A stretch of DNA of 64,000 nt, taken from assembly GCA_030123605.1 (NCBI GenBank), contig CP126123.1, forward strand, positions 62,001 through 126,000, written 5' to 3'. Shown here piece after piece: positions 1 to 64,000 of the stretch. Each line of letters starts with the position of its first letter. The stretch's first letter is position 1. A model generated the notes under the pieces. The model was not told the DNA's origin and searched no databases. It was given only the letters and a program-made list of their open reading frames with translations. Source of the DNA: Nitrospira sp. (GTDB lineage: Bacteria > Nitrospirota > Nitrospiria > Nitrospirales > Nitrospiraceae). A program made the translations under genes and the position numbers.

Positions 1-609
1 GGCTGTGTTGGGATCGAGTCGGCGCGGAGCCACCAGCCGCGAGAGTGTGCGTTCCGGATGGTCGTTAAGAATTTGCTGCAGCGTCGCGCGCGGCGAGGGA
101 TCGGGCGTCGAGCGTTGGCCTGCCACGATTTGGGCATGGGCCCAAGCCCATGACTGGTCGAGGTCCGGCAAATCTTCCAGGACGCAAGTGATCGTCGGCA
201 AGGGCCGCTGCGGGTTGGTCTTGAGAGTCGCCCGTTCTTTCGGGATGACGATCAAGCAGATCCAGGGACGGAGGCGCCGCGCGGTATCTGCCGCCGCCGG
301 GGTGAAGAGCCATGGAAAATCCGGGCGATCGAATTCGATGGCCGGAAAATAATTCGGTTCGAAATCGGTCATGTGGGCATGGGGTTCCGTGCGAATGATC
401 TCGCGCGCGTCGAGGCCTGTGATGTCGCCGGGGCCGTAGAGTTGTACGTTGACTTCGAGAGGCGCGCGGTCGTTCACTCGAAGCCGAACGGGCAGCGCGA
501 GGCGTCCCGCCGTGGGCTGGCTGGAGGCGCCGGGGTCGGAGAGGCCCGCGAGGAGTCCTTGGCGGAGCCAGGAATAAAAGCGATAGGTGGCTGCGGTCGG
601 TTCAGGCAT
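1..609 (-). CDS. Conserved protein of unknown function, 3' end outside window
   Basis: An open frame starts at ATG 609 and runs off the left edge without a stop, giving at least 203 residues. The start lies 20 bp after the stop of the giant gene upstream, so this is the fifth visible gene of the operon. The protein opens MPEPTAATYRFYSWLRQG and is rich in Pro, Arg and aromatic residues (for example YGPGD near residue 58 and FEPNYFP near 83). It has no signal peptide, membrane segment or recognisable catalytic motif. I do not recognise the family with confidence. The role is inferred only from co-transcription with the two DUF6603-like proteins and the subtilase. The reading frame itself is well supported by the tight spacing and by the absence of stops over about 600 nt. 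Confidence 0.75.
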   Translation of the reverse strand, partial: MPEPTAATYRFYSWLRQGLLAGLSDPGASSQPTAGRLALPVRLRVNDRAPLEVNVQLYGPGDITGLDAREIIRTEPHAHMTDFEPNYFPAIEFDRPDFPWLFTPAAADTARRLRPWICLIVIPKERATLKTNPQRPLPTITCVLEDLPDLDQSWAWAHAQIVAGQRSTPDPSPRATLQQILNDHPERTLSRLVAPRRLDPNTA

Positions 610-629
610 GGTCTGTCATCCTATTTCAA

Positions 630-3600
630 TTACAACCTGGCTGTTGTTGCACTCACCCGTCGTCGTTTGCGCGCGGGGGCCTGGCCGGCGGCGCCGAAGG
701 GGGCGACCCGGGCCAGCACGGCCGCCGAGAGCACATAGCCCGGCTTCGGCCGCTCCGGCGGCCGCGTCGGATCAAGCAGGAGCGTCTCATAGGCAATCGG
801 CGCCGCGAGGCCCAGCTCGTCGTCTACGGCGAGATCGTCCGCCGCCAGGGTGAGGCCGCCGTCGAGTGGCATAAAGGCCGGCTGCGCCAACTGCTCATCC
901 TCCCGCAGGTCCTCGAACTGGGCCAGGGCGAAGGGCTCATGCACCGGCGTCGTGCGCCAGGGGGAGGCCCCGGCGCGATCGGTCACCGAGACCGTCACCG
1001 TCGTGGGCCCGCCGACCAGCGGTGCGGTGCCCAGCTTCGTGAATCGTCGGTTCAACGGGGCAATCCGCTCCCGCACCGTCAGCTCCGCCCAGGGATGCAC
1101 CCGCAGTCCGGTGGGTGGTGGGGTGGTCTCTCTGATGGTCACGACGGGCGCACTACTGCGGGGCACCGTCCCGTTCCAATTGCGCTGGTCGGCCAGGGCG
1201 GCGGCGATCAAGCTCACCACATCCACGGCCGCGGGGAGCGGCGGGGCAGCCTTGCTCCCGAAGGTCCGTGAGAAGGACACCGACACCGAGAAGAACAGAA
1301 TCTTGATCTTGGCCTTGCCTTCCACGTGCCAGGGCGTGGGCCCGGCTAATCGGCCCTTGAACGAGATGCCCATCAATAAGCGGCCGTGATAGCGCAGGGC
1401 CAGCGCGGCGCCGACCTCCACCTCAAAGGCCAACGGAGTCAATTGGATGAGCGCATCGAAGCCGAGCATCCCGTCGAAGCTGAAGCCGCCGCCGGCTGCA
1501 TGCAAATCTACTCGAGCGCCGAACTGCACCGTATTGGAGGTGACCGCCAGATAGGCCTGACAGCGCAACTGGAGCGAGTCGCCGTCGGCCAGTTGCAGGG
1601 CCAGTCGCTTCAAGGCGGGCAGGCCCGGTGGCGCGGCAAAGCGGGGATGGAAGCCGCCGATCGCCAGCACAAATTGTGGCTCTCGGCCCCAGCCCGCGCG
1701 CAAGGCCATGTCGCCGGTCAGGGTGAATTGCAGGATGCGTGACTCATAGAGCGTCGCATCCAACGCCACGGTCTCGGCACTCACATCCAGCACACCCAAG
1801 GCATCCATGCGAATCTGGATGAGCGGATGGGTCTGGTTCGGCAGCAGGACTTGCAAGCGACCGAGCACGATCATCCGAACGGGGCTGGGCAGTTCGACCA
1901 GCAGGGCCAGGTCGAGCGTGAGCAGGGTCGGCGTGCCCCAGCGCAGTTGCACCATCGGGCCGAGCACATGGCGGCCCGCCGTCGGGGGGAACACCCGGCG
2001 CAGGTCGCTGAAGATCTGCAGGGCATTGCGCAGCGGATCAGGCGGAAACAGGATCGCATTCAATGTGCCGGTCTTGAGGCCCTCGCGCAGGACGTCGGTG
2101 CGCACGGTGCGGTGCAGGGCCACGAGGCCGCCGATGCCGGTCAAGGTGAAACCCAAGCCGATGGGGATCGGCGCGAAGCCTTCGGCGGTCAAGAGGATCA
2201 CGAGCGAGTAGCCCTTGTTGCCGTCGGGCAATCTGGTGGTGAGGAGGCCCAGGGCTTTGACGGCGATGGTCTCAGCCAACTCCAGCTGCAACATGCCGCT
2301 GTATTCGGCGCGTTGCGAGTCGAAGCCCAGGAAGCCGCCGCCGGTGACGCCGCCCGTCGCGATCGCGAGGCCTAATCCTGAAGGGGGCTTGAAGCCGAGC
2401 GCGAGGTCGGCAACTCCCAGATTCCCGCCGCCAGGAGGAAGCCGGAGGGTTGCAGTGAATCCCACCTGGTCGACGGTGGCCGTCACCGGGCCCAGTCTGA
2501 TGGCGGCGCTGGTGGTGGCTACGATATCGATACCTTGGCCTTCGCCGATCGACGAACGGACTGCGAGTCTCAGCAACTCGATCGAAATCGTATTGAGCAG
2601 GGTAACGTGCAGCGGCAGGGTCGCTTCGAATCCCACGGCGCCTTGCAGCGAGAGCCCGCGACGGAACGACCACTCACCGGCCAGATTGAAAGGAATGGTA
2701 AGACCGTCTTTCGGGAACACCTGTCCGAGAAAACCATCGGCTTTGGAGAAATCAAGCACCACCTGGCCGCGTTCTACGGCGAAGGCAAATGCCGGGTCCA
2801 CTGCGGCGCGAGCCGGCGCCGCAGAGTCGATGTGCAGATCCAGCTTCACGGAGGACCGGAGGCCCTGCAAATCCAGACGAGACCCCTCTGCCGAGCCGAT
2901 CACGACAAAAGGTTCGGCGTCGCCCTTGCGGGCGAACTGAGCCCCTACGGTCACATTCAATGCGGTTCCCGTCGGCAACTGGAAATCGAGATCCAAGGGC
3001 GGACGAATAGAAGCGGTCAGATCACTGCTCACGCGGACGATCGTGTCGAAGGTCACCTGCCACGCGCCTTCGGTAATGGTGTCGCTGCGCTCGATCGAGG
3101 TCGGGGCGCGCAACGTGATGTCCAAGCCGGGGGGCGAGAACGCCGGATTCACTTCCGCGTTGAATCCGAAGGCTTCCAGCAATGCCGGTTCACCGGCCGG
3201 ATGCAGGATCTCGGCGGGAATGCCGAACTTCTCGCTCAGTAATCTCTGCAACATTCTGAACAGCGTCAGACCGTCGAACGAGGGCGCACCCCAGCCATAG
3301 ACTTCACGCAACAATCCAGCCGGGTCGATGAAGAGTCGCAGCAGGCGATTGAGATGCAGGGTCTTTCGGACGTAGGGACCTTGGAGTGATCCCGTCGGCA
3401 GGCCAGGCTCGTCCACGACCTCGATCGCGCCGATGCCGAGCAGCAGCAGCGCCACCTGAGGGAAGCGGATTTCGAGGTAGTCGGCCACGAGACGGTGCAG
3501 GAGCCGCTCCGGGAATACCTGAGCGAAGGCGGCGAGTTCAGTCTTGTGTTGAGGGGAAAGGGCGGTGGCGTTGCTGAGCATGTGGAGGGCCCGCGCCATT

Positions 3601-3914
3601 CCCTCGATGTCTTGGAGCGTCGTGCGCAGTTGTTGCAACAAGGCAGCGGCGGTAGAGGCAATGGCCACGCGATCGTCCTGCGTCACCGCTTGGGCTAGGT
3701 CGTTGATTAATGAATCGAGTTCGGCGGCAGCTGAGACGGTGGCGGTCAGCGCGTCAGTCAGCCCGGTCGTGTCCGGCTCGATCTCGAAGACGCGCAGGCC
3801 CAACCAAGGCAGCAGGTCGTCCAACGTACCGGTTTCGGCGCGCAGGACCAGCGGTTCGAAGACCCGTGCAAGTTCACCGGCCAATTGTTCGAGCGACCCG
3901 ACGGCTGTACTCAT
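630..3914 (-). CDS. Giant DUF6603-like protein, copy B (1094 aa)
   Basis: The product has 1094 residues. The first ~495 are specific to this copy: a helical N-terminal part, then beta-rich sequence with alternating hydrophobic residues. Residues ~496-1087 form a conserved block (beginning near GNLGVADLALGFKPPSG) that is almost identical to the same block of the second giant gene in this operon. The block resembles the DUF6603 family by its Gly-rich amphipathic strands (GLGLAIATGGVTGGGFLG, IPIGLGFTLTGIGG); this is recall, not a search result. There is no signal peptide and no catalytic signature. The start ATG 3914 overlaps the stop of the upstream subtilase gene by 4 bp (ATGA), which suggests translational coupling. 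The function is unknown. The repetitive amphipathic beta pattern would fit a long groove or barrel-like scaffold, but that is inference. Confidence 0.85.
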   Translation of the reverse strand: MSTAVGSLEQLAGELARVFEPLVLRAETGTLDDLLPWLGLRVFEIEPDTTGLTDALTATVSAAAELDSLINDLAQAVTQDDRVAIASTAAALLQQLRTTLQDIEGMARALHMLSNATALSPQHKTELAAFAQVFPERLLHRLVADYLEIRFPQVALLLLGIGAIEVVDEPGLPTGSLQGPYVRKTLHLNRLLRLFIDPAGLLREVYGWGAPSFDGLTLFRMLQRLLSEKFGIPAEILHPAGEPALLEAFGFNAEVNPAFSPPGLDITLRAPTSIERSDTITEGAWQVTFDTIVRVSSDLTASIRPPLDLDFQLPTGTALNVTVGAQFARKGDAEPFVVIGSAEGSRLDLQGLRSSVKLDLHIDSAAPARAAVDPAFAFAVERGQVVLDFSKADGFLGQVFPKDGLTIPFNLAGEWSFRRGLSLQGAVGFEATLPLHVTLLNTISIELLRLAVRSSIGEGQGIDIVATTSAAIRLGPVTATVDQVGFTATLRLPPGGGNLGVADLALGFKPPSGLGLAIATGGVTGGGFLGFDSQRAEYSGMLQLELAETIAVKALGLLTTRLPDGNKGYSLVILLTAEGFAPIPIGLGFTLTGIGGLVALHRTVRTDVLREGLKTGTLNAILFPPDPLRNALQIFSDLRRVFPPTAGRHVLGPMVQLRWGTPTLLTLDLALLVELPSPVRMIVLGRLQVLLPNQTHPLIQIRMDALGVLDVSAETVALDATLYESRILQFTLTGDMALRAGWGREPQFVLAIGGFHPRFAAPPGLPALKRLALQLADGDSLQLRCQAYLAVTSNTVQFGARVDLHAAGGGFSFDGMLGFDALIQLTPLAFEVEVGAALALRYHGRLLMGISFKGRLAGPTPWHVEGKAKIKILFFSVSVSFSRTFGSKAAPPLPAAVDVVSLIAAALADQRNWNGTVPRSSAPVVTIRETTPPPTGLRVHPWAELTVRERIAPLNRRFTKLGTAPLVGGPTTVTVSVTDRAGASPWRTTPVHEPFALAQFEDLREDEQLAQPAFMPLDGGLTLAADDLAVDDELGLAAPIAYETLLLDPTRPPERPKPGYVLSAAVLARVAPFGAAGQAPARKRRRVSATTARL
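654..2429. repeat. Direct repeat copy 1 (~1.78 kb), C-terminal half of giant gene B
   Basis: This segment is nearly identical to 6384-8159 (constant offset 5730). It covers the 3' half of the giant gene. The copies differ by scattered single bases and by two clustered patches (near 1835-1905 and 2010-2060). Identity stops abruptly at ~2429/8159 and, at the other end, just before the stop codons. Confidence 0.93.
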
Positions 3915-6343
3915 GGTTGCGGCATGGTCCGTGATTCAATCGAGGCCGTGACACTCTCCGTCAGCAGCATGGACACGAACGAGTGGTACCGGTCGAGGCT
4001 CTGCCGCAATCGTGGGCTACCCTGTCGGGCCAGCAGGTCCAGGCAGCGGTCGAGGTATCGAGAGGCCGAGTCTTTCGCGATCGGCAGGGGACCGTCACCG
4101 GCGCTCGGGCCGTGCAGCAGTCGCCGTAGGAGCGCCGGTCCCGCCGCGCGATGCCACAGAGTCGCAATGCGCCGGTTGCTGTTGATCAGGCGCCGGGCTT
4201 CGCTGAAGTGCCGGCTGATGGCGGCGGCGACGTGTTCGCCTTCCGGATAGTCTTTAAGACGCTCGCGGAGCGTGCGGAGCCAGGAGGTGAACGGCGCAGG
4301 GTTCCCGGTGAAGGCCGACGCCTTTGGCTCGCGCTGGAATGATCCATCCAAGCCGGACGGTGGATGGATACGAGGGACGCCTCCTCCGCCACCTCCACCG
4401 CCCCCGGCCCCGCCGCCCCCGGCGGCTGCCGCGCGCACGGCATCGATGGCGGCTTGGATGTTGAGTTTTCCACCGCCCCAGGTCGTATCCCATCCGCCGG
4501 TCGGTCTTTCGCGCGCCGTTGCTTGCAGATGGCGGACGATGTCGGCTCTGGTGAGCCGGGGATTTTCCTCCAAGAGCAGCGCAATGGCCCCGGCCACATG
4601 CGGGGCGGCCATGCTGGTGCCGGTCAGGTCTTCATAGAGACAGCAGCAGGCATCGGGGCAGCAATCGCAACAGCGGCCGCGCAGGTTGGCGGCATCGGCT
4701 TTGGCGGATGTGATCTCTAACCCCGGTGCCGCGATGTCAGGCTTGCGGTTGGCCGCAGCACCTCTCGCGACGGGGCCTCGGCTCGACGAGGAGACGATCC
4801 CGGTCGAGGGCCAGCAGTCACAGCGGCTCGTGCGCGAGGCGTGGTTGGCGACCGTGATGACTTGGGATGCGGTGCCGGGAATACTGAGTGTCGCGTCGAG
4901 GCTCGCTCGCACCTTGCCGTCATCGGGAGTTTTCGGCGGAAGAAACCAGGGCGTGTTCGAGCCGCGCTCGATCCAGCAGTGAAAATCGACGGGTGCGGCA
5001 TTGGGGTTCGTGAGTGTGAGCTTCCAGGAGCCGTCGAGGACGGCGCCACGGCGAGGACGTTCCACGGTGATCCGAAAGTTATTGTCGCGGTCATGTTCGC
5101 CGTTGATGGTGCCATCTACCGCGACGTGAGTTTGCCGGTTGGCGGGAGCCGCGGGATTGGCGATAAACGGCGGGGCGGCGGCATTGGCCGGGAGGTCGGT
5201 GCCATGGTTGACGACGCCGGTGGCGACGCCGCCGGGCGCAGTGACGGTCAGGTTCAGCGTGCCGGCCCGGTCATACCAGAGGTCGAGTAACGCGTCGGAC
5301 CTGCGCTCCTTCGGCATCTCGAATTCAACGTCCAGATTGCCGTTCCCGGGCACGCGACCTTGCACGTGTCGCAACATACCGCCTTCGTTGCCGGCCGATT
5401 TGACGACGATCTGGGGATGGTGGAGAAAGTCGCCGGTTTCGACGTGAGCGTCGATCGCGAGTTCCACGGCGCTCGTGCCGTCATGAGGCCCCAGGTTGTC
5501 ACCCTGACTGATGTTGATGACCTTCGGTTTGTCGATGCTGCCGAGAAAGCTGAAGATGAAATCGATCGCTTCGATGAGGCGTTGGTTTTCGCCGATCGCG
5601 TCGTCGTCGGTGTAGTCGTATCGCACGACGATGAGTTCAGCCTCCGGGGCGACACCGACATACGTCTGGCTGACGTGGCAGCAGGTAGGAGGTCTGCCGT
5701 TGCCTGCCGCGATGCCCGCGACGTGGGTGCCATGGCCTTCCCGGTTGTTGCTGGCATCGACATCCTTGGTGCGCACCCTGGCTCGACCCTTGAGCGCTTG
5801 GGTGAGCTGATCCTGGTCGTAGACAACGCCGATATTGTTGGGGCCTCTTGTGTCGCCGGCTCGAAAGGACAACATGTGATCCCAGATTGCGAGAATCCTC
5901 GATTTCCCGTTCGCATCGACGAACGAACCGTGCCGCCAATCGATGCCGCTGTCGATGATGCCGACCACGACGCCCTTTCCCTTGCGTGAGAGGGGACCTG
6001 TGTGCACGGCGGTCGCGCGGATTTCCTGCAGGCTGAAGTTCAGTTCGCGATGCATGCGGCGCGGCCCTTCCACGGTCGTGACGTGGGGGATCGCTGCGAG
6101 GGCGTCGAGCCGGTCGAGGGCGATGGTGCCGGTGGCGATGCTGTACCCCTTGCGAGGATGACGGACGAGCGTGCGCTGCACGAAGCCGACGGCGGTCAGG
6201 TCCTCCACGTTACCGGTGAAGCCGACGATGACGCCTACCTGCTCGTCCTTCGCACGGGAGCGTGTTTTCGGTGCGGCTGCCGTACCGGCGGCCTGTTTGG
6301 TACGGAGTTTCGATCGTAGTCCGGGATCGAGTTTTTTGTTCAT
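3911..6343 (-). CDS. Subtilisin-like serine protease (S8 family), no signal peptide
   Basis: The product has 810 residues from ATG 6343, which follows an AGGA Shine-Dalgarno-like sequence 10 bp after the upstream stop. A longer frame continues into that upstream gene but reads out-of-frame sequence, so it was not used. Residues ~35-97 look like an I9-type propeptide. The catalytic triad is visible: Asp131 in IIDSGID, His204 in EGHGTHVAG and Ser577 in TGTSMAAPHVAG, with the oxyanion Asn319 in SAGNEGG. An insertion of ~110 residues (350-460) lies between the Asn and Ser blocks. A Cys-dense stretch, CCDCCPDACCC (558-568), directly precedes the nucleophile loop. A poly-Gly linker (641-655) leads to a helical C-terminal domain. 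No secretion signal is present, unlike most S8 proteases. The gene lies between two giant DUF6603-like genes, so those proteins or their partners are candidate substrates. Confidence 0.93.
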   Translation of the reverse strand: MNKKLDPGLRSKLRTKQAAGTAAAPKTRSRAKDEQVGVIVGFTGNVEDLTAVGFVQRTLVRHPRKGYSIATGTIALDRLDALAAIPHVTTVEGPRRMHRELNFSLQEIRATAVHTGPLSRKGKGVVVGIIDSGIDWRHGSFVDANGKSRILAIWDHMLSFRAGDTRGPNNIGVVYDQDQLTQALKGRARVRTKDVDASNNREGHGTHVAGIAAGNGRPPTCCHVSQTYVGVAPEAELIVVRYDYTDDDAIGENQRLIEAIDFIFSFLGSIDKPKVINISQGDNLGPHDGTSAVELAIDAHVETGDFLHHPQIVVKSAGNEGGMLRHVQGRVPGNGNLDVEFEMPKERRSDALLDLWYDRAGTLNLTVTAPGGVATGVVNHGTDLPANAAAPPFIANPAAPANRQTHVAVDGTINGEHDRDNNFRITVERPRRGAVLDGSWKLTLTNPNAAPVDFHCWIERGSNTPWFLPPKTPDDGKVRASLDATLSIPGTASQVITVANHASRTSRCDCWPSTGIVSSSSRGPVARGAAANRKPDIAAPGLEITSAKADAANLRGRCCDCCPDACCCLYEDLTGTSMAAPHVAGAIALLLEENPRLTRADIVRHLQATARERPTGGWDTTWGGGKLNIQAAIDAVRAAAAGGGGAGGGGGGGGGVPRIHPPSGLDGSFQREPKASAFTGNPAPFTSWLRTLRERLKDYPEGEHVAAAISRHFSEARRLINSNRRIATLWHRAAGPALLRRLLHGPSAGDGPLPIAKDSASRYLDRCLDLLARQGSPRLRQSLDRYHSFVSMLLTESVTASIESRTMPQP

Positions 6344-6353
6344 GGGGTCATCC

Positions 6354-9300
6354 TCATGACCGCCCGACCAGCTCGGTTGTGCGCACCCGTCGTCGTTTGC
6401 GCGCGGGGGCCTGGCCGGCGGCGCCGAAGGGGGCGACCCGGGCCAGCACGGCCGCCGAGAGCACATAGCCCGGCTTCGGCCGCTCCGGCGGCCGCGTCGG
6501 ATCAAGCAGGAGCGTCTCATAGGCAATCGGCGCCGCGAGGCCCAGCTCGTCGTCTACGGCGAGATCGTCCGCCGCCAGGGTGAGGCCGCCGTCGAGTGGC
6601 ATAAAGGCCGGCTGCGCCAACTGCTCATCCTCCCGCAGGTCCTCGAACTGGGCCAGGGCGAAGGGCTCATGCACCGGCGTCGTGCGCCAGGGGGAGGTCC
6701 CGGCGCGATCGGTCACCGAGACCGTCACCGTCGTGGGCCCGCCGACCAGCGGCGCCGTGCCCAGCTTCGTGAGTCGTCGGTTCAACGGGGCAATCCGCTC
6801 CCGCACCGTCAGCTCCGCCCAGGGATGCACCCGCAGTCCGGTGGGTGGTGGGGTGGTCTCTCTGATGGTCACGACGGGCGCACTACTGCGGGGCACCGTC
6901 CCGTTCCAATTGCGCTGGTCGGCCAGGGCGGCGGCGATCAAGCTCACCACATCCACGGCCGCGGGGAGCGGCGGGGCAGCCTTGCTCCCGAAGGTCCGTG
7001 AGAAGGACACCGACACCGAGAAGAACAGAATCTTGATCTTGGCCTTGCCTTCCACGTGCCAGGGCGTGGGCCCGGCTAATCGGCCCTTGAACGAGATGCC
7101 CATCAATAAGCGGCCGTGATAGCGCAGGGCCAGCGCGGCGCCGACCTCCACCTCAAAGGCCAAGGGAGTCAATTGGATGAGCGCATCGAAGCCGAGCATC
7201 CCATCGAAGCTGAAGCCGCCGCCGGCTGCATGCAAATCTACTCGAGCGCCAAACTGCACCGTATTGGAGGTGACCGCCAGATAGGCCTGGCAACGCAACT
7301 GGAGCGAGTCGCCGTCGGCCAGCTGCAGGGCCAGCCGCTTCAACGCGGGCAGGCCCGGTGGCGCGGCAAAGCGGGGATGGAAGCCGCCGATCGCCAGCAC
7401 AAATTGTGGCTCTCGGCCCCAGCCCGCGCGCAAGGCCATGTCACCGGTCAGGGTGAATTGTAGGATGCGTGACTCATAGAGCGTCGCATCCAACGCCACG
7501 GTCTCGGCACTCACATCCAGCACACCCAAGGCATCCATGCGAATCTGGATGAGCGGATGGGTCTGGTTCGGCAAGCGCACTTGCAGTCGGCCCAAGACGA
7601 CCACCCGAATCGGCGCAGGTAATTCGACCAGCAGGGCCAGGTCGAGCGTGAGCAGGGTCGGCGTGCCCCAGCGCAGTTGCACCATCGGGCCGAGCACATG
7701 GCGGCCCGCCGTCGGCGGGAACACGCGGCGCAGGTCACTGAAGATCTGCGGAGCGTTCCGCAAGGGATTGGGCGGAAACAATACGGAGTTCAAGGTGCCG
7801 GTCTTGAGGCCCTCGCGCAGGACGTCGGTGCGCACGGTGCGGTGCAGGGCCACGAGGCCGCCGATGCCGGTCAAGGTGAAACCCAAGCCGATGGGGATCG
7901 GCGCGAAGCCTTCGGCGGTCAAGAGGATCACGAGCGAGTAGCCCTTGTTGCCGTCGGGCAATCTGGTGGTGAGGAGACCCAGGGCTTTGACGGCGATGGT
8001 CTCAGCCAACTCCAGCTGCAACATGCCGCTGTATTCGGCGCGTTGCGAGTCGAAGCCCAGGAAGCCGCCGCCGGTGACGCCGCCCGTCGCGATCGCGAGG
8101 CCTAATCCTGAAGGGGGCTTGAAGCCGAGCGCGAGGTCGGCAACTCCCAGATTCCCGCCTGATTCGGGGAAATCAAGGTGTGCGGACATGCCGATGCCTT
8201 CGATCTGAATGGTGAGGAGACCGATCTTTAGGCCCGGATCGAACATTGCCCGAACGGTTATTCCCTGGTCTTCCGTGGCGATCCCTATCCGGAGTGCGCC
8301 CAACATGACCGGCCCGATGGATCGATTGAGCGGCCACCTCGCCTCGAGTCCCGCATGTCCGCCGAAATGCACACCGGTACGGCTGGACCAGCCGATGGTG
8401 AAATCAAGATCGGTAGAAAGACCTTGAGGCGGGAGGACGCCAGCCAGGAAGTTGTCCCCATCGGAACCGGAGATGGCCAGATGTGCCTGTTTGACGATCA
8501 GTTCAAGCGAGGCGTCACGGGTCGTCGCGCCGAGGTGAAATTCACCAGCGATTCGCAAGGTGCCGAAGGTGAACCCTGTTCCGCTCGCGCCACCGACCGC
8601 GGACTGCGGGGTCGGCATCTCTGTTTCCGGTTCGGCGGTGAGCGCCAGGTGCCAGGCTTCGCCGCCGGAGGTCTCGATATGGTCCGGTCCAACGAGTACT
8701 CCGCGAAGAGAGCCGCTGGTCGTTATCTGAAGGCGCCAATCGTTGACGCGTCCTCGAAAGCTGATCGCACCGAACGGCCGGACCAGAAGCCCTCGCCTCG
8801 CCCGGTCCGCCGAGGAGAGGGCCAGCGTCATGCCGTACAGGTCTCCGTCATGCGGAGACACATATATCGAGAGCATATGCGCGAGCCGTTCGATGGCCGC
8901 TGCTCCGCCCGTCACCGGCACCGCCGGATTGAAACCATAACGGGCGCTGATGCCCAGGAATTGACAGAGGCGGGCGAGTCGCGGAAAGAGTGTGTCGGCC
9001 GCTCGATGTGCGCCGGCCACCGTGGCGAGTGCGTCTTCACCGAAGTATTCCTGTTCGAGCGCACCCACCGGGTCTCGCAGCAGTGGCCCGATGCGATCGA
9101 AACGCAGTTCGCCCCGGCGATGTTCCTCGCGGATCAATTTTGTGCCATCACGGATTGCCGGAAGGAGAGGTCCGTCGGCCGGTGCGACCACCAGCCCGAG
9201 CAACTCGGCGATCACGAAGCTGATCGGCGAGAGTTGAAACCAGTGCGCGATGACGAGGGCTTCGAGGAGCGCTTTGGCAAAATCGTCCAGGTGGGCGGAA

Positions 9301-9608
9301 TCGGCACCGCTGAGTATCCGGCCAAGATTGCGGATGGCTTCAAAAGTTCGCCGCGCCTGTTCGAGGGCGGCGACGAATGCCGACAGCGTCTCGGGCGGGT
9401 TGACCACATGCTGCGTGATGGCCTCAATGCCCTCGGAGATTGTCCGGAGGTCGGCCGCTGCCGCTGCGGCATCGAAACCTACGACCTCATCCAAATCCCA
9501 TCCGACCGCCGAGGCGAGATTGCGCAAATACCCTTCATGTTCCCCGGCGAGCCGGAGAGGCGTGAGGATCACGATCAGGCGATCGAGTATGGAAGAGGTC
9601 TTGGCCAT
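6354..9608 (-). CDS. Giant DUF6603-like protein, copy A (1084 aa)
   Basis: The product has 1084 residues. Residues 1-~480 are unrelated to the N-terminus of copy B; they begin with a helical region (LDRLIVILTPLRLAGEHEG) and pass into beta-rich sequence. Residues ~484-1075 repeat the conserved block of copy B almost exactly, and the last few residues diverge again (RTTELVGRS here, SATTARL in B). There is no signal peptide. The gene starts at ATG 9608, with its start codon 2 bp after the stop of the phosphatase gene. It ends 10 bp before the subtilase start, so all are very probably on one transcript. Function unknown. The fixed C-terminus with an exchangeable N-terminus implies a constant structural module carrying variable business ends; that is inference. 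Confidence 0.85.
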   Translation of the reverse strand: MAKTSSILDRLIVILTPLRLAGEHEGYLRNLASAVGWDLDEVVGFDAAAAAADLRTISEGIEAITQHVVNPPETLSAFVAALEQARRTFEAIRNLGRILSGADSAHLDDFAKALLEALVIAHWFQLSPISFVIAELLGLVVAPADGPLLPAIRDGTKLIREEHRRGELRFDRIGPLLRDPVGALEQEYFGEDALATVAGAHRAADTLFPRLARLCQFLGISARYGFNPAVPVTGGAAAIERLAHMLSIYVSPHDGDLYGMTLALSSADRARRGLLVRPFGAISFRGRVNDWRLQITTSGSLRGVLVGPDHIETSGGEAWHLALTAEPETEMPTPQSAVGGASGTGFTFGTLRIAGEFHLGATTRDASLELIVKQAHLAISGSDGDNFLAGVLPPQGLSTDLDFTIGWSSRTGVHFGGHAGLEARWPLNRSIGPVMLGALRIGIATEDQGITVRAMFDPGLKIGLLTIQIEGIGMSAHLDFPESGGNLGVADLALGFKPPSGLGLAIATGGVTGGGFLGFDSQRAEYSGMLQLELAETIAVKALGLLTTRLPDGNKGYSLVILLTAEGFAPIPIGLGFTLTGIGGLVALHRTVRTDVLREGLKTGTLNSVLFPPNPLRNAPQIFSDLRRVFPPTAGRHVLGPMVQLRWGTPTLLTLDLALLVELPAPIRVVVLGRLQVRLPNQTHPLIQIRMDALGVLDVSAETVALDATLYESRILQFTLTGDMALRAGWGREPQFVLAIGGFHPRFAAPPGLPALKRLALQLADGDSLQLRCQAYLAVTSNTVQFGARVDLHAAGGGFSFDGMLGFDALIQLTPLAFEVEVGAALALRYHGRLLMGISFKGRLAGPTPWHVEGKAKIKILFFSVSVSFSRTFGSKAAPPLPAAVDVVSLIAAALADQRNWNGTVPRSSAPVVTIRETTPPPTGLRVHPWAELTVRERIAPLNRRLTKLGTAPLVGGPTTVTVSVTDRAGTSPWRTTPVHEPFALAQFEDLREDEQLAQPAFMPLDGGLTLAADDLAVDDELGLAAPIAYETLLLDPTRPPERPKPGYVLSAAVLARVAPFGAAGQAPARKRRRVRTTELVGRS
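6384..8159. repeat. Direct repeat copy 2 (~1.78 kb), C-terminal half of giant gene A
   Basis: Partner of 654-2429. Substitutions are concentrated in patches at about 7565-7625 and 7745-7795, while long stretches are identical. This pattern is more typical of gene conversion than of uniform divergence. Confidence 0.93.
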
Positions 9609-9610
9609 GA

Positions 9611-12004
9611 CTATGTCGGAAGTGCCGGTGGAGTGGTTTGTGGGTCCATCGACACGACGAATCGGTTGACGGTCCAGTTGGGGTCAATCGTGGGACGGCC
9701 TCGCCACCATACGTTCTGTACGACTGCTTTGTTGCCCGCCGTCCATTCGAAGGTCACGTCGCCGATGTTGTTGGCTTTGATCACGTGAGACTTCTCCACC
9801 GTCCAGAGTGTCTCGGGGGCGACCAGCGCCATTTCATCCAGTTGGTCATCCAATGTCGGCTGAGCGCGATCGGGTACGACGAACGGAGTGTGATCGGCCG
9901 GGCGATCGGGGGCTACCGGTTCGAGCGTATAGCGCCACTCGGGGGCCGGGTTCATTTTGGGCTCACGCGCGCCCGGTTGGTATTCCATCATCCAGGGGCT
10001 CTGTTTGAAGCGCCAGGGCGAGGTGTTGGGCTCGGAGATCCACGTGAGCGCCGGCTTGTCTTTCCACCCGGCCCAGTGCCGGATACGTTCGTCCTTTAAC
10101 GGCACCACGGTCGGATTGACCCACTTGCAGGGGCTGCTGACCAGTTGCGCCACGACACCTTCGACCGGATCTGCAGTTACTCCGAACGGGGTTCGACTCC
10201 AATACTGCATGCGCATGCAGAAACTACGATGCACATCTCCCGACAAAATGACGACACGGGTTTGGCGCTTTCCGCCGACGAGGTGGGGTGCCCGGTGCAT
10301 GGCATGTGCCATCAACTGTTCGAACCCTGTCGTTTGCGGTTCGTACTTGGCTCCATATTCGGGACCGTAGTCCTGCAATCGAAGAAAGGAGAACAAAGAC
10401 GGAAGCTGGAGTTGAAACAGCGTCAACAGTTTGATCGCCAGGCGGAGGAGCTGAAGCAGGAGAAAGATGGGATGCAACCACAGAATGAGGCGGACCACGC
10501 CGGAGTGCCACTCGCTGGCCACCAACTCGCCCGTACTGATCCCGGGCAGTTCGATGGCGACATTCGAGACCACAATCAGGGAGCACTCGGTTTCGGGGTA
10601 GGCCGCCCGATCTATCTGCTCTCGAAGACCGCCTTCCGAGAGAATGCTGGCGTTTCTGAACTTGTCCGGGTAGGAGCGCCACATGTAGGTGTCGAGCACG
10701 ACGATGCTGAGACCGGGGCAGGGAACTGTGTAGTCCCATCGTATGACGTCGGGGCCGTGAAAACGAGCCCAGTCACGTCCGCTCTTAAAATCGTCTTCGC
10801 CGGGTAGGCCTAGATGGTTGATGAGACGAGCGAGTGGTTCCGCAGGAGACACGGTTCCCGCCCGTTCTGCTTGGGACCAGTCCGAGACGGCGGTGAGGAG
10901 CGCTTGGCCCGGCCCGGTCTCGTATCGATCCGGCGTGTTGCCCCATCCCTGACAGAGCGCATAGGCGGCTAACGCATCTTGGTAGACCCGCCGCCCCATC
11001 GGTTTGGCCAAGACCGATTCCACCCATTCGGCTGTAATATTCCAACTGTTCGACAACTCATGATCGTCGAAGATCATATAGGTCGCGATGTTGGCGAATG
11101 CGCGGCGCACGGCCGGGAGCGTGCCCCGAAAGTCGAAGGCTTTTTTCTGATAGTCGAGATCGTCGGGCCATAGAGAGTCTGCGAATGCGAGGAGATGGAG
11201 GGCCAACGATTCTCCGATGCCGAAGAGGTGTCGAAGAGAGGGCCAAGGACCGGTATTGCTGAGCCCGGCATCGTCGAGCGCATATTCCCATCGCACACCG
11301 GACATCTCGCTGATCTTTTTATCGACACCCGGCATCGTTTCATCCCAACCGAGGAGTGTGGCGGCCGCATCCAGGACCACCTCAAAACAAGCCCGTTCAC
11401 ACCCGTCGTTGTAAATGTTGTCGCCGGTCAGGAAGAGCATATGGGGGCGACGGTCGTTGCCTCGGAACGCCTGCCGGAGAATGTGGTCTGCCGCTTCGAG
11501 GGCATCACTGTGTTCACCCGCGATCTTGCGACAGGAGCCGTGGAGCAGCCGTAGGTCGTCGAGTGAGGCCGGAGGGAGGACGAAGCTTGGTCGCGCGGGA
11601 CCGCCGTCGCCGGCATAGGTCAGTTTGGCGCGAGCCTCGTCGGACGTGGCGGCGACGATGCGCGGGGCGAGCAGGTCGCTGCCGTTCGGAATGTCGTCGC
11701 TCCCGCCGCTGTGGTCGAACGTGAGGTTGTATTGATAAGGTTTTCCCGCAGTGAACGGGGTGCCGGGCTTTGCCGTGACACAGGCGATGTGCAGATTGGA
11801 GCCGACCGGCACTGTGTCCCGCTCGCCGCTGGCCACAACAGGACCGCCTGGCGCATCTCCATCGTAAACCTCCAGTCTGATACGCCGCGGACGTCGCAGC
11901 GCCACCCACGCGGTGGCACCGGTTGGCTCAACCCGTCGAACGATCGGACCTGCTAATACCAATGGAAGCCCGTTCAACCGGTCTTTGAGCGGTGTGAAAC
12001 TCAT
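9611..12004 (-). CDS. PhoD-like metallophosphatase, no Tat signal
   Basis: The product has 797 residues from ATG 12004. The PhoD-type metal-binding motifs occur in order: HGSC (155-158), GDNIYND (194-200), DDHE (313-316) and SGDVH (588-592). The N-terminal ~130 residues look like the beta-sandwich that precedes PhoD catalytic domains (VRRVEPTGATAWVALRRP). Known PhoD enzymes are Tat-exported phosphodiesterase/phosphatases, but no twin-arginine signal or other leader is visible here. An unusual feature is a hydrophobic insertion at ~503-540 between the third and fourth motifs, long enough to dip into or cross a membrane. This is the first gene of the five-gene operon; about 520 bp without a convincing gene lie upstream and probably hold the promoter. 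The substrate cannot be told from sequence. Confidence 0.88.
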   Translation of the reverse strand: MSFTPLKDRLNGLPLVLAGPIVRRVEPTGATAWVALRRPRRIRLEVYDGDAPGGPVVASGERDTVPVGSNLHIACVTAKPGTPFTAGKPYQYNLTFDHSGGSDDIPNGSDLLAPRIVAATSDEARAKLTYAGDGGPARPSFVLPPASLDDLRLLHGSCRKIAGEHSDALEAADHILRQAFRGNDRRPHMLFLTGDNIYNDGCERACFEVVLDAAATLLGWDETMPGVDKKISEMSGVRWEYALDDAGLSNTGPWPSLRHLFGIGESLALHLLAFADSLWPDDLDYQKKAFDFRGTLPAVRRAFANIATYMIFDDHELSNSWNITAEWVESVLAKPMGRRVYQDALAAYALCQGWGNTPDRYETGPGQALLTAVSDWSQAERAGTVSPAEPLARLINHLGLPGEDDFKSGRDWARFHGPDVIRWDYTVPCPGLSIVVLDTYMWRSYPDKFRNASILSEGGLREQIDRAAYPETECSLIVVSNVAIELPGISTGELVASEWHSGVVRLILWLHPIFLLLQLLRLAIKLLTLFQLQLPSLFSFLRLQDYGPEYGAKYEPQTTGFEQLMAHAMHRAPHLVGGKRQTRVVILSGDVHRSFCMRMQYWSRTPFGVTADPVEGVVAQLVSSPCKWVNPTVVPLKDERIRHWAGWKDKPALTWISEPNTSPWRFKQSPWMMEYQPGAREPKMNPAPEWRYTLEPVAPDRPADHTPFVVPDRAQPTLDDQLDEMALVAPETLWTVEKSHVIKANNIGDVTFEWTAGNKAVVQNVWWRGRPTIDPNWTVNRFVVSMDPQTTPPALPT

Positions 12005-12523
12005 CGGTCGAAACTCTCTGCAGGTGCGACTCGAATGAACGGGTGTTGCCGGTTCGCGAATCGATGCCGTGAACGTGCCGGAACTGGCCGAAAGCGTGTA
12101 TGATGCGCGATGGCGGGTGGCGTCGGCATCGCCGAAACCTACGCCGCTCTCACATTTCTGTCAACCGTAAGGACGCGTGAGAATACGTGTATTGATGCGG
12201 GAGGGCAGTTGTGGGGGTTTTGCTCGGCGCAGAATCTTCCCTCAACTCAGCGGCGACGATTCGGTGGACGAGGAGTTGTCTGTGAGGGCGAGGCGGTGAT
12301 GCGAGGAGCGATGGGGAAAGTGCTTGCTGATAGCCTGTGGTCGAAGGCGTGGGGGCGAGGGGACGCACCACGCACGACACTGTCTATAGCGACCGTCACG
12401 TGGCGGAAAGTCCTCGCAAACAAAGACTCCCGACCCCTTTTGTCCGAACGGTTGCCGCGCTTATGCGGATCGGCCTCAGCATTGTTCGGCCCCATAGATC
12501 GGTGACGAAGCGAGGTAACGATC
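12005..12523. other. Intergenic region, no convincing gene
   Basis: The divergent spacer between the five-gene operon and the orphan gene. An open frame of 131 codons (12110-12505, plus) has no recognisable similarity and unconvincing composition. A weak attC-like pair of boxes, TCCGAAC (12443-12449) and GTTCGGC (12484-12490), lies just before the next gene. Promoters for both directions are expected here but I cannot assign them. Confidence 0.5.
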
Positions 12524-13225
12524 ATGAGTGAAGCACAGGGCACAGCAGCTGCAATCTTGCTCGGTTATTTCGAAGACTTTCTTCGAGCGCTAGCAAACGC
12601 GTTGGGCGTCGCGGAAAAGCTATCAAAGCTGGTACCAGACAAGAGGAATAAACGCCTCTTTGAAGACGTGCTTGAGCCGATACATGAAAAGCTACTAGAA
12701 GTGCATACCCAGTATCTAGCCATCTTTAACTGGTTTTCGAACCAGCTTCCTATGGCGATAGGAGACAAGGAATGGCTGCATAGCACTACACGAGAGTTGC
12801 TGAATAAAGACCAAGTGGCAATTGAAATTGGTGCGCTCAAACGAGACTTTGAGAAGCGTGCAGGTGAATTCAACGGCTTGCGCACCTCTCTACGCGCTCA
12901 CGCTGAGTCATACATCAGACACTTTGATCCTGGTTCTCCTGAACGCGGCTTTATTTGGGCGACGATCGAATATTTTCTCCGACGTGACTTTGCCAATCAG
13001 ACTGAAGAGCGCCTAATTGCAATGGCAGACATGATTGCAGATGAGGGTAGTCACTCTCTTTTGAGCACGCCGGTTTCTGGTGTGTTGAACCGAATTTCCG
13101 AGGAGGAAGACCCGACAGTCATTGGCCAAATCGTAGACTTGGAAAAGATAGAGCTTGCAAAACGTTTCTCTGACGTTTCGCGATGCTTTTATCATGCAAA
13201 ACGGGAACTTCTAAGGTTGAAATGA
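12524..13225 (+). CDS. Orphan hypothetical protein, possible integron cassette gene
   Basis: The product has 233 residues, starting at ATG 12524 behind a GAGG ribosome-binding site (12509-12512). It is predicted mostly helical, with heptad-like stretches (residues ~20-60 and 95-130) and an acidic C-terminal half. There is no signal peptide, membrane span or enzymatic motif, and I do not recognise the family. Its codon use is AT-richer than that of its neighbours, which points to transfer. An attC-like palindrome begins 23 bp after the stop, and a GTTCGGC heptamer lies 34 bp before the start. That is the geometry of a promoterless integron gene cassette, though no integrase is visible in the window. 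Function unknown. Confidence 0.7.
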   Translation: MSEAQGTAAAILLGYFEDFLRALANALGVAEKLSKLVPDKRNKRLFEDVLEPIHEKLLEVHTQYLAIFNWFSNQLPMAIGDKEWLHSTTRELLNKDQVAIEIGALKRDFEKRAGEFNGLRTSLRAHAESYIRHFDPGSPERGFIWATIEYFLRRDFANQTEERLIAMADMIADEGSHSLLSTPVSGVLNRISEEEDPTVIGQIVDLEKIELAKRFSDVSRCFYHAKRELLRLK

Positions 13226-13248
13226 AAGCGAGTATCTATGAGCATATT

Positions 13249-13320
13249 GCCGAACAAGGCGCTCCAGCCGACCGCTCCACCGCTGCGCGGTTTCGCGTCG
13301 GCTGAGCTTTTGCGTTCGCC
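13249..13320. repeat. attC-like palindromic site (72 bp)
   Basis: Outer boxes: GCCGAAC (13249-13255) and GTTCGCC (13314-13320), close to RYYYAAC/GTTRRRY. Inner boxes: GCTCCAGCCGAC (13261-13272) and GTCGGCTGAGC (13297-13307), complementary except for one missing base. This is the asymmetry seen in integron recombination sites. It follows the stop of the orphan gene. Translated in frame it gives the NKALQPTAPP string often mis-annotated as an N-terminus. Confidence 0.6.
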
Positions 13321-13339
13321 GACACGAGCAGTGCAACTC

Positions 13340-13729
13340 ATGCGTCACCCTAATCAATTTACGGTCAACGATGCCTGGATCGGTTTTCGGATCAATGATG
13401 CGGCTCTTGTCACGGAACGAGACGGCGACTTTGATTGCCTCGCCTTGATGGACGCGGCGAGTTGCTACATTGTCGGTATGGAAACCTATTCCGCCCGGGC
13501 CACAGGTCCGTCCAAGCCAGAGTCGCGCCGGTTGCTGCAATCAGGGCACAGTCGCGCAGGCACCTTGCCTTCGAAACTGTTTGTGACGGAAGGACAGGTT
13601 CCAGATGAGTTGTGTCAGGAAGCCGCTCGCCTCAACATCGAGGTAGTCACTGTTCCGGAGGATGAACTGCTCGTGTTCATCGGCGAAGCACGTCACGGGT
13701 TTAAAGAACGGTTCGGGAGCACACAGTGA
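13340..13729 (+). CDS. Small conserved protein of unknown function
   Basis: The product has 129 residues from ATG 13340 (MRHPNQFTVNDAWIG). An in-frame start at 13238 would add 34 residues, but those are only a translation of the attC-like repeat, so the inner ATG is preferred. No strong ribosome-binding site is visible at either. The sequence looks like a compact soluble alpha/beta protein (INDAALVTERDGDFDCLALMD, then LPSKLFVTEGQVPDEL). The C-terminal third (IEVVTVPEDELLVFIGEARHG) is also well formed. I do not recognise a catalytic motif or a named family. It precedes a decayed gene whose remnant begins right after its stop. Function unknown. Confidence 0.6.
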   Translation: MRHPNQFTVNDAWIGFRINDAALVTERDGDFDCLALMDAASCYIVGMETYSARATGPSKPESRRLLQSGHSRAGTLPSKLFVTEGQVPDELCQEAARLNIEVVTVPEDELLVFIGEARHGFKERFGSTQ

Positions 13730-14118
13730 CCGCCGCTCGCTCGAGTCACCTTCACTTCTGATTTCTTCAAACCCATTTCAGGTGAGGAGGAGCAGCCCAA
13801 TCCCGGGTGTTATGGCCAAGCCTTGGTGCACTGGCTGGCCGATCGGCTGCGGGAGCGTGGGGTATCCGTGGAAGGAGTTATCCCGGAAGATTTTGGCTGG
13901 GTGGTGATGATCTCGCGCCAGCCATTTTGCTGTGGCTGGCTTGCAGCAACACGGATGGGAACACAACCGAATGGACGGTCTATCCCGTCACAGAGTTGTC
14001 GGTGTTGCAGCGCTTCTTCAAACGTGTTGACCCTGCCCCCGAGCTCGAATGATTGAGGTCCCACCTTGCCGAGCTTGTGCCGTCAATTCCTGGTGTCACG
14101 AATATTGTGTGAGAGTGA
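13730..14118 (+). pseudogene. Decayed hypothetical gene (frameshift plus two nonsense changes)
   Basis: In one frame 13739-13928 reads as a coherent protein (ARVTFTSDFFKPISGEEE, then GVIPEDFGWVVMISRQPF). The reading continues in another frame (LLWLACSNTDGNTTEWTVYPV), which needs one extra base in the T run at 13925-13928. That frame then meets TGA at 14050-14052 and continues sensibly (LRSHLAELVPSIPGVTNIV). A second TGA at 14110-14112 sits where a Trp codon would give a natural ending IVWE and stop. No start codon is left in frame. I do not know the family name. The lesions could in part be sequencing error, but three in one short gene argue for genuine decay. Confidence 0.65.
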
Positions 14119-14238
14119 ATACCTAGGGCTCGCCGTCTCAGGACCAACTAAGCGCGGGCCTCTCGCCGCCGACGAGACCATATCCCTCTGGACCACGAAC
14201 CATTTGACTGATCCCTCCAGACCCTTTATCGTCGCGCC

Positions 14239-14826
14239 ATGGGCTTGGACGAGATTCTCTTTCGTGGCATCAACGGCATGGCCGGACAGTCGGGTGCGCT
14301 GGACTGGCTGATGGTGGAATTGGCCAAGCCGGGTAATCTGCTGTATCCGACCCTGCTCGCCGCGGCCTACTGGGTTTGGGTCAATTGGCGTGAATGTGTG
14401 ATCGGCGGGGCGATGTTGGCGGGCGTGGTTGGCGCGACGGATGCGCTGGGGACGCAGCTCAAGGGGCTGGTACAGCGTCCGCGTCCCTGCGTGACGCTTG
14501 TCGACGTGCATCAATTGCTCGGCTGCGGCGGCGCGTTTTCTTTTCCCTCCAACCATGCGGCTAACACAGCGGCGGCGGCCGCCTTCTTTCAAGTCCTGTA
14601 TCCGCGATCGGGCTGGATCAGTTGGCCCCTCGTCACGGCGGTCGGCCTCTCCCGCGTCTACGTCGGCGCCCATTACCTGACCGATGTGATCGGCGGGTGG
14701 GTGGTCGGTGGATTGCTTGGCGCGGGGGCCGCCTGGATGTTGCGTCGTTGGTCTCGTTTCCGTCCGGCTCGCGCCGGTGCCCCATCTGAACCCGCTCCTC
14801 AGACTTCCGCCGAATCCATTTTCTGA
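14239..14826 (+). CDS. PAP2-family membrane phosphatase
   Basis: The product has 195 residues from ATG 14239. The three signature motifs of the PAP2 / type 2 phosphatidic acid phosphatase superfamily are present: K75-x6-RP (KGLVQRPRP), PSNH (103-106) and SR-x5-H-x3-D (SRVYVGAHYLTD, S138-D149). Five or six hydrophobic segments place it in the inner membrane with the active site facing the periplasm. Candidate substrates by family are undecaprenyl pyrophosphate or lipid phosphates; the sequence does not decide. The Pro/Ala-rich tail is short. The gene ends inside the 3' end of the convergent CobW-type gene, a 28 bp overlap. Confidence 0.9.
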   Translation: MGLDEILFRGINGMAGQSGALDWLMVELAKPGNLLYPTLLAAAYWVWVNWRECVIGGAMLAGVVGATDALGTQLKGLVQRPRPCVTLVDVHQLLGCGGAFSFPSNHAANTAAAAAFFQVLYPRSGWISWPLVTAVGLSRVYVGAHYLTDVIGGWVVGGLLGAGAAWMLRRWSRFRPARAGAPSEPAPQTSAESIF

Positions 14827-15800
14827 TGCGGTTCCGAGGCGAGGCAGGCGAGCAGGGACTTGCGACAGAGTTCCTGGTCGAAGCCCCGTCCGATCAACAC
14901 CACCACATGGTCCGGTTCATCGAGCAGCATGACGGGGGCAATCGTGTCGGTACGAGGAGGAAAAAACTGAAACTCTTGCAGTTCGGGTTCCCCTGCGAAG
15001 CGAAAAAAACCCTTCGCTCGTTCCATTCCTTCAGGCAGAGATTTCGTCCACTCTATGAACTTTTTCCGATCGAGCGGCTTCGGTAGCCGCACCGTGGTCA
15101 CCATGGGGTGCATGGGATGATGGGGTGCCCGAGCCTCGCGCCTGCCGTCCGCAGCGGGCAATTTTCCGAACGAGACGTTCGTCGGAATGGTACGTGTCGC
15201 GGGTGCTGCGAGCAGGGCCGCCACGTCGAGCCGGGCGTGATTGGTTTCCCACAGGCGGCCGTACGGATTCAGGCGCGTGATGGTTTGGCGAAACTGTTCC
15301 CAATGGCCCGGGATGTAGAGGTCACGCTTGTTCAGGATCACATCATCCGCGTACCGGATGGCGTTGCGCGTGACGAGTTCCGCCATGCCGGTTTCCGGCA
15401 GCGGCACGGGATGCAGCATGGCAAAAATCCGTTCGAGCTTCGCAATCCGTGAGACGTAGACATCCGTCACGGCGTCCACGACTTCCGCTGGATCGGCCAT
15501 GCCGGAGCATTCCAAGACGATCACGGTGGATTCGTAATCCTGCACCAGTTGGGTGATGCTCCAAGCCAGGTCATCTTTGGTGTCGCAACAGATGCAGCCG
15601 CCGGCGAGGTTCAGGACCTGTTCCGCGATTGTGCCGGCGCGCGGGCCGTCGATGCTGACTTCGCCTGCCTCGTTCATGAGCACCCCGACCCTATGCCCCT
15701 GACTGTTCCAGAATTCGAGGAGGCGCATGAGCAGGGTGGTCTTGCCCGCGCCGAGCGATCCGCAAAGGATGTAGAAGGGGACAGGCAGTGTCTGCGTCAT
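14799..15800 (-). CDS. CobW/COG0523-type metal-chaperone GTPase
   Basis: The product has 333 residues from ATG 15800; 19 further in-frame codons upstream have no family character. The P-loop GSLGAGKT spans 14-21. The CXCC metal-binding motif follows (GGCICC, Cys69, Cys71, Cys72). ECSGMADP forms the Walker B/switch region and NKRD the base-specificity motif. The C-terminal half has the mixed fold typical of CobW_C. Members of this family deliver Zn, Co or Fe to client proteins using GTP. The next gene on the same strand encodes a cation-diffusion metal transporter, compatible with a metal role though not proof of one. The exact metal is unknown. Confidence 0.9.
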   Translation of the reverse strand: MTQTLPVPFYILCGSLGAGKTTLLMRLLEFWNSQGHRVGVLMNEAGEVSIDGPRAGTIAEQVLNLAGGCICCDTKDDLAWSITQLVQDYESTVIVLECSGMADPAEVVDAVTDVYVSRIAKLERIFAMLHPVPLPETGMAELVTRNAIRYADDVILNKRDLYIPGHWEQFRQTITRLNPYGRLWETNHARLDVAALLAAPATRTIPTNVSFGKLPAADGRREARAPHHPMHPMVTTVRLPKPLDRKKFIEWTKSLPEGMERAKGFFRFAGEPELQEFQFFPPRTDTIAPVMLLDEPDHVVVLIGRGFDQELCRKSLLACLASEPHQKMDSAEV

Positions 15801-15915
15801 GAGCGCTATTCTATCTGCTGGAGTCGAGTCCGGGCTAGCAGGCTGTTGAAAAACCATTCCACGGCCTTGAAAGATCGAACCGCAGTGCGTCGCGAGTAGG
15901 ATCAGAAGCGCTCAC

Positions 15916-16037
15916 AGGATGTTCAAAAAGGCCGTTCAGCGCGGCCGCAGCGAGGGAAGAGGCGAATCGTACTCTGGGCCGTACGGTGAGCCTCTGAACG
16001 ATGCGAGAACAAAGCTGGCGGACTTTTTCAACATCCT
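15916..16037. repeat. Intergenic imperfect palindrome, family copy 1
   Basis: Begins AGGATGTTCAAAAAG and ends CTTTTTCAACATCCT, complementary ends of a long hairpin with a GTAC-containing centre. It lies 2 bp beyond the stop of the minus-strand CDF gene and may terminate it. A related copy is at 27838-27958. A partial end (AGCAGGCTGTTGAAAAA) is at 15836-15852. Confidence 0.75.
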
Positions 16038-16038
16038 G

Positions 16039-16980
16039 CTAGTGATGGCTGTGCAGGACTTCCGACGCGGGATGTTGCGCGGCGAGGTGGTTGAGGTCGC
16101 AGTGGACGGCGTCGGGATGGCAGCACTGGGTTTCGAGTTGAATCGTGACGTGTTTGATGCCGTACTCGGTGACGACGTGATTCCGTATGGTATGGAGCAG
16201 CTCGTTCGTCAGGGCTGCATCATCCCCCTCGACCTGCACGTGCGTGGTCATCATGATCAGGCGCGGTTCGACCGCCCAGATGTGCAGGTCATGAACGTTC
16301 TTCACGCCGGGAATGGATTCGATGGTGGCCGCGACCTGGGCGGGGCTGACACCGGGCGGTGTCGATTCCAGCAATACTTCAAGCGATTCCTTAAAGAGCG
16401 GCCAGGCCCCCTTGAGGATCGCGATGACGACCAAGAGGCTGACCAGCGGGTCCAGAATCGACCAGCCGGTCAACAGGATGGTCCCTCCGCTGACGACGAC
16501 GCCCAACGATACCCATGCATCGGCCAACATGTGCCAGAAGGCGCTGCGGATGTTGAGGTCATCCTTCGCCCCATGCTGGAGGAGCAGGGCGATCGAGAGG
16601 TTGGCGGCAAAACTCACCAGCGCGATCAGCATCACCCATCCGCCGGGAACCGGCACAGGAGTCATGAGCCGTTTGGCGCTCACAAGTGTGATACCGACGG
16701 CGGTGAGCAGCAGGATGAAGGAATTCAAGAAGGCGGCCACGATGCCGGCCCGGTGATAACCGAACGTCCGGCTGTCGGTCGCAGGCCTGGCCGTCAGGAC
16801 ATGCGCATATAGGGCGAGGAAGAGAGAGCCTTGATCAACCAGGTTGTGGCCGGCGTCCCCGATCAACCCGATGCTGTTTGTGAGAAAGCCTCCGGCAAAC
16901 TCGGCGATGATGATGACCGCGTTGACTGCGAGCGCGATCCTCAATCGAGAGCGGAGTTCGTGGTAGGTGTGGGAGACCAT
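16039..16980 (-). CDS. Cation diffusion facilitator (CDF) family metal transporter
   Basis: The product has 313 residues from ATG 16980 (MVSHTYHELRSRLRIALAVN). An upstream in-frame TTG at 17016 is less likely, as CDF proteins usually open with a His-containing stretch just before the first helix. Six transmembrane segments are evident. The two intramembrane metal sites appear as H45-x3-D49 (AGHNLVD) and H150-x3-D154 (FWHMLAD). A cytoplasmic ferredoxin-like domain follows, and the tail is rich in Cys and His (CCHPDAVHCDLNHL, SHH). By family it exports Zn2+ or a similar divalent cation in exchange for protons. The stop codon abuts a large palindrome, a probable terminator. It follows ftsH by 75 bp and may share its transcript. 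Confidence 0.92.
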   Translation of the reverse strand: MVSHTYHELRSRLRIALAVNAVIIIAEFAGGFLTNSIGLIGDAGHNLVDQGSLFLALYAHVLTARPATDSRTFGYHRAGIVAAFLNSFILLLTAVGITLVSAKRLMTPVPVPGGWVMLIALVSFAANLSIALLLQHGAKDDLNIRSAFWHMLADAWVSLGVVVSGGTILLTGWSILDPLVSLLVVIAILKGAWPLFKESLEVLLESTPPGVSPAQVAATIESIPGVKNVHDLHIWAVEPRLIMMTTHVQVEGDDAALTNELLHTIRNHVVTEYGIKHVTIQLETQCCHPDAVHCDLNHLAAQHPASEVLHSHH

Positions 16981-17055
16981 TCTTATCAGTGTCTCACGTG
17001 AACCTGACAAGGGCAAGGACTGCGCGGCATTCGCGGGAAGGTCGGAGGTTCGGCG

Positions 17056-18840
17056 TCATCGTGCCTCAGCCAATGCTTTGAGTTCTTCTCCTGTGATGGT
17101 TTCTTTTCCGAGCAGCACTTGCGCCGCGTTGCGGAGGACCGGTTCCCGGGCCTTGATGAGGCCACGCGCGCGTTCGTACTGGTCGTCGATCAACCGCCGG
17201 ACTTCGCAATCGATTTCGCGTGAGGTCTGTTCGCTATAGTCCGTCGGCGTCTGGCTCGGCAGGGTCTGGAGAAATACAGACTGGCGATCTCGTTCCAGGC
17301 TGACTTGGCCCAATTTCTCGCTCATCCCGTAGACCTTGACCATGCTTTTCGCGATGTCGGTGGCCTTGCGCAGGTCGTCCTGCGCGCCGGTCGAGACTTC
17401 GCCGTAGATGATTTCCTCCGCCGCTCGTCCGCCGAGCAGCACGGCAATCTTGTTCTTCAATTCGCTGTAGGTCATCAGGAATCGATCCTCCGTCGGCAGT
17501 TGCATGGTGTAGCCGAGCGCGGCGATCCCTCGCGGGATGATGGAGATTTTGTGTACGGCGTCGACACCGGGGATCGAGAGCGCCACCAGCGCATGGCCGA
17601 CCTCGTGATGAGCGACACGCTCCTTTTCCATTTTGTTGAGGACGCGATTGCGCTTTTCGAGGCCGGCGACGACACGTTCAACTGCCTCTTGAAGTTCCGC
17701 CATGCCGACCTTGTCCTTCCCTCGCCGCACGGCCAACAGGGCTGCTTCGTTCAGGAGATTGGCGAGGTCGGCACCGACGAACCCGGGGGTCATGGCGGCG
17801 ATCGTGTCGAGATCGGCCGGATCGGCCAGGACGATGTTTCGCGCATGCACGTTCAAAATCGCCAGCCGGCCGGGCTTGTCCGGCCGATCGACGAGGACCT
17901 GACGGTCGAAACGGCCGGCTCGCAGCAGCGCCGGGTCCAGAATTTCAGGGCGGTTGGTGGCCGCCATGAGGATGACGCCGACGCGGGAGTCGAAGCCGTC
18001 CATTTCCACCAGGAGTTGGTTCAACGTCTGTTCCCGCTCTTCATGGGCCATAGGGCCGACGCCGCGTGCCTTGCCGAGCGCATCGAGTTCGTCGATGAAG
18101 ATGATGCAGGGCGCCTTGCCCTTGGCCTGCTCGAAGAGGTCGCGCACGCGGGCTGCGCCGACACCGACGAACATCTCGACAAATTCCGAACCGCTGATCG
18201 AGAAAAACGGCACGTTGGCCTCGCCTGCCACCGCCTTTGCCAGCAGCGTCTTGCCTGTGCCGGGCGGGCCTACCAACAGGATGCCTTTCGGAATCTTGCC
18301 GCCCAGCCGGCGGAACTTTTCCGGGGTCTTGAGAAATTCAATCACTTCTTCAAGTTCTTGTTTGGCTTCATCGACTCCGGCCACATCGGCGAAGCTGACC
18401 TTCACTTCCTTTTCCATGTAGATCTTGGCCTTGCTCTGGCCGACCGTCATGAAGCCCTGACTTTGCCCCATACGGCGCAGCATGAACCACCAGACCCCGA
18501 AGAAGAGGGCGATCGGGACGATCCACGACAGAAGATCGCGGAAGAGGGTGCTCTCGATGACACCGGTCACCTTCACCTGATGTTGCGCGAGGCTCCGCAA
18601 CAGGTCCGGGTCTTCGATGCGGATCGTGTTGAAGGTTTTCTCCTCCTTCATCTTCCCGTGAATGATTTGCGACGAGACCGCGACCTCGGTCACCTTGCCG
18701 GCTTCGACTGCCTCTTTGAACTCGCTGTAAGGGATTTCCGTGGGGTTGAAGAACGAGGGGAGGAACATCTGGATCAACATCAAGACCCAGAGGGCGATAA
18801 ATAGGTACCAGATGGAGAACTGCCGTTGTTTGGGGTCCAT
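17056..18840 (-). CDS. ftsH: ATP-dependent zinc metalloprotease FtsH
   Basis: The product has 594 residues from ATG 18840, preceded by AAGG at good spacing; a TTG seven codons upstream was not used. The order is TM helix (9-30), periplasmic domain, second TM (~104-120), then AAA+ domain with Walker A GPPGTGKT (191-198), Walker B IIFIDE and the second region of homology ([19 protein letters not shown]). The M41 protease domain carries HEVGH (412-416) as Zn ligands and catalytic Glu. FtsH is a hexameric inner-membrane protease that degrades misfolded membrane proteins and some regulators. It is the distal part of a tmk-holB-metG-unknown-ftsH run, 40 bp after the unknown gene. The protein is slightly shorter at the C-terminus than E. 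coli FtsH. Confidence 0.98.
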
Positions 18841-18880
18841 GTCGGAGACCTTATCTTGCAATCACGGGATCAATCGCCGG

Positions 18881-19747
18881 TCAATTCTTCTTCGTGCGCA
18901 GCCGCTCCGACAGCACCGGATATTGCGCCGTTCCCATTCCGAAGTTGCCGGTGCCCGCATCCGCAGCAATGACCCGCAGCGTAATGCCGTCCGGTGCGTC
19001 TTTGGGGATCGGTACGAAGAAGGGTGCTTCGAAGTGACTCTTTTCTCCCGAATAGAACATCTGTAATCGCTCGACCACACGGTCTCCGATCAAGAGTTCG
19101 CCGTAAATGTGAATTTTGCGGGAATCCCAGTCGCCGTGCGGGCGGACCAGCGCACCGGAGAGGGTGCGGACGGACGCCCGCAGCATAACGTCCTCCTTGG
19201 CGATCAGGGACTCGCCTGGTTTCGGCTGTTCGACCTGCACCAGGTAGCCGTAGAGGTGCAGCACGATACCGTCGTTGGTGAGGTCATGGCCGGGAATGAG
19301 GAGGACCGTTTTGCTGGCCCGTTGCAACGCGCTGGGATAGGCCAACGGTCCCTCGGCGGTAATTTCGACCAACGTCGGCCGCGTGAGTTCGAGCGTGGTC
19401 GTGAAGGAGGCGGCCGGTCGTGCGCTGTAGAGCGGCTCGTCCATGAGGTGCGGCGTGCGCATGATTTGGCTTTGGTCGCCCGGTTCTCCCTGCTGAAGGC
19501 CGGACGCCAGGAGTTGACGGGTGGCTACGTCGGTGATCGTCACGCGCGCACCGCCGACCTCGTGGCCCAGGACCAACGAACGGTGGGCGACGACCCGTAC
19601 CACCACGGTGGTGGGCAGTGGGTCGTTGTAATGGGCCTTGGATTCGAGTTCGGATTCGGAGGGTTCTGAGACGAACCCCGCACCGGTACTGCTCAACAGC
19701 ACGAGTAGGCAGGTGCCGATCAGCCGGATGAAGGGTGAGCGGGTCAT
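18881..19747 (-). CDS. Exported protein of unknown function
   Basis: The product has 288 residues from ATG 19747, whose start overlaps the metG stop by 4 bp (ATGA), indicating translational coupling. The N-terminus is a signal peptide (RLIGTCLLVLLSSTGAGF), cleaved near residue 25, with no lipobox Cys. The mature protein is beta-rich with repeated strand-turn patterns (VVVRVVAHRSLVLGHEVGGA, FTTTLELTRPTLVEITAEG) suggestive of Ig-like or carboxypeptidase-regulatory-like folds. No catalytic residues are recognisable. Its position between metG and ftsH says little about function. It is probably periplasmic or surface exposed. Confidence 0.8.
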   Translation of the reverse strand: MTRSPFIRLIGTCLLVLLSSTGAGFVSEPSESELESKAHYNDPLPTTVVVRVVAHRSLVLGHEVGGARVTITDVATRQLLASGLQQGEPGDQSQIMRTPHLMDEPLYSARPAASFTTTLELTRPTLVEITAEGPLAYPSALQRASKTVLLIPGHDLTNDGIVLHLYGYLVQVEQPKPGESLIAKEDVMLRASVRTLSGALVRPHGDWDSRKIHIYGELLIGDRVVERLQMFYSGEKSHFEAPFFVPIPKDAPDGITLRVIAADAGTGNFGMGTAQYPVLSERLRTKKN

Positions 19748-21732
19748 TTCACCTTGGCGCCTGGCTCCACGTCTTCGACGAAGGTGGCGAGCCCTCGCAC
19801 GTCACTGTCGCCCGCCGCGAGCACCATGCCTTGGGATTCGATGCCCATCAATTTGGCCGGTTTCAGATTCGCGACGATGACGATGGTTTTTCCGACCAGG
19901 GCCTCCGGTTCGTATTTCTTGCCGATGCCGGCAACGATCTGACGTTGTTCCGTTCCGAGGCTGACTTGAAGTTTGAGCAGTTTCTCGGATTTCGGCACAC
20001 GCTCCGCCGTCAAGACCTTCGCAGTTTTGAGCTGGACCTTCATGAATTCATCGATCGTGATCTGGGGCGGCGCGGCAGCGGCCGGAGCTGTTGCGGAAGG
20101 AGTCGGACTTTGTGGGACAGCGGTTGTCGAGGCTTGCGTGGCGGCAGTCGGTTGCGAGGAAGCTGGTGCGTCGGTCACGTTCTTGACTCCTTGTGATTGC
20201 TGTTCAATTTTTGGAAAAAGAGAACTTCCTTTAGCGATTGTCCGGCCGGGCAAATCAGTCCAATCGATTGCTGCAGCAGGAAGAAAGACAGAAGGATTCC
20301 ACGGCAATCCAATCTGTCTGAGAATTTCCTCACCCTTGCTTGGCAAAAAGTGGTAAAGCATCATACCTACCGTCTTCAAGACAGCGGCAAGATGAAACAG
20401 CGCTTCATCGAGCCGAGCTTTTGCATCTGGTTGCTTTGCAAGCTTCCAGGGGGCAGTTCTGTCGATGTATTGATTTGTCGATTGCACAAGTTCCCAAATG
20501 GCTTCGAGGGCCTTTGTGAAATCCAGGCGACCTAGGTGGGCGAGGACAGATCCAACCATCTCGCCGGCTTTGTTAGAAAGATCCTTCGTCGGATTCCCTT
20601 GTGGAATAACGCCTCCGGCGAATCGTTCTATCATTGTGAGGCTACGACTCAACAGATTCCCGAGGTCGTCCGCAAGCTCACTGTTGATCCGTCCGACTAA
20701 TGCCTCACGAGAAAAGTCTCCATCATAACCGAACGGCACTTCGCGGAGCAGGAAGTAACGGAAGGCGTCGGCGCCGAATTCATCGATCATCTTGTTAGGA
20801 TCGACGACATTGCCGCGGCTCTTCGACATCTTCTCGCCGTCCACCGTCCACCAGCCATGGGCGAAGATCGTTTTTGGAAGCGGCAGTTCCAGCGCCATCA
20901 GCATGGTGGACCAGTACACCGCGTGGGTCGTGAGGATGTCCTTGCCGACCAGGTGAACATCGGCGGGCCAGTAACGTAAGTCGGCCGGTTGTCCCTGGGG
21001 TAGGTATTCGAGCGCCGAGATGTAATTCACGAGCGCATCGAACCAAACGTAGGTGACGTAGTCTTCGTCAAACGGGAGTTCGATGCCCCAGGAGAGTCGG
21101 GATTTGGGGCGAGAGATGGACAAGTCACCGAGCTTTTGGGTTTTGAGGAAACCTAGTACTTCATTACGGCGAGAGGTTGGGAGGATGAAGTCTTGGTGGT
21201 TTTGGATGTGGTCGATCAGCCGGTCTTGGTATTGCCCCATCTTGAAGAAATAGTTGTGTTCGCTGAGACGCTCAATGGGTCGTTTGCAGTCCGGGCAGAG
21301 GCCATCGACCACATCCTTTTCCGTCCAAAATCGCTCGTCGAACGTGCAGTACCATCCGGTGTAATCTGCCTTGTAAATCAGTTGCTTGTCGAAGAGTTGT
21401 TGGAGATATCGTTGAACCACTGATTGGTGCCGGCTGTCGGTGGTCCTGATGAAGGCGTCGTTGGAGATGTTCAACCTTTGCCAGAGGTTTATGAATTGGG
21501 GCGCGAGCCGGTCGCAATGGGTCTGCGGGTCGATGCCGGCCTTGGCGGCGGCCTGCTGCACCTTTTGTCCGTGTTCGTCCAGACCTGTCAGAAAGAACAC
21601 CTCGCGCCCACGTAATCGCCAGTAGCGCGCGAGCACGTCGGCGGCCACGGTCGTATACGCATGGCCGATGTGCGGCACGTCGTTGACGTAATAGATCGGC
21701 GTCGTGATGTAGAAGGTGTTCCCGCTACTCAT
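19744..21732 (-). CDS. metG: Methionyl-tRNA synthetase with C-terminal tRNA-binding domain
   Basis: The product has 662 residues from ATG 21732. The class I synthetase signatures are HIGH (21-24) and KMSKS (301-305). A reduced connective-peptide zinc region has Cys129 and C146-PD-C149. After the anticodon-binding helices there is an Ala/Thr/Pro linker (~525-560) and an EMAP-II-like OB-fold tRNA-binding domain (~565-662). The enzyme charges tRNA-Met in the cytoplasm. It is the third gene of the tmk-holB-metG run and overlaps the next gene by 4 bp. The part encoded by about 20200-20740 is visibly AT-richer than the rest of the gene, hinting at a recombined segment. Confidence 0.98.
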   Translation of the reverse strand: MSSGNTFYITTPIYYVNDVPHIGHAYTTVAADVLARYWRLRGREVFFLTGLDEHGQKVQQAAAKAGIDPQTHCDRLAPQFINLWQRLNISNDAFIRTTDSRHQSVVQRYLQQLFDKQLIYKADYTGWYCTFDERFWTEKDVVDGLCPDCKRPIERLSEHNYFFKMGQYQDRLIDHIQNHQDFILPTSRRNEVLGFLKTQKLGDLSISRPKSRLSWGIELPFDEDYVTYVWFDALVNYISALEYLPQGQPADLRYWPADVHLVGKDILTTHAVYWSTMLMALELPLPKTIFAHGWWTVDGEKMSKSRGNVVDPNKMIDEFGADAFRYFLLREVPFGYDGDFSREALVGRINSELADDLGNLLSRSLTMIERFAGGVIPQGNPTKDLSNKAGEMVGSVLAHLGRLDFTKALEAIWELVQSTNQYIDRTAPWKLAKQPDAKARLDEALFHLAAVLKTVGMMLYHFLPSKGEEILRQIGLPWNPSVFLPAAAIDWTDLPGRTIAKGSSLFPKIEQQSQGVKNVTDAPASSQPTAATQASTTAVPQSPTPSATAPAAAAPPQITIDEFMKVQLKTAKVLTAERVPKSEKLLKLQVSLGTEQRQIVAGIGKKYEPEALVGKTIVIVANLKPAKLMGIESQGMVLAAGDSDVRGLATFVEDVEPGAKVK

Positions 21733-21776
21733 GGCTTGAAAATCAAGATAGCAGTTCGGCTGAGGGGAAAGCTAGG

Positions 21777-22808
21777 TCAGCGCCCCGGACCGACTGTTTG
21801 TTGGGGGATGATCAGGTGACGCAGCCGTAACAAGGTCGTTTCGAGCGCCATTTGGAGATTCACATTGCGGTGCGCCTGCCGTTCCAATGTTTCGAGGCTG
21901 CCGATGAGGTCCAGAAGTTCGTCGATGTCGATGTGTTCGGCCAACACCTGCATGTCTTTGCGTTGCTCCACATTGAGCACGTGGTCGGATCCGGCGCCGA
22001 CTGCCAGGAGCAACAGGTCGCGCAACCAACGGAGCAGCCAGTCGAATGCCTCCGGGGCACGGTCCGCCTTGGCGAGGGCTTCTGCAGTCGCGAGGACGGT
22101 GGAAAAAGACTGCAGCCCCTTCGATGAAAACAGGAGGAAGAATTCCTTCTGGTTGTTCCGCGCCTGTTCCAGGTCACATTCCAATGCCAGCCCCAATTGC
22201 CCATCACTCAGGGTCGCCAGGAAGCGCGCATCGGCCGGCGGGAGTTCGCGCTTCAAAATGACGGCGGCTTCCACCTGGGTTTGCGCGGGCGCCGCGAGCC
22301 GCAGGGCTTGGCAGCGCGACCGGATCGTGGCAGGCAGGGCATAGGGCCTGCTCGAGACCAGCAGGAACAGGCTGTGGTCGGGGGGTTCCTCCAGCGTTTT
22401 GAGCAGCGCATTGGCGGCCCCGATCGTCATGCGGTCTGCGTCGTCGATCAGGCAGATTTTGCGATCGCCGATCAACGGGCGATAGATCATCTGCTGTTCG
22501 ATGTCGCGAATGAGTTCGATCTTGATCTGAGGATTGGCTTGTTCGCGGTCCGGCTCGATCACCAGGAAATCGGGATGGGTCCGTGCTTCGACCTGGCGAC
22601 AGGCGCGACAGGTGCCGCAGGCATCCGGTTCGTGATCGATCGGCAGGCTCTCGCAGAGGAGTGCTTGCGCCACGCGCAGGGCCAGGAGGCGTTTACCGAT
22701 GCGGTCGTCTCCATGGAAGAGGTATGCGTGGGCGAGGCGGTTCTGGGCGATCGCCGACTTGAGCAGCATTTTGGCGCGGTCATGTCCGATGATCTCAGCG
22801 AAGGGCAT
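21777..22808 (-). CDS. holB: DNA polymerase III delta-prime subunit
   Basis: The product has 343 residues from ATG 22808 (MPFAEIIGHDRAKMLLKSAI). A frame extending 60 codons further upstream reads the tmk coding sequence out of frame, so the inner ATG is the start. It overlaps the tmk stop by 14 bp. The clamp-loader AAA+ fold is shown by the degenerate P-loop GDDRIGKR, the zinc cysteines of CGTCRACRQVE, the Walker B-like CLIDDADRM and the SRC motif (IRSRCQAL). The modified P-loop is normal for delta-prime, which does not hydrolyse ATP. It acts in the clamp-loader complex that places the beta clamp on DNA. Confidence 0.95.
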   Translation of the reverse strand: MPFAEIIGHDRAKMLLKSAIAQNRLAHAYLFHGDDRIGKRLLALRVAQALLCESLPIDHEPDACGTCRACRQVEARTHPDFLVIEPDREQANPQIKIELIRDIEQQMIYRPLIGDRKICLIDDADRMTIGAANALLKTLEEPPDHSLFLLVSSRPYALPATIRSRCQALRLAAPAQTQVEAAVILKRELPPADARFLATLSDGQLGLALECDLEQARNNQKEFFLLFSSKGLQSFSTVLATAEALAKADRAPEAFDWLLRWLRDLLLLAVGAGSDHVLNVEQRKDMQVLAEHIDIDELLDLIGSLETLERQAHRNVNLQMALETTLLRLRHLIIPQQTVGPGR

Positions 22809-23532
22809 GGCGAGCCTGTGACCTGTGGGGAATAGGTGTGTCTGATGACGGTGAGTGCTTCGTCGCACCCCGCAGATGTTTGCTGAGCCACGGTGCGACG
22901 GTCTGTGCGACTGCCCGGGCGACCGTTTCTTTCGCGGCCCGTGACGGGATGATCTTGATCCTTGCCGGTTCGCGCTTCGCCAGGTCAAGAAAACCGGCGC
23001 GAACTTTTCGGTGGAATCGAATGGACTCGCGATCCAGCCGATTCGTTCCGGCTGCCCTTCGTCGCCGCGCCAAGCCGGTGGAGACCGGGAGGTCGAAGAG
23101 AAGGGTCAGGTCCGGCGTGATCGTTCGCGTGGCGAGGCGGTTGAGAGTCCGGAGCGTCGTGAGGTCCAGCCCACGCGCATAACCCTGGTAGGCCAAGGTG
23201 GAATCGCTGAAACGATCGCAGATTACGATGGCGCCTTGTGCGAGGGCCGGTTCGATGACCTGCGCGACATGTTGCCGGCGGGCGGCGAAGATAAGGAACG
23301 CCTCGGTTTCCGGCGCAACCGGTTCAGCGGTGCGATCCAGCAGGAGTGAGCGGATGTGTTCCGCGAGCAGGGTTCCTCCCGGTTCTCTGGTTTCCACGGT
23401 GACGTATCCTTCGCTCCGAAGGTACTCTCCCAGGAGCTTGGCTTGGGTCGATTTGCCACAACCTTCGATTCCCTCGAGTGTCATGAACAGACCTCGGGGA
23501 GGTCGCCTGCGTTGAGTCATCATTCCGGTCAT
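22795..23532 (-). CDS. tmk: Thymidylate kinase
   Basis: The product has 245 residues from ATG 23532, placed just after an AGGA sequence; in-frame ATGs at 23523 and 23520 are alternatives. The P-loop is EGIEGCGKST. TREPGG follows, then the DR-x motif CDRFSDSTLAYQGYARG and an Arg-rich LID segment (LARRRRAAGTNRLDRE). It phosphorylates dTMP to dTDP for DNA synthesis. The C-terminal ~35 residues are a basic, Ser/His-rich extension beyond the usual ~210-residue fold and overlap the holB start. First gene of the minus-strand run; it diverges from the DUF502 gene across a 120 bp spacer that must hold both promoters. Confidence 0.95.
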   Translation of the reverse strand: MTGMMTQRRRPPRGLFMTLEGIEGCGKSTQAKLLGEYLRSEGYVTVETREPGGTLLAEHIRSLLLDRTAEPVAPETEAFLIFAARRQHVAQVIEPALAQGAIVICDRFSDSTLAYQGYARGLDLTTLRTLNRLATRTITPDLTLLFDLPVSTGLARRRRAAGTNRLDRESIRFHRKVRAGFLDLAKREPARIKIIPSRAAKETVARAVAQTVAPWLSKHLRGATKHSPSSDTPIPHRSQARHALR

Positions 23533-23652
23533 CAAATCCTGGAGAAGGAGCGCGGAATCCTATTCCAAGTGCTTGAAAATAGCAATAAAAGGCTTGCGAC
23601 GATCGGCGAAACACCGGTATCATGACGTTCTACTTGGACCCCTCAGTCACGC

Positions 23653-24327
23653 ATGTTGAAAGCCTCGTTAAAACGTTATTTTCTGACCGGTTTGCTGGTC
23701 ATGATCCCCTTCTGGGGGACCGTCCTGATTTTGAAGACTCTGTTCGTCAGCCTGGACGGGATTCTTGGAGACGCGGCTGCCAGTCTTGTGACGCCCGGGT
23801 ACTACGTGCCTGGGTTGGGGATCGTCGCCCTGGTCCTGCTCATCTTTGCGACCGGGCTTTTTGCGGCGAACTTTATCGGTCGCCATGTCGTACGGCAGTG
23901 GGAGAATTTGCTCAACCGTGTGCCGGTCGTTCGCGGAATCTACTCGACCATCAAGTCCATGATGGACATTCTGTCGTTCGCGGAACGCGAAACCTATCGT
24001 CGCGTCGTGCTGATCCAGTTTCCCAAGAACGGACACTATTGTTTCGCGTTTGTGACAGGCGTGACGAAAGGGGAGATGCAGCAGCTCTCGCCGGATCCGC
24101 TGGTACACGTGTATGTGCCGACCTCACCGAATCCCACCTCCGGATACTTTTTGTTGGTCCCGGAGCGGGAGGTGATCGCCGTGGACATCACGGTTGAAGA
24201 GGCCATGAAGCTGATCGTCTCGGGCGGCCTGTACACACCGGCTCCTTCCTCCGGCGCGGCGCCGCAGGCCGATGGGAAACAGTGGGCGCCGATCAAACAA
24301 CCGGACGCAGGCGTGCAGGTCGGCTGA
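23653..24327 (+). CDS. DUF502 family membrane protein
   Basis: The product has 224 residues from ATG 23653. Two transmembrane helices are clear (YFLTGLLVMIPFWGTVLILK, and LGIVALVLLIFATGLFAANF). The family-typical NRVPVVRGIYSTIKSMMD lies near residue 90. The soluble beta-rich domain includes RRVVLIQFPKNG and VPTSPNPTSGYFLLVP. The sequence resembles the DUF502 family of bacterial and plant membrane proteins, whose function is not established. The C-terminal ~30 residues are Pro/Ala-rich and probably disordered. It starts a plus-strand run with glmU and glmS. The 64 bp to glmU suggests co-transcription. Confidence 0.88.
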   Translation: MLKASLKRYFLTGLLVMIPFWGTVLILKTLFVSLDGILGDAAASLVTPGYYVPGLGIVALVLLIFATGLFAANFIGRHVVRQWENLLNRVPVVRGIYSTIKSMMDILSFAERETYRRVVLIQFPKNGHYCFAFVTGVTKGEMQQLSPDPLVHVYVPTSPNPTSGYFLLVPEREVIAVDITVEEAMKLIVSGGLYTPAPSSGAAPQADGKQWAPIKQPDAGVQVG

Positions 24328-24391
24328 TCGTGTATCGATCGACGGCACCGTGGCAAATCTGTACGCTCAAGACCCTCATGGTGAAGGCCTC

Positions 24392-25993
24392 ATGACCCAG
24401 TCATCGCAGCATCACGCATCGGCATCGGCGACTTCCGTTCCCGACCTCGCAGTCATCATCATGGCGGCGGGGCTCGGCAAGCGCATGAAGTCGGCCGTGG
24501 CCAAGGTGCTCCATCCGGTGGCGGGGCGGCCGATGCTGCTCTACGTTCTCGACATCGCCAGTCGCCTTTCAGAGCAGGGCGTGGCCGTCGTTGTCGGGCA
24601 CCAGGGGGCCGAGGTCCGCAAGGTCGTTGAAGCCGTCGGGGGCCAGGTTGCCGTGGCGGAGCAGGCCAGGCAGTTGGGGACCGGGCATGCGGTGTTGCAG
24701 GCGCGTCCCATCTTCGACCGTCTCCATCGAAAGCCGTCCCGGTATGTGATCCTCAACGGGGATACGCCGCTCCTCACGGAGACCACAGTGCGGGAGCTGT
24801 TGGCTCTGCATGATGCGCAGCGCGCAGCGGTGACCCTGTTGACATCGGTGCTCGACGACGCGTCCGGTTATGGGCGGGTCATTCGCCGCCGCCGTAACGA
24901 GTGGCTACAGGGGGCGGCCGACAATGCGGTGCAGGCCATCGTCGAAGAAAAAGACGCGTCCCAGGATGAGCGACTGGTGCGCGAAATCAACGTCGGGACC
25001 TATGTCGTCGAGGGCGATTTTCTCTTTCCGGCCCTCGACAAGCTCGATCCTCGCAATGCCCAGGGGGAGTACTATCTCACGGACATCGTGGAGATGGCGG
25101 TGCAGCAGGGGCGTACCTGTTCTGCCCTGCGTCTGGGCACGATCGACGAAGGATTGGGCATCAACAGCCGCGTGCAATTGGCGGAGGCTGAGCGGGTGAT
25201 CCGCCAACGGATCAGAGAGCGGTGGCTGGAAGCGGGTGTGACGATGCGGGACCCTGCCTCAACCTGGATCGATGCAGAGGTGACGATCGGCCGGGACACG
25301 ATCCTCTATCCGAATGTGACGCTTGAAGGGCGAACGGTCATCGGGGAGGAGACGGTCGTGCATTCCGGCGCACGTATTACCGATTGCACCATCGGAAGCA
25401 GAGTGGAGATTCTGGATTCTTGCATCCTGCGTGAGTCGCAGGTCGAGGAGGGGGCTCACCTCGGACCGTTTGCGCACCTGCGGCCTGGTGCGATCGTGCG
25501 ACGCAAGGCGAAGGTCGGGAATTTCGTCGAGATGAAGAAAGCCGAACTCGGCGAAGGATCGAAGGCCAACCATCTGAGTTATCTCGGTGATGCGCGGATC
25601 GGAACGGGCGTGAATATCGGGGCCGGGACGATTACCTGTAATTACGATGGGTATAAAAAGTTCCAGACGGTGATCGGAGATGGAGTATTCATCGGGAGCG
25701 ATGTGCAACTGGTGGCGCCCGTGACGGTCGGGCAGGGTTCCGTCATCGCGGCCGGCGCCACCGTGACGCAAGATGTGCCGCCGGACGCGCTCGTCATTTC
25801 GCGGGTACCGCAGGTGACGCGTGAGGGCTGGGCCGCCCGTCGGCGCGCGTTGCAGAGCGGACAGGCTTCCACTCTGTCTCCGACCCCGGCCGCGACCGGC
25901 GCGAAGGCTGTCGGTGAGGCCAAGGTTTCCAAGGGGTCGAAACGTGCCGTGAAGAAACAGCAACCGGCGGTTCAACGTACGAAGCGGAGGTAA
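24392..25993 (+). CDS. glmU: Bifunctional GlmU: GlcN-1-P acetyltransferase / GlcNAc-1-P uridyltransferase
   Basis: The product has 533 residues from ATG 24392, behind GAAGG. The uridyltransferase domain shows AAGLGKRMKS (~25-34), GTGHAV and NGDTPLL. The C-terminal half is a left-handed beta-helix with hexapeptide repeats and the acetyltransferase landmarks (FAHLRPGA, KVGNFVEMKK, NHLSYLGDA, GAGTITCNYDG). It makes UDP-GlcNAc for peptidoglycan, LPS and polysaccharides. GlmU is usually ~450-460 residues. Here a Lys/Ala/Ser-rich tail of ~70 residues, ending in a strongly basic KQQPAVQRTKRR, is added. glmS follows 9 bp downstream, a direct pathway partner. Confidence 0.97.
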   Translation: MTQSSQHHASASATSVPDLAVIIMAAGLGKRMKSAVAKVLHPVAGRPMLLYVLDIASRLSEQGVAVVVGHQGAEVRKVVEAVGGQVAVAEQARQLGTGHAVLQARPIFDRLHRKPSRYVILNGDTPLLTETTVRELLALHDAQRAAVTLLTSVLDDASGYGRVIRRRRNEWLQGAADNAVQAIVEEKDASQDERLVREINVGTYVVEGDFLFPALDKLDPRNAQGEYYLTDIVEMAVQQGRTCSALRLGTIDEGLGINSRVQLAEAERVIRQRIRERWLEAGVTMRDPASTWIDAEVTIGRDTILYPNVTLEGRTVIGEETVVHSGARITDCTIGSRVEILDSCILRESQVEEGAHLGPFAHLRPGAIVRRKAKVGNFVEMKKAELGEGSKANHLSYLGDARIGTGVNIGAGTITCNYDGYKKFQTVIGDGVFIGSDVQLVAPVTVGQGSVIAAGATVTQDVPPDALVISRVPQVTREGWAARRRALQSGQASTLSPTPAATGAKAVGEAKVSKGSKRAVKKQQPAVQRTKRR

Positions 25994-26002
25994 CGACGAC
26001 CT

Positions 26003-27835
26003 ATGTGTGGCATCGTTGGCTACGTGGGTAACCAGAATGCGGTTCCGATTTTGTTGGACGGGTTGTCGAGGCTGGAATATCGGGGCTATGACTCGGCCGG
26101 TGTGGCAGTGCAACGCGGAGAGAAAATCGAAATTCGCCGCAGCGTCGGCAAATTGATCAATCTGCAGAAATCGCTGGAGCAGAAGCAGGTGGCAGGGACC
26201 TGCGGGATCGGACATACGCGCTGGGCCACGCACGGTAAACCTTCCGAGCAGAACGCGCATCCGCACCGTTCCGAGAGCTGCGTGCTCGTGCATAACGGGA
26301 TCATCGAAAACTACGTCGAACTCAAACAGCGTCTGGTCAAGGGCGGGTACAAGTTTCAGTCCGAGACGGATACCGAGGTCGTCGCGCATTTGATCGATGA
26401 ACAGATGAAGCAAAACGGCCTCCGTCTGGCGGATGCCGTTCGCGCGGCGGCGAAAGAGATTCGAGGGAGTTATGCGGTCACGGTGATTTCAGAACGCGAG
26501 CCGGGCATGCTGGTGGCCGCCCGATCCGGTTGTCCGTTGGTCATCGGCCGCACCGCTGAGGCGGCGTTCGTCGGGTCGGATGTCATGGCGATGTTGTCCC
26601 ACACCAGGGAGGTGACGTTTCTCGAAGAGGGTGATGTCGCCGAAGTTACGGCCGGGACAGTGACGTTTACGGATCTCGACGGCCGGGCGGTCGCGCGAAA
26701 ACAGACCACCGTCACATGGGACGCGTCCGCCGCCGAAAAGAGCGGCTACCCTCATTTCATGTTGAAGGAGATCCACGAACAGCCGCAAACTATTCTGGAT
26801 ACCATCCGTGGGCGCTATTCCTATGAGAGCGGCGAGGCGGATCTGCCGGACATCGGTTTGACGCCGGAGCAGTTCGCCGAGGTCGGCCGCATCTGGATCG
26901 TGGCTTGCGGGACGAGTTGGCATGCCGGCTTGGTGGGGAAGTACCTGCTGGAAGAGATGGTCCGGACGCCGGTGCAGGTCGATATCGGCAGCGAGTTTCG
27001 CTATCGCGATCCCTTGATCGAAAAGAACGACCTGTTCATCACGATCTCGCAGTCGGGTGAAACCGCCGACACCTTGGCCGCCGCTCGCGAGGCGAAACAA
27101 AAGGGGGCGCGAGTCGTCTCGATCGTCAACGTGGTGGGCAGCACCTTGGCCCGGGAATCCGACGGCGTGCTCTACACCCATTGCGGCCCTGAGATCGGGG
27201 TCGCTTCGACGAAGGCGTTCACCAGTCAGCTCGCGGCGCTGTACATGCTGGCCTTGCATCTGGGACGGGTACGGGGCGTATTGAGTGTGGCGGACGGGAA
27301 GGCTTGGCTCGATCGCTTGGTGACGCTGCCGGCCTTGGTGAAACATGTGCTCGGTCGGGAGGCGGAACTCCTGGCGATTGCGAAACGGTACTGCAAGAAG
27401 TCGGATTTCTTGTATTTGGCGCGTGGGATCAACTATCCGATCGCGTTGGAGGGGGCGTTGAAGCTCAAGGAAATTTCTTACATCCATGCGGAGGGCTATG
27501 CTGCAGGAGAAATGAAACATGGGCCGATCGCACTCATCGACAAGGACATGCCGGTGGTGGTGTTGGCGCCGCGAGATCGGCTGTATGAAAAGACGGTCAG
27601 CAACCTTATGGAGGTGAAGGCGCGCCGGGCTCCGGTGATTGCGTTCGTGGCGGAAGGGGAGCGCGAATTGGGCAAGACCGCCGACGCGGTGTTTACGATT
27701 CCCGACGTACACCCGCTGCTGTCGCCTATCCTCTTTACGATTCCATTGCAGCTGTTGGCCTATCACATCGCAGTGTTGCGCGGGGAAGATGTGGATCAGC
27801 CGAGGAACTTAGCGAAAAGCGTGACGGTGGAATAG
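26003..27835 (+). CDS. glmS: Glutamine-fructose-6-phosphate aminotransferase
   Basis: The product has 610 residues from ATG 26003, preceded by GGAGGT (25987-25992). The N-terminus MCGIVGYVG gives the catalytic Cys of the class II glutamine amidotransferase once Met is removed. TRWATHG and HNGIIENY follow. Two SIS sugar-isomerase domains fill the rest (CGTSWHAG, SQSGETADTL, then KEISYIHAEGYAAGEMKHGP), ending in the typical DQPRNLAKSVTVE. It makes glucosamine-6-phosphate, feeding GlmU. No glmS ribozyme is expected or seen in the 9 bp upstream. The stop is followed 2 bp later by a large palindrome, a probable terminator. Confidence 0.98.
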   Translation: MCGIVGYVGNQNAVPILLDGLSRLEYRGYDSAGVAVQRGEKIEIRRSVGKLINLQKSLEQKQVAGTCGIGHTRWATHGKPSEQNAHPHRSESCVLVHNGIIENYVELKQRLVKGGYKFQSETDTEVVAHLIDEQMKQNGLRLADAVRAAAKEIRGSYAVTVISEREPGMLVAARSGCPLVIGRTAEAAFVGSDVMAMLSHTREVTFLEEGDVAEVTAGTVTFTDLDGRAVARKQTTVTWDASAAEKSGYPHFMLKEIHEQPQTILDTIRGRYSYESGEADLPDIGLTPEQFAEVGRIWIVACGTSWHAGLVGKYLLEEMVRTPVQVDIGSEFRYRDPLIEKNDLFITISQSGETADTLAAAREAKQKGARVVSIVNVVGSTLARESDGVLYTHCGPEIGVASTKAFTSQLAALYMLALHLGRVRGVLSVADGKAWLDRLVTLPALVKHVLGREAELLAIAKRYCKKSDFLYLARGINYPIALEGALKLKEISYIHAEGYAAGEMKHGPIALIDKDMPVVVLAPRDRLYEKTVSNLMEVKARRAPVIAFVAEGERELGKTADAVFTIPDVHPLLSPILFTIPLQLLAYHIAVLRGEDVDQPRNLAKSVTVE

Positions 27836-27837
27836 TC

Positions 27838-27958
27838 GGATGTTGAAAATGGCTTCCAGCTGTGTTCTCGGTCGCTCGGCATCCTGCGACGTACCCCAGA
27901 GGGTACGCCTCGTCGCCGAGCTTCCTGCGGCCTTGCTGGAAGATCATTTTGAACATCC
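27838..27958. repeat. Intergenic imperfect palindrome, family copy 2
   Basis: Begins GGATGTTGAAAATGGCTTCC and closes with complementary CTTCCAGC/GCTGGAAG arms and ATTTTGAACATCC. The centre has a nested GTACCC/GGGTAC stem. It starts 2 bp after the glmS stop, so it can act as an intrinsic hairpin terminator separating glmS from gatC. Related to 15916-16037. Confidence 0.78.
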
Positions 27959-27979
27959 TCAAAGAAACGAGTGAATGGT

Positions 27980-28273
27980 ATGGAGATCACGAAACAAGAA
28001 GTCGAGAAGGTAGCGAGGCTGGCGCGGTTGGCCTTGAGCGAGGCCGAGACGTCGGCCTTCGGCCAGCAATTGAATCAGATCGTGGCCTATGTGCAGAAGC
28101 TCAAGACGTTTTCCACCGAGGGGGTGGAACCGACGGCGACCGTGTTGGGACAGACCAACGTGTTTCGCCCGGATGAAATCCAGGCGTCCCTCTCCCCCGA
28201 TCAAGCATTGGCGAACGCTCCGGATGCGGAGGAGCATTGTTTCCGGGTGCCGAAGATCATTCAAGAATCGTAA
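27980..28273 (+). CDS. gatC: Glutamyl/aspartyl-tRNA amidotransferase subunit C
   Basis: The product has 97 residues from ATG 27980 (MEITKQEVEKVARLARLAL); an in-frame GTG three codons earlier is an alternative. It has typical GatC length, with the helical N-terminus, the LNQIVAYVQKL segment and the C-terminal FRVPKII that wraps around GatA. GatCAB converts Glu-tRNA-Gln and/or Asp-tRNA-Asn to the correctly charged amide form in organisms lacking the direct synthetase. It opens a gatC-panD-gatA run, with gatB further downstream. Confidence 0.95.
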   Translation: MEITKQEVEKVARLARLALSEAETSAFGQQLNQIVAYVQKLKTFSTEGVEPTATVLGQTNVFRPDEIQASLSPDQALANAPDAEEHCFRVPKIIQES

Positions 28274-28298
28274 TCAGGCAAGGAGAGAAGAGAACCCT

Positions 28299-28664
28299 AT
28301 GTTTCGACAAATGTTGCGGGCGAAGATCCATCGGGCCACGGTGACGGAGGCCTGTCTGGAATATGAGGGCAGCCTCACCGTGGATGAAGATCTCCTGGAC
28401 GCGGCGGGCATCTTGCCCTATGAAGCCATCGTCTGTTCCAATCTCAATAACGGCGAACGGTTCATGACCTACGCGATGAAAGGGAAACGGGGGCGCGGCG
28501 AGATCGTGCTGAACGGTCCGACCGCCCGCAAGGCGGCGGTGGGTGACCAGATCATCATCTTCTGTTACGAATATTACAGCGACGAGGAAATCAAACGGCA
28601 CAAGCCGAAGATCATCCAGGTCGATGCGAAAAACCGGATCGCCCGGAAGGTTGCGAAAGTCTGA
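28299..28664 (+). CDS. panD: Aspartate 1-decarboxylase precursor
   Basis: The product has 121 residues from ATG 28299, preceded by AGGAGAG (28281-28287). An open frame extends upstream through gatC out of frame, so this ATG is the start. The Gly24-Ser25 pair (YEGSLT) is the self-cleavage site that generates the pyruvoyl cofactor. The Lys9-containing N-terminus [16 protein letters not shown] and [12 protein letters not shown] match the family. It forms beta-alanine from aspartate for pantothenate and CoA synthesis. Its stop overlaps the gatA start (TGATG), so an unrelated pathway gene is translationally coupled into the amidotransferase operon. Confidence 0.97.
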
Positions 28665-30139
28665 TGTCCTTGATGTCGATCCACAAGCTCACGTTGGCCG
28701 AGTTGCAGCGGAAGTTTACGGCCGGAGATGTGACGGCGACGGAAATCGTCCGCGCCTACTTCTTGCGGGTGACGCAGGTCGAACCGAAGGTGAAGGCCTA
28801 TCTCACGCAATGCAGGGAGACAGCCGTTGCGCAGGCGGAGCGCCTCGATCAGGCGCTGAAGGGCTGGCGCAAGACGACGCCGATGATGGCCATGCCGCTC
28901 GCCGTCAAGGACAATATCTGTACCGAAGGGGTACGCACGACCTGTGCCTCCCGCATGCTGGAGACATTCGTGCCGCCTTATGACGCGACCGTCGTCGCCA
29001 AATTACGCGCGCAAAGTTATCTCTTGCTCGGCAAGACGAATCTGGACGAATTTGCGATGGGGTCTTCCACCGAGAATTCCGCCTTCGGCGCCAGTTGCAA
29101 TCCTTGGAACGTCCGCGCCGTCCCGGGAGGGTCGAGCGGCGGATCGGCGGCGGCGGTGGCGGCGGATGAATGTGTTGCAGCCTTGGGGTCGGATACCGGT
29201 GGTTCCATTCGCCAGCCGGCGGCATTTTGCGGAGTGGTGGGCTTGAAGCCGACTTACGGCCGTGTCTCTCGGTATGGACTGGTGGCCTTCGCCTCGTCGT
29301 TGGACCAAATCGGCCCGATTACGAAGGATGTGACCGATGCCGCTTTGTTGTTGGGCGTCATTGCGGGCCATGATCCTCGCGATTCGACCTCCGCAAACGT
29401 GCCGGTTCCGGATTACCTCAAGGCGCTCAGGAGGAAAGACTTGAAGCGGCTGAAGGTCGGCGTGCCGGTCGAATATTTCGCCGACGGCCTCGATCCGGAA
29501 GTGGAGCAGGCGGTCCGCGCGGCGATTGAAGGCTTGCGGGACCTCGGCGCGGACATTCGCGAGATCAAGTTGCCGGCCACCGATGCGGCCGTGGCCACCT
29601 ATTATGTCATCGCCACGGCAGAGGCCAGTTCGAACTTGGCCCGGTATGATGGAGTGAAGTATGGGTTGCGGGCGAGGGAGGGGCAGGATCTCCTGGACCT
29701 GTACCTCAAGACCAGAGCGGAAGGATTCGGTCCGGAAGTCAAACGCCGGATCATGCTGGGCACCTATGTGCTCAGCGCCGGGTACTATGATGCCTACTAT
29801 GGGAAGGCTCAGGCGGTGCGGACCTTGATCCGCCGGGAATTCGAGACGGCGTTTCAGGCGGTGGATTTGATCGTGACACCGGTGACCCCGACCACCGCGT
29901 TCAAGTTCGGTGAAAAATCCCAGGATCCGTTGCAGATGTATTTGTCCGACATCTACACCATCTCCGCCAATCTGGCAGGGCTTCCGGCCATCGCGCTTCC
30001 CTGCGGATTCAGCAAGGCGGGGTTGCCGATCGGCCTACAGTTGATCGGTCGGCCATTCGAAGAAGAGACGTTGCTGCGCGGGGCGCATGCCTACGAGCAG
30101 GCGACCAATTGGCGCAAGAAGCGGCCGCAGGTCCGGTGA
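28664..30139 (+). CDS. gatA: Glutamyl/aspartyl-tRNA amidotransferase subunit A
   Basis: The product has 491 residues from ATG 28664, overlapping the panD stop by one base; ATG 28673 is an alternative. The amidase signature triad is visible by family alignment: Lys82 (PLAVKDNI), cis-Ser157 ([12 protein letters not shown]) and nucleophile Ser181 ([12 protein letters not shown]). It releases ammonia from glutamine for transfer to misacylated tRNA through GatB. The length is normal. DUF948 and YtxH genes follow, then gatB, so the three subunits lie in one transcription unit with two membrane-protein genes inserted. Confidence 0.98.
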
Positions 30140-30157
30140 ACGTGACGGGAGGTGCCT

Positions 30158-30559
30158 ATGATCGTTGATGTTGCCGCGATTCTGGTCGCGATCGCCTTTG
30201 CGGTGCTGGTCGGCTACCTGGTGCCGTTGTTGGTTCAAATTCGAAAGACGGTGGCTGAATCGGAGCAACTTTTCGTGAAGATGAATGCCGAGTTACCGAC
30301 CTTGGTCGCCGAGTTGCGGACGATGAGTCAAAACCTGAACGATGTGACCGAACAGGCGCGCGGCGGAGTCGAGCATGCCGCCGTGTTGTTGCACGCCGTC
30401 GGCGAGGTGGGGGAATCGGTCAATCAGGTCCATAGTCTTGTGCGGGGTTCCGGGAGTTCGCTCCTGGCCAATGTGGCCAGCATGGTCGCGGGTCTCAGGG
30501 CTGCGAAACATGTGGTGAAGGAACGGTTCAAAGAGGGAGGGCATCACAATGGCGGATAA
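30158..30559 (+). CDS. DUF948-like single-pass membrane protein
   Basis: The product has 133 residues from ATG 30158, with a GGGAGG ribosome-binding site at 30147-30152. The N-terminal transmembrane helix (VAAILVAIAFAVLVGYLVPLL) is followed by a long amphipathic helical region (IRKTVAESEQLFVKMNAELP) with coiled-coil character, matching the DUF948 pattern. It overlaps the start of the YtxH-like gene by 11 bp. This gene pair is often found together in bacteria and is associated in some with cell-envelope stress; the role here is unknown. Confidence 0.82.
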   Translation: MIVDVAAILVAIAFAVLVGYLVPLLVQIRKTVAESEQLFVKMNAELPTLVAELRTMSQNLNDVTEQARGGVEHAAVLLHAVGEVGESVNQVHSLVRGSGSSLLANVASMVAGLRAAKHVVKERFKEGGHHNGG

Positions 30560-30869
30560 TCGAGACTCTTCGTCGGCGGTGGTTCTGTTGGGATTTTTGA
30601 GCGGAGCCGCGTTGGGGGCCATGGCGGCGCTCTTGCTGGCCCCACGGACCGGACAGGAATCGCGCGAGCTGTTGCGCGGCTATGCGAAGCGTGCGGAGGA
30701 TGAGTTGAGGGAGTTGGTCGGGGAAGCCGGTGAACGGCTCGAAGGCGTCGTCGAGGAGGGCCGCGACTTTATCGAGTCCAAGAAAACCGTGTTGCGCGAT
30801 GCGTTCGAGGCCGGGCGAGAGGCGATGCGCCGGGAACGTGAGCATTTCACCAAGGGCGAGCAGGGCTGA
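30549..30869 (+). CDS. YtxH-like small membrane protein
   Basis: The product has 106 residues from ATG 30549. A Gly/Ala-rich helix ([22 protein letters not shown]) followed by the [10 protein letters not shown] stretch is the hallmark of YtxH-type proteins. The remainder is a highly charged amphipathic helix ([20 protein letters not shown]). The start overlaps the 3' end of the DUF948 gene and the stop lies 2 bp before the gatB start, so it is certainly part of the same transcript. The function of the family is not settled; general stress and envelope roles have been suggested. Confidence 0.82.
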
Positions 30870-30871
30870 GC

Positions 30872-32302
30872 GTGGCGTACGACATCGTCATCGGCGTGGA
30901 GGTCCATGCGCAACTGCGCACGCAGTCGAAACTGTTTTGCCCCTGCGGGACGACGTTCGGCCGTATGGCGAACTCGCAGACCTGTCCGGTTTGTCTGGGC
31001 CTGCCGGGGTCGCTGCCGGTGATCAATGAAAAGGCGGTGGAGATGGCGGTCCGCGCGGGCTTGGCGCTGAGCGGCACGATTCGCGCGCAGAATCGGTTTG
31101 CCCGCAAGAACTATTTTTACCCAGACCTGCCGAAGGGCTATCAGATTTCGCAATACGAAGCCCCGATTTGTGAGAACGGGTGGATCGACATCGCCGCCGG
31201 CGGGAATCGCAAGCGTGTGCGCATCAGACGGGCCCATTTGGAAGAGGATGCAGGGAAAAACCTGCATGAGGCCGGCAACGGCATGAGTCTGGTGGATCTC
31301 AATCGTGCCGGGACACCTCTGCTTGAAATTGTGACTGAGCCGGATTTGAGTTCGTCTGAAGAAGTCGTCGCCTATCTCAAGGCCCTTCGGGAACTCTTGA
31401 TATACCTGGATGTCTGCGACGGTAACATGGAGGAGGGGAGTTTCCGTTGCGAGCCGAACCTGTCGTTGCGTCCCGTGGGTCAGGTCACGTTCGGGACCAA
31501 GGTCGAGCTGAAGAACATCAACTCGTTCAAGTTCGTGAAAGACGCTGTGGACTATGAAGTGAAGAGACAAACCAAGGTGTTGAACGAAGGCGGGACGATC
31601 CATCAAGAAACCAGGCTCTGGAACCTCGATCGCGGCGAGACGGCGGTCATGCGCAGCAAGGAAGAGGCACACGACTATCGGTATTTCCCTGACCCTGATT
31701 TGGTGCCAATGGACATTTCGACTGAATGGATCGAACAACTCCGTCAGGGGTTGCCGGAACTGGCGTCCGCGAAACAGAAGCGATTTATCTCGGAGCATGG
31801 GTTGTCAGACTATGAGGCGGGTGTTTTGACGTCCAGCAAGGCCTTGTCGATATACTTCGAAGCCTGCGTGAAGCTGTACCCACATCCCAAGACGGTGAGC
31901 AATTGGGTCATGGGGGAATTGTTGCGCGAATTGAACCAAGCGGGGATCGAAGCCGATGCGTCTCCTGTCCCACCGGAGCGGCTGGTCGAATTGCTGACCC
32001 TCGTGGGTCAAGGCGTGATCAGCCTCAAGGTGGCTCGGGAGATCTTCCCGGAAGTCTACACGTCCGGAAAGGCGCCGGCCTACATCGTTCAAGAAAAGGG
32101 GCTCACGCAGGTGTCCGACGAAGGGGCGCTGACGACGATGATCGAGGAAGTCTTGAAGCAGAATCCCGCCCAGGTGGCGCAATTGAAAGACGGCAAGCAA
32201 CAGGTGCTGGGGTTCCTGGTCGGGCAGGTGATGAAGGCTTCGGGCGGCAAGGCGAACCCAGGGAAGGTGAATGAATTGCTCAAAAAACACCTGCACGGAT
32301 AA
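30872..32302 (+). CDS. gatB: Glutamyl/aspartyl-tRNA amidotransferase subunit B
   Basis: The product has 476 residues from GTG 30872 (reads [15 protein letters not shown]). The GatB landmarks are [34 protein letters not shown], the zinc cysteines, [16 protein letters not shown], and the helical/tail region ending [17 protein letters not shown], which binds tRNA. GatB activates the misacylated tRNA with ATP and accepts ammonia from GatA. The GTG start, 2 bp after the previous stop, is the only sensible one, as family members start a few residues before VIGLEVH. Confidence 0.98.
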
Positions 32303-32474
32303 GGCTGGATGGTTTTCCTTGCTTGTGCAACGTGCGGGCGCAGAAAGATGAACAGGGAACGCCAAGTGCCCTCTTGGCTCGAAGAAGGCGCACGATGAGA
32401 TGATGCTCGTCCGGTGCGCGCACTGGAGGGCAGCCTGGTTTCATCCATTGAACGTCGCCAGGTACCTGTATCCC

Positions 32475-32645
32475 ATGGATCTCGCGCACAAATCTGATGA
32501 AGAAATCCTCGCGGTTGCTGGTCCGATCATGGACAACCTGATGGAGGCATCGACCGACATCGATCATGAGCGGCATATGAGAGATTTTACGGAGAGATTG
32601 AAGGCTCTCGTCACGAAACATGACTCGCGTGATTTAGTCGATTAG
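32475..32645 (+). CDS. Small hypothetical protein
   Basis: The product has 56 residues from ATG 32475 (MDLAHKSDEEILAVAGPI). An upstream in-frame ATG at 32400 adds 25 residues with no conserved look. It is acidic and helical, with a regular spacing of Asp/Glu/His (STDIDHERHMRDFTERLKAL). The 32303-32474 spacer holds nothing else that I can identify. It may be transcribed with the downstream eno, 90 bp away. I do not recognise the family; existence as a protein is likely but not certain. Confidence 0.5.
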   Translation: MDLAHKSDEEILAVAGPIMDNLMEASTDIDHERHMRDFTERLKALVTKHDSRDLVD

Positions 32646-32717
32646 GTCATTGTCTTCTAGCGGTCTGGACCGCAGGAAGGGTCGATAGACAGGCAGAGAT
32701 TGTTCGGCGTCAGTTAG

Positions 32718-34022
<1,305 letters not shown>

Positions 34023-34030
34023 TCGTTGTT

Positions 34031-34390
34031 ATGATCAAGCCGAACCGTGGTCGCGACTGGTTGGATTGGCAGCGGAAGCTCTGTGCCGCCGGGACGTGGG
34101 TGGGACTCGGGGCGCTGCTGCTGATGCTGGGAACGTTGCTGTTCGGTGAGATGGGAATTTCGCACTACCTGCATCTGCGCGACCATGCGGAGCAGCTCGA
34201 TCAAGAACTCTCCGACCTCCGGCGGTTGAACGGCGAATTGCGGATGGACTTGGATCGCGTGCAATACGATCCGACCCGCATCGAGGAATTGGCCAGGGAG
34301 CAGTTGGGGTATGTGCGGAAGGGAGAAACAGTGTATCAACTCGCTCCGACCGGAGAGAAGGAACGGGTTCCTCTGGTGAAGACGCCATGA
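34031..34390 (+). CDS. ftsB: FtsB/DivIC-family septum formation protein
   Basis: The product has 119 residues from ATG 34031, 8 bp after eno. A short cytoplasmic segment is followed by one transmembrane helix (GLGALLLMLGTLLFG). A coiled coil follows (HLRDHAEQLDQELSDLRRLN, then GELRMDLDR) and the family motif of the form P-x-x-IEELAREQLGYVRKGETVY. It is a bitopic divisome protein expected to pair with FtsL. Location directly after eno is the same as in many proteobacteria, supporting the call. The stop overlaps the era start by 4 bp (ATGA). Confidence 0.9.
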   Translation: MIKPNRGRDWLDWQRKLCAAGTWVGLGALLLMLGTLLFGEMGISHYLHLRDHAEQLDQELSDLRRLNGELRMDLDRVQYDPTRIEELAREQLGYVRKGETVYQLAPTGEKERVPLVKTP

Positions 34391-35271
34391 AGTTCGGCAG
34401 TGTCGCCATCATCGGCCGGTCGAATGTCGGAAAGTCGACGCTCTTGAATCGTCTGCTGAACGAAAAGATCGCCATCGTGTCCGACAAGCCGCAGACGACC
34501 AGGACGCGCATCTTGGGTGTGGCCCATATGGAGGGCGCTCAGATCGTCTTTCTCGACACACCGGGGTTGCATGAACCGCGTCATTTGTTGAACCGCCGGA
34601 TGGTGCGGACGACGCTGGAAACCTTCGACGATGCGGATGTGCTGTACGTCGTCGTCGAGGCGACGTCTCAGCCCGGTCCCGGCGATCTAGCCGTGATCGA
34701 ACATGTGAAACAGGCGGTCGCAAAGCAGGCCCGTCCGGTGGTCTTGGTGATCAACAAGGTCGATCTGGTGAACAAGACGCGGCTCCTTCCCTTGATGGAG
34801 CAGTACCTGCGGATCTTCCCCTGGACGGAAATGGTTCCGCTGTCGGCGGAAACCGGCGACAATGTGGACCGGCTACTGGCTGTGACGCCGTCGCTGTTGG
34901 CGGAAGGGGAAGCGACGTACAATGAAGACATCGTCACGGATCAGTCGATGCGGACCCTCGCGGCGGAATTGATCCGTGAGAAGATTCTGCAGCAGACCTA
35001 TGAGGAAGTACCCCACTCGGTGGCGGTCGAAATCGAACAGTTTCAAGAAACGAAAAAAATGACCAAGATTGCCGCCGTCGTGCTGGTGGAAAAGGAATCA
35101 CAAAAAGGCATCGTGATCGGCAAGCAGGGCGAGCGCCTCAAGATCGTGGGGACGGCGGCGCGGCAGGACATGGAACGGCTGTTCGGGACGAAGGTGTTTT
35201 TGCAGTTGTGGGTGAAGGTGCGCGAATCGTGGCGAGAGGACGAGCAGGCCCTCGCGGAGCTGGGTTATTAA
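34387..35271 (+). CDS. era: GTPase Era
   Basis: The product has 294 residues from ATG 34387. GTPase motifs: G1 GRSNVGKS (10-17), G2 within TTRTRIL, G3 DTPG (57-60), G4 NKVD (123-126) and G5 SAETG. The C-terminal KH domain contains KIAAVVLVEKESQKGIVIGK and ends with a Trp-rich strand (LWVKVRESWREDEQAL). It binds the 3' end of 16S rRNA and helps assemble the 30S subunit. Translationally coupled to the FtsB-like gene by a 4 bp overlap. Length and motif order are normal. Confidence 0.97.
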   Translation: MKFGSVAIIGRSNVGKSTLLNRLLNEKIAIVSDKPQTTRTRILGVAHMEGAQIVFLDTPGLHEPRHLLNRRMVRTTLETFDDADVLYVVVEATSQPGPGDLAVIEHVKQAVAKQARPVVLVINKVDLVNKTRLLPLMEQYLRIFPWTEMVPLSAETGDNVDRLLAVTPSLLAEGEATYNEDIVTDQSMRTLAAELIREKILQQTYEEVPHSVAVEIEQFQETKKMTKIAAVVLVEKESQKGIVIGKQGERLKIVGTAARQDMERLFGTKVFLQLWVKVRESWREDEQALAELGY

Positions 35272-35350
35272 CGAAACCACCATCCAACCGTCGGAACGTC
35301 CGCGACTTCCCGAAAAGGAGCCGCTCGGGAAAGATGCGTCCCGTGAATCT

Positions 35351-36718
35351 GTGGAACGCGGTCACCAGGCCAAGCCCGACATGCGTCTGGTCTCCATCCA
35401 GCGGCTCCTGCGTCGTGGCGCCATCACCAATTTGGCCAAGATGCTGGCCCGCATGCATCCGGCGGATATCGCCAACGTCATCGACCACCTCTCCTCGTTG
35501 AAAGAAAAGCGTGAAATTTTCGAATTGGTGCGCGGAGAGGTCAAACGCGGGCAAGTGCTCAGCGAGCTGGACGGTGACAGCATTACGCTGGTGTTGTCGG
35601 ACTTGTTGCCTTCCGATGCCGCCTGGTTGTTGAAAGATCTCGGCTCCGACGACATCGCCCATATCTTGAGTGTGATTCCGACCGATCGCGCGAAGGAGAT
35701 CCTTGCACTGATGCGGACGGAGGATTCGACGGAAATTGCCGATCTGCTGAAGTACCCCAAGGGAACGGCAGGCGGCATCATGACCACCGAGTTTTTCGCG
35801 CTCTCCGAAGATGCCACGGCCCAAGAGGCCATCCGCCGCCTGCAGCAGGCGACGGACGCCGAAATGGTGTTCTACATCTATGTGACGGATAAGGACGATC
35901 GGCTCGTGGGGGTTTTGTCACTCCGCCAACTGTTGACGGTTCCCCCTGCCACTCCCCTCAAGAACATCATGACCCGTGACCTGATCAGCGTGGCCGTGGA
36001 CATGGATCAGGAGGAAGTGTCGCGCCAGGTCGCCAGTTACAACCTGTTGGCCATTCCGGTGGTGGAGAAGGACGGGAAGTTGGTCGGCATCATCACGGTC
36101 GACGACGTGGTGGACGTCATTCGGGAAGAGGCGACCGAAGACATGCTGAAAATGGCAGGAGCCATCGAGGAGGAGGCGACGTCCAAGTCGTCGAGTTTGA
36201 CCGCTGCTCGCGTGCGTCTGCCCTGGTTGTTTACGAATCTGATCGGAAGCCTGTTGTCCGGCATGCTCTTGTGGGTTTTCCGCTATACGATTCAGGAAGT
36301 AGTGGCCATCGTCAGTTTCATCCCGGTCATTGCGGCGATGGGGGGCAATGTCGGCCTACAGTCCTCTACGCTCATTATTCGCGGGCTCGCGACCGGTCAC
36401 GTGGAGCTCACGGACGTCTGGAAAATTTTCTTCCGTGAAGCCAAGATCGCGTTCCTGATGGGCATTGCTTGTAGCTTGATGTTGACCGTCGTCGGGTGGT
36501 TGTGGCACCAGGTGTTTCTCGGCATGGTCGTGGGGGTGTCGCTCATTACGGCATTCCTCGTTTCGACCAGCATGGCTACGGTAATGCCGATCGTGTTGAA
36601 ACGAATGGGCGTGGATCCGGCCGTGGCGGCCGGTCCCTTTGTGACGACGGCCAACGACATCACGGGCATTGCCATTTACCTCACGCTGGCGACGCTGTTC
36701 CTCGAACAGATTCGATAG
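35351..36718 (+). CDS. mgtE: MgtE-type magnesium transporter
   Basis: The product has 455 residues if started at GTG 35351; an in-frame stop lies just upstream, and ATG 35381 (MRLVSIQRLL) is the other candidate, with no clear ribosome-binding site for either. The order is MgtE N-domain of helical repeats (LAKMLARMHPADIANVIDHL), two CBS domains (~155-270; FFALSEDATAQEAI and LISVAVDMDQEEVS), then five transmembrane helices with the family sequence AAMGGNVGLQSSTLIIRGLA. By family it is a Mg2+ channel gated by cytoplasmic Mg2+ through the N and CBS domains. It lies between era and recO. Confidence 0.94.
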   Translation: MERGHQAKPDMRLVSIQRLLRRGAITNLAKMLARMHPADIANVIDHLSSLKEKREIFELVRGEVKRGQVLSELDGDSITLVLSDLLPSDAAWLLKDLGSDDIAHILSVIPTDRAKEILALMRTEDSTEIADLLKYPKGTAGGIMTTEFFALSEDATAQEAIRRLQQATDAEMVFYIYVTDKDDRLVGVLSLRQLLTVPPATPLKNIMTRDLISVAVDMDQEEVSRQVASYNLLAIPVVEKDGKLVGIITVDDVVDVIREEATEDMLKMAGAIEEEATSKSSSLTAARVRLPWLFTNLIGSLLSGMLLWVFRYTIQEVVAIVSFIPVIAAMGGNVGLQSSTLIIRGLATGHVELTDVWKIFFREAKIAFLMGIACSLMLTVVGWLWHQVFLGMVVGVSLITAFLVSTSMATVMPIVLKRMGVDPAVAAGPFVTTANDITGIAIYLTLATLFLEQIR

Positions 36719-36770
36719 CGCTCGGCGTGCACCTCTTCTTTTCGATAGAATCCTGCGAGGCGGTGCTGAG

Positions 36771-37529
36771 ATGCCGTTGGTGAAAACCGCTGCCATCGTG
36801 CTGCATAGCAGAAAGTGGGGTGACGCCGACCGTATCGTCACGTTCTATACGATGCGCTTCGGAAAGTTGCGCGGGGTGGCCCGTGGGGCGCGTCGGTTGA
36901 AGAGCCGTTTGGGCGGCATGATCGAACCCTTTACCCTCTGCCGTTTGGACCTCTTCGAAAAGCCAGGCGACTCCCTCTATCGGATTTCACAAGTTGCGTT
37001 GGATGAGCCCTTTGTCAAGTTTCGCAGCGATCTGACCTTGATGGCCGCCGCGGGGCGTATGGTCAACCTTGTGAGCGCGGTGATGGCGGAGGGCGATGCC
37101 GAGCCGCTGGTGTTCGAGGTGTTGGAGACAGGGTTACGAACGTTATTGGGGAGTCGTGATGCGGCCTGGACGACGTTGCTGTTTCAGATTCGCTTGCTGG
37201 CTGTCACCGGTTTTCGGCCTCAAACCGAGCAATGCGCGGCTTGCGGCAGGCTCCATCGTAGCCCGTTCCCGCAGTTCTCACCGACCGCCGGAGGGATTGT
37301 GTGCGAACGTTGTGCGAGTCACCAACCGTTTCGTTGTACGACGTTGTCGCGCGGAAGCGTCGCGTTTCTCCAGCAAGCCTTGCAGATGCAGCCGGCACTC
37401 ATGAGTCGCTTGCACGCGATCGGTCAAGTGCGGGCTGAAGTCGAATCGGCTATCGAAAGCTATGTCACAGTGGTGGCGGGGCGACGCCTCCCGCCGGTAG
37501 ATTTTCTGACGAGCGGGAGCCTCGCATAG
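36771..37529 (+). CDS. recO: DNA repair protein RecO
   Basis: The product has 252 residues from ATG 36771, behind GAGG (36757-36760). A longer open frame upstream overlaps mgtE out of frame and was discarded. The N-terminal OB-fold reads VKTAAIVLHSRKWGDADRIV and KLRGVARGARR. The zinc finger is Cys155, Cys158, Cys178 and Cys181 (CAAC and CERC). A helical C-terminus follows. RecO acts with RecR and RecF to load RecA on SSB-coated DNA. The gene starts 52 bp after mgtE. Confidence 0.95.
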   Translation: MPLVKTAAIVLHSRKWGDADRIVTFYTMRFGKLRGVARGARRLKSRLGGMIEPFTLCRLDLFEKPGDSLYRISQVALDEPFVKFRSDLTLMAAAGRMVNLVSAVMAEGDAEPLVFEVLETGLRTLLGSRDAAWTTLLFQIRLLAVTGFRPQTEQCAACGRLHRSPFPQFSPTAGGIVCERCASHQPFRCTTLSRGSVAFLQQALQMQPALMSRLHAIGQVRAEVESAIESYVTVVAGRRLPPVDFLTSGSLA

Positions 37530-37595
37530 GACGCGGCCGGTTATCGAAGAGCGTCGAGTCTTCTGTGTGATGAGAGAGGGGGATGGTTGGTTGCC

Positions 37596-37952
37596 ATGAG
37601 CGACAGCGCACTCGAACCCACTGATATGGAATGGGTGCAGAAGGGTCTGTTGGGGATTACCTGGAGCGATGGTCACAAGGCTCTCTATCCGGTGCGGTAT
37701 CTGCGGCAGCATTGTCCCTGCGCCGCCTGTACCGATGAATGGACCGGCGAGCTTCGTTTGAAGCCGGATGATGTGCCGGTAGTGATCATGTTGCAGGACG
37801 TTCAGCCGGTCGGTCGCTACGCGCTCCAGTTCACTTGGAGTGATGGTCACGATACCGGTCTCTACTCCTATGCTTTTTTACGACGGTTGTGTCAGTGCGA
37901 TGTCTGCCAGCCGGTGAAACCCGTGGAACCGAAGTCCAGACGGTTGCTGTGA
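37596..37952 (+). CDS. DUF971-family protein (GBBH N-terminal-like)
   Basis: The product has 118 residues from ATG 37596, with GAGAGGGGG upstream; a TTG three codons earlier is weaker. The family hallmark is ITWSDGHKALYPVRYLRQHC with CAACTDEWTGE, then QFTWSDGHDTGLYSYAFLRR and CQCDVC. The cysteine pairs probably bind zinc or an Fe-S cluster. This domain occurs at the N-terminus of gamma-butyrobetaine hydroxylase and alone in bacteria, sometimes near Fe-S assembly genes. No partner gene is evident here. Function unassigned. Confidence 0.88.
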   Translation: MSDSALEPTDMEWVQKGLLGITWSDGHKALYPVRYLRQHCPCAACTDEWTGELRLKPDDVPVVIMLQDVQPVGRYALQFTWSDGHDTGLYSYAFLRRLCQCDVCQPVKPVEPKSRRLL

Positions 37953-38001
37953 TCGAGAACAGGGAACAGCAAGACATCAAGAACAGAGGAGGTTCGCTCG
38001 G

Positions 38002-38463
38002 ATGAAGCTCGGTCGATTGGTCGGAACCGGAGGGTTGCTGTGTGTTGCGATCCTGCTTATGGCCTGTGTGGGGTTGCCGCCTTTCGAACAACAGAAACGG
38101 TTGGTGCAACAAGGGGACTTTCAAATCCGCCGACTGACGCCGCGTGCCTTCGTCGAGATGTGGGGCGAGCCGACCTATATCCATCAGCAGTTCACCCATT
38201 TTTTCGGTATGAAGGACGGGCGTTTGATTCCACAGGCTCGTATGGCGCTTGGAGAATCGCCGCAAGGATGGGAGACAGGACTTGAGGCCGGAGACGCGTT
38301 GTTCTTAGCCTATGCGGATCGCGGCCGCTACCTCGTGTTTCTCGACAATGTGCTTGTGTACCAGGAAGCAATGACGTCGGAGAAGGTACACGCCGTCGGC
38401 AAAAGTTGGAAGCACGAATCACAATTCAAGACGCGGCTTGAATCGTCGCCGGTCTCACAGTAA
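38002..38463 (+). CDS. Putative lipoprotein of unknown function
   Basis: The product has 153 residues from ATG 38002, with a strong AGAGGAGG site (37985-37992). The signal sequence ends in a lipobox (LLMAC, lipidation Cys22). The mature part (GDFQIRRLTPRAFVEMWGEP, then THFFGMKDGRLIPQAR, LVFLDNVLVYQE) looks like a small globular beta protein with one long hydrophobic strand. It is likely anchored to the inner or outer membrane. It ends 4 bp before the preferred start of glgA, so it may be co-transcribed. I do not recognise the family. Confidence 0.8.
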   Translation: MKLGRLVGTGGLLCVAILLMACVGLPPFEQQKRLVQQGDFQIRRLTPRAFVEMWGEPTYIHQQFTHFFGMKDGRLIPQARMALGESPQGWETGLEAGDALFLAYADRGRYLVFLDNVLVYQEAMTSEKVHAVGKSWKHESQFKTRLESSPVSQ

Positions 38464-38467
38464 CCGG

Positions 38468-40033
38468 ATGGTTTCCCGCCCTATGACACCGACTCAGAAT
38501 CCTCGCCCGCTCAAGATGTGCCTGGTGTCGTCGGAAGTCGTACCCTATGCCAAAACGGGTGGGCTCGCCGATGTCGTCGGTGCACTGGCTGTTGAATTCG
38601 CCAAGATGGGACACGATGTCTGCGTCATTCTTCCTTGTTATCGACAGGTCCTTTCAGGCGGCTATGAGCTGGCGAACTATGTTCGGTTGCCGGTTCAGAC
38701 CGCTCATGGGATGATTGAGGCTGGTGTTCAGGAAGTCGTCCAGCCTTCCGCCCAGGCGGCGGGTTCTGGTCGCCTGCGAGTGTTCGCCGTGCGTCATGAC
38801 CCATTCTTTGCTCGGCCCGGGCTGTATCAAGAGGCTGGGCTGGACTATCCCGACAATCTCGACCGGTTCGTATTTTTTTGCCGAGCCGTGATGGAATTAT
38901 TGGTGCATTTCGGCGAGCAGGACCGGTGGTACGCCGATCTGCTTCATCTGCACGATTGGCAAACGGCCTTGTGCGCCGTGTATTTGCGGTCACTCTATCA
39001 AGGGCGAGCGTCGCTCAAAGCCATCAGAAGCGTCTTGACCATTCACAACCTCGGGTACCAGGGATTGTTTCCGGCGGAGAGTTTTTCCCTCACGGGATTG
39101 CCTGCACATTTGTTCGCGCCTGCTGCGCTCGAATTTTATGGCTCCGTCAATCTATTGAAGGGTGGTCTTGTCTTTGCCGATCTTTTAACCACTGTGAGTC
39201 CGACCTACAGTGAGGAGATCCAAACCGCCGAGTATGGGTTTGGTCTTGACGGCGTCTTGCGACAGCGCAACCACGTGCTTCACGGTATCGTGAATGGCAT
39301 TGATGCGGATGTCTGGAATCCTACCAAGGATGTCTATGTGCCTGCTCCCTATTCTCATTCGGACCTGTCCGGTAAGTCTCAGTGCAAGAAAGCTCTCCAG
39401 CAGGAACTGGGGCTTCGACGACAGAAGGTTCCGCTGCTGGGGGTGATAGCCCGCCTGACCGATCAGAAGGGTATCGATCTCGTGATCGATATTATTCCGG
39501 AGCTGATGGAGCTGAATGTGCAGATAGCCATTCTGGGGACCGGAGAGGCGTCCTATGAGCACCAGGTACATGAGTTGGCGGACAAGTATCCTGGGAAAAT
39601 CGCGTTCCGCAATGTGTTCGATGAAGGATTGGCACATCGTATCGAGGCCGGGGCGGATATTTTTGTCATGCCGTCTCGCTATGAGCCCTGTGGACTCAGT
39701 CAACTGTATAGCTTGCGTTATGGAACAGTTCCCGTCGTGAGAAGCACCGGAGGATTGGCCGATACCGTTGTCAACTATACACCCTGTGCCTTCAAGGAAT
39801 CGCAGGCCACCGGTTTTAGCTTTGCCGATACCAGTGCGATGTCATTGCTGACCTGTCTACTTTTGGCGCTGTGCGTGTATCGAAAGAAGGCGGACTGGCA
39901 GCGCATCGTCAAGGCCGGGATGGAACAGGATCTTTCCTGGGCACGTTCCGCCGCGATATACGGACAATTATTCCAGGATTTGGTTCGTGCAGGACCCGAA
40001 GATGCGATGAGCGCGACCGTCTCTGTGAGATGA
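38468..40033 (+). CDS. glgA: Glycogen synthase (GT5)
   Basis: The product has 521 residues from ATG 38468; ATG 38483 would give 516 and is equally possible. The ADP-glucose-binding KTGGLADVVGAL lies at residues ~29-40. The starch-synthase catalytic domain (VCVILPCYRQVLSGGYEL, LHLHDWQTAL, HNLGYQGLFP) is followed by a GT-B C-terminal domain with GVIARLTDQKGIDLVID and PSRYEPCGLSQLYSLRYG. It elongates alpha-1,4-glucan using ADP-glucose. A shortened C-terminus is not evident. It converges on the minus-strand lipoprotein gene with a 9 bp gap. Confidence 0.96.
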   Translation: MVSRPMTPTQNPRPLKMCLVSSEVVPYAKTGGLADVVGALAVEFAKMGHDVCVILPCYRQVLSGGYELANYVRLPVQTAHGMIEAGVQEVVQPSAQAAGSGRLRVFAVRHDPFFARPGLYQEAGLDYPDNLDRFVFFCRAVMELLVHFGEQDRWYADLLHLHDWQTALCAVYLRSLYQGRASLKAIRSVLTIHNLGYQGLFPAESFSLTGLPAHLFAPAALEFYGSVNLLKGGLVFADLLTTVSPTYSEEIQTAEYGFGLDGVLRQRNHVLHGIVNGIDADVWNPTKDVYVPAPYSHSDLSGKSQCKKALQQELGLRRQKVPLLGVIARLTDQKGIDLVIDIIPELMELNVQIAILGTGEASYEHQVHELADKYPGKIAFRNVFDEGLAHRIEAGADIFVMPSRYEPCGLSQLYSLRYGTVPVVRSTGGLADTVVNYTPCAFKESQATGFSFADTSAMSLLTCLLLALCVYRKKADWQRIVKAGMEQDLSWARSAAIYGQLFQDLVRAGPEDAMSATVSVR

Positions 40034-40042
40034 GCGAGTCGT

Positions 40043-40540
40043 TTATTGGAGAGCAGCTTGGAGGGTCAATTCGAGGGCGGCCAGCCGCGCCTGCGCTTGT
40101 ACCACATAATACGAAGAGTCTAATTGCGCATGGCCGTTTAGAATTTGTCGGAACTGGTCTCTTGCGAGATCATGTTCTCCGACCGACAGTGCGAGATCTC
40201 CAGTATGGAGGCTGCAAGAAGCCGCCATTGCGTGAACATCTACAGCCAGTCTGGATGAAGGTTGAGTTACCATGTTGTGGAATTGGGCGGGAAGGAAGGT
40301 CTTGAGACTCGACCGCTGTGCTTGAATCAAGCTGACCTCGTATAACTTGGTCGAGTCCAACATTGCAGCGTGCGCTTGTTCGCTGGATAGGCAATGGGTG
40401 TACGTATTCCATAAATCCATAAATCGGACGTTATCGTATCGAACAGCCGTGGTGACGGGATTAGACTGACATCCGACGGCAAAGAAAGCCGTAGCCATGA
40501 TGGCCAGCAGAATCAATGTAAGCTCTCTTTTCTTACTCAT
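40043..40540 (-). CDS. Putative lipoprotein, helical, unknown function
   Basis: The product has 165 residues from ATG 40540, with AAGGAC upstream. The signal peptide ends in a lipobox FFAVGC (Cys24). The mature protein is helical and reads like degenerate TPR-type repeats (ALSVGEHDLARDQFRQILNG, SSYYVVQAQARLAALELTLQ). It is slightly AT-richer than the housekeeping genes beside it. The 257 bp upstream, up to the IS5 insertion, should hold its promoter; I see no other feature there. Confidence 0.75.
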   Translation of the reverse strand: MSKKRELTLILLAIMATAFFAVGCQSNPVTTAVRYDNVRFMDLWNTYTHCLSSEQAHAAMLDSTKLYEVSLIQAQRSSLKTFLPAQFHNMVTQPSSRLAVDVHAMAASCSLHTGDLALSVGEHDLARDQFRQILNGHAQLDSSYYVVQAQARLAALELTLQAALQ

Positions 40541-40810
40541 CCGTTGAAGTCCTTCATTCCTCTAGCCCCTTAAGGAGACAGTCTGAGAAGGAGCAAATGC
40601 CGGGCCATTTTTATTCGTTATAAGTTATTGAAATAGTGAGGCGTCGTTCTGTTATAGGATGACTGACTGTCTCAAAAACATTTCACTGTGTTGAATAGGC
40701 TACTACAGCGCATAACCGGTAGGTCAGCGTGCGATAAGCTTTGGTTGAGACAGATGGCTTTTATTAAGGCCCAGCCGACCTTCCCCCCGAAAACTAGGTT
40801 CTGTTGACAT

Positions 40811-41197
40811 TCATTTCAACCAGAGCATGGAAGCGGCAAGATAGATGAGACGGGCGAAGTTGCGAGCGCGCTTGGCGGAGCGGGTCGCGACGGCGCGGTA
40901 GTGCTTGAGCTTGTTGAAGCAGCATTCGATACGGTAGCGTTCGGCGTACATGGCGAAGTCGGTGTCGCGAGGGTTCTTGAGGCAGGAGCGTGGCGGGATG
41001 ACGGCCTGTGCCCCCGAACGTCCAACGGCCTCGACGATCTTTGGGCTGTCGTAGCCCTTGTCGGCAATGACGTGTTGCGCGGGAAATCCCGCCAGTAACG
41101 GCTCGGCCTGCGTATAATCCGAGGCCTGCCCCGGCGTCAAGATGAAGCGGAGCGGATTGCCAAGACCATCAACAGCGGTGTGGATTGTGGTGGTCAA
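40811..41197 (-). CDS. IS-1 transposase, downstream frame (orfB)
   Basis: 128 residues as an independent frame; the true product is probably a frameshift fusion with orfA. It holds the second catalytic Asp (IADKGYDS) and the Glu region (YAERYRIECCFNKLKHYR) of the DDE domain. The family reading before its nominal start (ALGRSKGGL) continues from the slippery AAAAGGGGG run. All catalytic residues are present, so the element may still be active. Confidence 0.9.
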   Translation of the reverse strand: MTTTIHTAVDGLGNPLRFILTPGQASDYTQAEPLLAGFPAQHVIADKGYDSPKIVEAVGRSGAQAVIPPRSCLKNPRDTDFAMYAERYRIECCFNKLKHYRAVATRSAKRARNFARLIYLAASMLWLK

Positions 41198-41565
41198 CCC
41201 GCCCTTCGAACGACCAAGGGCCTCCGTCTCTTGAGTCCCCCTTTTGCGCCAGCGGAATGCTGGTGAGCACGGACGCTGGTGGAGTCGATCATCACGTACG
41301 CAACGTCCGGATCACCGGACAGCTGGCGAAACATCCGCTCCCACACGCCCGCCCTCGACCACCGGTTATACCGCTGGAATACGCTGTTCCATACCCCGAA
41401 CTGCTTCGGCAACTCACGCCCGGGCGCACCGGTCCGTGCGATCCATAGCACGGCATCCACACATGTTCGGTTATCCGTCGCCGTCCGCCCCGGATCGCTC
41501 GCCTTGCCAGGCAACAAGTCCTTGATGGGCCTCCATTGATCATCCCGTAACTCGCGTCTCGCCAT
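41194..41565 (-). CDS. IS-1 transposase, upstream frame (orfA)
   Basis: The product has 123 residues from ATG 41565 behind GGAGGGG. It is the DUF4096-like N-terminal part of an IS5-family transposase (RRELRDDQWRPIKDLLPGKA) and includes the first catalytic Asp (MIDSTSVRAHQ). The last ~16 residues are out of frame with the family. The stretch AAAAGGGGG (complement of 41237-41245) is the likely slippage site joining this frame to the downstream one, as is usual in the IS427 group. Confidence 0.9.
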   Translation of the reverse strand: MARRELRDDQWRPIKDLLPGKASDPGRTATDNRTCVDAVLWIARTGAPGRELPKQFGVWNSVFQRYNRWSRAGVWERMFRQLSGDPDVAYVMIDSTSVRAHQHSAGAKGGLKRRRPLVVRRAG

Positions 41566-41698
41566 TCACAACCCCTCCCTTGGGCGTTGAACAGTGAAGC
41601 ACAAGTCACAGCGCGAGGGAAGCTTGAATGTCAACAGAACCTAGACCATTGGCTTGGAAGTTTGCCTGTGCTGAGATGGGACTCTAAGGGAGGGGACC

Positions 41699-41738
41699 AT
41701 GATACACAAACGGCATAAGGAGGAACAGATTATTGCGG
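41699..41738 (+). pseudogene. Truncated IS3-type orfA start
   Basis: A GGGAGGGG ribosome-binding site is followed by ATG and the codons for MIHKRHKEEQIIAV, the typical N-terminus of IS3-family orfA proteins. The reading is cut by the end of the IS-2 fragment. Only 14 codons remain; this is a weak but characteristic relic. Confidence 0.4.
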
Positions 41739-42063
41739 TTCCTCCGCTCCACGATTTCCTTGGACACACCATTGGGGCATACTGCCCCCTGCTGAATGGA
41801 GGTGTTTATGGCGAAATTCAAGACGGAGCGAGGCCGGTGTTCCTCGCGGAAGAAGATGGCGGTCGTGCTCCGCGTCCTGCGTGGTGACGACCTGGATCTG
41901 GTCTCGCGTGACGCGGGCATCACGGCGGCGAAACTGTCGGAGTGGCGGGACCAGTTCGTCACGAGTGGCCAAGCGGCCTTGAAGAGTCAGGCTGCCGATG
42001 GCCGCGACGACGAACTCGTGCGGCTGAAGGCCTTAGTCGGAGAGTTGACGATGCGGCTGGAAC
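41739..42063 (+). mobile_element. IS-2 fragment 1 (left end only)
   Basis: About 325 bp identical to the orfA end of the full IS-2 copy (46568-48000, opposite orientation), including the terminal repeat CCGCTCCACGATTTCCTTGG. It breaks off after GGCTGGAAC, where IS-3 sequence begins. The same chimeric junction recurs at 57587/57590. Confidence 0.85.
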
Positions 42064-42068
42064 GGTGA
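41808..42068 (+). pseudogene. IS-2 orfA, 3'-truncated
   Basis: The product has 86 residues from ATG 41808 (GGAGG site upstream), identical to the first 85 residues of the intact orfA. A stop (TGA 42066-42068) comes immediately after entry into IS-3 sequence. The helix-turn-helix part (LDLVSRDAGITAAKLSEWRD) is kept and the C-terminal leucine-zipper-like part is lost. A truncated DNA-binding protein of this kind could still be made, but no orfB follows. Confidence 0.8.
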
Positions 42069-42129
42069 GGTGGCTCTGGTTGTTTGGACAGTCTTTGGCC
42101 GTTCATAAGTGGTGCCTGGCGGATGAGGC

Positions 42130-42590
42130 CTACGCGGCGACATGCCGTGCGGGCCGATGCTCATCATACACGTCCTCCGGTGTGCGCCCATCGAGTGCCT
42201 GATGTGGCCTGACCTGATTGTAGAACGTCAGATACCGTGCCACCCCCTGCTGGGCCTCGCGGACGGTGTCATAGGCGTGGAGATAGACCTCCTCATATTT
42301 GAGACTCCGCCACAACCGTTCCACGAACACATTATCCCGCCATCGCCCAGCTCCATCCATGCTGATCTGAATGTCATGGGTGTTCAAGAGCCCCGTAAAC
42401 TCCTGGCTCGTGAACTGACACCCTTGATCGGTGTTGAAGATCTCCGGGGTACCATAGCGGGTGATCGCTTCCTGCACCGCCTCCACACAGAAGTCCGTGG
42501 TCAACGTATTGGAGAGCCGCCACGCTAACACCCGGCGACTCGCCCAGTCGAGAATCGCACACAGATAGACGAAGCCGCGTTTCATCGGAA
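42130..42590 (-). pseudogene. IS-3 orfB, 3' exon (C-terminal transposase part)
   Basis: Encodes IPMKRGFVYLCAILDWASRR through the DDE core: Asp in FNTDQGCQFTS and Glu in GRWRDNVFVERLWRSLKYEEV, ending RPARHVAA. It joins exactly to the 5' exon at 46131 if the intron 42591-46130 is removed: 370 + 461 nt give 277 codons including the stop. So the gene is whole only after splicing. As genomic DNA it is interrupted. Confidence 0.85.
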
Positions 42591-42641
42591 GTGGAGTGAG
42601 AGACCGGGCGTAGTCGAACTATCTTCCAGCCTCTCCTCCCC

Positions 42642-42675
42642 GAACCGGACTTGCACCTCTCAGCGCATCCGGCTC
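42642..42675 (-). ncRNA. Group II intron domain V (copy 1)
   Basis: The canonical 34 nt catalytic hairpin. It opens GAGCCGGATGCG and closes AAGTCCGGTTC, with the terminal loop GAGA between. Domain VI follows to the intron 3' end. Confidence 0.88.
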
Positions 42676-42680
42676 TTCAT

Positions 42681-43779
42681 TCAAGCGTTGCTTAAAGCAA
42701 AGGCAACGTCAGCGTAGCGCGATTCGAGAAACGTGCGTTGCTCGTCGCGAATCAGGTACGGGTTCCCTTCCGGGGTCCGCCACCTGAACTGACCTTTGCG
42801 GCTCGTGACGAGGCGCCGAAGCACCTGTTCGCCATGCCACCCACGACTATTCTGCCCCTTCAGTATCCAAGTTCTGGCGCACCCCGGTTCTGGTGCCCGA
42901 ACGTGTTCGCGCATCAGGCTCGGGAATCCTCGCCGATACTTACGCGCAAGCCAATGTCCGAGCTTCCAGAAGACGGTCCGATCCACTCGGCTAAAGACGG
43001 TCGCCGTATAGTCAGTGTATTGATAGAAGTTCGCCCACCCCGAGAGTTTCCGGTTCAGGCTTTCCATCAGGTCCATTCTGTTCACGCTGTAATTGCCAGA
43101 CAGTTCCTTGACCAGCTTGTCCGTGAAGCCCCGGTACTTCTCCCATGGAATCGTCGTGACCGGTCGCAGATGACCGCGTGGTCCCCGCTTGCGAATGATA
43201 CGGTGACCGAGGAAGACAACGCCGTCGTTCACATGGGTAATATGGGTCTTTTCCATATTCAACGTGAGCTTGAGCGTGCCTTCCAGAAACGCCCGGCACG
43301 CCTCGCGTATCGCCTCAGCATGCGCGCGGGTTCCTTTGACGACCACGACGAAATCATCCGCGTAGCGGCAGTAGGATACGGCTGGTTTCCACTGCCGGTT
43401 CTCTCGCACCGCAATCGGTCGCTGTTTGAGAATTCCAAAGTTCCACGCCCATCGGTCCTTGCGCACCTTCTTGCTCAGGTAGTTCGCTTCCATCCAGTCA
43501 TCGAATTCATGCAACATGATGTTGGATAGCAGCGAAGAGATGACTCCCCCTTGCGGAACGCCTTCGCTCGCGGCGCAAAATAGACCCCGATCAACACAGC
43601 CTGCTTTGATCAACTTCCACAGCAGGGCAAGGAAGCGCTGATCAGCGATACGTTTGCGGACGCCTTTCAGCAGCAGGCGGTGATGGACGGTCTCAAAGTA
43701 GCTGGCTAGGTCGCCCTCTATCACCCAGCGACCTGCCGTTCTTTGTTCATCACTTTCCTGCAGCTGCAGTTTGACCGTT
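42681..43779 (-). pseudogene. Intron reverse transcriptase, C-terminal fragment
   Basis: Residues from TVKLQLQESDEQ to the end of a group II intron reverse transcriptase/maturase: GVPQGGVISSLLSN, the YADD active site (CRYADDFVVVVKG), and the maturase X region (NRKLSGWANFYQ). Identical to the corresponding part of the intact protein at 60585-62117. The N-terminal part lies beyond IS-4 at 45034-45467. Confidence 0.92.
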
Positions 43780-43842
43780 TGATCTTCCCCCGATTTCACA
43801 GACACTTCCATAAGTGGGAGAATGAGGAAATCGGAGGACAGC

Positions 43843-44139
43843 ATGAGCACGAAGACACGACGGTCGTATACGGCGGTGTTCAAAGAAGAAGCGGTGCGTT
43901 TGGTACGGGAGTCTGGGCATCCCGTTACACAGGTGGCGCGGGATCTGGGGATTGCCGATCATCTCCTCTACCGGTGGCGAGCGGAGCAGCAGCAGGCAGA
44001 GGAGCGTGGACAGCCCCGGCAATCTCTACAGGCCGAGCAGACGGAACTGGCCCAGCTGCGGCGTGAAAATGCCGTCTTGAAGCAGGAGCGGGATTTTTTA
44101 AAACGTGCGGCGGCGTTCTTCGCGAGGGAGTCCCAATGA
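43843..44139 (+). CDS. IS-4 orfA (copy 1)
   Basis: The product has 98 residues from ATG 43843, with a GGAGGA site; longer in-frame starts read the terminal repeat. The helix-turn-helix (SYTAVFKEEAVRLVRESGHP, VTQVARDLGIADHLLYRWR) is followed by a leucine-rich coiled segment (LRRENAVLKQERDFLKRAAAF), typical of IS3-family orfA. The stop overlaps the orfB start (ATGA). Identical to 60043-60339. Confidence 0.93.
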   Translation: MSTKTRRSYTAVFKEEAVRLVRESGHPVTQVARDLGIADHLLYRWRAEQQQAEERGQPRQSLQAEQTELAQLRRENAVLKQERDFLKRAAAFFARESQ

Positions 44140-44999
44140 GATACCGCGCGATCCAGGAGCACGACCGTCGCTATCCGATCCGCCTGATGTGCCGAGCGCT
44201 GGCGGTCTCCCCCGCGGGGTATTACGCGTGGCGAGGACGTCCAGAAAGTCGGCGGGCGGCCGCCAATCGTACGCTGCTCGTCACAATTCGAGTGCTCCAT
44301 CAGGACAGTCGTCAGACCTATGGCAGTCCGAGCATCTGGCGGGCTCTCCGCAAACAGGGCCACCGGGTTGGGGAGCATCGCGTGGCCCGGCTGATGCGCC
44401 ACGATGGCCTCCGGGCCAAGACCGTGAAGAAATGGCGGGCCACGACGCACTCGTCGCACCGCTTGCCCGTGGCAGCGAACACGCTTGACCGCCAGTTCAC
44501 GGTGTCGCAGCCCAACCGGGTCTGGGCAGGCGATATCACCTACGTCTGGACCCTGGAGGGGTGGCTGTATCTGGCCGTGCTGCTGGATCTGTACTCGCGT
44601 GCAGTCATCGGCTGGGCGATGGGCCCACGATTGACAGGAGATTTAACCGAACAGGCCCTCCGCATGGCGCTCACCACTCGGCTGCCCGAAGCTGGACGCC
44701 TGCATCACTCCGATCGCGGGAGTCAGTATGCCGCAGGGCCGTACCAGCAGCTGCTCACCACGCACGGTATCACGGCCAGCATGAGCCGCAAAGGCAATTG
44801 CTGGGACAACGCCTGCGTGGAGAGCTTCTTCGGGACACTGAAGCGCGAGCTCGTGTACCATCGGCACTATGCCACACGAGCCGAAGCCAAGCAGGACATC
44901 TTCGAATACATTGAGGTGTTCTACAATCGGACGCGTCGGCACTCGACCCTCGGCTATCACTCCCCGGTCGAGTATGAATCGAGGACGGCAGTCGCGTAA
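44136..44999 (+). CDS. IS-4 orfB transposase (copy 1)
   Basis: The product has 287 residues. The N-terminal HTH_21-like region (RALAVSPAGYYAWRGRP) precedes the integrase-type core with all three acidic residues: Asp in VWAGDITYVW, Asp in HHSDRGSQYA and Glu in NCWDNACVESFFGTLK. It is intact and identical to the second copy, so the element was recently mobile. Expression with orfA, or as a frameshifted fusion, is usual for IS3-family elements. Confidence 0.95.
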   Translation: MRYRAIQEHDRRYPIRLMCRALAVSPAGYYAWRGRPESRRAAANRTLLVTIRVLHQDSRQTYGSPSIWRALRKQGHRVGEHRVARLMRHDGLRAKTVKKWRATTHSSHRLPVAANTLDRQFTVSQPNRVWAGDITYVWTLEGWLYLAVLLDLYSRAVIGWAMGPRLTGDLTEQALRMALTTRLPEAGRLHHSDRGSQYAAGPYQQLLTTHGITASMSRKGNCWDNACVESFFGTLKRELVYHRHYATRAEAKQDIFEYIEVFYNRTRRHSTLGYHSPVEYESRTAVA

Positions 45000-45033
45000 C
45001 CAGGTGTCCACGAAACTGGGGGAAGGTCACGTT

Positions 45034-45467
45034 CGTATCGCATGGTGAACACTTCGGGCGGGCCTAAAACCATAGGACGCTCGATGGAAATCACTTTCCC
45101 ATATCGGCTCCATGGCCATCAGCATCGCCCTCTGAACCACTCGATCCCGCAGGCTTGGGATACCTAGAGGCCTCAACTTGCCGTTCGCTTTCGGTATGTA
45201 CACGCGCCGTGCGGGTTGCGGCGTGTAGCAGCCCGCTAACAGCTCGGCACGCATCGTCGACAAGTCATGGTGAAGGGTGCCCTTCATCCTTGCCTTGTCG
45301 ATCCCATCGGCGCCCGGCGTGCTCGCACCACGGGAGGCTAATGTGATACGCGCTGCTTCGGCCAGCCAAGCTCTATCAGCAATCAGTCTCAGGAGTCGAT
45401 CGAACTTGCGTTCTTTGTTCTCCGTGGACCACTTCGCCAGCTTGCTTTGCATTTCACTGATTATCAA
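45034..45467 (-). pseudogene. Intron reverse transcriptase, N-terminal fragment
   Basis: Encodes the first ~144 residues of the maturase from the TTG start (MIISEMQSKLAKWSTENKER, then GASTPGADGIDKARMKG, RPLGIPSLRDRVVQRAM) up to HHAIRT. It is then cut by IS-4. GAGGTG lies just upstream of the start. The rest of the gene is at 43779-42681. Confidence 0.9.
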
Positions 45468-46130
45468 AGGTCTTCACCTCATTGCGGTCAGTTAATTCGC
45501 CAAGCAAACCACTCAAACTGCCCTCCTTCGCCATGTGGCCGGCTTTCCCGGCCTCGGACTACTACGAGGGCTCCGTCAACCTGTACAGCATCGGGGGACA
45601 CACTCCCTTGTCATCTGTACAGGCCTTCCCCAGTTCACATGCTGGACTCCACACACGGGCGAGGTTGCCTATCGCAGTCTTTATCCTTGCGTTCCGCAAG
45701 TCGTCGCGGACGTCACGGTCTAGCTACGCGCTCTCCATGGCTCCCTGCTGGCCAGCCTACATGTCCAGCCATCATTCGCAGTTCCAGTCCATACGTCTGA
45801 CTGGCCCCGATCCGCGTCCTGCCTGTTAGGCGGTGTAGGCAGGGGTGACATTTCAACCCTCAGATGCGTGTCAATAGGTTTGTGTTCCTCAACCGTCCCA
45901 TGCTCAGCCTAGAAGCTCATTTTGGCGTAACCGCTTCGCCGCAAGCCCCGTTTCCCGCGGACTTCGTCACCTTGCCAGTATCCGGCAAGTCACCGCCGCT
46001 TCGGCTCACTCCTTCTCGTAGCAGAGGGAGGGCATGCTCGTATTACCACATCAACTCCATCGAGCAATGCATTCCAGACATGCTCAAGCAACTCAACCCC
46101 AGACAGACGGGCTTCGTTGGCTGGGCATAC

Positions 46131-46500
46131 TGTACGTAATATCTACGGCCCACACATGATTCGGCCGGGTGATCGTCAGCTGGCGCAGCAGATAGGGATA
46201 GATCCGATGGGCGGGATGCCGCTGGCTGGTCCGCGGCATGCGATAGATCGCCGTAATCCCCATCCGCCGCATCAGGGTGGCCACCTGCCGCCGCCCCACA
46301 GCGTGCCCCTCTTGCCCTAACAGATCGCGCAGCATCCGCGCGCCGGCGAACGGATACTGCAGATGCAGCTCATCGATCCGGCGCATCAGGGCCAGCGCCG
46401 TGTCGGAGACCGGCCTCGGCTGATAGTAGGCCGTCGACCGGGCCAGCTTCAGCAGCTGGCATTGTCGCGCCACCGGTAACGTGTGAGTCCGGTCGATCAT
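46131..46500 (-). pseudogene. IS-3 orfB, 5' exon (N-terminal transposase part)
   Basis: 123 codons plus one base from ATG 46500, overlapping the orfA stop (ATGA). Contains the HTH_21 region (LLKLARSTAYYQPRP), MRRMGITAIYRMPRTS and the first catalytic Asp (HVWAVDITY). It stops being coding exactly at the intron boundary; the next codon (Ile) would be completed by the 3' exon at 42590. Confidence 0.85.
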
Positions 46501-46718
46501 CGCTTTGCGCTCAGCAAGCCCGCCTTGCTGAGCGCCCCTTCTAAAAAATCATTCTCGAGCGTCTGTACCGCTCCCGATTTCTTGGACACGGTTGTAGCTA
46601 TATTGGCCCCGACCTGTGGGGCGCAATGTTCGGCGATCGTCGCTTCTCGGCCCACGGTGTGCGTCGGTTTTGGAGGGCCACCTCACCAGAAGCCCCCGAG
46701 CCTCGACGATCGACCTCG

Positions 46719-47615
46719 TCATGCGGCCTCCGGCGTGGCGAGCAGGTCTCGACGGACTTGTGCCGGTGAGCGGAACCCCTGCCGTTCGACCAACCACTGC
46801 TCATTATAGAGACGCAACCAGTGGAGGAGCGCCTGGCGGAGCTCCTCTACGGTCTGAAACGTGCGCACCCACAAGAGCTGCTCTTTGAGCGTCCGAATAA
46901 ACCGCTCCGCCCCGCCGTTGCCTTCTGGGGCGCGCACAAACGCCGGACTCGACGTAATGCCCAGAAATCGAAGTTCCGTCTGGAACTCGTCGCTCATATA
47001 CTGACGGCCATGATCATGCCGCACCTGCACGCCCGTGGCGATGCCCGCAGCGACGGCCCCGAACTGCTGGCGCACCCCTTGGCGAATCGGCTCCAAGGCC
47101 TCGAACCGCGTGGCCCGCTTCGCCGCATGGATGCCGCTCCCTTCGAGCGTACAATGCTCCACCCCGACGAAGACCGTGACGGCCCCGGCCTCTACCGTCA
47201 CCGTGCTGGTGGCATCGGTGCCCCACATCTGATTCGGGCGCTCGGTGGTGATCGTGCCATCGTGGCCCCGCGGCCCCACGACGCGCGGCACCCGGCTGGG
47301 GGCCAAGAGGTTGGCTTGCCGCCTGAGCCGCAGCACACGGGGTTTCGAGGTGCGAATCCCTCGCGCCCGTAGCCGCGCCCAGACTTTGCGATGGCCTTCC
47401 CCGAGAAACGGTGAGGTGACCAGCACCTGCCGGATATACTCGGTCAAGACTGTGTCGGGGGACAAGGTCTTGGGGCCACGCTTGCTGGGCGTGGCTGGAG
47501 GCGTCTTGGCACGGGGGCACTGCTGATCGCACGTTGACCGGCTCAGGCCCCATTCCTGACAGACCCGGACCACACCATACGGACGCTGCGTGGAAGGCGA
47601 CGGGGTGTGGCTCAT
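46719..47615 (-). CDS. IS-2 orfB transposase
   Basis: The product has 298 residues from ATG 47615, whose start overlaps the orfA stop; a longer frame reads orfA out of frame. A basic N-terminal region (GHRKVWARLRARGIRTSKPR) is followed by an rve-type integrase core with Asp in MWGTDATSTV, Asp in VRHDHGRQYMS and Glu in PEGNGGAERFIRTLKEQ. The C-terminal RLYNEQWLVERQGFRSPAQV is family-typical. Complete, so IS-2 may be functional. Confidence 0.9.
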   Translation of the reverse strand: MSHTPSPSTQRPYGVVRVCQEWGLSRSTCDQQCPRAKTPPATPSKRGPKTLSPDTVLTEYIRQVLVTSPFLGEGHRKVWARLRARGIRTSKPRVLRLRRQANLLAPSRVPRVVGPRGHDGTITTERPNQMWGTDATSTVTVEAGAVTVFVGVEHCTLEGSGIHAAKRATRFEALEPIRQGVRQQFGAVAAGIATGVQVRHDHGRQYMSDEFQTELRFLGITSSPAFVRAPEGNGGAERFIRTLKEQLLWVRTFQTVEELRQALLHWLRLYNEQWLVERQGFRSPAQVRRDLLATPEAA

Positions 47616-47935
47616 CGCGTCGACCTCCCGGTAGCTAAAGGGGCGCCACCTCGCAACCGTTGAACCGCTTCCCGCGACAGTTCCAGCCGCATCGTCAACT
47701 CTCCGACTAAGGCCTTCAGCCGCACGAGTTCGTCGTCGCGGCCATCGGCAGCCTGACTCTTCAAGGCCGCTTGGCCACTCGTGACGAACTGGTCCCGCCA
47801 CTCCGACAGTTTCGCCGCCGTGATGCCCGCGTCACGCGAGACCAGATCCAGGTCGTCACCACGCAGGACGCGGAGCACGACCGCCATCTTCTTCCGCGAG
47901 GAACACCGGCCTCGCTCCGTCTTGAATTTCGCCAT
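47612..47935 (-). CDS. IS-2 orfA
   Basis: The product has 107 residues from ATG 47935, behind GGAGG. Helix-turn-helix transposase accessory protein (MAVVLRVLRGDDLDLVSRDA, GITAAKLSEWRDQF) with a leucine-patterned C-terminal part (RLKALVGELTMRLELSREAV). It is the only complete orfA of this element in the window; the copies at 41808 and 57332 are cut at residue 85. Confidence 0.9.
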   Translation of the reverse strand: MAKFKTERGRCSSRKKMAVVLRVLRGDDLDLVSRDAGITAAKLSEWRDQFVTSGQAALKSQAADGRDDELVRLKALVGELTMRLELSREAVQRLRGGAPLATGRSTR

Positions 47936-48000
47936 AAACACCTCCATTCAGCAGGGGGCAGTATGCCCCAATGGTGTGTCCAAGGAAATCGTGGAGCGGA

Positions 48001-48290
48001 GGACCGTGTATTACACGGATGCCTTTCGCGGCTATCAATCGTTGCGGCGTTATGGCAAACATCATACGGTCAATCACAGCAAGAGTCTTGTCGATCGTCG
48101 GACCAAGAACCACATCAATGGGATTGAAGGCTTCTGGTCATTTGCCAAACACATTCTCTACAATTACCGAGGGGTCTCGAAATATCACTTCCCGATGTAT
48201 CTGAAGGAAATTGAGTATCGCTTCAACCACCGCAAAGAAAACCTCTTCAAACTCTTCTTGCGGTGCTTCTTTGGTTACGTTTCGCCCTAA
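48001..48290 (+). pseudogene. IS1595-family transposase, C-terminal fragment
   Basis: About 96 codons read VYYTDAFRGYQSLRRYGKHH, then VDRRTKNHINGIEGFWSFAK and KYHFPMYLKEIEYRFNHRKE, the C-terminal half of an ISXO2/IS1595-type DDE transposase (Asp of YTDAFRGY, and NGIEGFWS). The N-terminal half is absent, having been replaced by IS-2 sequence. Confidence 0.8.
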
Positions 48291-48351
48291 TTACCAAACT
48301 AAATGAGGGGAGTTCCATCGATAAAGCGTCCAAAGGGGCTTGTTGGGAGGT

Positions 48352-48963
48352 CTAAGAACGGAAGATCTGAACCAGAACTCCTGTGCGGGTTGTGGAATTT
48401 GTTTTCCGCATGATGTGTTTAATATGTTCCTTGACGGTCTGTTCGGTGATTTTGAGGGCGTTTGCAATTTCCTTATTGGTCCAACCCTTAGCAAGGTTTT
48501 CGACCACCGATTGTTCTCTGTTCGTAAGCTGAAACCGTTCTTTGGCCTGATCCGTATTAAGCTGTTGGCGACGCCCGAGTTCTTCCAAGGTCACAACCAG
48601 TCGGGCATGTTGTATTCCGCTTCGGTCAGGAAGGCCAAAGCCGCGAAGGAGCACGGGTTGATTTGGATTCCCTGCAACCCGCTTGATCTCGAATTGTTCC
48701 CAATCTTTAGCTTCGGTGCGAACTTGCAGGGCCTTTATGATTTCAGCACAAAGTTCGGTAAGGGCTGAGGGGAGTACTCCTTGGGCAGCTTTTGCGGGTT
48801 TTCCACCGTTTTCCGCCATATTGATGAGCTTGGACAGTTCAGTAGCTTGGCGATTCATGTGTAAAAGTTGCATCGAAGAAGACAGAACAACGATTCCTGA
48901 GCCTGTACGTTGGTCGGCCAGGTTATCTACCGGTTCCTGAGAGTTGATTGCGCTTTGAGTCAC
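48352..48963 (-). CDS. LuxR-type transcriptional regulator
   Basis: The product has 203 residues from GTG 48963, with GGGGAG at good spacing; a TTG five codons upstream is an alternative start. The N-terminal part (GSGIVVLSSSMQLLHMNRQA) resembles a small PAS-like sensing domain rather than a phospho-receiver, as no receiver Asp motif is present. Residues ~144-203 form a GerE/LuxR helix-turn-helix (LTNREQSVVENLAKGWTNKE, then NALKITEQTVKEHIKHIMRK). The gene diverges from the exopolysaccharide cluster, shares its composition, and is the obvious candidate regulator. The signal is unknown. Confidence 0.88.
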   Translation of the reverse strand: MTQSAINSQEPVDNLADQRTGSGIVVLSSSMQLLHMNRQATELSKLINMAENGGKPAKAAQGVLPSALTELCAEIIKALQVRTEAKDWEQFEIKRVAGNPNQPVLLRGFGLPDRSGIQHARLVVTLEELGRRQQLNTDQAKERFQLTNREQSVVENLAKGWTNKEIANALKITEQTVKEHIKHIMRKTNSTTRTGVLVQIFRS

Positions 48964-49357
48964 GACATTACTCCCCAAGGTCCTTGACCTCGCTAGACAA
49001 TTGGACTAATTCTGATATCCTGAAGCGTGATGATTCTACTAGTAATGCTACATAATACTTTTGAGGGAGTCAAATAATACTTTTGCTGGAAATATTCCTG
49101 CATCGTTGGTATTGTCCGGTCAGTCCCTTGCTTCTATACTCGGTACAAAGAAAATCAAATTAAGATGTTGATCCTAACAGACATCAGCTCCTCCCAGATT
49201 CCATCCCATTTGATTGGTTAAGAGAGCATATCACCATAAAATTCGCCGAGGCTTTTCATGTAAGGCAATGAATAGCCTGGATTTTTTTAACAATTGGTAT
49301 CTGTTAATGTTCCATCTCATTGAGCAAGTGAATTTATTGCATGAGTAAAGGAGTCCA
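48964..49357. promoter_or_regulatory. AT-rich divergent spacer, probable promoter region of the EPS cluster
   Basis: 394 bp without a gene, visibly AT-richer than the rest of the window, between the LuxR-type gene and the PilZ-like gene. It must contain promoters for both. I cannot assign -35/-10 or -24/-12 boxes with confidence. A Shine-Dalgarno AAAGGAG sits at 49347-49353. Confidence 0.5.
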
Positions 49358-49363
49358 GTGGTG

Positions 49364-49762
49364 ATGCATGACTTTCGTTCTGGAAGTAATTCTTTAGCCC
49401 GACAAGAACAAGAATGGGGTTGGCCCATTGTCCCAACCCAGCAGAATCATGCCGAAAGAATGGCGCTTCTTCGACCTATTCCATATGAACTATCTATTCC
49501 TAATGGCGAGGCATCGGCTAGAGTGATTCATGGTCGAGCATTATCATTGAATATCAGTAGTGGAGGGATGCTGGTGCTGATGGATCAGGTGCCATTACTT
49601 GATCAAGTGATGAAGGTGCATGTGCCGACCCCTGTCGCGCTCGCTGAAACTCCAACTTTGGCGGAGGTTCGGTGGACGAGAAAATTGCCGTTTTCCCCAC
49701 CTGCGAGCGATAAGTTTTACTTTGTCGGGCTCAAATTTCTATTCTCAATGGGGGACAGGTAG
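49364..49762 (+). CDS. PilZ-like domain protein
   Basis: The product has 132 residues from ATG 49364 (two in-frame GTGs directly upstream are alternatives), behind AAAGGAG. Residues ~35-125 have PilZ character: an Arg-containing entry (ERMALLRPIPYEL), the (D/N)-x-S-x-x-G motif in ALSLNISSGGMLV, and the closing strands (AEVRWTRKL, YFVGLKFLF). PilZ domains bind cyclic di-GMP. The entry Args are spaced R-x4-R rather than the usual R-x3-R, so binding is uncertain. As the first gene before the export genes it could link c-di-GMP to polysaccharide output. Confidence 0.65.
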   Translation: MHDFRSGSNSLARQEQEWGWPIVPTQQNHAERMALLRPIPYELSIPNGEASARVIHGRALSLNISSGGMLVLMDQVPLLDQVMKVHVPTPVALAETPTLAEVRWTRKLPFSPPASDKFYFVGLKFLFSMGDR

Positions 49763-49815
49763 TTGCAAATGTTAATTGAAAGTGGCTCGTTCGAATTTCT
49801 TCAGGAGAATAAGTC

Positions 49816-50520
49816 ATGAATGCAAAAGTGTTAATTTCTTGTGGGAGCATTATTATTGTCAGTTTGACGAACGCAGTGTTTGCAGGTCAATTGGACCAGA
49901 TGCCCAGATTGACCTTGGTGGCCGGATCGCCCTCAGGGACAAGCCCCTCCGGTACGAGGCATGGAATAGAGGGAGCAGAAAAATCTTCTCTTACGGTAAC
50001 GCCAGATTACATTATGGGTCCAGAAGATGTTCTGGAAATTACGGTGTGGAAAAACGCAGACCTTTCCAAGCAAGTTCAGGTTCGGCCTGATGGAAGAATC
50101 TCTTTGCCGCTGATTGGTGATGTATCGGCAGTCGGACGGACTGCCGCGCAGTTAACCGAAGAAATTTCGGCACGGCTGAAATCCTATATGGAAAATCCAA
50201 CAGTTTCGATTCTGGTTCGTGAGGTGAACAGCTATCAAATTTATGTTCTTGGCGAGGTAAATGCGCCGGGTAAATATCCACTCAAAAGCAAAACCACTTT
50301 ACTGCAGGCAATTACGATTGCGCATGGTTTTACACAAGTGGCTGCACGCAATAAGATTGTAGTCTTTCGATTTGGGAAAGATGGTGAAGGATTAAATAAG
50401 ATTAAGGCAAGTTATGACGATATTGTCCTAAGGGATGGCTCTGATCAAAACATAGAATTGAAACCAGGAGATCAAATTGTCGTGCCTTCTGAAACTATGG
50501 TGGTGTTGCCCTCGAGGTAA
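49816..50520 (+). CDS. Polysaccharide export protein (Wza-like), first copy
   Basis: The product has 234 residues from ATG 49816, with AGGAG 10 bp upstream. The signal peptide ends at VFA (residue ~23) without a lipobox. The Poly_export domain begins YIMGPEDVLEITVWKNADLS with RPDGRISLPLIGDV. One SLBB domain follows (YQIYVLGEVNAPGKYPLKSK, LLQAITIAHGFT). It forms or contributes to the outer-membrane/periplasmic channel for exopolysaccharide. The protein is shorter than E. coli Wza and lacks the C-terminal outer-membrane helix. A paralogue follows immediately. Confidence 0.92.
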   Translation: MNAKVLISCGSIIIVSLTNAVFAGQLDQMPRLTLVAGSPSGTSPSGTRHGIEGAEKSSLTVTPDYIMGPEDVLEITVWKNADLSKQVQVRPDGRISLPLIGDVSAVGRTAAQLTEEISARLKSYMENPTVSILVREVNSYQIYVLGEVNAPGKYPLKSKTTLLQAITIAHGFTQVAARNKIVVFRFGKDGEGLNKIKASYDDIVLRDGSDQNIELKPGDQIVVPSETMVVLPSR

Positions 50521-50581
50521 AGACCATTAGTATGATTTGGCCTACGACGTCCGTAGAAGAGAACTAAAAGGAGTTTGGAAA

Positions 50582-51205
50582 TTGAAAACTTTCGGTTGCA
50601 GAAGGTTGCAAGGGAGGGTATGTATTGCTCTTAGTGTTCTTCTGGCCCTTTCAGGATGCTGGATGGGCAATGAACAAGTGGATTTTAATGTTACCTATAT
50701 CCCTCCGAATGAATTTTTGCTAGGACCAGAGGATATCGTGGTTGTAAATGTGTGGCGAAATCAAGAGTTATCGCGGGAAGTGATCATTCGCCCTGATGGG
50801 AAAATTTCAATGCCGTTGATTGGTGATGTGCAGGCTGCAGGAATGACGGCTAATGTCCTGGCTAAGAGAATTGCTGATGGGTTGGCAGAATTTATGTCGA
50901 ACCCAACTGTGTCGGTGCAAGTCAAAGAGGTGAATAGTTACTATGTCTATGTGTTGGGGGAAGTTTCAAAGCCAGGGAAGGTACCACTAAAGTCCTACGC
51001 GACCGTTTTACAAGGTATTTCATTAGCTGGGGGTTTTACGACATTTGCTTCCCGGAACAAGATTCATGTGCTGCGGGTCGTCCCGAATGGTCAGGGTCAA
51101 CCAAAGCAGATTCAGATTCCTGTTCCCTATGAAGATATTATTCAAGGCAAAAATTCGGAGGGAAATTTCTTCCTCAAGGCTGGTGATGTCATTGTTGTGC
51201 CGTGA
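50582..51205 (+). CDS. Polysaccharide export lipoprotein (Wza-like), second copy
   Basis: The product has 207 residues from TTG 50582, chosen because AAAAGGAG (50566-50573) is correctly spaced and a lipoprotein signal follows (VCIALSVLLALSGC, lipidation Cys27). The Poly_export domain (FLLGPEDIVVVNVWRNQELS, RPDGKISMPLIGDV) and SLBB domain (YYVYVLGEVSKPGKVPLKSY) closely parallel the preceding protein, so the two arose by tandem duplication. The lipid anchor here and its absence in the first copy suggest different placements in the export complex. Overlaps the next gene by 20 bp. Confidence 0.92.
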   Translation: MKTFGCRRLQGRVCIALSVLLALSGCWMGNEQVDFNVTYIPPNEFLLGPEDIVVVNVWRNQELSREVIIRPDGKISMPLIGDVQAAGMTANVLAKRIADGLAEFMSNPTVSVQVKEVNSYYVYVLGEVSKPGKVPLKSYATVLQGISLAGGFTTFASRNKIHVLRVVPNGQGQPKQIQIPVPYEDIIQGKNSEGNFFLKAGDVIVVP

Positions 51206-52829
51206 CCAGTTCTTGAAGGTTTATCGAGTTAGTTTCTGGATTTCGGCACTGGTTGTTGTGTCGTGGGGGGGGGCAACCGTCTCTGTTGCTCAGCAGCTTC
51301 GTCTTGTTCCATCTATTTCAATTATGGAACAATATGACAGCAACGTTTTTTTTGCTCCCAAATCACAACTCACTGCCGGAACAAAAGCAGACGACCTCAT
51401 CACGACATTTACTCCTCAATTGAACTTGTCTCAAGGCAATATGCTTGTGAAGACAAATCTGTCAGCGGGAGCGGTCATTCAAAAATTTGCGCATAACTCA
51501 GGACTTGATAACGTGGGGCTTTTTGCAAGTACAGGTGTGGACTTGACCGAGGTGGTACATCGTCTTCTGCCACGGATGACGGCATTTCGCCTGCTAGGCA
51601 CCTATCGATATTCGCCGTCGACTTCAGCCTTTGGTGCAAATGGACTAGGAGGTGGCGGTTTCGGTGGTGGAGGGTTTGGCGGCCTTGGTGGTGGTTTCGG
51701 GGGGGGAGGCTTCGGAGGGTTCGGGAGCGGTGGCATTGGCGTCGCAGGACCTGTTGACTCGGGACAGATCACCCAGCGTATTAGAAGCTCCATGTACAGC
51801 GTAGGATTTGCCAATTCATACGCGCTTTCACCGACTACAGACTTTCAGACCACCTATATTTATACACAAATGAGTTTTGGAGGATCTCTTACTCCGGTCA
51901 CATCTTCTTCTGGTCAGACGGGAAATACGGTATTCGATACTACCGCACATTCAATCAGTGCTGGTCCTACAGCGAGGCTCTCAGCTGCAGATATGTTGAA
52001 TGTTAGGTATACATACAATCACACGTCTCAAGCGCAGTTTGGAAACTTTGCCACGCACAATGCAGCCCTCGCCTGGGGAAGGATCTGGACGCGAGAATTG
52101 AGTTCAACAATCAACGGTGGAGCGGCACTTATCGAGCCTGTTCCCGATTCGAGTGTTTCGGGAGGTCAGGGCAGAAGGCCGGCGGCGTTGATCCCAACGG
52201 GTGGATTTTCTGTGAGCTATGCGTCCGGGTCATCTTTCCTCAGAAAGATTGGCAGTGAAATTAAGGATGCTACCGGTTCGCAGGGAGGGGTTGGATTAAC
52301 TGGTGGAGGCTTTCTTCCGGTTATGTCCGGGATGAATATTCCAGGAGGGATTGCCGCATCAGGTTCATATCGTGCAACGCTTATGTATAATTTGGGGGTA
52401 TATCCCAGTTTTGTTCAGTCAGCCGGACCTATTTATAGCCATGTGGTCAGTTTAGGGGGGGCTGCCGGCATTACCGATCGATTGACCGGACAAGCACTTC
52501 TCAATTTTTCGCATAGTAGTTTTACGAGCCAGAATATCGGTACGACATTCAACAGTTACGGCACTACGGTTATGCTTAACTACCTCATCACCCCTGCATT
52601 GACTGCAATGATCAGTCATCGATGGCTAATGTTCGACAATCAGGTGAATACTGCCGGCGTGGGAGACTTGAGTTTTTCCAAGCATGTCGTCCTCATCGGG
52701 TTTACTTATGCGTATGCACCGCGCGGTGATTTTTTTAGGTCTGGCTCTTTTTGGGAAAGTCCATCTGGAGGATCGTCTTCGACAACCGGAAAATCTGAAC
52801 TAGGAGGAGGGGGCGATACAAAAAAATGA
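51186..52829 (+). CDS. Outer-membrane beta-barrel protein of exosortase-type EPS locus
   Basis: The product has 547 residues from ATG 51186, with AAGG upstream. A longer frame overlaps the previous gene out of frame. The signal peptide (WISALVVVSWGGATVSVAQ) is followed by LVPSISIMEQYDSNVFFAPK, the kind of opening seen in TIGR03016-type PEP-CTERM-system outer-membrane proteins. Many alternating beta strands follow. An exceptional Gly/Phe-rich insertion lies at about residues 151-191 (repeats of GGGFGG). Probably the outer-membrane partner for polymer export. The stop overlaps the next start by 4 bp. Confidence 0.8.
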   Translation: MSLLCRDQFLKVYRVSFWISALVVVSWGGATVSVAQQLRLVPSISIMEQYDSNVFFAPKSQLTAGTKADDLITTFTPQLNLSQGNMLVKTNLSAGAVIQKFAHNSGLDNVGLFASTGVDLTEVVHRLLPRMTAFRLLGTYRYSPSTSAFGANGLGGGGFGGGGFGGLGGGFGGGGFGGFGSGGIGVAGPVDSGQITQRIRSSMYSVGFANSYALSPTTDFQTTYIYTQMSFGGSLTPVTSSSGQTGNTVFDTTAHSISAGPTARLSAADMLNVRYTYNHTSQAQFGNFATHNAALAWGRIWTRELSSTINGGAALIEPVPDSSVSGGQGRRPAALIPTGGFSVSYASGSSFLRKIGSEIKDATGSQGGVGLTGGGFLPVMSGMNIPGGIAASGSYRATLMYNLGVYPSFVQSAGPIYSHVVSLGGAAGITDRLTGQALLNFSHSSFTSQNIGTTFNSYGTTVMLNYLITPALTAMISHRWLMFDNQVNTAGVGDLSFSKHVVLIGFTYAYAPRGDFFRSGSFWESPSGGSSSTTGKSELGGGGDTKK

Positions 52830-55174
52830 ACACACGTACGTTAGCCCCAGAGGACTATTGGCGAGCAATCGCCAGCCGGAAGTGGCTGGTTATTTCTTCG
52901 ATCCTTGTCTCGATTAGCATCGCCGGCGTGGTATGTGCGCTCATGCCAAAGATCTATCAGTCAAGCACGAAAATGTGGTTTGAGGGTGCAAAGATACAAG
53001 AGTCTATTGTGAGTGGCCCTCACCCAGCAGGTGGACCATACGCGCCCACTCTCGAGGATCGTGTTATGGAAGTACGGCAGTTTGTGATGGGCAGAAAAAC
53101 ACTCGGGCAAATTGCCGGGGAGTTTGGACTTTTTGGATATGAAAAGGACCTTCCTGATGCTGCGCAGTCTGAGAATGCCATTCGAGCCATGCGAGGATCC
53201 ATCAAGGTTGATCCCACCAAAGACAAGTTATTTATTACGCTGTCATTTTTAAATGAAGACCCCATTGTTGCCAGAGATGTAGCTTCGCGACTTAGCGATC
53301 TGTTCATTGAAGAAACACTTAAGGATCGGGAGCGAGGGGTTGAAGCTGCAGAAGATTTTCTGGGGTTGGAGCTTAAACACGCGAAAGCAGACTTAGAAGC
53401 AAAAGAGAAAATAATTTCGGAGTTCAAACAACAACATTTAGGAGAGCTTCCTCAACAAATTGACGCTAATCTTCGCAAGTTGGACAGGCTTCAAGACGAC
53501 ATGAAGTCGCAGAGTGAGCAAGCTCAAAATTTAGCCAACCGCTTGGTCCAAATTGATAAATCCATTAAAGATTATGAGGAGACGGGAGAAGTCAGTGATT
53601 CTCCTGGGAACTCTCCCAAACGCAATAAAGATCCTCGTTTGGCGCGGATCAAGGAATTGGAACGACGTTTGGTAGAGCTTTCTTCAACATATAAGGAAAC
53701 GTATCCTGATCTTGTGCAAGTCAAGGAAGAGATCAAGAAGCTTAGGGAGATGACGTCAGCGCAGTATCGTGACTTATTGCCTGATAATGAGACGGGTGAT
53801 GAGCTACCTGCTGAGAAAAAATTCAAACGGAAGGTAATTGATCCGTATCATGCCGAACTATTGAAGCAGAGAGAGGACGTAATCCTTGAAATGGATGCAG
53901 TGAAGCGCCGTCAAGCACACATTTCTATGGAAATGTCCCAATATGAGCGAAGGGTGGAGCGAACCCCTGAGCGAGAGCAAAAATTAAAGACATTGGAGCG
54001 GGATTACGATAACCTTCAAAAGAATTATCAGTCGCTGTTAGACAAAAAGCTTAGTGCAGGAATGCAAAAAAGTTTAGCTCAGGGTCGTAAGGGCGCAAAA
54101 TTTAGCGTGGTAGATCCAGCCTATACTCCGGTGGTTCCCGTTGTCCCTAACATTCCCCTCATCATGCTCGCTGGTCTCGCGCTAGGTTGTGCGTTAGGGT
54201 TTGGGGGAGCGGTGGGTCTTGAACTCATGGGACGAGGATTCCGGTCTGCTGAAGAAGTCGAAATCACATTAGGCCTTCCTGTTATTGCATCTATTCCGCT
54301 ATATGAAAGCGCATTCGGGGGCACCATGCAGACTGTACGAGCGCTTTCACAAAAGAATCGTTCGTCTGCATTGTTGTTATCCGGACAAAACAGGCAGGAC
54401 GAGGACTTTCAGATGGCGGGAGGGCTTCCCATTGCTACAACCGGAAAGCATCGAAGTCAGAGTGGTCAGTTACATAACCCGACCCCAGGCCTTGAATTGG
54501 TTTCGATGTGGAGGCCACTCTCATTTGTGGCAGAGCAATATCGGGTTGCGGCTACGCGTCTTGAGTTAATGACCGGTGAACGAAAAAGTACGGCAATTGT
54601 TGTTACAAGTGCCGTAATGGGTGAAGGAAAGTCATCCACAGCGCTCAATCTTGGGTACGTTCTGGCGAAAGACCTTGATCGCAGAACCGTCGTGATCGAT
54701 TGTGACCTCAAGCGGCCTATGCAACATATCTATGCGGGTGTTTGGCAGCAGCCAGGGTTGGCGGAAGTACTTCGTGGAACTAAGGTCGTTGAGGATTGTA
54801 TGCAGCGACTGGGTGAGGTAGGACCATGGATCCTTACCGCAGGGGGAGTGGGGGATAACCCGTTGGCTTTATCCAAGATGCATCAGCTGGCTGATTTGAT
54901 TTCAGAACTGAAAGAAAATTTTGACTATGTAATCATTGATGCTCCTCCCGTGTTACCGCTTGCAGATATGCATGTACTGGCGAGCATGGCGGATGTTCTT
55001 GCCTACGTCGTCAAGGCAAGCATGACAGGTCGCGATGTTGTACAAAAAGCGTTGAAGGCCATTGGTGATACCGCTCATGTCGGAATTATTCTGAATGGCT
55101 TAGATGCTCATACTACCCCCTATTACATGCAGCAAGAGTATTACCGAGAAGCTCATCATGAACAGCTCAAGTAG
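52826..55174 (+). CDS. Wzz-type chain-length regulator fused to BY-kinase
   Basis: The product has 782 residues from ATG 52826, overlapping the upstream stop (ATGA). The Wzz domain has TM1 (~17-40) and a long periplasmic coiled coil (~175-430), closed by TM2 (~443-470; PLIMLAGLALGCALGFGGA). The cytoplasmic bacterial tyrosine kinase has Walker A MGEGKSST (~598-605), Walker A' VVIDCDLKRP (~622-631) and Walker B VIIDAPP (~702-708). The C-terminus ends in Tyr766, Tyr767, Tyr772 and Tyr773, the autophosphorylation cluster. It sets polymer length and coordinates export through cycles of oligomerisation and phosphorylation. Confidence 0.95.
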   Translation: MNTRTLAPEDYWRAIASRKWLVISSILVSISIAGVVCALMPKIYQSSTKMWFEGAKIQESIVSGPHPAGGPYAPTLEDRVMEVRQFVMGRKTLGQIAGEFGLFGYEKDLPDAAQSENAIRAMRGSIKVDPTKDKLFITLSFLNEDPIVARDVASRLSDLFIEETLKDRERGVEAAEDFLGLELKHAKADLEAKEKIISEFKQQHLGELPQQIDANLRKLDRLQDDMKSQSEQAQNLANRLVQIDKSIKDYEETGEVSDSPGNSPKRNKDPRLARIKELERRLVELSSTYKETYPDLVQVKEEIKKLREMTSAQYRDLLPDNETGDELPAEKKFKRKVIDPYHAELLKQREDVILEMDAVKRRQAHISMEMSQYERRVERTPEREQKLKTLERDYDNLQKNYQSLLDKKLSAGMQKSLAQGRKGAKFSVVDPAYTPVVPVVPNIPLIMLAGLALGCALGFGGAVGLELMGRGFRSAEEVEITLGLPVIASIPLYESAFGGTMQTVRALSQKNRSSALLLSGQNRQDEDFQMAGGLPIATTGKHRSQSGQLHNPTPGLELVSMWRPLSFVAEQYRVAATRLELMTGERKSTAIVVTSAVMGEGKSSTALNLGYVLAKDLDRRTVVIDCDLKRPMQHIYAGVWQQPGLAEVLRGTKVVEDCMQRLGEVGPWILTAGGVGDNPLALSKMHQLADLISELKENFDYVIIDAPPVLPLADMHVLASMADVLAYVVKASMTGRDVVQKALKAIGDTAHVGIILNGLDAHTTPYYMQQEYYREAHHEQLK

Positions 55175-56225
55175 GTCTGAACAGGAAATTGAGGTAGAGG
55201 GGATAGCACTTCAACAACCTTTGGTTTCAGTGTCGGTTAGCTTTCCTAAGTTAAAACGCCGAGTATTGATTCTTGGAGTTGGACCCCTAGCTCGAGATCT
55301 GTGCCAAACTCTGTTGTCGAAGCGCACAGGATTTACAGAAGTAATCGGTTTTCTTGATAGGGATACGAGTCGTATCGGCGAACGATTGGTCAATCCGAGC
55401 ATCATCGGCACATACGATCAATTGTTTGAGATTGCTGAACGGTATCAAGTTCATACGGTGGCGGTATGTCTTGAAGACCGTCGTGCGGTTCTTCCGGTCC
55501 AAACTCTCTTGGACATGAAGGCCATGGGCCGAGATGTTGTCGATGGCCACTACTTGTATGAAGAAGAGTCTGGACGGCTTTCGATTGACCATCTCAAGCC
55601 GAGTGCTCTCATTTTTTCGACAGGGTTTCGTCGTCGATTGGTCACCATGGTTTTGAAGCGTTGCCTGGATATCTTAATTTCAATTGTGGGGATGGTGGTA
55701 CTTCTACCGTTGGTATTTTTTCTAGCAATTCTCATCAAACTCGATTCTTCTGGTTCTGTTTTCTATAGGCAAATGCGAGTGGGATTGCGTGGCCGTCCTT
55801 ATATGATTTGGAAGTTCAGGTCCATGCGTCAGGATGCTGAACAAAGTGGGGCAAGATGGGCATCGACACAAGACCCACGCATATCCAGGGTCGGACGATG
55901 GATCCGAAAGTGGAGATTGGATGAACTGCCTCAGTTGATAAACGTTATGAAGGGTGAAATGAGCCTGGTTGGTCCAAGACCTGAACGTCCTGTATTCGTA
56001 CAAGAACTGAGAAATACAATACCATACTATGATTTAAGACACACCGTTCGACCAGGAATTACTGGTTGGGCGCAAACGCGTTTTAGGTACGGTGCTTCGA
56101 AAGAAGATTCTCATGTGAAACTTCAGTACGATCTTTTCTATGTGAAGAATCTGTCATTAATTCTTGACTTACGAATCGTTGTTTATACTGTGAAGGTTAT
56201 GTTCATGGGTGAAGGGGCGCGGTAG
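55158..56225 (+). CDS. Undecaprenyl-phosphate sugar transferase (initiating enzyme)
   Basis: The product has 355 residues from ATG 55158, overlapping the kinase gene by 17 bp. A CoA-binding-like domain (RRVLILGVGPLARDLCQ, then EVIGFLDRD) precedes one long membrane segment (~167-193) and the bacterial sugar transferase domain (GSVFYRQMRVGLRGRPYMIW, KFRSMRQDAE, WRLDELPQLINVMKGEMSLV, GPRPERP). It transfers the first sugar phosphate to the lipid carrier. Fewer N-terminal membrane helices are present than in WbaP/WcaJ, as in the exosortase-associated EpsB type. Confidence 0.95.
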   Translation: MNSSSRSEQEIEVEGIALQQPLVSVSVSFPKLKRRVLILGVGPLARDLCQTLLSKRTGFTEVIGFLDRDTSRIGERLVNPSIIGTYDQLFEIAERYQVHTVAVCLEDRRAVLPVQTLLDMKAMGRDVVDGHYLYEEESGRLSIDHLKPSALIFSTGFRRRLVTMVLKRCLDILISIVGMVVLLPLVFFLAILIKLDSSGSVFYRQMRVGLRGRPYMIWKFRSMRQDAEQSGARWASTQDPRISRVGRWIRKWRLDELPQLINVMKGEMSLVGPRPERPVFVQELRNTIPYYDLRHTVRPGITGWAQTRFRYGASKEDSHVKLQYDLFYVKNLSLILDLRIVVYTVKVMFMGEGAR

Positions 56226-56232
56226 CGAGCAT

Positions 56233-57123
56233 ATGGCTGTGATGAGCCCTAAAAATTGCTTGTCATTCGATGTCGAAGAGCATTTTCAGGTATCGGCGTT
56301 TGAATCTCCGATGCGCCGACGACATTGGGGGCAATTTGAAAGTCGGGTAGAAAAAAACACCGAAAAGCTACTGAGGCTATTGGCTGATAACGAAGTGCGA
56401 GCAACTTTCTTTGTCCTTGGATGGGTGGCGGAACGGTATCCGTCTTTGATTCGACGAATTGCATCGGGAGGACATGAAGTTGCATCGCATGGATATGGAC
56501 ATGAGCTTATTACAAGCCAAACACCCGTCGCTTTTCGTGAAGATATTCGGAAGGCCAAGGGTATTCTGGAAAATATTCTTTCGGGACCGATATTGGGATA
56601 TCGCGCGCCAAGCTTTTCCATTACAAAGGCTACAATGTGGGCCACCCAGATTCTTGTCGAAGAAGGGTATGGATATGACTCCAGTATCTTTCCAGTGCTG
56701 CACGATCGCTATGGGGTGCCCTCTGCCAATCCGGAGGTGCATCAGCTTTTGACGGCGTCCGGCCTACTATGGGAAGTGCCTCCCTCGACCGTTAAATACA
56801 TGGGAGTTCGATTGCCTATCGCTGGGGGGGGATATTTTCGATTATATCCCTATATGGTTCTGCGTGCATTCTTGAAAAAGCTAGAAGGACAAGGTTCTTC
56901 GTTGGTCATGTACATGCATCCGTGGGAATTCGATCCAGATCAACCGAGAATGGAGGGATCCTTGCTGTCACAATTGCGGCATTATCTTAATTTAGATAAA
57001 ACGGAATGTAGAATGCGTGCACTTTTACAGGATTTTTCTTTTGCACCGATTAGACAAGTGTTCTCTCCAATTGAACGGATGTACCATGAACGGTTGCTTT
57101 CACGGCCTCTCGCAGGACAGTAA
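56233..57123 (+). CDS. Polysaccharide deacetylase of the exosortase-A system type
   Basis: The product has 296 residues from ATG 56233; an in-frame GTG at 56209 is an alternative. The NodB-type domain has the catalytic Asp13 in SFDVEEH and the zinc His pair H86-x3-H90 (SHGYGH), with GYRAPSFS. The C-terminal DUF3473-like part (AGGGYFRLYPYMVLRAF, HPWEFDPDQPR) marks the XrtA-associated subgroup. It probably removes N-acetyl groups from the nascent or exported polymer. It is the last gene before mobile island 2, and the exosortase and glycosyltransferases that normally follow are missing. Confidence 0.93.
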   Translation: MAVMSPKNCLSFDVEEHFQVSAFESPMRRRHWGQFESRVEKNTEKLLRLLADNEVRATFFVLGWVAERYPSLIRRIASGGHEVASHGYGHELITSQTPVAFREDIRKAKGILENILSGPILGYRAPSFSITKATMWATQILVEEGYGYDSSIFPVLHDRYGVPSANPEVHQLLTASGLLWEVPPSTVKYMGVRLPIAGGGYFRLYPYMVLRAFLKKLEGQGSSLVMYMHPWEFDPDQPRMEGSLLSQLRHYLNLDKTECRMRALLQDFSFAPIRQVFSPIERMYHERLLSRPLAGQ

Positions 57124-57262
57124 GCTCCTTCTACAACCATACCTACTATCATATTAAGGAAGGTCTGATTAATTCACGTTTATGCCGAGAGAGCTGTTCA
57201 TGAGTTGGTCAACACGGTGAATCAGGTGGGAATCCGATGGTCCGGAAGCGGCTTTGTCGAGG

Positions 57263-57587
57263 TTCCTCCGCTCCACGATTTCCTTGGACACACCATTGGG
57301 GCATACTGCCCCCTGCTGAATGGAGGTGTTTATGGCGAAATTCAAGACGGAGCGAGGCCGGTGTTCCTCGCGGAAGAAGATGGCGGTCGTGCTCCGCGTC
57401 CTGCGTGGTGACGACCTGGATCTGGTCTCGCGTGACGCGGGCATCACGGCGGCGAAACTGTCGGAGTGGCGGGACCAGTTCGTCACGAGTGGCCAAGCGG
57501 CCTTGAAGAGTCAGGCTGCCGATGGCCGCGACGACGAACTCGTGCGGCTGAAGGCCTTAGTCGGAGAGTTGACGATGCGGCTGGAAC
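57263..57587 (+). mobile_element. IS-2 fragment 2 (left end only)
   Basis: Same 325 bp as at 41739-42063, in the same orientation and with the same break after GGCTGGAAC. Together with the following IS-3 piece it forms a direct repeat of ~680 bp with 41737-42418. The flank on its left is different. Confidence 0.85.
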
Positions 57588-57592
57588 GGTGA
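57332..57592 (+). pseudogene. IS-2 orfA, 3'-truncated (second copy)
   Basis: 86 residues, identical to the truncated orfA at 41808-42068, with the same chimeric stop codon provided by IS-3 sequence. Since two independent truncations at the same base are unlikely, the chimeric junction was formed once and then duplicated. Confidence 0.8.
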
Positions 57593-57940
57593 GGTGGCTC
57601 TGGTTGTTTGGACAGTCTTTGGCCGTTCATAAGTGGTGCCTGGCGGATGAGGCCTACGCGGCGACATGCCGTGCGGGCCGATGCTCATCATACACGTCCT
57701 CCGGTGTGCGCCCATCGAGTGCCTGATGTGGCCTGACCTGATTGTAGAACGTCAGATACCGTGCCACCCCCTGCTGGGCCTCGCGGACGGTGTCATAGGC
57801 GTGGAGATAGACCTCCTCATATTTGAGACTCCGCCACAACCGTTCCACGAACACATTATCCCGCCATCGCCCAGCTCCATCCATGCTGATCTGAATGTCA
57901 TGGGTGTTCAAGAGCCCCGTAAACTCCTGGCTCGTGAACT
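57590..57940 (-). pseudogene. IS-3 fragment with the orfB C-terminus
   Basis: Encodes the last ~95 residues of IS-3 orfB (FTSQEFTGLLNTHDIQISMD to RPARHVAA, stop at 57654), including the catalytic Glu region. It is cut at FTS by the end of IS-5. The remainder of that orfB copy is not on the far side of IS-5, which implies a deletion or exchange. Confidence 0.85.
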
Positions 57941-57954
57941 CGTAAGCTCCCCCG

Positions 57955-58953
57955 TCAAGGCGACACTGCCAATGGAGAACTTCTGGCTTCCAGTTGGGCC
58001 CGATACAGCGTCGGCGGAAGCCCCGCCAGCGCGTCATGGGGCCGCTCCTCGTTGTAACTCTGCAACCATTCCGCGGTGATCTCTCGGACCTGCTCGAGTG
58101 ACTCGAACACATAGGCATTGAGGACTTCAGTGCGGTACGTTCGATTGAACCGCTCGATGAAGGCATTCTGATCCGGTTTTCCGGGTTGGATGTACCGCAG
58201 CTCAATCCCGCGGTCGGCACACCAGGTCATAAAGCGCTCTGCAATGAGTTCCGGGCCATTGTCGAGCCGAATGGCCTGCGGTCGTCCGCGCCAGGCCACC
58301 ACTTGCTCCAAGACGCGAATCACCCGATCCGCGGGCAGCGACGTGTCGACTTCGATCGCCAAGCCTTCCCGCACGCCTTCGTCCAGCACATTTAAGGTGC
58401 GAAATCGGCGGCCGCCATAGAGCGTGTCGCTCATGAAGTCCACAGCCCACGTGGTATTCGGCTGGGGTACCACGACCAGCGGTTGGCGCAGGCGAACCGG
58501 CAGCCGCTTCTTGGTCCGCCGTGGCAAATTCAGCCGCAACTGACAGTACACCCGCCAGAGGCGCTTATGGTTCCAGGGACGCCCATCTAGTCGGAGTCGA
58601 TCACAACATTTCCAGAACCCCCACCGACTCTTGGCCGCCACGAGCGTGGTCAACGCCGCGATCACTGGCGCATCCCGCCGGGCCCAATCCACGAGCGGCC
58701 GATAGTACGTGGCCCGATGCAATCCCACTGCCCGACAGGCCCGCTGAACCGGAAGACCGTTCACCGTCACGAGATGCGTGACGACCTCCCGCCGTTCAGC
58801 AGGCCCTAGAGCTTTTTTACGATGACATCCTTCAGGGCCAGATTCTCCAACGACAGATCGGCATACATCCGTTTGAGCCGGCTGTTCTCGTGCTCCAGCT
58901 CTTTGAGGCGCTTCACATCCGACGCCTCTAGCCCGCCGTACTTGGCCTTCCAC
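57955..58953 (-). CDS. IS-5 orfB transposase (expressed by frameshift)
   Basis: The open frame of 332 codons starts inside orfA; the family-like part begins at about KKALGPAERREVVTHLVTVN. A -1 shift at A-AAA-AAG (complement of 58812-58818) would fuse it to orfA. The integrase core is complete: Asp in TTWAVDFMSDTL, Asp in IRLDNGPELIA and Glu in GKPDQNAFIERFNRTYRTEV. The ending NEERPHDALAGLPP is typical. IS407-group elements normally make the transposase this way. Confidence 0.92.
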   Translation of the reverse strand: MEGQVRRARGVGCEAPQRAGAREQPAQTDVCRSVVGESGPEGCHRKKALGPAERREVVTHLVTVNGLPVQRACRAVGLHRATYYRPLVDWARRDAPVIAALTTLVAAKSRWGFWKCCDRLRLDGRPWNHKRLWRVYCQLRLNLPRRTKKRLPVRLRQPLVVVPQPNTTWAVDFMSDTLYGGRRFRTLNVLDEGVREGLAIEVDTSLPADRVIRVLEQVVAWRGRPQAIRLDNGPELIAERFMTWCADRGIELRYIQPGKPDQNAFIERFNRTYRTEVLNAYVFESLEQVREITAEWLQSYNEERPHDALAGLPPTLYRAQLEARSSPLAVSP

Positions 58954-59072
58954 TTGTAGTAGGTGGCGGAGCTGATGCCGTAGTGCCGCCAGATCTCATT
59001 GACCGGCCGGCCGGCATCCGCTTCTTTCAGGATCGACACAATCTGCGTTTCGGTGAACTTTGACTGACGCAT
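58806..59072 (-). CDS. IS-5 orfA
   Basis: The product has 88 residues from ATG 59072, with AGGAGG upstream. IS407-type orfA: RQSKFTETQIVSILKEADAG, the second helix region GISSATYYKWKAKYGG, and a leucine-zipper-like LKELEHENSRLKRMYADLSL ending ALKDVIVKKL. The final codons form the slippery A-AAA-AAG heptamer used to enter orfB. Confidence 0.93.
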   Translation of the reverse strand: MRQSKFTETQIVSILKEADAGRPVNEIWRHYGISSATYYKWKAKYGGLEASDVKRLKELEHENSRLKRMYADLSLENLALKDVIVKKL

Positions 59073-59182
59073 GGGAACCTCCTGGCTAGGTGACGTATTG
59101 TGCCAGAAAGTTCTCCTTACTGAGTGTCGCAGTTTAGGGGGAGCTTACGGAGTGACCTTCCCCCAGTTTCGTGGACACCTGG

Positions 59183-60046
59183 TTACGCGACTGCCGTCCT
59201 CGATTCATACTCGACCGGGGAGTGATAGCCGAGGGTCGAGTGCCGACGCGTCCGATTGTAGAACACCTCAATGTATTCGAAGATGTCCTGCTTGGCTTCG
59301 GCTCGTGTGGCATAGTGCCGATGGTACACGAGCTCGCGCTTCAGTGTCCCGAAGAAGCTCTCCACGCAGGCGTTGTCCCAGCAATTGCCTTTGCGGCTCA
59401 TGCTGGCCGTGATACCGTGCGTGGTGAGCAGCTGCTGGTACGGCCCTGCGGCATACTGACTCCCGCGATCGGAGTGATGCAGGCGTCCAGCTTCGGGCAG
59501 CCGAGTGGTGAGCGCCATGCGGAGGGCCTGTTCGGTTAAATCTCCTGTCAATCGTGGGCCCATCGCCCAGCCGATGACTGCACGCGAGTACAGATCCAGC
59601 AGCACGGCCAGATACAGCCACCCCTCCAGGGTCCAGACGTAGGTGATATCGCCTGCCCAGACCCGGTTGGGCTGCGACACCGTGAACTGGCGGTCAAGCG
59701 TGTTCGCTGCCACGGGCAAGCGGTGCGACGAGTGCGTCGTGGCCCGCCATTTCTTCACGGTCTTGGCCCGGAGGCCATCGTGGCGCATCAGCCGGGCCAC
59801 GCGATGCTCCCCAACCCGGTGGCCCTGTTTGCGGAGAGCCCGCCAGATGCTCGGACTGCCATAGGTCTGACGACTGTCCTGATGGAGCACTCGAATTGTG
59901 ACGAGCAGCGTACGATTGGCGGCCGCCCGCCGACTTTCTGGACGTCCTCGCCACGCGTAATACCCCGCGGGGGAGACCGCCAGCGCTCGGCACATCAGGC
60001 GGATCGGATAGCGACGGTCGTGCTCCTGGATCGCGCGGTATCTCAT
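59183..60046 (-). CDS. IS-4 orfB transposase (copy 2)
   Basis: 287 residues, same sequence as 44136-44999 with all DDE residues intact (GDITYVW, HSDRGSQ, CVESFFGTLK). The start overlaps the orfA stop by 4 bp. Two identical intact copies within 16 kb point to recent transposition or duplication. Confidence 0.95.
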   Translation of the reverse strand: MRYRAIQEHDRRYPIRLMCRALAVSPAGYYAWRGRPESRRAAANRTLLVTIRVLHQDSRQTYGSPSIWRALRKQGHRVGEHRVARLMRHDGLRAKTVKKWRATTHSSHRLPVAANTLDRQFTVSQPNRVWAGDITYVWTLEGWLYLAVLLDLYSRAVIGWAMGPRLTGDLTEQALRMALTTRLPEAGRLHHSDRGSQYAAGPYQQLLTTHGITASMSRKGNCWDNACVESFFGTLKRELVYHRHYATRAEAKQDIFEYIEVFYNRTRRHSTLGYHSPVEYESRTAVA

Positions 60047-60339
60047 TGGGACTCCCTCGCGAAGAACGCCGCCGCACGTTTTAAAAAATCCCGCTCCTGC
60101 TTCAAGACGGCATTTTCACGCCGCAGCTGGGCCAGTTCCGTCTGCTCGGCCTGTAGAGATTGCCGGGGCTGTCCACGCTCCTCTGCCTGCTGCTGCTCCG
60201 CTCGCCACCGGTAGAGGAGATGATCGGCAATCCCCAGATCCCGCGCCACCTGTGTAACGGGATGCCCAGACTCCCGTACCAAACGCACCGCTTCTTCTTT
60301 GAACACCGCCGTATACGACCGTCGTGTCTTCGTGCTCAT
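60043..60339 (-). CDS. IS-4 orfA (copy 2)
   Basis: 98 residues from ATG 60339, same as 43843-44139: helix-turn-helix followed by a leucine-rich oligomerisation segment. Reads toward orfB with an ATGA overlap. Confidence 0.93.
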   Translation of the reverse strand: MSTKTRRSYTAVFKEEAVRLVRESGHPVTQVARDLGIADHLLYRWRAEQQQAEERGQPRQSLQAEQTELAQLRRENAVLKQERDFLKRAAAFFARESQ

Positions 60340-60584
60340 GCTGTCCTCCGATTTCCTCATTCTCCCACTTATGGAAGTGTCTGTGAAATCGGGGGAAGAT
60401 CAGAGTCCAGCATGTGAACTGGGGAAGGCCTGTACAGATGACAAGGGAGTGTGTCCCCCGATGCTGTACAGGTTGACGGAGCCCTCGTAGTAGTCCGAGG
60501 CCGGGAAAGCCGGCCACATGGCGAAGGAGGGCAGTTTGAGTGGTTTGCTTGGCGAATTAACTGACCGCAATGAGGTGAAGACCT

Positions 60585-62117
60585 TTGATAATCAGTGAAA
60601 TGCAAAGCAAGCTGGCGAAGTGGTCCACGGAGAACAAAGAACGCAAGTTCGATCGACTCCTGAGACTGATTGCTGATAGAGCTTGGCTGGCCGAAGCAGC
60701 GCGTATCACATTAGCCTCCCGTGGTGCGAGCACGCCGGGCGCCGATGGGATCGACAAGGCAAGGATGAAGGGCACCCTTCACCATGACTTGTCGACGATG
60801 CGTGCCGAGCTGTTAGCGGGCTGCTACACGCCGCAACCCGCACGGCGCGTGTACATACCGAAAGCGAACGGCAAGTTGAGGCCTCTAGGTATCCCAAGCC
60901 TGCGGGATCGAGTGGTTCAGAGGGCGATGCTGATGGCCATGGAGCCGATATGGGAAAGTGATTTCCATCGAGCGTCCTATGGTTTTAGGCCCGCCCGAAG
61001 TGTTCACCATGCGATACGAACGGTCAAACTGCAGCTGCAGGAAAGTGATGAACAAAGAACGGCAGGTCGCTGGGTGATAGAGGGCGACCTAGCCAGCTAC
61101 TTTGAGACCGTCCATCACCGCCTGCTGCTGAAAGGCGTCCGCAAACGTATCGCTGATCAGCGCTTCCTTGCCCTGCTGTGGAAGTTGATCAAAGCAGGCT
61201 GTGTTGATCGGGGTCTATTTTGCGCCGCGAGCGAAGGCGTTCCGCAAGGGGGAGTCATCTCTTCGCTGCTATCCAACATCATGTTGCATGAATTCGATGA
61301 CTGGATGGAAGCGAACTACCTGAGCAAGAAGGTGCGCAAGGACCGATGGGCGTGGAACTTTGGAATTCTCAAACAGCGACCGATTGCGGTGCGAGAGAAC
61401 CGGCAGTGGAAACCAGCCGTATCCTACTGCCGCTACGCGGATGATTTCGTCGTGGTCGTCAAAGGAACCCGCGCGCATGCTGAGGCGATACGCGAGGCGT
61501 GCCGGGCGTTTCTGGAAGGCACGCTCAAGCTCACGTTGAATATGGAAAAGACCCATATTACCCATGTGAACGACGGCGTTGTCTTCCTCGGTCACCGTAT
61601 CATTCGCAAGCGGGGACCACGCGGTCATCTGCGACCGGTCACGACGATTCCATGGGAGAAGTACCGGGGCTTCACGGACAAGCTGGTCAAGGAACTGTCT
61701 GGCAATTACAGCGTGAACAGAATGGACCTGATGGAAAGCCTGAACCGGAAACTCTCGGGGTGGGCGAACTTCTATCAATACACTGACTATACGGCGACCG
61801 TCTTTAGCCGAGTGGATCGGACCGTCTTCTGGAAGCTCGGACATTGGCTTGCGCGTAAGTATCGGCGAGGATTCCCGAGCCTGATGCGCGAACACGTTCG
61901 GGCACCAGAACCGGGGTGCGCCAGAACTTGGATACTGAAGGGGCAGAATAGTCGTGGGTGGCATGGCGAACAGGTGCTTCGGCGCCTCGTCACGAGCCGC
62001 AAAGGTCAGTTCAGGTGGCGGACCCCGGAAGGGAACCCGTACCTGATTCGCGACGAGCAACGCACGTTTCTCGAATCGCGCTACGCTGACGTTGCCTTTG
62101 CTTTAAGCAACGCTTGA
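60585..62117 (+). CDS. Group II intron reverse transcriptase/maturase, intact
   Basis: The product has 510 residues from TTG 60585, 7 bp after GAGGTG; ATG 60600 is an alternative. The RT blocks are complete: GADGIDKARM, YIPKANGKLRPLGIPSLRDR, GVPQGGVISSLLSNIMLHEF and the catalytic YADD (CRYADDFVVVVKG). The thumb and X domain (GIIM-type; NRKLSGWANFYQYTDYTATV) bind the intron RNA for splicing. I see no HNH endonuclease domain at the C-terminus (ends YADVAFALSNA), so retrohoming would rely on nicked or single-stranded targets. The same gene at 42681-45467 is broken by IS-4. Confidence 0.96.
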   Translation: MIISEMQSKLAKWSTENKERKFDRLLRLIADRAWLAEAARITLASRGASTPGADGIDKARMKGTLHHDLSTMRAELLAGCYTPQPARRVYIPKANGKLRPLGIPSLRDRVVQRAMLMAMEPIWESDFHRASYGFRPARSVHHAIRTVKLQLQESDEQRTAGRWVIEGDLASYFETVHHRLLLKGVRKRIADQRFLALLWKLIKAGCVDRGLFCAASEGVPQGGVISSLLSNIMLHEFDDWMEANYLSKKVRKDRWAWNFGILKQRPIAVRENRQWKPAVSYCRYADDFVVVVKGTRAHAEAIREACRAFLEGTLKLTLNMEKTHITHVNDGVVFLGHRIIRKRGPRGHLRPVTTIPWEKYRGFTDKLVKELSGNYSVNRMDLMESLNRKLSGWANFYQYTDYTATVFSRVDRTVFWKLGHWLARKYRRGFPSLMREHVRAPEPGCARTWILKGQNSRGWHGEQVLRRLVTSRKGQFRWRTPEGNPYLIRDEQRTFLESRYADVAFALSNA

Positions 62118-62122
62118 ATGAA

Positions 62123-62156
62123 GAGCCGGATGCGCTGAGAGGTGCAAGTCCGGTTC
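62123..62156 (+). ncRNA. Group II intron domain V (copy 2)
   Basis: 34 nt hairpin identical to 42642-42675. It lies 5 nt after the reverse transcriptase stop and is followed by domain VI and the 3' splice end. Confidence 0.9.
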
Positions 62157-62207
62157 GGGGAGGAGAGGCTGGAAGATAGTTCGACTACGCCCGGTCTCTC
62201 ACTCCAC

Positions 62208-62668
62208 TTCCGATGAAACGCGGCTTCGTCTATCTGTGTGCGATTCTCGACTGGGCGAGTCGCCGGGTGTTAGCGTGGCGGCTCTCCAATACGTTGACCA
62301 CGGACTTCTGTGTGGAGGCGGTGCAGGAAGCGATCACCCGCTATGGTACCCCGGAGATCTTCAACACCGATCAAGGGTGTCAGTTCACGAGCCAGGAGTT
62401 TACGGGGCTCTTGAACACCCATGACATTCAGATCAGCATGGATGGAGCTGGGCGATGGCGGGATAATGTGTTCGTGGAACGGTTGTGGCGGAGTCTCAAA
62501 TATGAGGAGGTCTATCTCCACGCCTATGACACCGTCCGCGAGGCCCAGCAGGGGGTGGCACGGTATCTGACGTTCTACAATCAGGTCAGGCCACATCAGG
62601 CACTCGATGGGCGCACACCGGAGGACGTGTATGATGAGCATCGGCCCGCACGGCATGTCGCCGCGTAG
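62208..62668 (+). pseudogene. IS-3 orfB, 3' exon (third copy)
   Basis: Same 3' exon as 42590-42130 (PMKRGFVYLCAILDW to RPARHVAA), in the opposite orientation, starting directly at the intron 3' end. No 5' exon accompanies it, so it is a remnant. IS-3 sequence continues to its terminus at 62732. Confidence 0.88.
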
Positions 62669-62732
62669 GCCTCATCCGCCAGGCACCACTTATGAACGGC
62701 CAAAGACTGTCCAAACAACCAGAGCCACCTCA

Positions 62733-63125
62733 CCGTCTCCGATGCGCCCGAATAGTCTGACACCTCATGGCGGGGCTTTCGTGAAGTACGCCGCCACAAA
62801 TTTTAGAAAGTCTCGCTCCTGCGTCAGGCGGACCAGCTCCCGCTTCAGCCAGGCCAACTCCTCTTCATGGGGCTTGCGTCGTCCCTTGCCGGGGAAGGCC
62901 GCACTCGGATTGCCAGCACTCTTCTGCTTCCAGCGTCGCAGCAGATTGGGTGTGAGACCCAGGTTCTGGGCAACTTGCGCGGTCGCATGTCCACTTTCCG
63001 TCTCCAGTTTCACAGCCTCTTGCTTGGATTCCCGAGTAAACGCTCGTCTCCTACTCTCCATGCCGGCCACTTCCTGGATGAGCATGCCTCATCCAGGAGG
63101 TGGCCACTGTTTCGGGAGAAGATCA
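62733..63125 (-). mobile_element. IS-6: truncated IS3-family element (orfA end)
   Basis: The right end on the complement reads TGATCTTCTCCCGAAACAGT, similar to IS-4 ends. orfA is complete and about ten codons of orfB (from ATG overlapping the orfA stop) remain before IS-3 sequence takes over at 62732. The transposase core is lost. Confidence 0.8.
62765..63061 (-). CDS. IS-6 orfA
   Basis: 98 residues from ATG 63061, with GGAAG upstream. Helix-turn-helix (RRAFTRESKQEAVKLETESG, NLGLTPNLLRRWKQ) and an acidic/leucine segment (HEEELAWLKRELVRLTQERD), as in IS3-family orfA. Without orfB it is not sufficient for transposition. Confidence 0.88.
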   Translation of the reverse strand: MESRRRAFTRESKQEAVKLETESGHATAQVAQNLGLTPNLLRRWKQKSAGNPSAAFPGKGRRKPHEEELAWLKRELVRLTQERDFLKFVAAYFTKAPP

Positions 63126-63311
63126 GAGTCCCTTGCATCGCATTGTGCTATTCTTGTGGTGTGGGCATACCTAGGATCTTCCAATGCGTTTTGCTCAGAC
63201 CATTCATTCAAAGGCTAAGACTGCGGTGGTTCCTCTCAATTTTCGAGTCCGATAAAGGGAAATGTCGCCAAGTCTCTTGTACTTTCTGAATGTTGATACT
63301 CGACTACGATA

Positions 63312-64000
63312 ATGGAATATGCCGTGGTACAAAGTGATTTTTCTTCAATAGTCATTGAACCGAGCAAGGGGTATGGCCGGGTGGGGTGGGGCGAGTTGTG
63401 GGCGGCGCGGGAATTGTTCTATTTTCTGGCCTGGCGGGATCTGAAAACGCGGTATGCCCAGACAGCCATCGGAGCCGGGTGGGCCCTCCTGCAGCCGCTG
63501 CTCAGCACCCTGATGTTCACGGTGGTTTTCAGCTATGTGGTCAAAGTGCCCTCGGACGGTGTGCCCTACCCTCTGTTCGCGTTCGCGGCGCTGCTGCCCT
63601 GGGCGCTGTTTGCACGCAGCCTCGAACGGAGCACCCTGAGTGTGGTGACGGAGGGGAGCCTGATCAAGAAGGTCTATTTTCCGCGGCTGATCATTCCGAT
63701 CACCGCCACCGTCATCAACCTGGTGGATTTTGCCGTCGGGCTGCTCCTCCTGCTCGGGATGATGCTGTGGTACCAGATCGTCCCGCAGTGGACGCTGGTG
63801 TTCCTGCCCCTGTTCGTGGGGGGGGCGGTGGTCACCGCGCTGTCCGTGAGCCTGTGGTTGTCGGCGCTCAATGTTCAATACCGGGATGTGGCGTCGATCG
63901 TGCCCTTGGTGACGCAATTGTGGATGTTTGCCTCGCCGGTTCTGTATCCGGCGTCCCTGGTGCCGGCGTCCATGCGGGGGTACTATGGCATGAATCCCAT
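63312..64000 (+). CDS. ABC-2 type polysaccharide/teichoic-acid export permease, 3' end outside window
   Basis: An open frame from ATG 63312 runs to the right edge without a stop (229 codons visible). It opens with a short cytoplasmic segment (GELWAARELFYFLAWRDLKT) and the family motif RYAQTAIGAGWALLQPLLST. Membrane helices follow (LMFTVVFSYVV, FAFAALLPWALFARSL, VINLVDFAVGLLLLLG), and LSALNVQYRDVASIVPL is typical of TagG/KpsM/Wzm permeases. It should pair with an ATP-binding subunit beyond the window and export a lipid-linked glycan. Its GC-rich composition differs from the exopolysaccharide cluster at 49-57 kb. The 186 bp upstream hold no gene I can identify. Confidence 0.88.
   Translation, partial: MEYAVVQSDFSSIVIEPSKGYGRVGWGELWAARELFYFLAWRDLKTRYAQTAIGAGWALLQPLLSTLMFTVVFSYVVKVPSDGVPYPLFAFAALLPWALFARSLERSTLSVVTEGSLIKKVYFPRLIIPITATVINLVDFAVGLLLLLGMMLWYQIVPQWTLVFLPLFVGGAVVTALSVSLWLSALNVQYRDVASIVPLVTQLWMFASPVLYPASLVPASMRGYYGMNP

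Follow-up and report, generated by a model that had tools for sequence, protein, structure and literature searches.

Closely spaced genes for a PhoD-like phosphatase, an S8 protease and two giant proteins, none with a recognisable export leader, raise the question of which cellular task would bring such products together. We addressed it on a window (the whole stretch of DNA that was analysed, 64,000 nucleotides, G000:C1:62001-126000) of a single-contig Nitrospira genome of 4.3 Mb. An earlier note on this DNA had described a five-gene operon. The five frames are real, and the spacings given for them (2 bp, 10 bp, a 4 bp overlap and 20 bp) were all exact on recheck, but the operon continues with three more genes (269, 1772 and 571 aa) beyond the window edge, for a total of eight same-strand genes: PhoD-like, DUF6603-A, S8, DUF6603-B, M, coiled coil, G and T. 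Coordinates are those of the window unless given for contig C1 of the genome.

9611-12004, minus strand: PhoD-like partner 1, 797 aa.
6354-9608, minus strand: DUF6603-A, 1084 aa, 2 bp from the PhoD-like gene.
3911-6343, minus strand: S8 partner 2, 810 aa, ATG at 6343, 10 bp from DUF6603-A.
630-3914, minus strand: DUF6603-B, 1094 aa, 4 bp overlap with the S8 gene.
1-609, minus strand: M, the first 203 of 869 aa (whole gene at genome C1 60000-62609), 20 bp from DUF6603-B.
Genome C1 59170-59979, minus strand: coiled-coil protein, 269 aa, outside the window.
Genome C1 53830-59148, minus strand: G, 1772 aa, outside the window.
Genome C1 52112-53827, minus strand: T, 571 aa, outside the window.

The operon thus carries two tandem enzyme-DUF6603 modules and a single M-G-T set, which both modules would feed. 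Internal terminators were not above those of shuffled sequences (12 found versus a mean of 8.5, sd 3.0).

The suspicion that this is a dedicated, conserved set of leaderless proteins was borne out by its distribution; co-occurrence in other genomes had been set beforehand as the refuting test, and the core genes were found together, with their order kept across phyla. Specifically, among 198 genomes of the phylum DUF6603 is present in 19, M in 18 and T in 18, with weak remnants of T in one more; all three occur in the same 18 genomes, and G189 is the only one of the 198 with DUF6603 but without M and T at the thresholds used. A scan of GTDB genomes with the M alignment yielded at least 562 confirmed relatives, from which 76 loci were kept. 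Since these loci came from an M-based scan, the sample is biased towards complete operons, and the separate phylum-wide searches for DUF6603 and T serve as the unbiased check. Core loci are carried by at least 12 named bacterial phyla among the matches listed, and plasmid copies were found in haloarchaea, Streptomyces, Gemmatirosa, Paraburkholderia and Rhizobium. In the phyla listed and on the haloarchaeal plasmids alike, the core reads DUF6603-M-(coiled coil)-G-T, and its genes lie close together (median gaps 15, -4 and 2 bp). Because the same order recurs in many phyla, the operon is far from a chance arrangement, and its invariant machine, located for the most part beyond the window edge, is DUF6603-M-G-T. 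The carriers are mostly environmental bacteria, Gram-positive ones included, and haloarchaea. Two loci bear the titles Lysobacter and Gemmatimonadetes, but at 89% identity to Nitrospira they are probably contigs that were binned wrongly; a genuine Gemmatimonadota case is the plasmid of Gemmatirosa.

Signs of decay were also noted. T fragments with internal stops (G043:C5:276817-277061), in a genome with no match for DUF6603 or M, are read as the remnant of a lost operon, and a second locus of G147 (L054, 7562-13734), in which an amidase-DUF6603 module is followed by a 105-aa stump of M, is apparently a decayed second operon. A viral origin was considered and rejected, as none of the 31 viral-contig stretches matching M patterns encodes a relative; DUF6603 had no match in phage records.

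The two enzymes of the window had been regarded as fixed parts of the system. They turned out to be alternatives in one slot, the gene immediately before DUF6603, which elsewhere holds PLD-like proteins, M64 peptidases, an amidase and others. Among the 79 partners collected from this slot, 29 are PhoD-like, 18 S8, 10 PLD-like and 9 M64 peptidases; rarer occupants are DUF2515 (2), Amidase_2, a beta-lactamase-like protein and DUF4056 (1 each), and 8 have no assigned class. The PhoD-like protein of the window is a remote member of its family (25.1 bits against Pfam PhoD, PF09423, below the 27-bit cut-off), in which the metal-site motifs are present (GDNIY at 194, DDHE at 313, GDVH at 589), as they are in 23 to 26 of 27 PhoD-type partners; it also has a hydrophobic insert near residues 500-540, with the hydropathy maximum at 506. 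The S8 protein matches Pfam Peptidase_S8 (PF00082) with 142.1 bits (E 3e-41) and has intact catalytic D/H/S motifs (DSGI at 131, HGTH at 204, GTSMA at 575); among solved structures, the CspB germination proteases of clostridia are closest to it. Catalytic motifs are mostly intact across the partner enzymes. Two unassigned haloarchaeal partners contain strongly hydrophobic stretches, as would suit a protein inserted in a membrane. A docking domain common to the enzyme classes was looked for and discarded, as no BLAST match was obtained between classes.

Two side observations concern this slot. In four loci (L035, L040, L055 and L112) the S8 partner seems to be divided among two or three ORFs of one strand, which may reflect a frameshift, decay or a true two-gene form. 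Three M64-type operons (L096, L102 and L117) have in common an extra upstream protein of 519-833 aa, perhaps a class-specific accessory.

Both giant proteins are, as proposed, DUF6603-like: A and B match PF20248 at E ~1e-129, with 433.2 and 430.9 bits, respectively, against a cut-off of 27. Their description as two different scaffolds did not hold, as their C-terminal halves are near-identical and their N-terminal halves differ, each matching its partner enzyme.

8166-9608, minus strand: DUF6603-A N-terminal half, aa 1-481, PhoD-class specific, grouping with other PhoD-partnered N-termini.
6354-8165, minus strand: DUF6603-A C-terminal half, aa 482-1084, shared, 90-100% amino acid identity to DUF6603-B.
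2436-3914, minus strand: DUF6603-B N-terminal half, aa 1-493, S8-class specific, helical over about aa 1-230, followed by the start of the beta-meander.
630-2435, minus strand: DUF6603-B C-terminal half, aa 494-1094, shared, an amphipathic antiparallel beta-meander.

In 50-codon windows the N-terminal halves of A and B show 26-36% amino acid identity or less, versus 90-100% in the C-terminal halves, where the longest identical DNA is 390 bp; the switch is abrupt and falls at about residue 490 of B, with 26% identity ahead of it. A structural model of DUF6603-B (mean pLDDT 77.7, pTM 0.53) begins with a helical N-terminal domain, after which come 40 strands averaging 10.7 in length, with a strong alternation of polar and apolar residues (3.02 versus 1.43 +/- 0.20 in shuffled strands). 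With this model the best Foldseek matches were large outer-membrane barrels (FimD, LptD) and ApoB (E ~1e-4). The TM-score of about 0.15 and rmsd above 20 A indicate a common local beta-meander and not a common fold, and the fold of these proteins was rejected for DUF6603; likewise, the PDB matches of the DUF6603 profile were coiled coils aligned to the helical N-terminus and were taken as chance. As a point against the delivery model preferred below, the amphipathic meander would suit a lipid-binding protein or a membrane protein as well.

The relation between carrier and enzyme was analysed on 29 Nitrospira-type DUF6603 proteins, taking the first 400 residues as the N-terminus and residues 480-1000 as the C-terminus. 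N-termini with the same partner class show a mean identity of 70-86%, versus 16-22% for different classes, even inside one genome, an association that none of 500 permutations equalled; the C-terminus hardly differs by class, with a mean identity of 82-97% regardless of partner. Quick trees, with some long branches, gave a comparable result, in that the N-terminal tree has 9 partner-class changes (minimum 8, shuffled mean 37.9) and the C-terminal tree 26. In addition, the partner in other lineages can be predicted with profiles of the Nitrospira N-termini, namely S8 in 6 of 6 cases, M64 in 5 of 5, PLD in 1 of 1 and PhoD in 18 of 25; of the 37 predictions in these four main classes 30 were right, and all seven misses were PhoD, nearly all of them low-scoring for every class. 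At one locus (L129) PhoD and DUF6603 are fused in frame. By sequence, the N-terminus of DUF6603 matches its enzyme class in a lock-and-key manner, and the C-terminus is interchangeable. The two C-termini found within one genome are 95-98% identical, versus a mean of 82-90% between genomes, a pattern suggestive of concerted maintenance of an interface that they have in common. All together, these comparisons of sequences show that enzyme and carrier form a modular, cognate pair tied to a conserved core of several proteins, and we infer an M-G-T complex onto which DUF6603 loads the enzyme.

These three proteins had no match in Pfam, PHROGs or PADLOC, and their alignment profiles gave no credible solved relative in the PDB. 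The M model (pLDDT 81.6) found nothing under E 0.001 when its fold was compared with the PDB and viral models. No profile homology was found between M and T; G and T are fused at L122. Very long M ORFs (2500-2965 aa) at high-GC Streptomyces-type loci were discarded as fusions and are open-frame extensions. As a separate observation, T of two Caulobacter genomes contains, after about its residue 66, an inserted domain that resembles the C-terminal 213 residues of G.

L119 17562-21947: G-like insertion in T.
L123 18750-21866: G-like insertion in T.

As to where the system would act, the reported lack of a visible leader was confirmed, since none of the five proteins has an N-terminal hydrophobic segment. 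By the same hydropathy test, which is crude and no substitute for a trained predictor, a signal-like N-terminus was found in none of the 73 partners and in 3 of the 356 core proteins, versus 49 of 271 flanking ORFs used as a control; in particular, neither the PhoD-like protein of the window nor any of the 73 partners has the hydrophobic N-terminus of a classical PhoD Tat export signal. In some lineages FG-GAP domains are fused on M, Kelch on DUF6603 and a lamin tail on T, and a peptidoglycan-binding domain is fused on a PhoD partner; such domains are typical of extracellular proteins. Because the recognised partners are mostly hydrolases, one of them a peptidoglycan amidase, because leaders are absent and because extracellular-type domains recur, we favour release from the cell and delivery to a target outside it.

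The reading that we prefer, with a probability of about 0.5, is a modular leaderless system of payload, carrier and machine, most likely delivering hydrolases. According to this model, each operon would make one or two variable hydrolases as payload. The N-terminal half of the cognate DUF6603, translated directly after the hydrolase, would physically bind it, and the common C-terminal half, the long amphipathic beta-meander, would dock the loaded carrier on a shared M-G-T assembly, so that one machine could be used by two payloads. The assembly would then exit independently of Sec and Tat, with lysis or some other non-classical route as the probable way out, and reach a target outside the cell, most probably another cell's envelope or proteins. 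More tentatively, we propose a hitherto unrecognised payload machine of both bacteria and archaea, in which the cognate DUF6603 N-terminal half would load the hydrolase and the universal M-G-T set would deliver it, leaderless, to other cells. Antibacterial toxin systems normally need an adjacent immunity gene; we found no recurrent small gene beside the enzymes, and no recurrent flanking family outside the local Nitrospira synteny, which argues against a simple antibacterial toxin. The target may be protected by a compartment, or may be a eukaryote, a predator or a substrate instead of a cell. Neither a holin nor a secretion gene is recurrent beside the operon.

The lack of a recurrent immunity gene is also compatible with a secreted or surface platform that is no weapon and displays or releases hydrolases for scavenging nutrients such as phosphodiesters, lipids, peptides or wall fragments. 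All recognised partners of known class are hydrolase-like, ordinary scavenging exoenzymes belong to the same classes, and the mostly environmental and haloarchaeal hosts agree with such a role. Nutrient exoenzymes, however, normally have the Sec or Tat leaders missing from all the partners tested, and a cognate carrier plus machine of four proteins far exceeds the needs of exoenzyme secretion, so that we regard this explanation as rather unlikely.

Beyond T, the operon of the window adjoins BREX genes.

Genome C1 42004-51891: BREX genes brxA, brxB, brxC and a PglX-like methyltransferase gene, left of the window.

The PglX-like methyltransferase is split in two ORFs (505 and 652 aa), and AbiEi/AbiEii-like genes adjoin. 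This neighbourhood, together with the patchy distribution and with swappable effector enzymes (protease, PLD-like) that resemble those of known abortive-infection systems, would suit an intracellular defence in which DUF6603-M-G-T senses phage or plasmid and frees the hydrolase against the cell's own membrane or proteins. Against it, DUF6603, M, G, T and the PhoD partner all lack a PADLOC match, and the only models that S8 matched there were generic subtilase and IetS ones; in the core proteins neither an ATPase nor a nucleotide-sensing domain was detected; and a peptidoglycan amidase would find no substrate in the cytosol. In other genomes the flanks are mainly housekeeping, for which reason BREX was rejected as a part of the system; defence matches are only scattered there, and the repeated ZorB matches are OmpA proteins. 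We consider a defence role improbable. Elsewhere in the window (40811-48290 and 57169-62668), repeated ORFs resembling fragments of insertion sequences and reverse transcriptases flank a lower-GC stretch (46-48% GC at 48-56 kb) with polysaccharide-type genes.

Finally, a role as accessory cargo for contractile systems, whether T6SS or extracellular contractile injection systems, is very improbable. Sheath-like proteins are in excess among operon carriers (14 of 18 operon-positive genomes versus 5 of 18 operon-negative relatives), but this contrast is confounded by genus, as a sheath match occurs in all tested members of the window's genus, operon-negative G018 included. Moreover, four genomes (G036, G145, G147 and G153, the second and third single-contig) carry the operon with neither a sheath nor a VipA match.

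Several known systems are comparable in part with the delivery model. Polymorphic toxin systems likewise set interchangeable hydrolytic enzymes on a constant delivery part, with a recombination joint between variable and shared halves, but here the enzyme is a separate gene, the variable half lies on the carrier, no immunity gene was found beside the enzymes and the core matches no known trafficking family. Tc (ABC) toxin complexes and Rhs cocoons combine giant leaderless proteins, a large beta-rich carrier and an exchangeable enzyme, as here, but the core proteins of the window have no Pfam Tc or Rhs domain, and M, G and T no PDB sequence match. In type VI secretion, cognate adaptor-effector gene pairs similarly serve one machine, whereas the present operon occurs also in genomes devoid of T6SS or sheath genes, and its carriers include archaea and Gram-positive bacteria.

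The earlier note knew of no described system with this set, and we found none in the open-access literature searched (preprints and most subscription papers lay outside its scope), where no published description of the gene cassette was found and no paper names DUF6603. The Pfam family PF20248, to which both giants belong, carries no assigned function; the partner-specific N-termini and the linkage to M-G-T are new findings for it.

In conclusion, a conserved four-protein core without an assigned function, with two proteins of about 1100 and 1770 aa here, spans two domains of life, with around a dozen phyla, which implies a shared cellular task so far overlooked. The swap rule, by which the N-terminal half reads the enzyme class and the C-terminal half is common, leads to testable predictions of binding partners. 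As a delivery machine, the system would join the short list of leaderless payload systems known so far; in a defence or scavenging role, its logic of cognate carriers would be new all the same.
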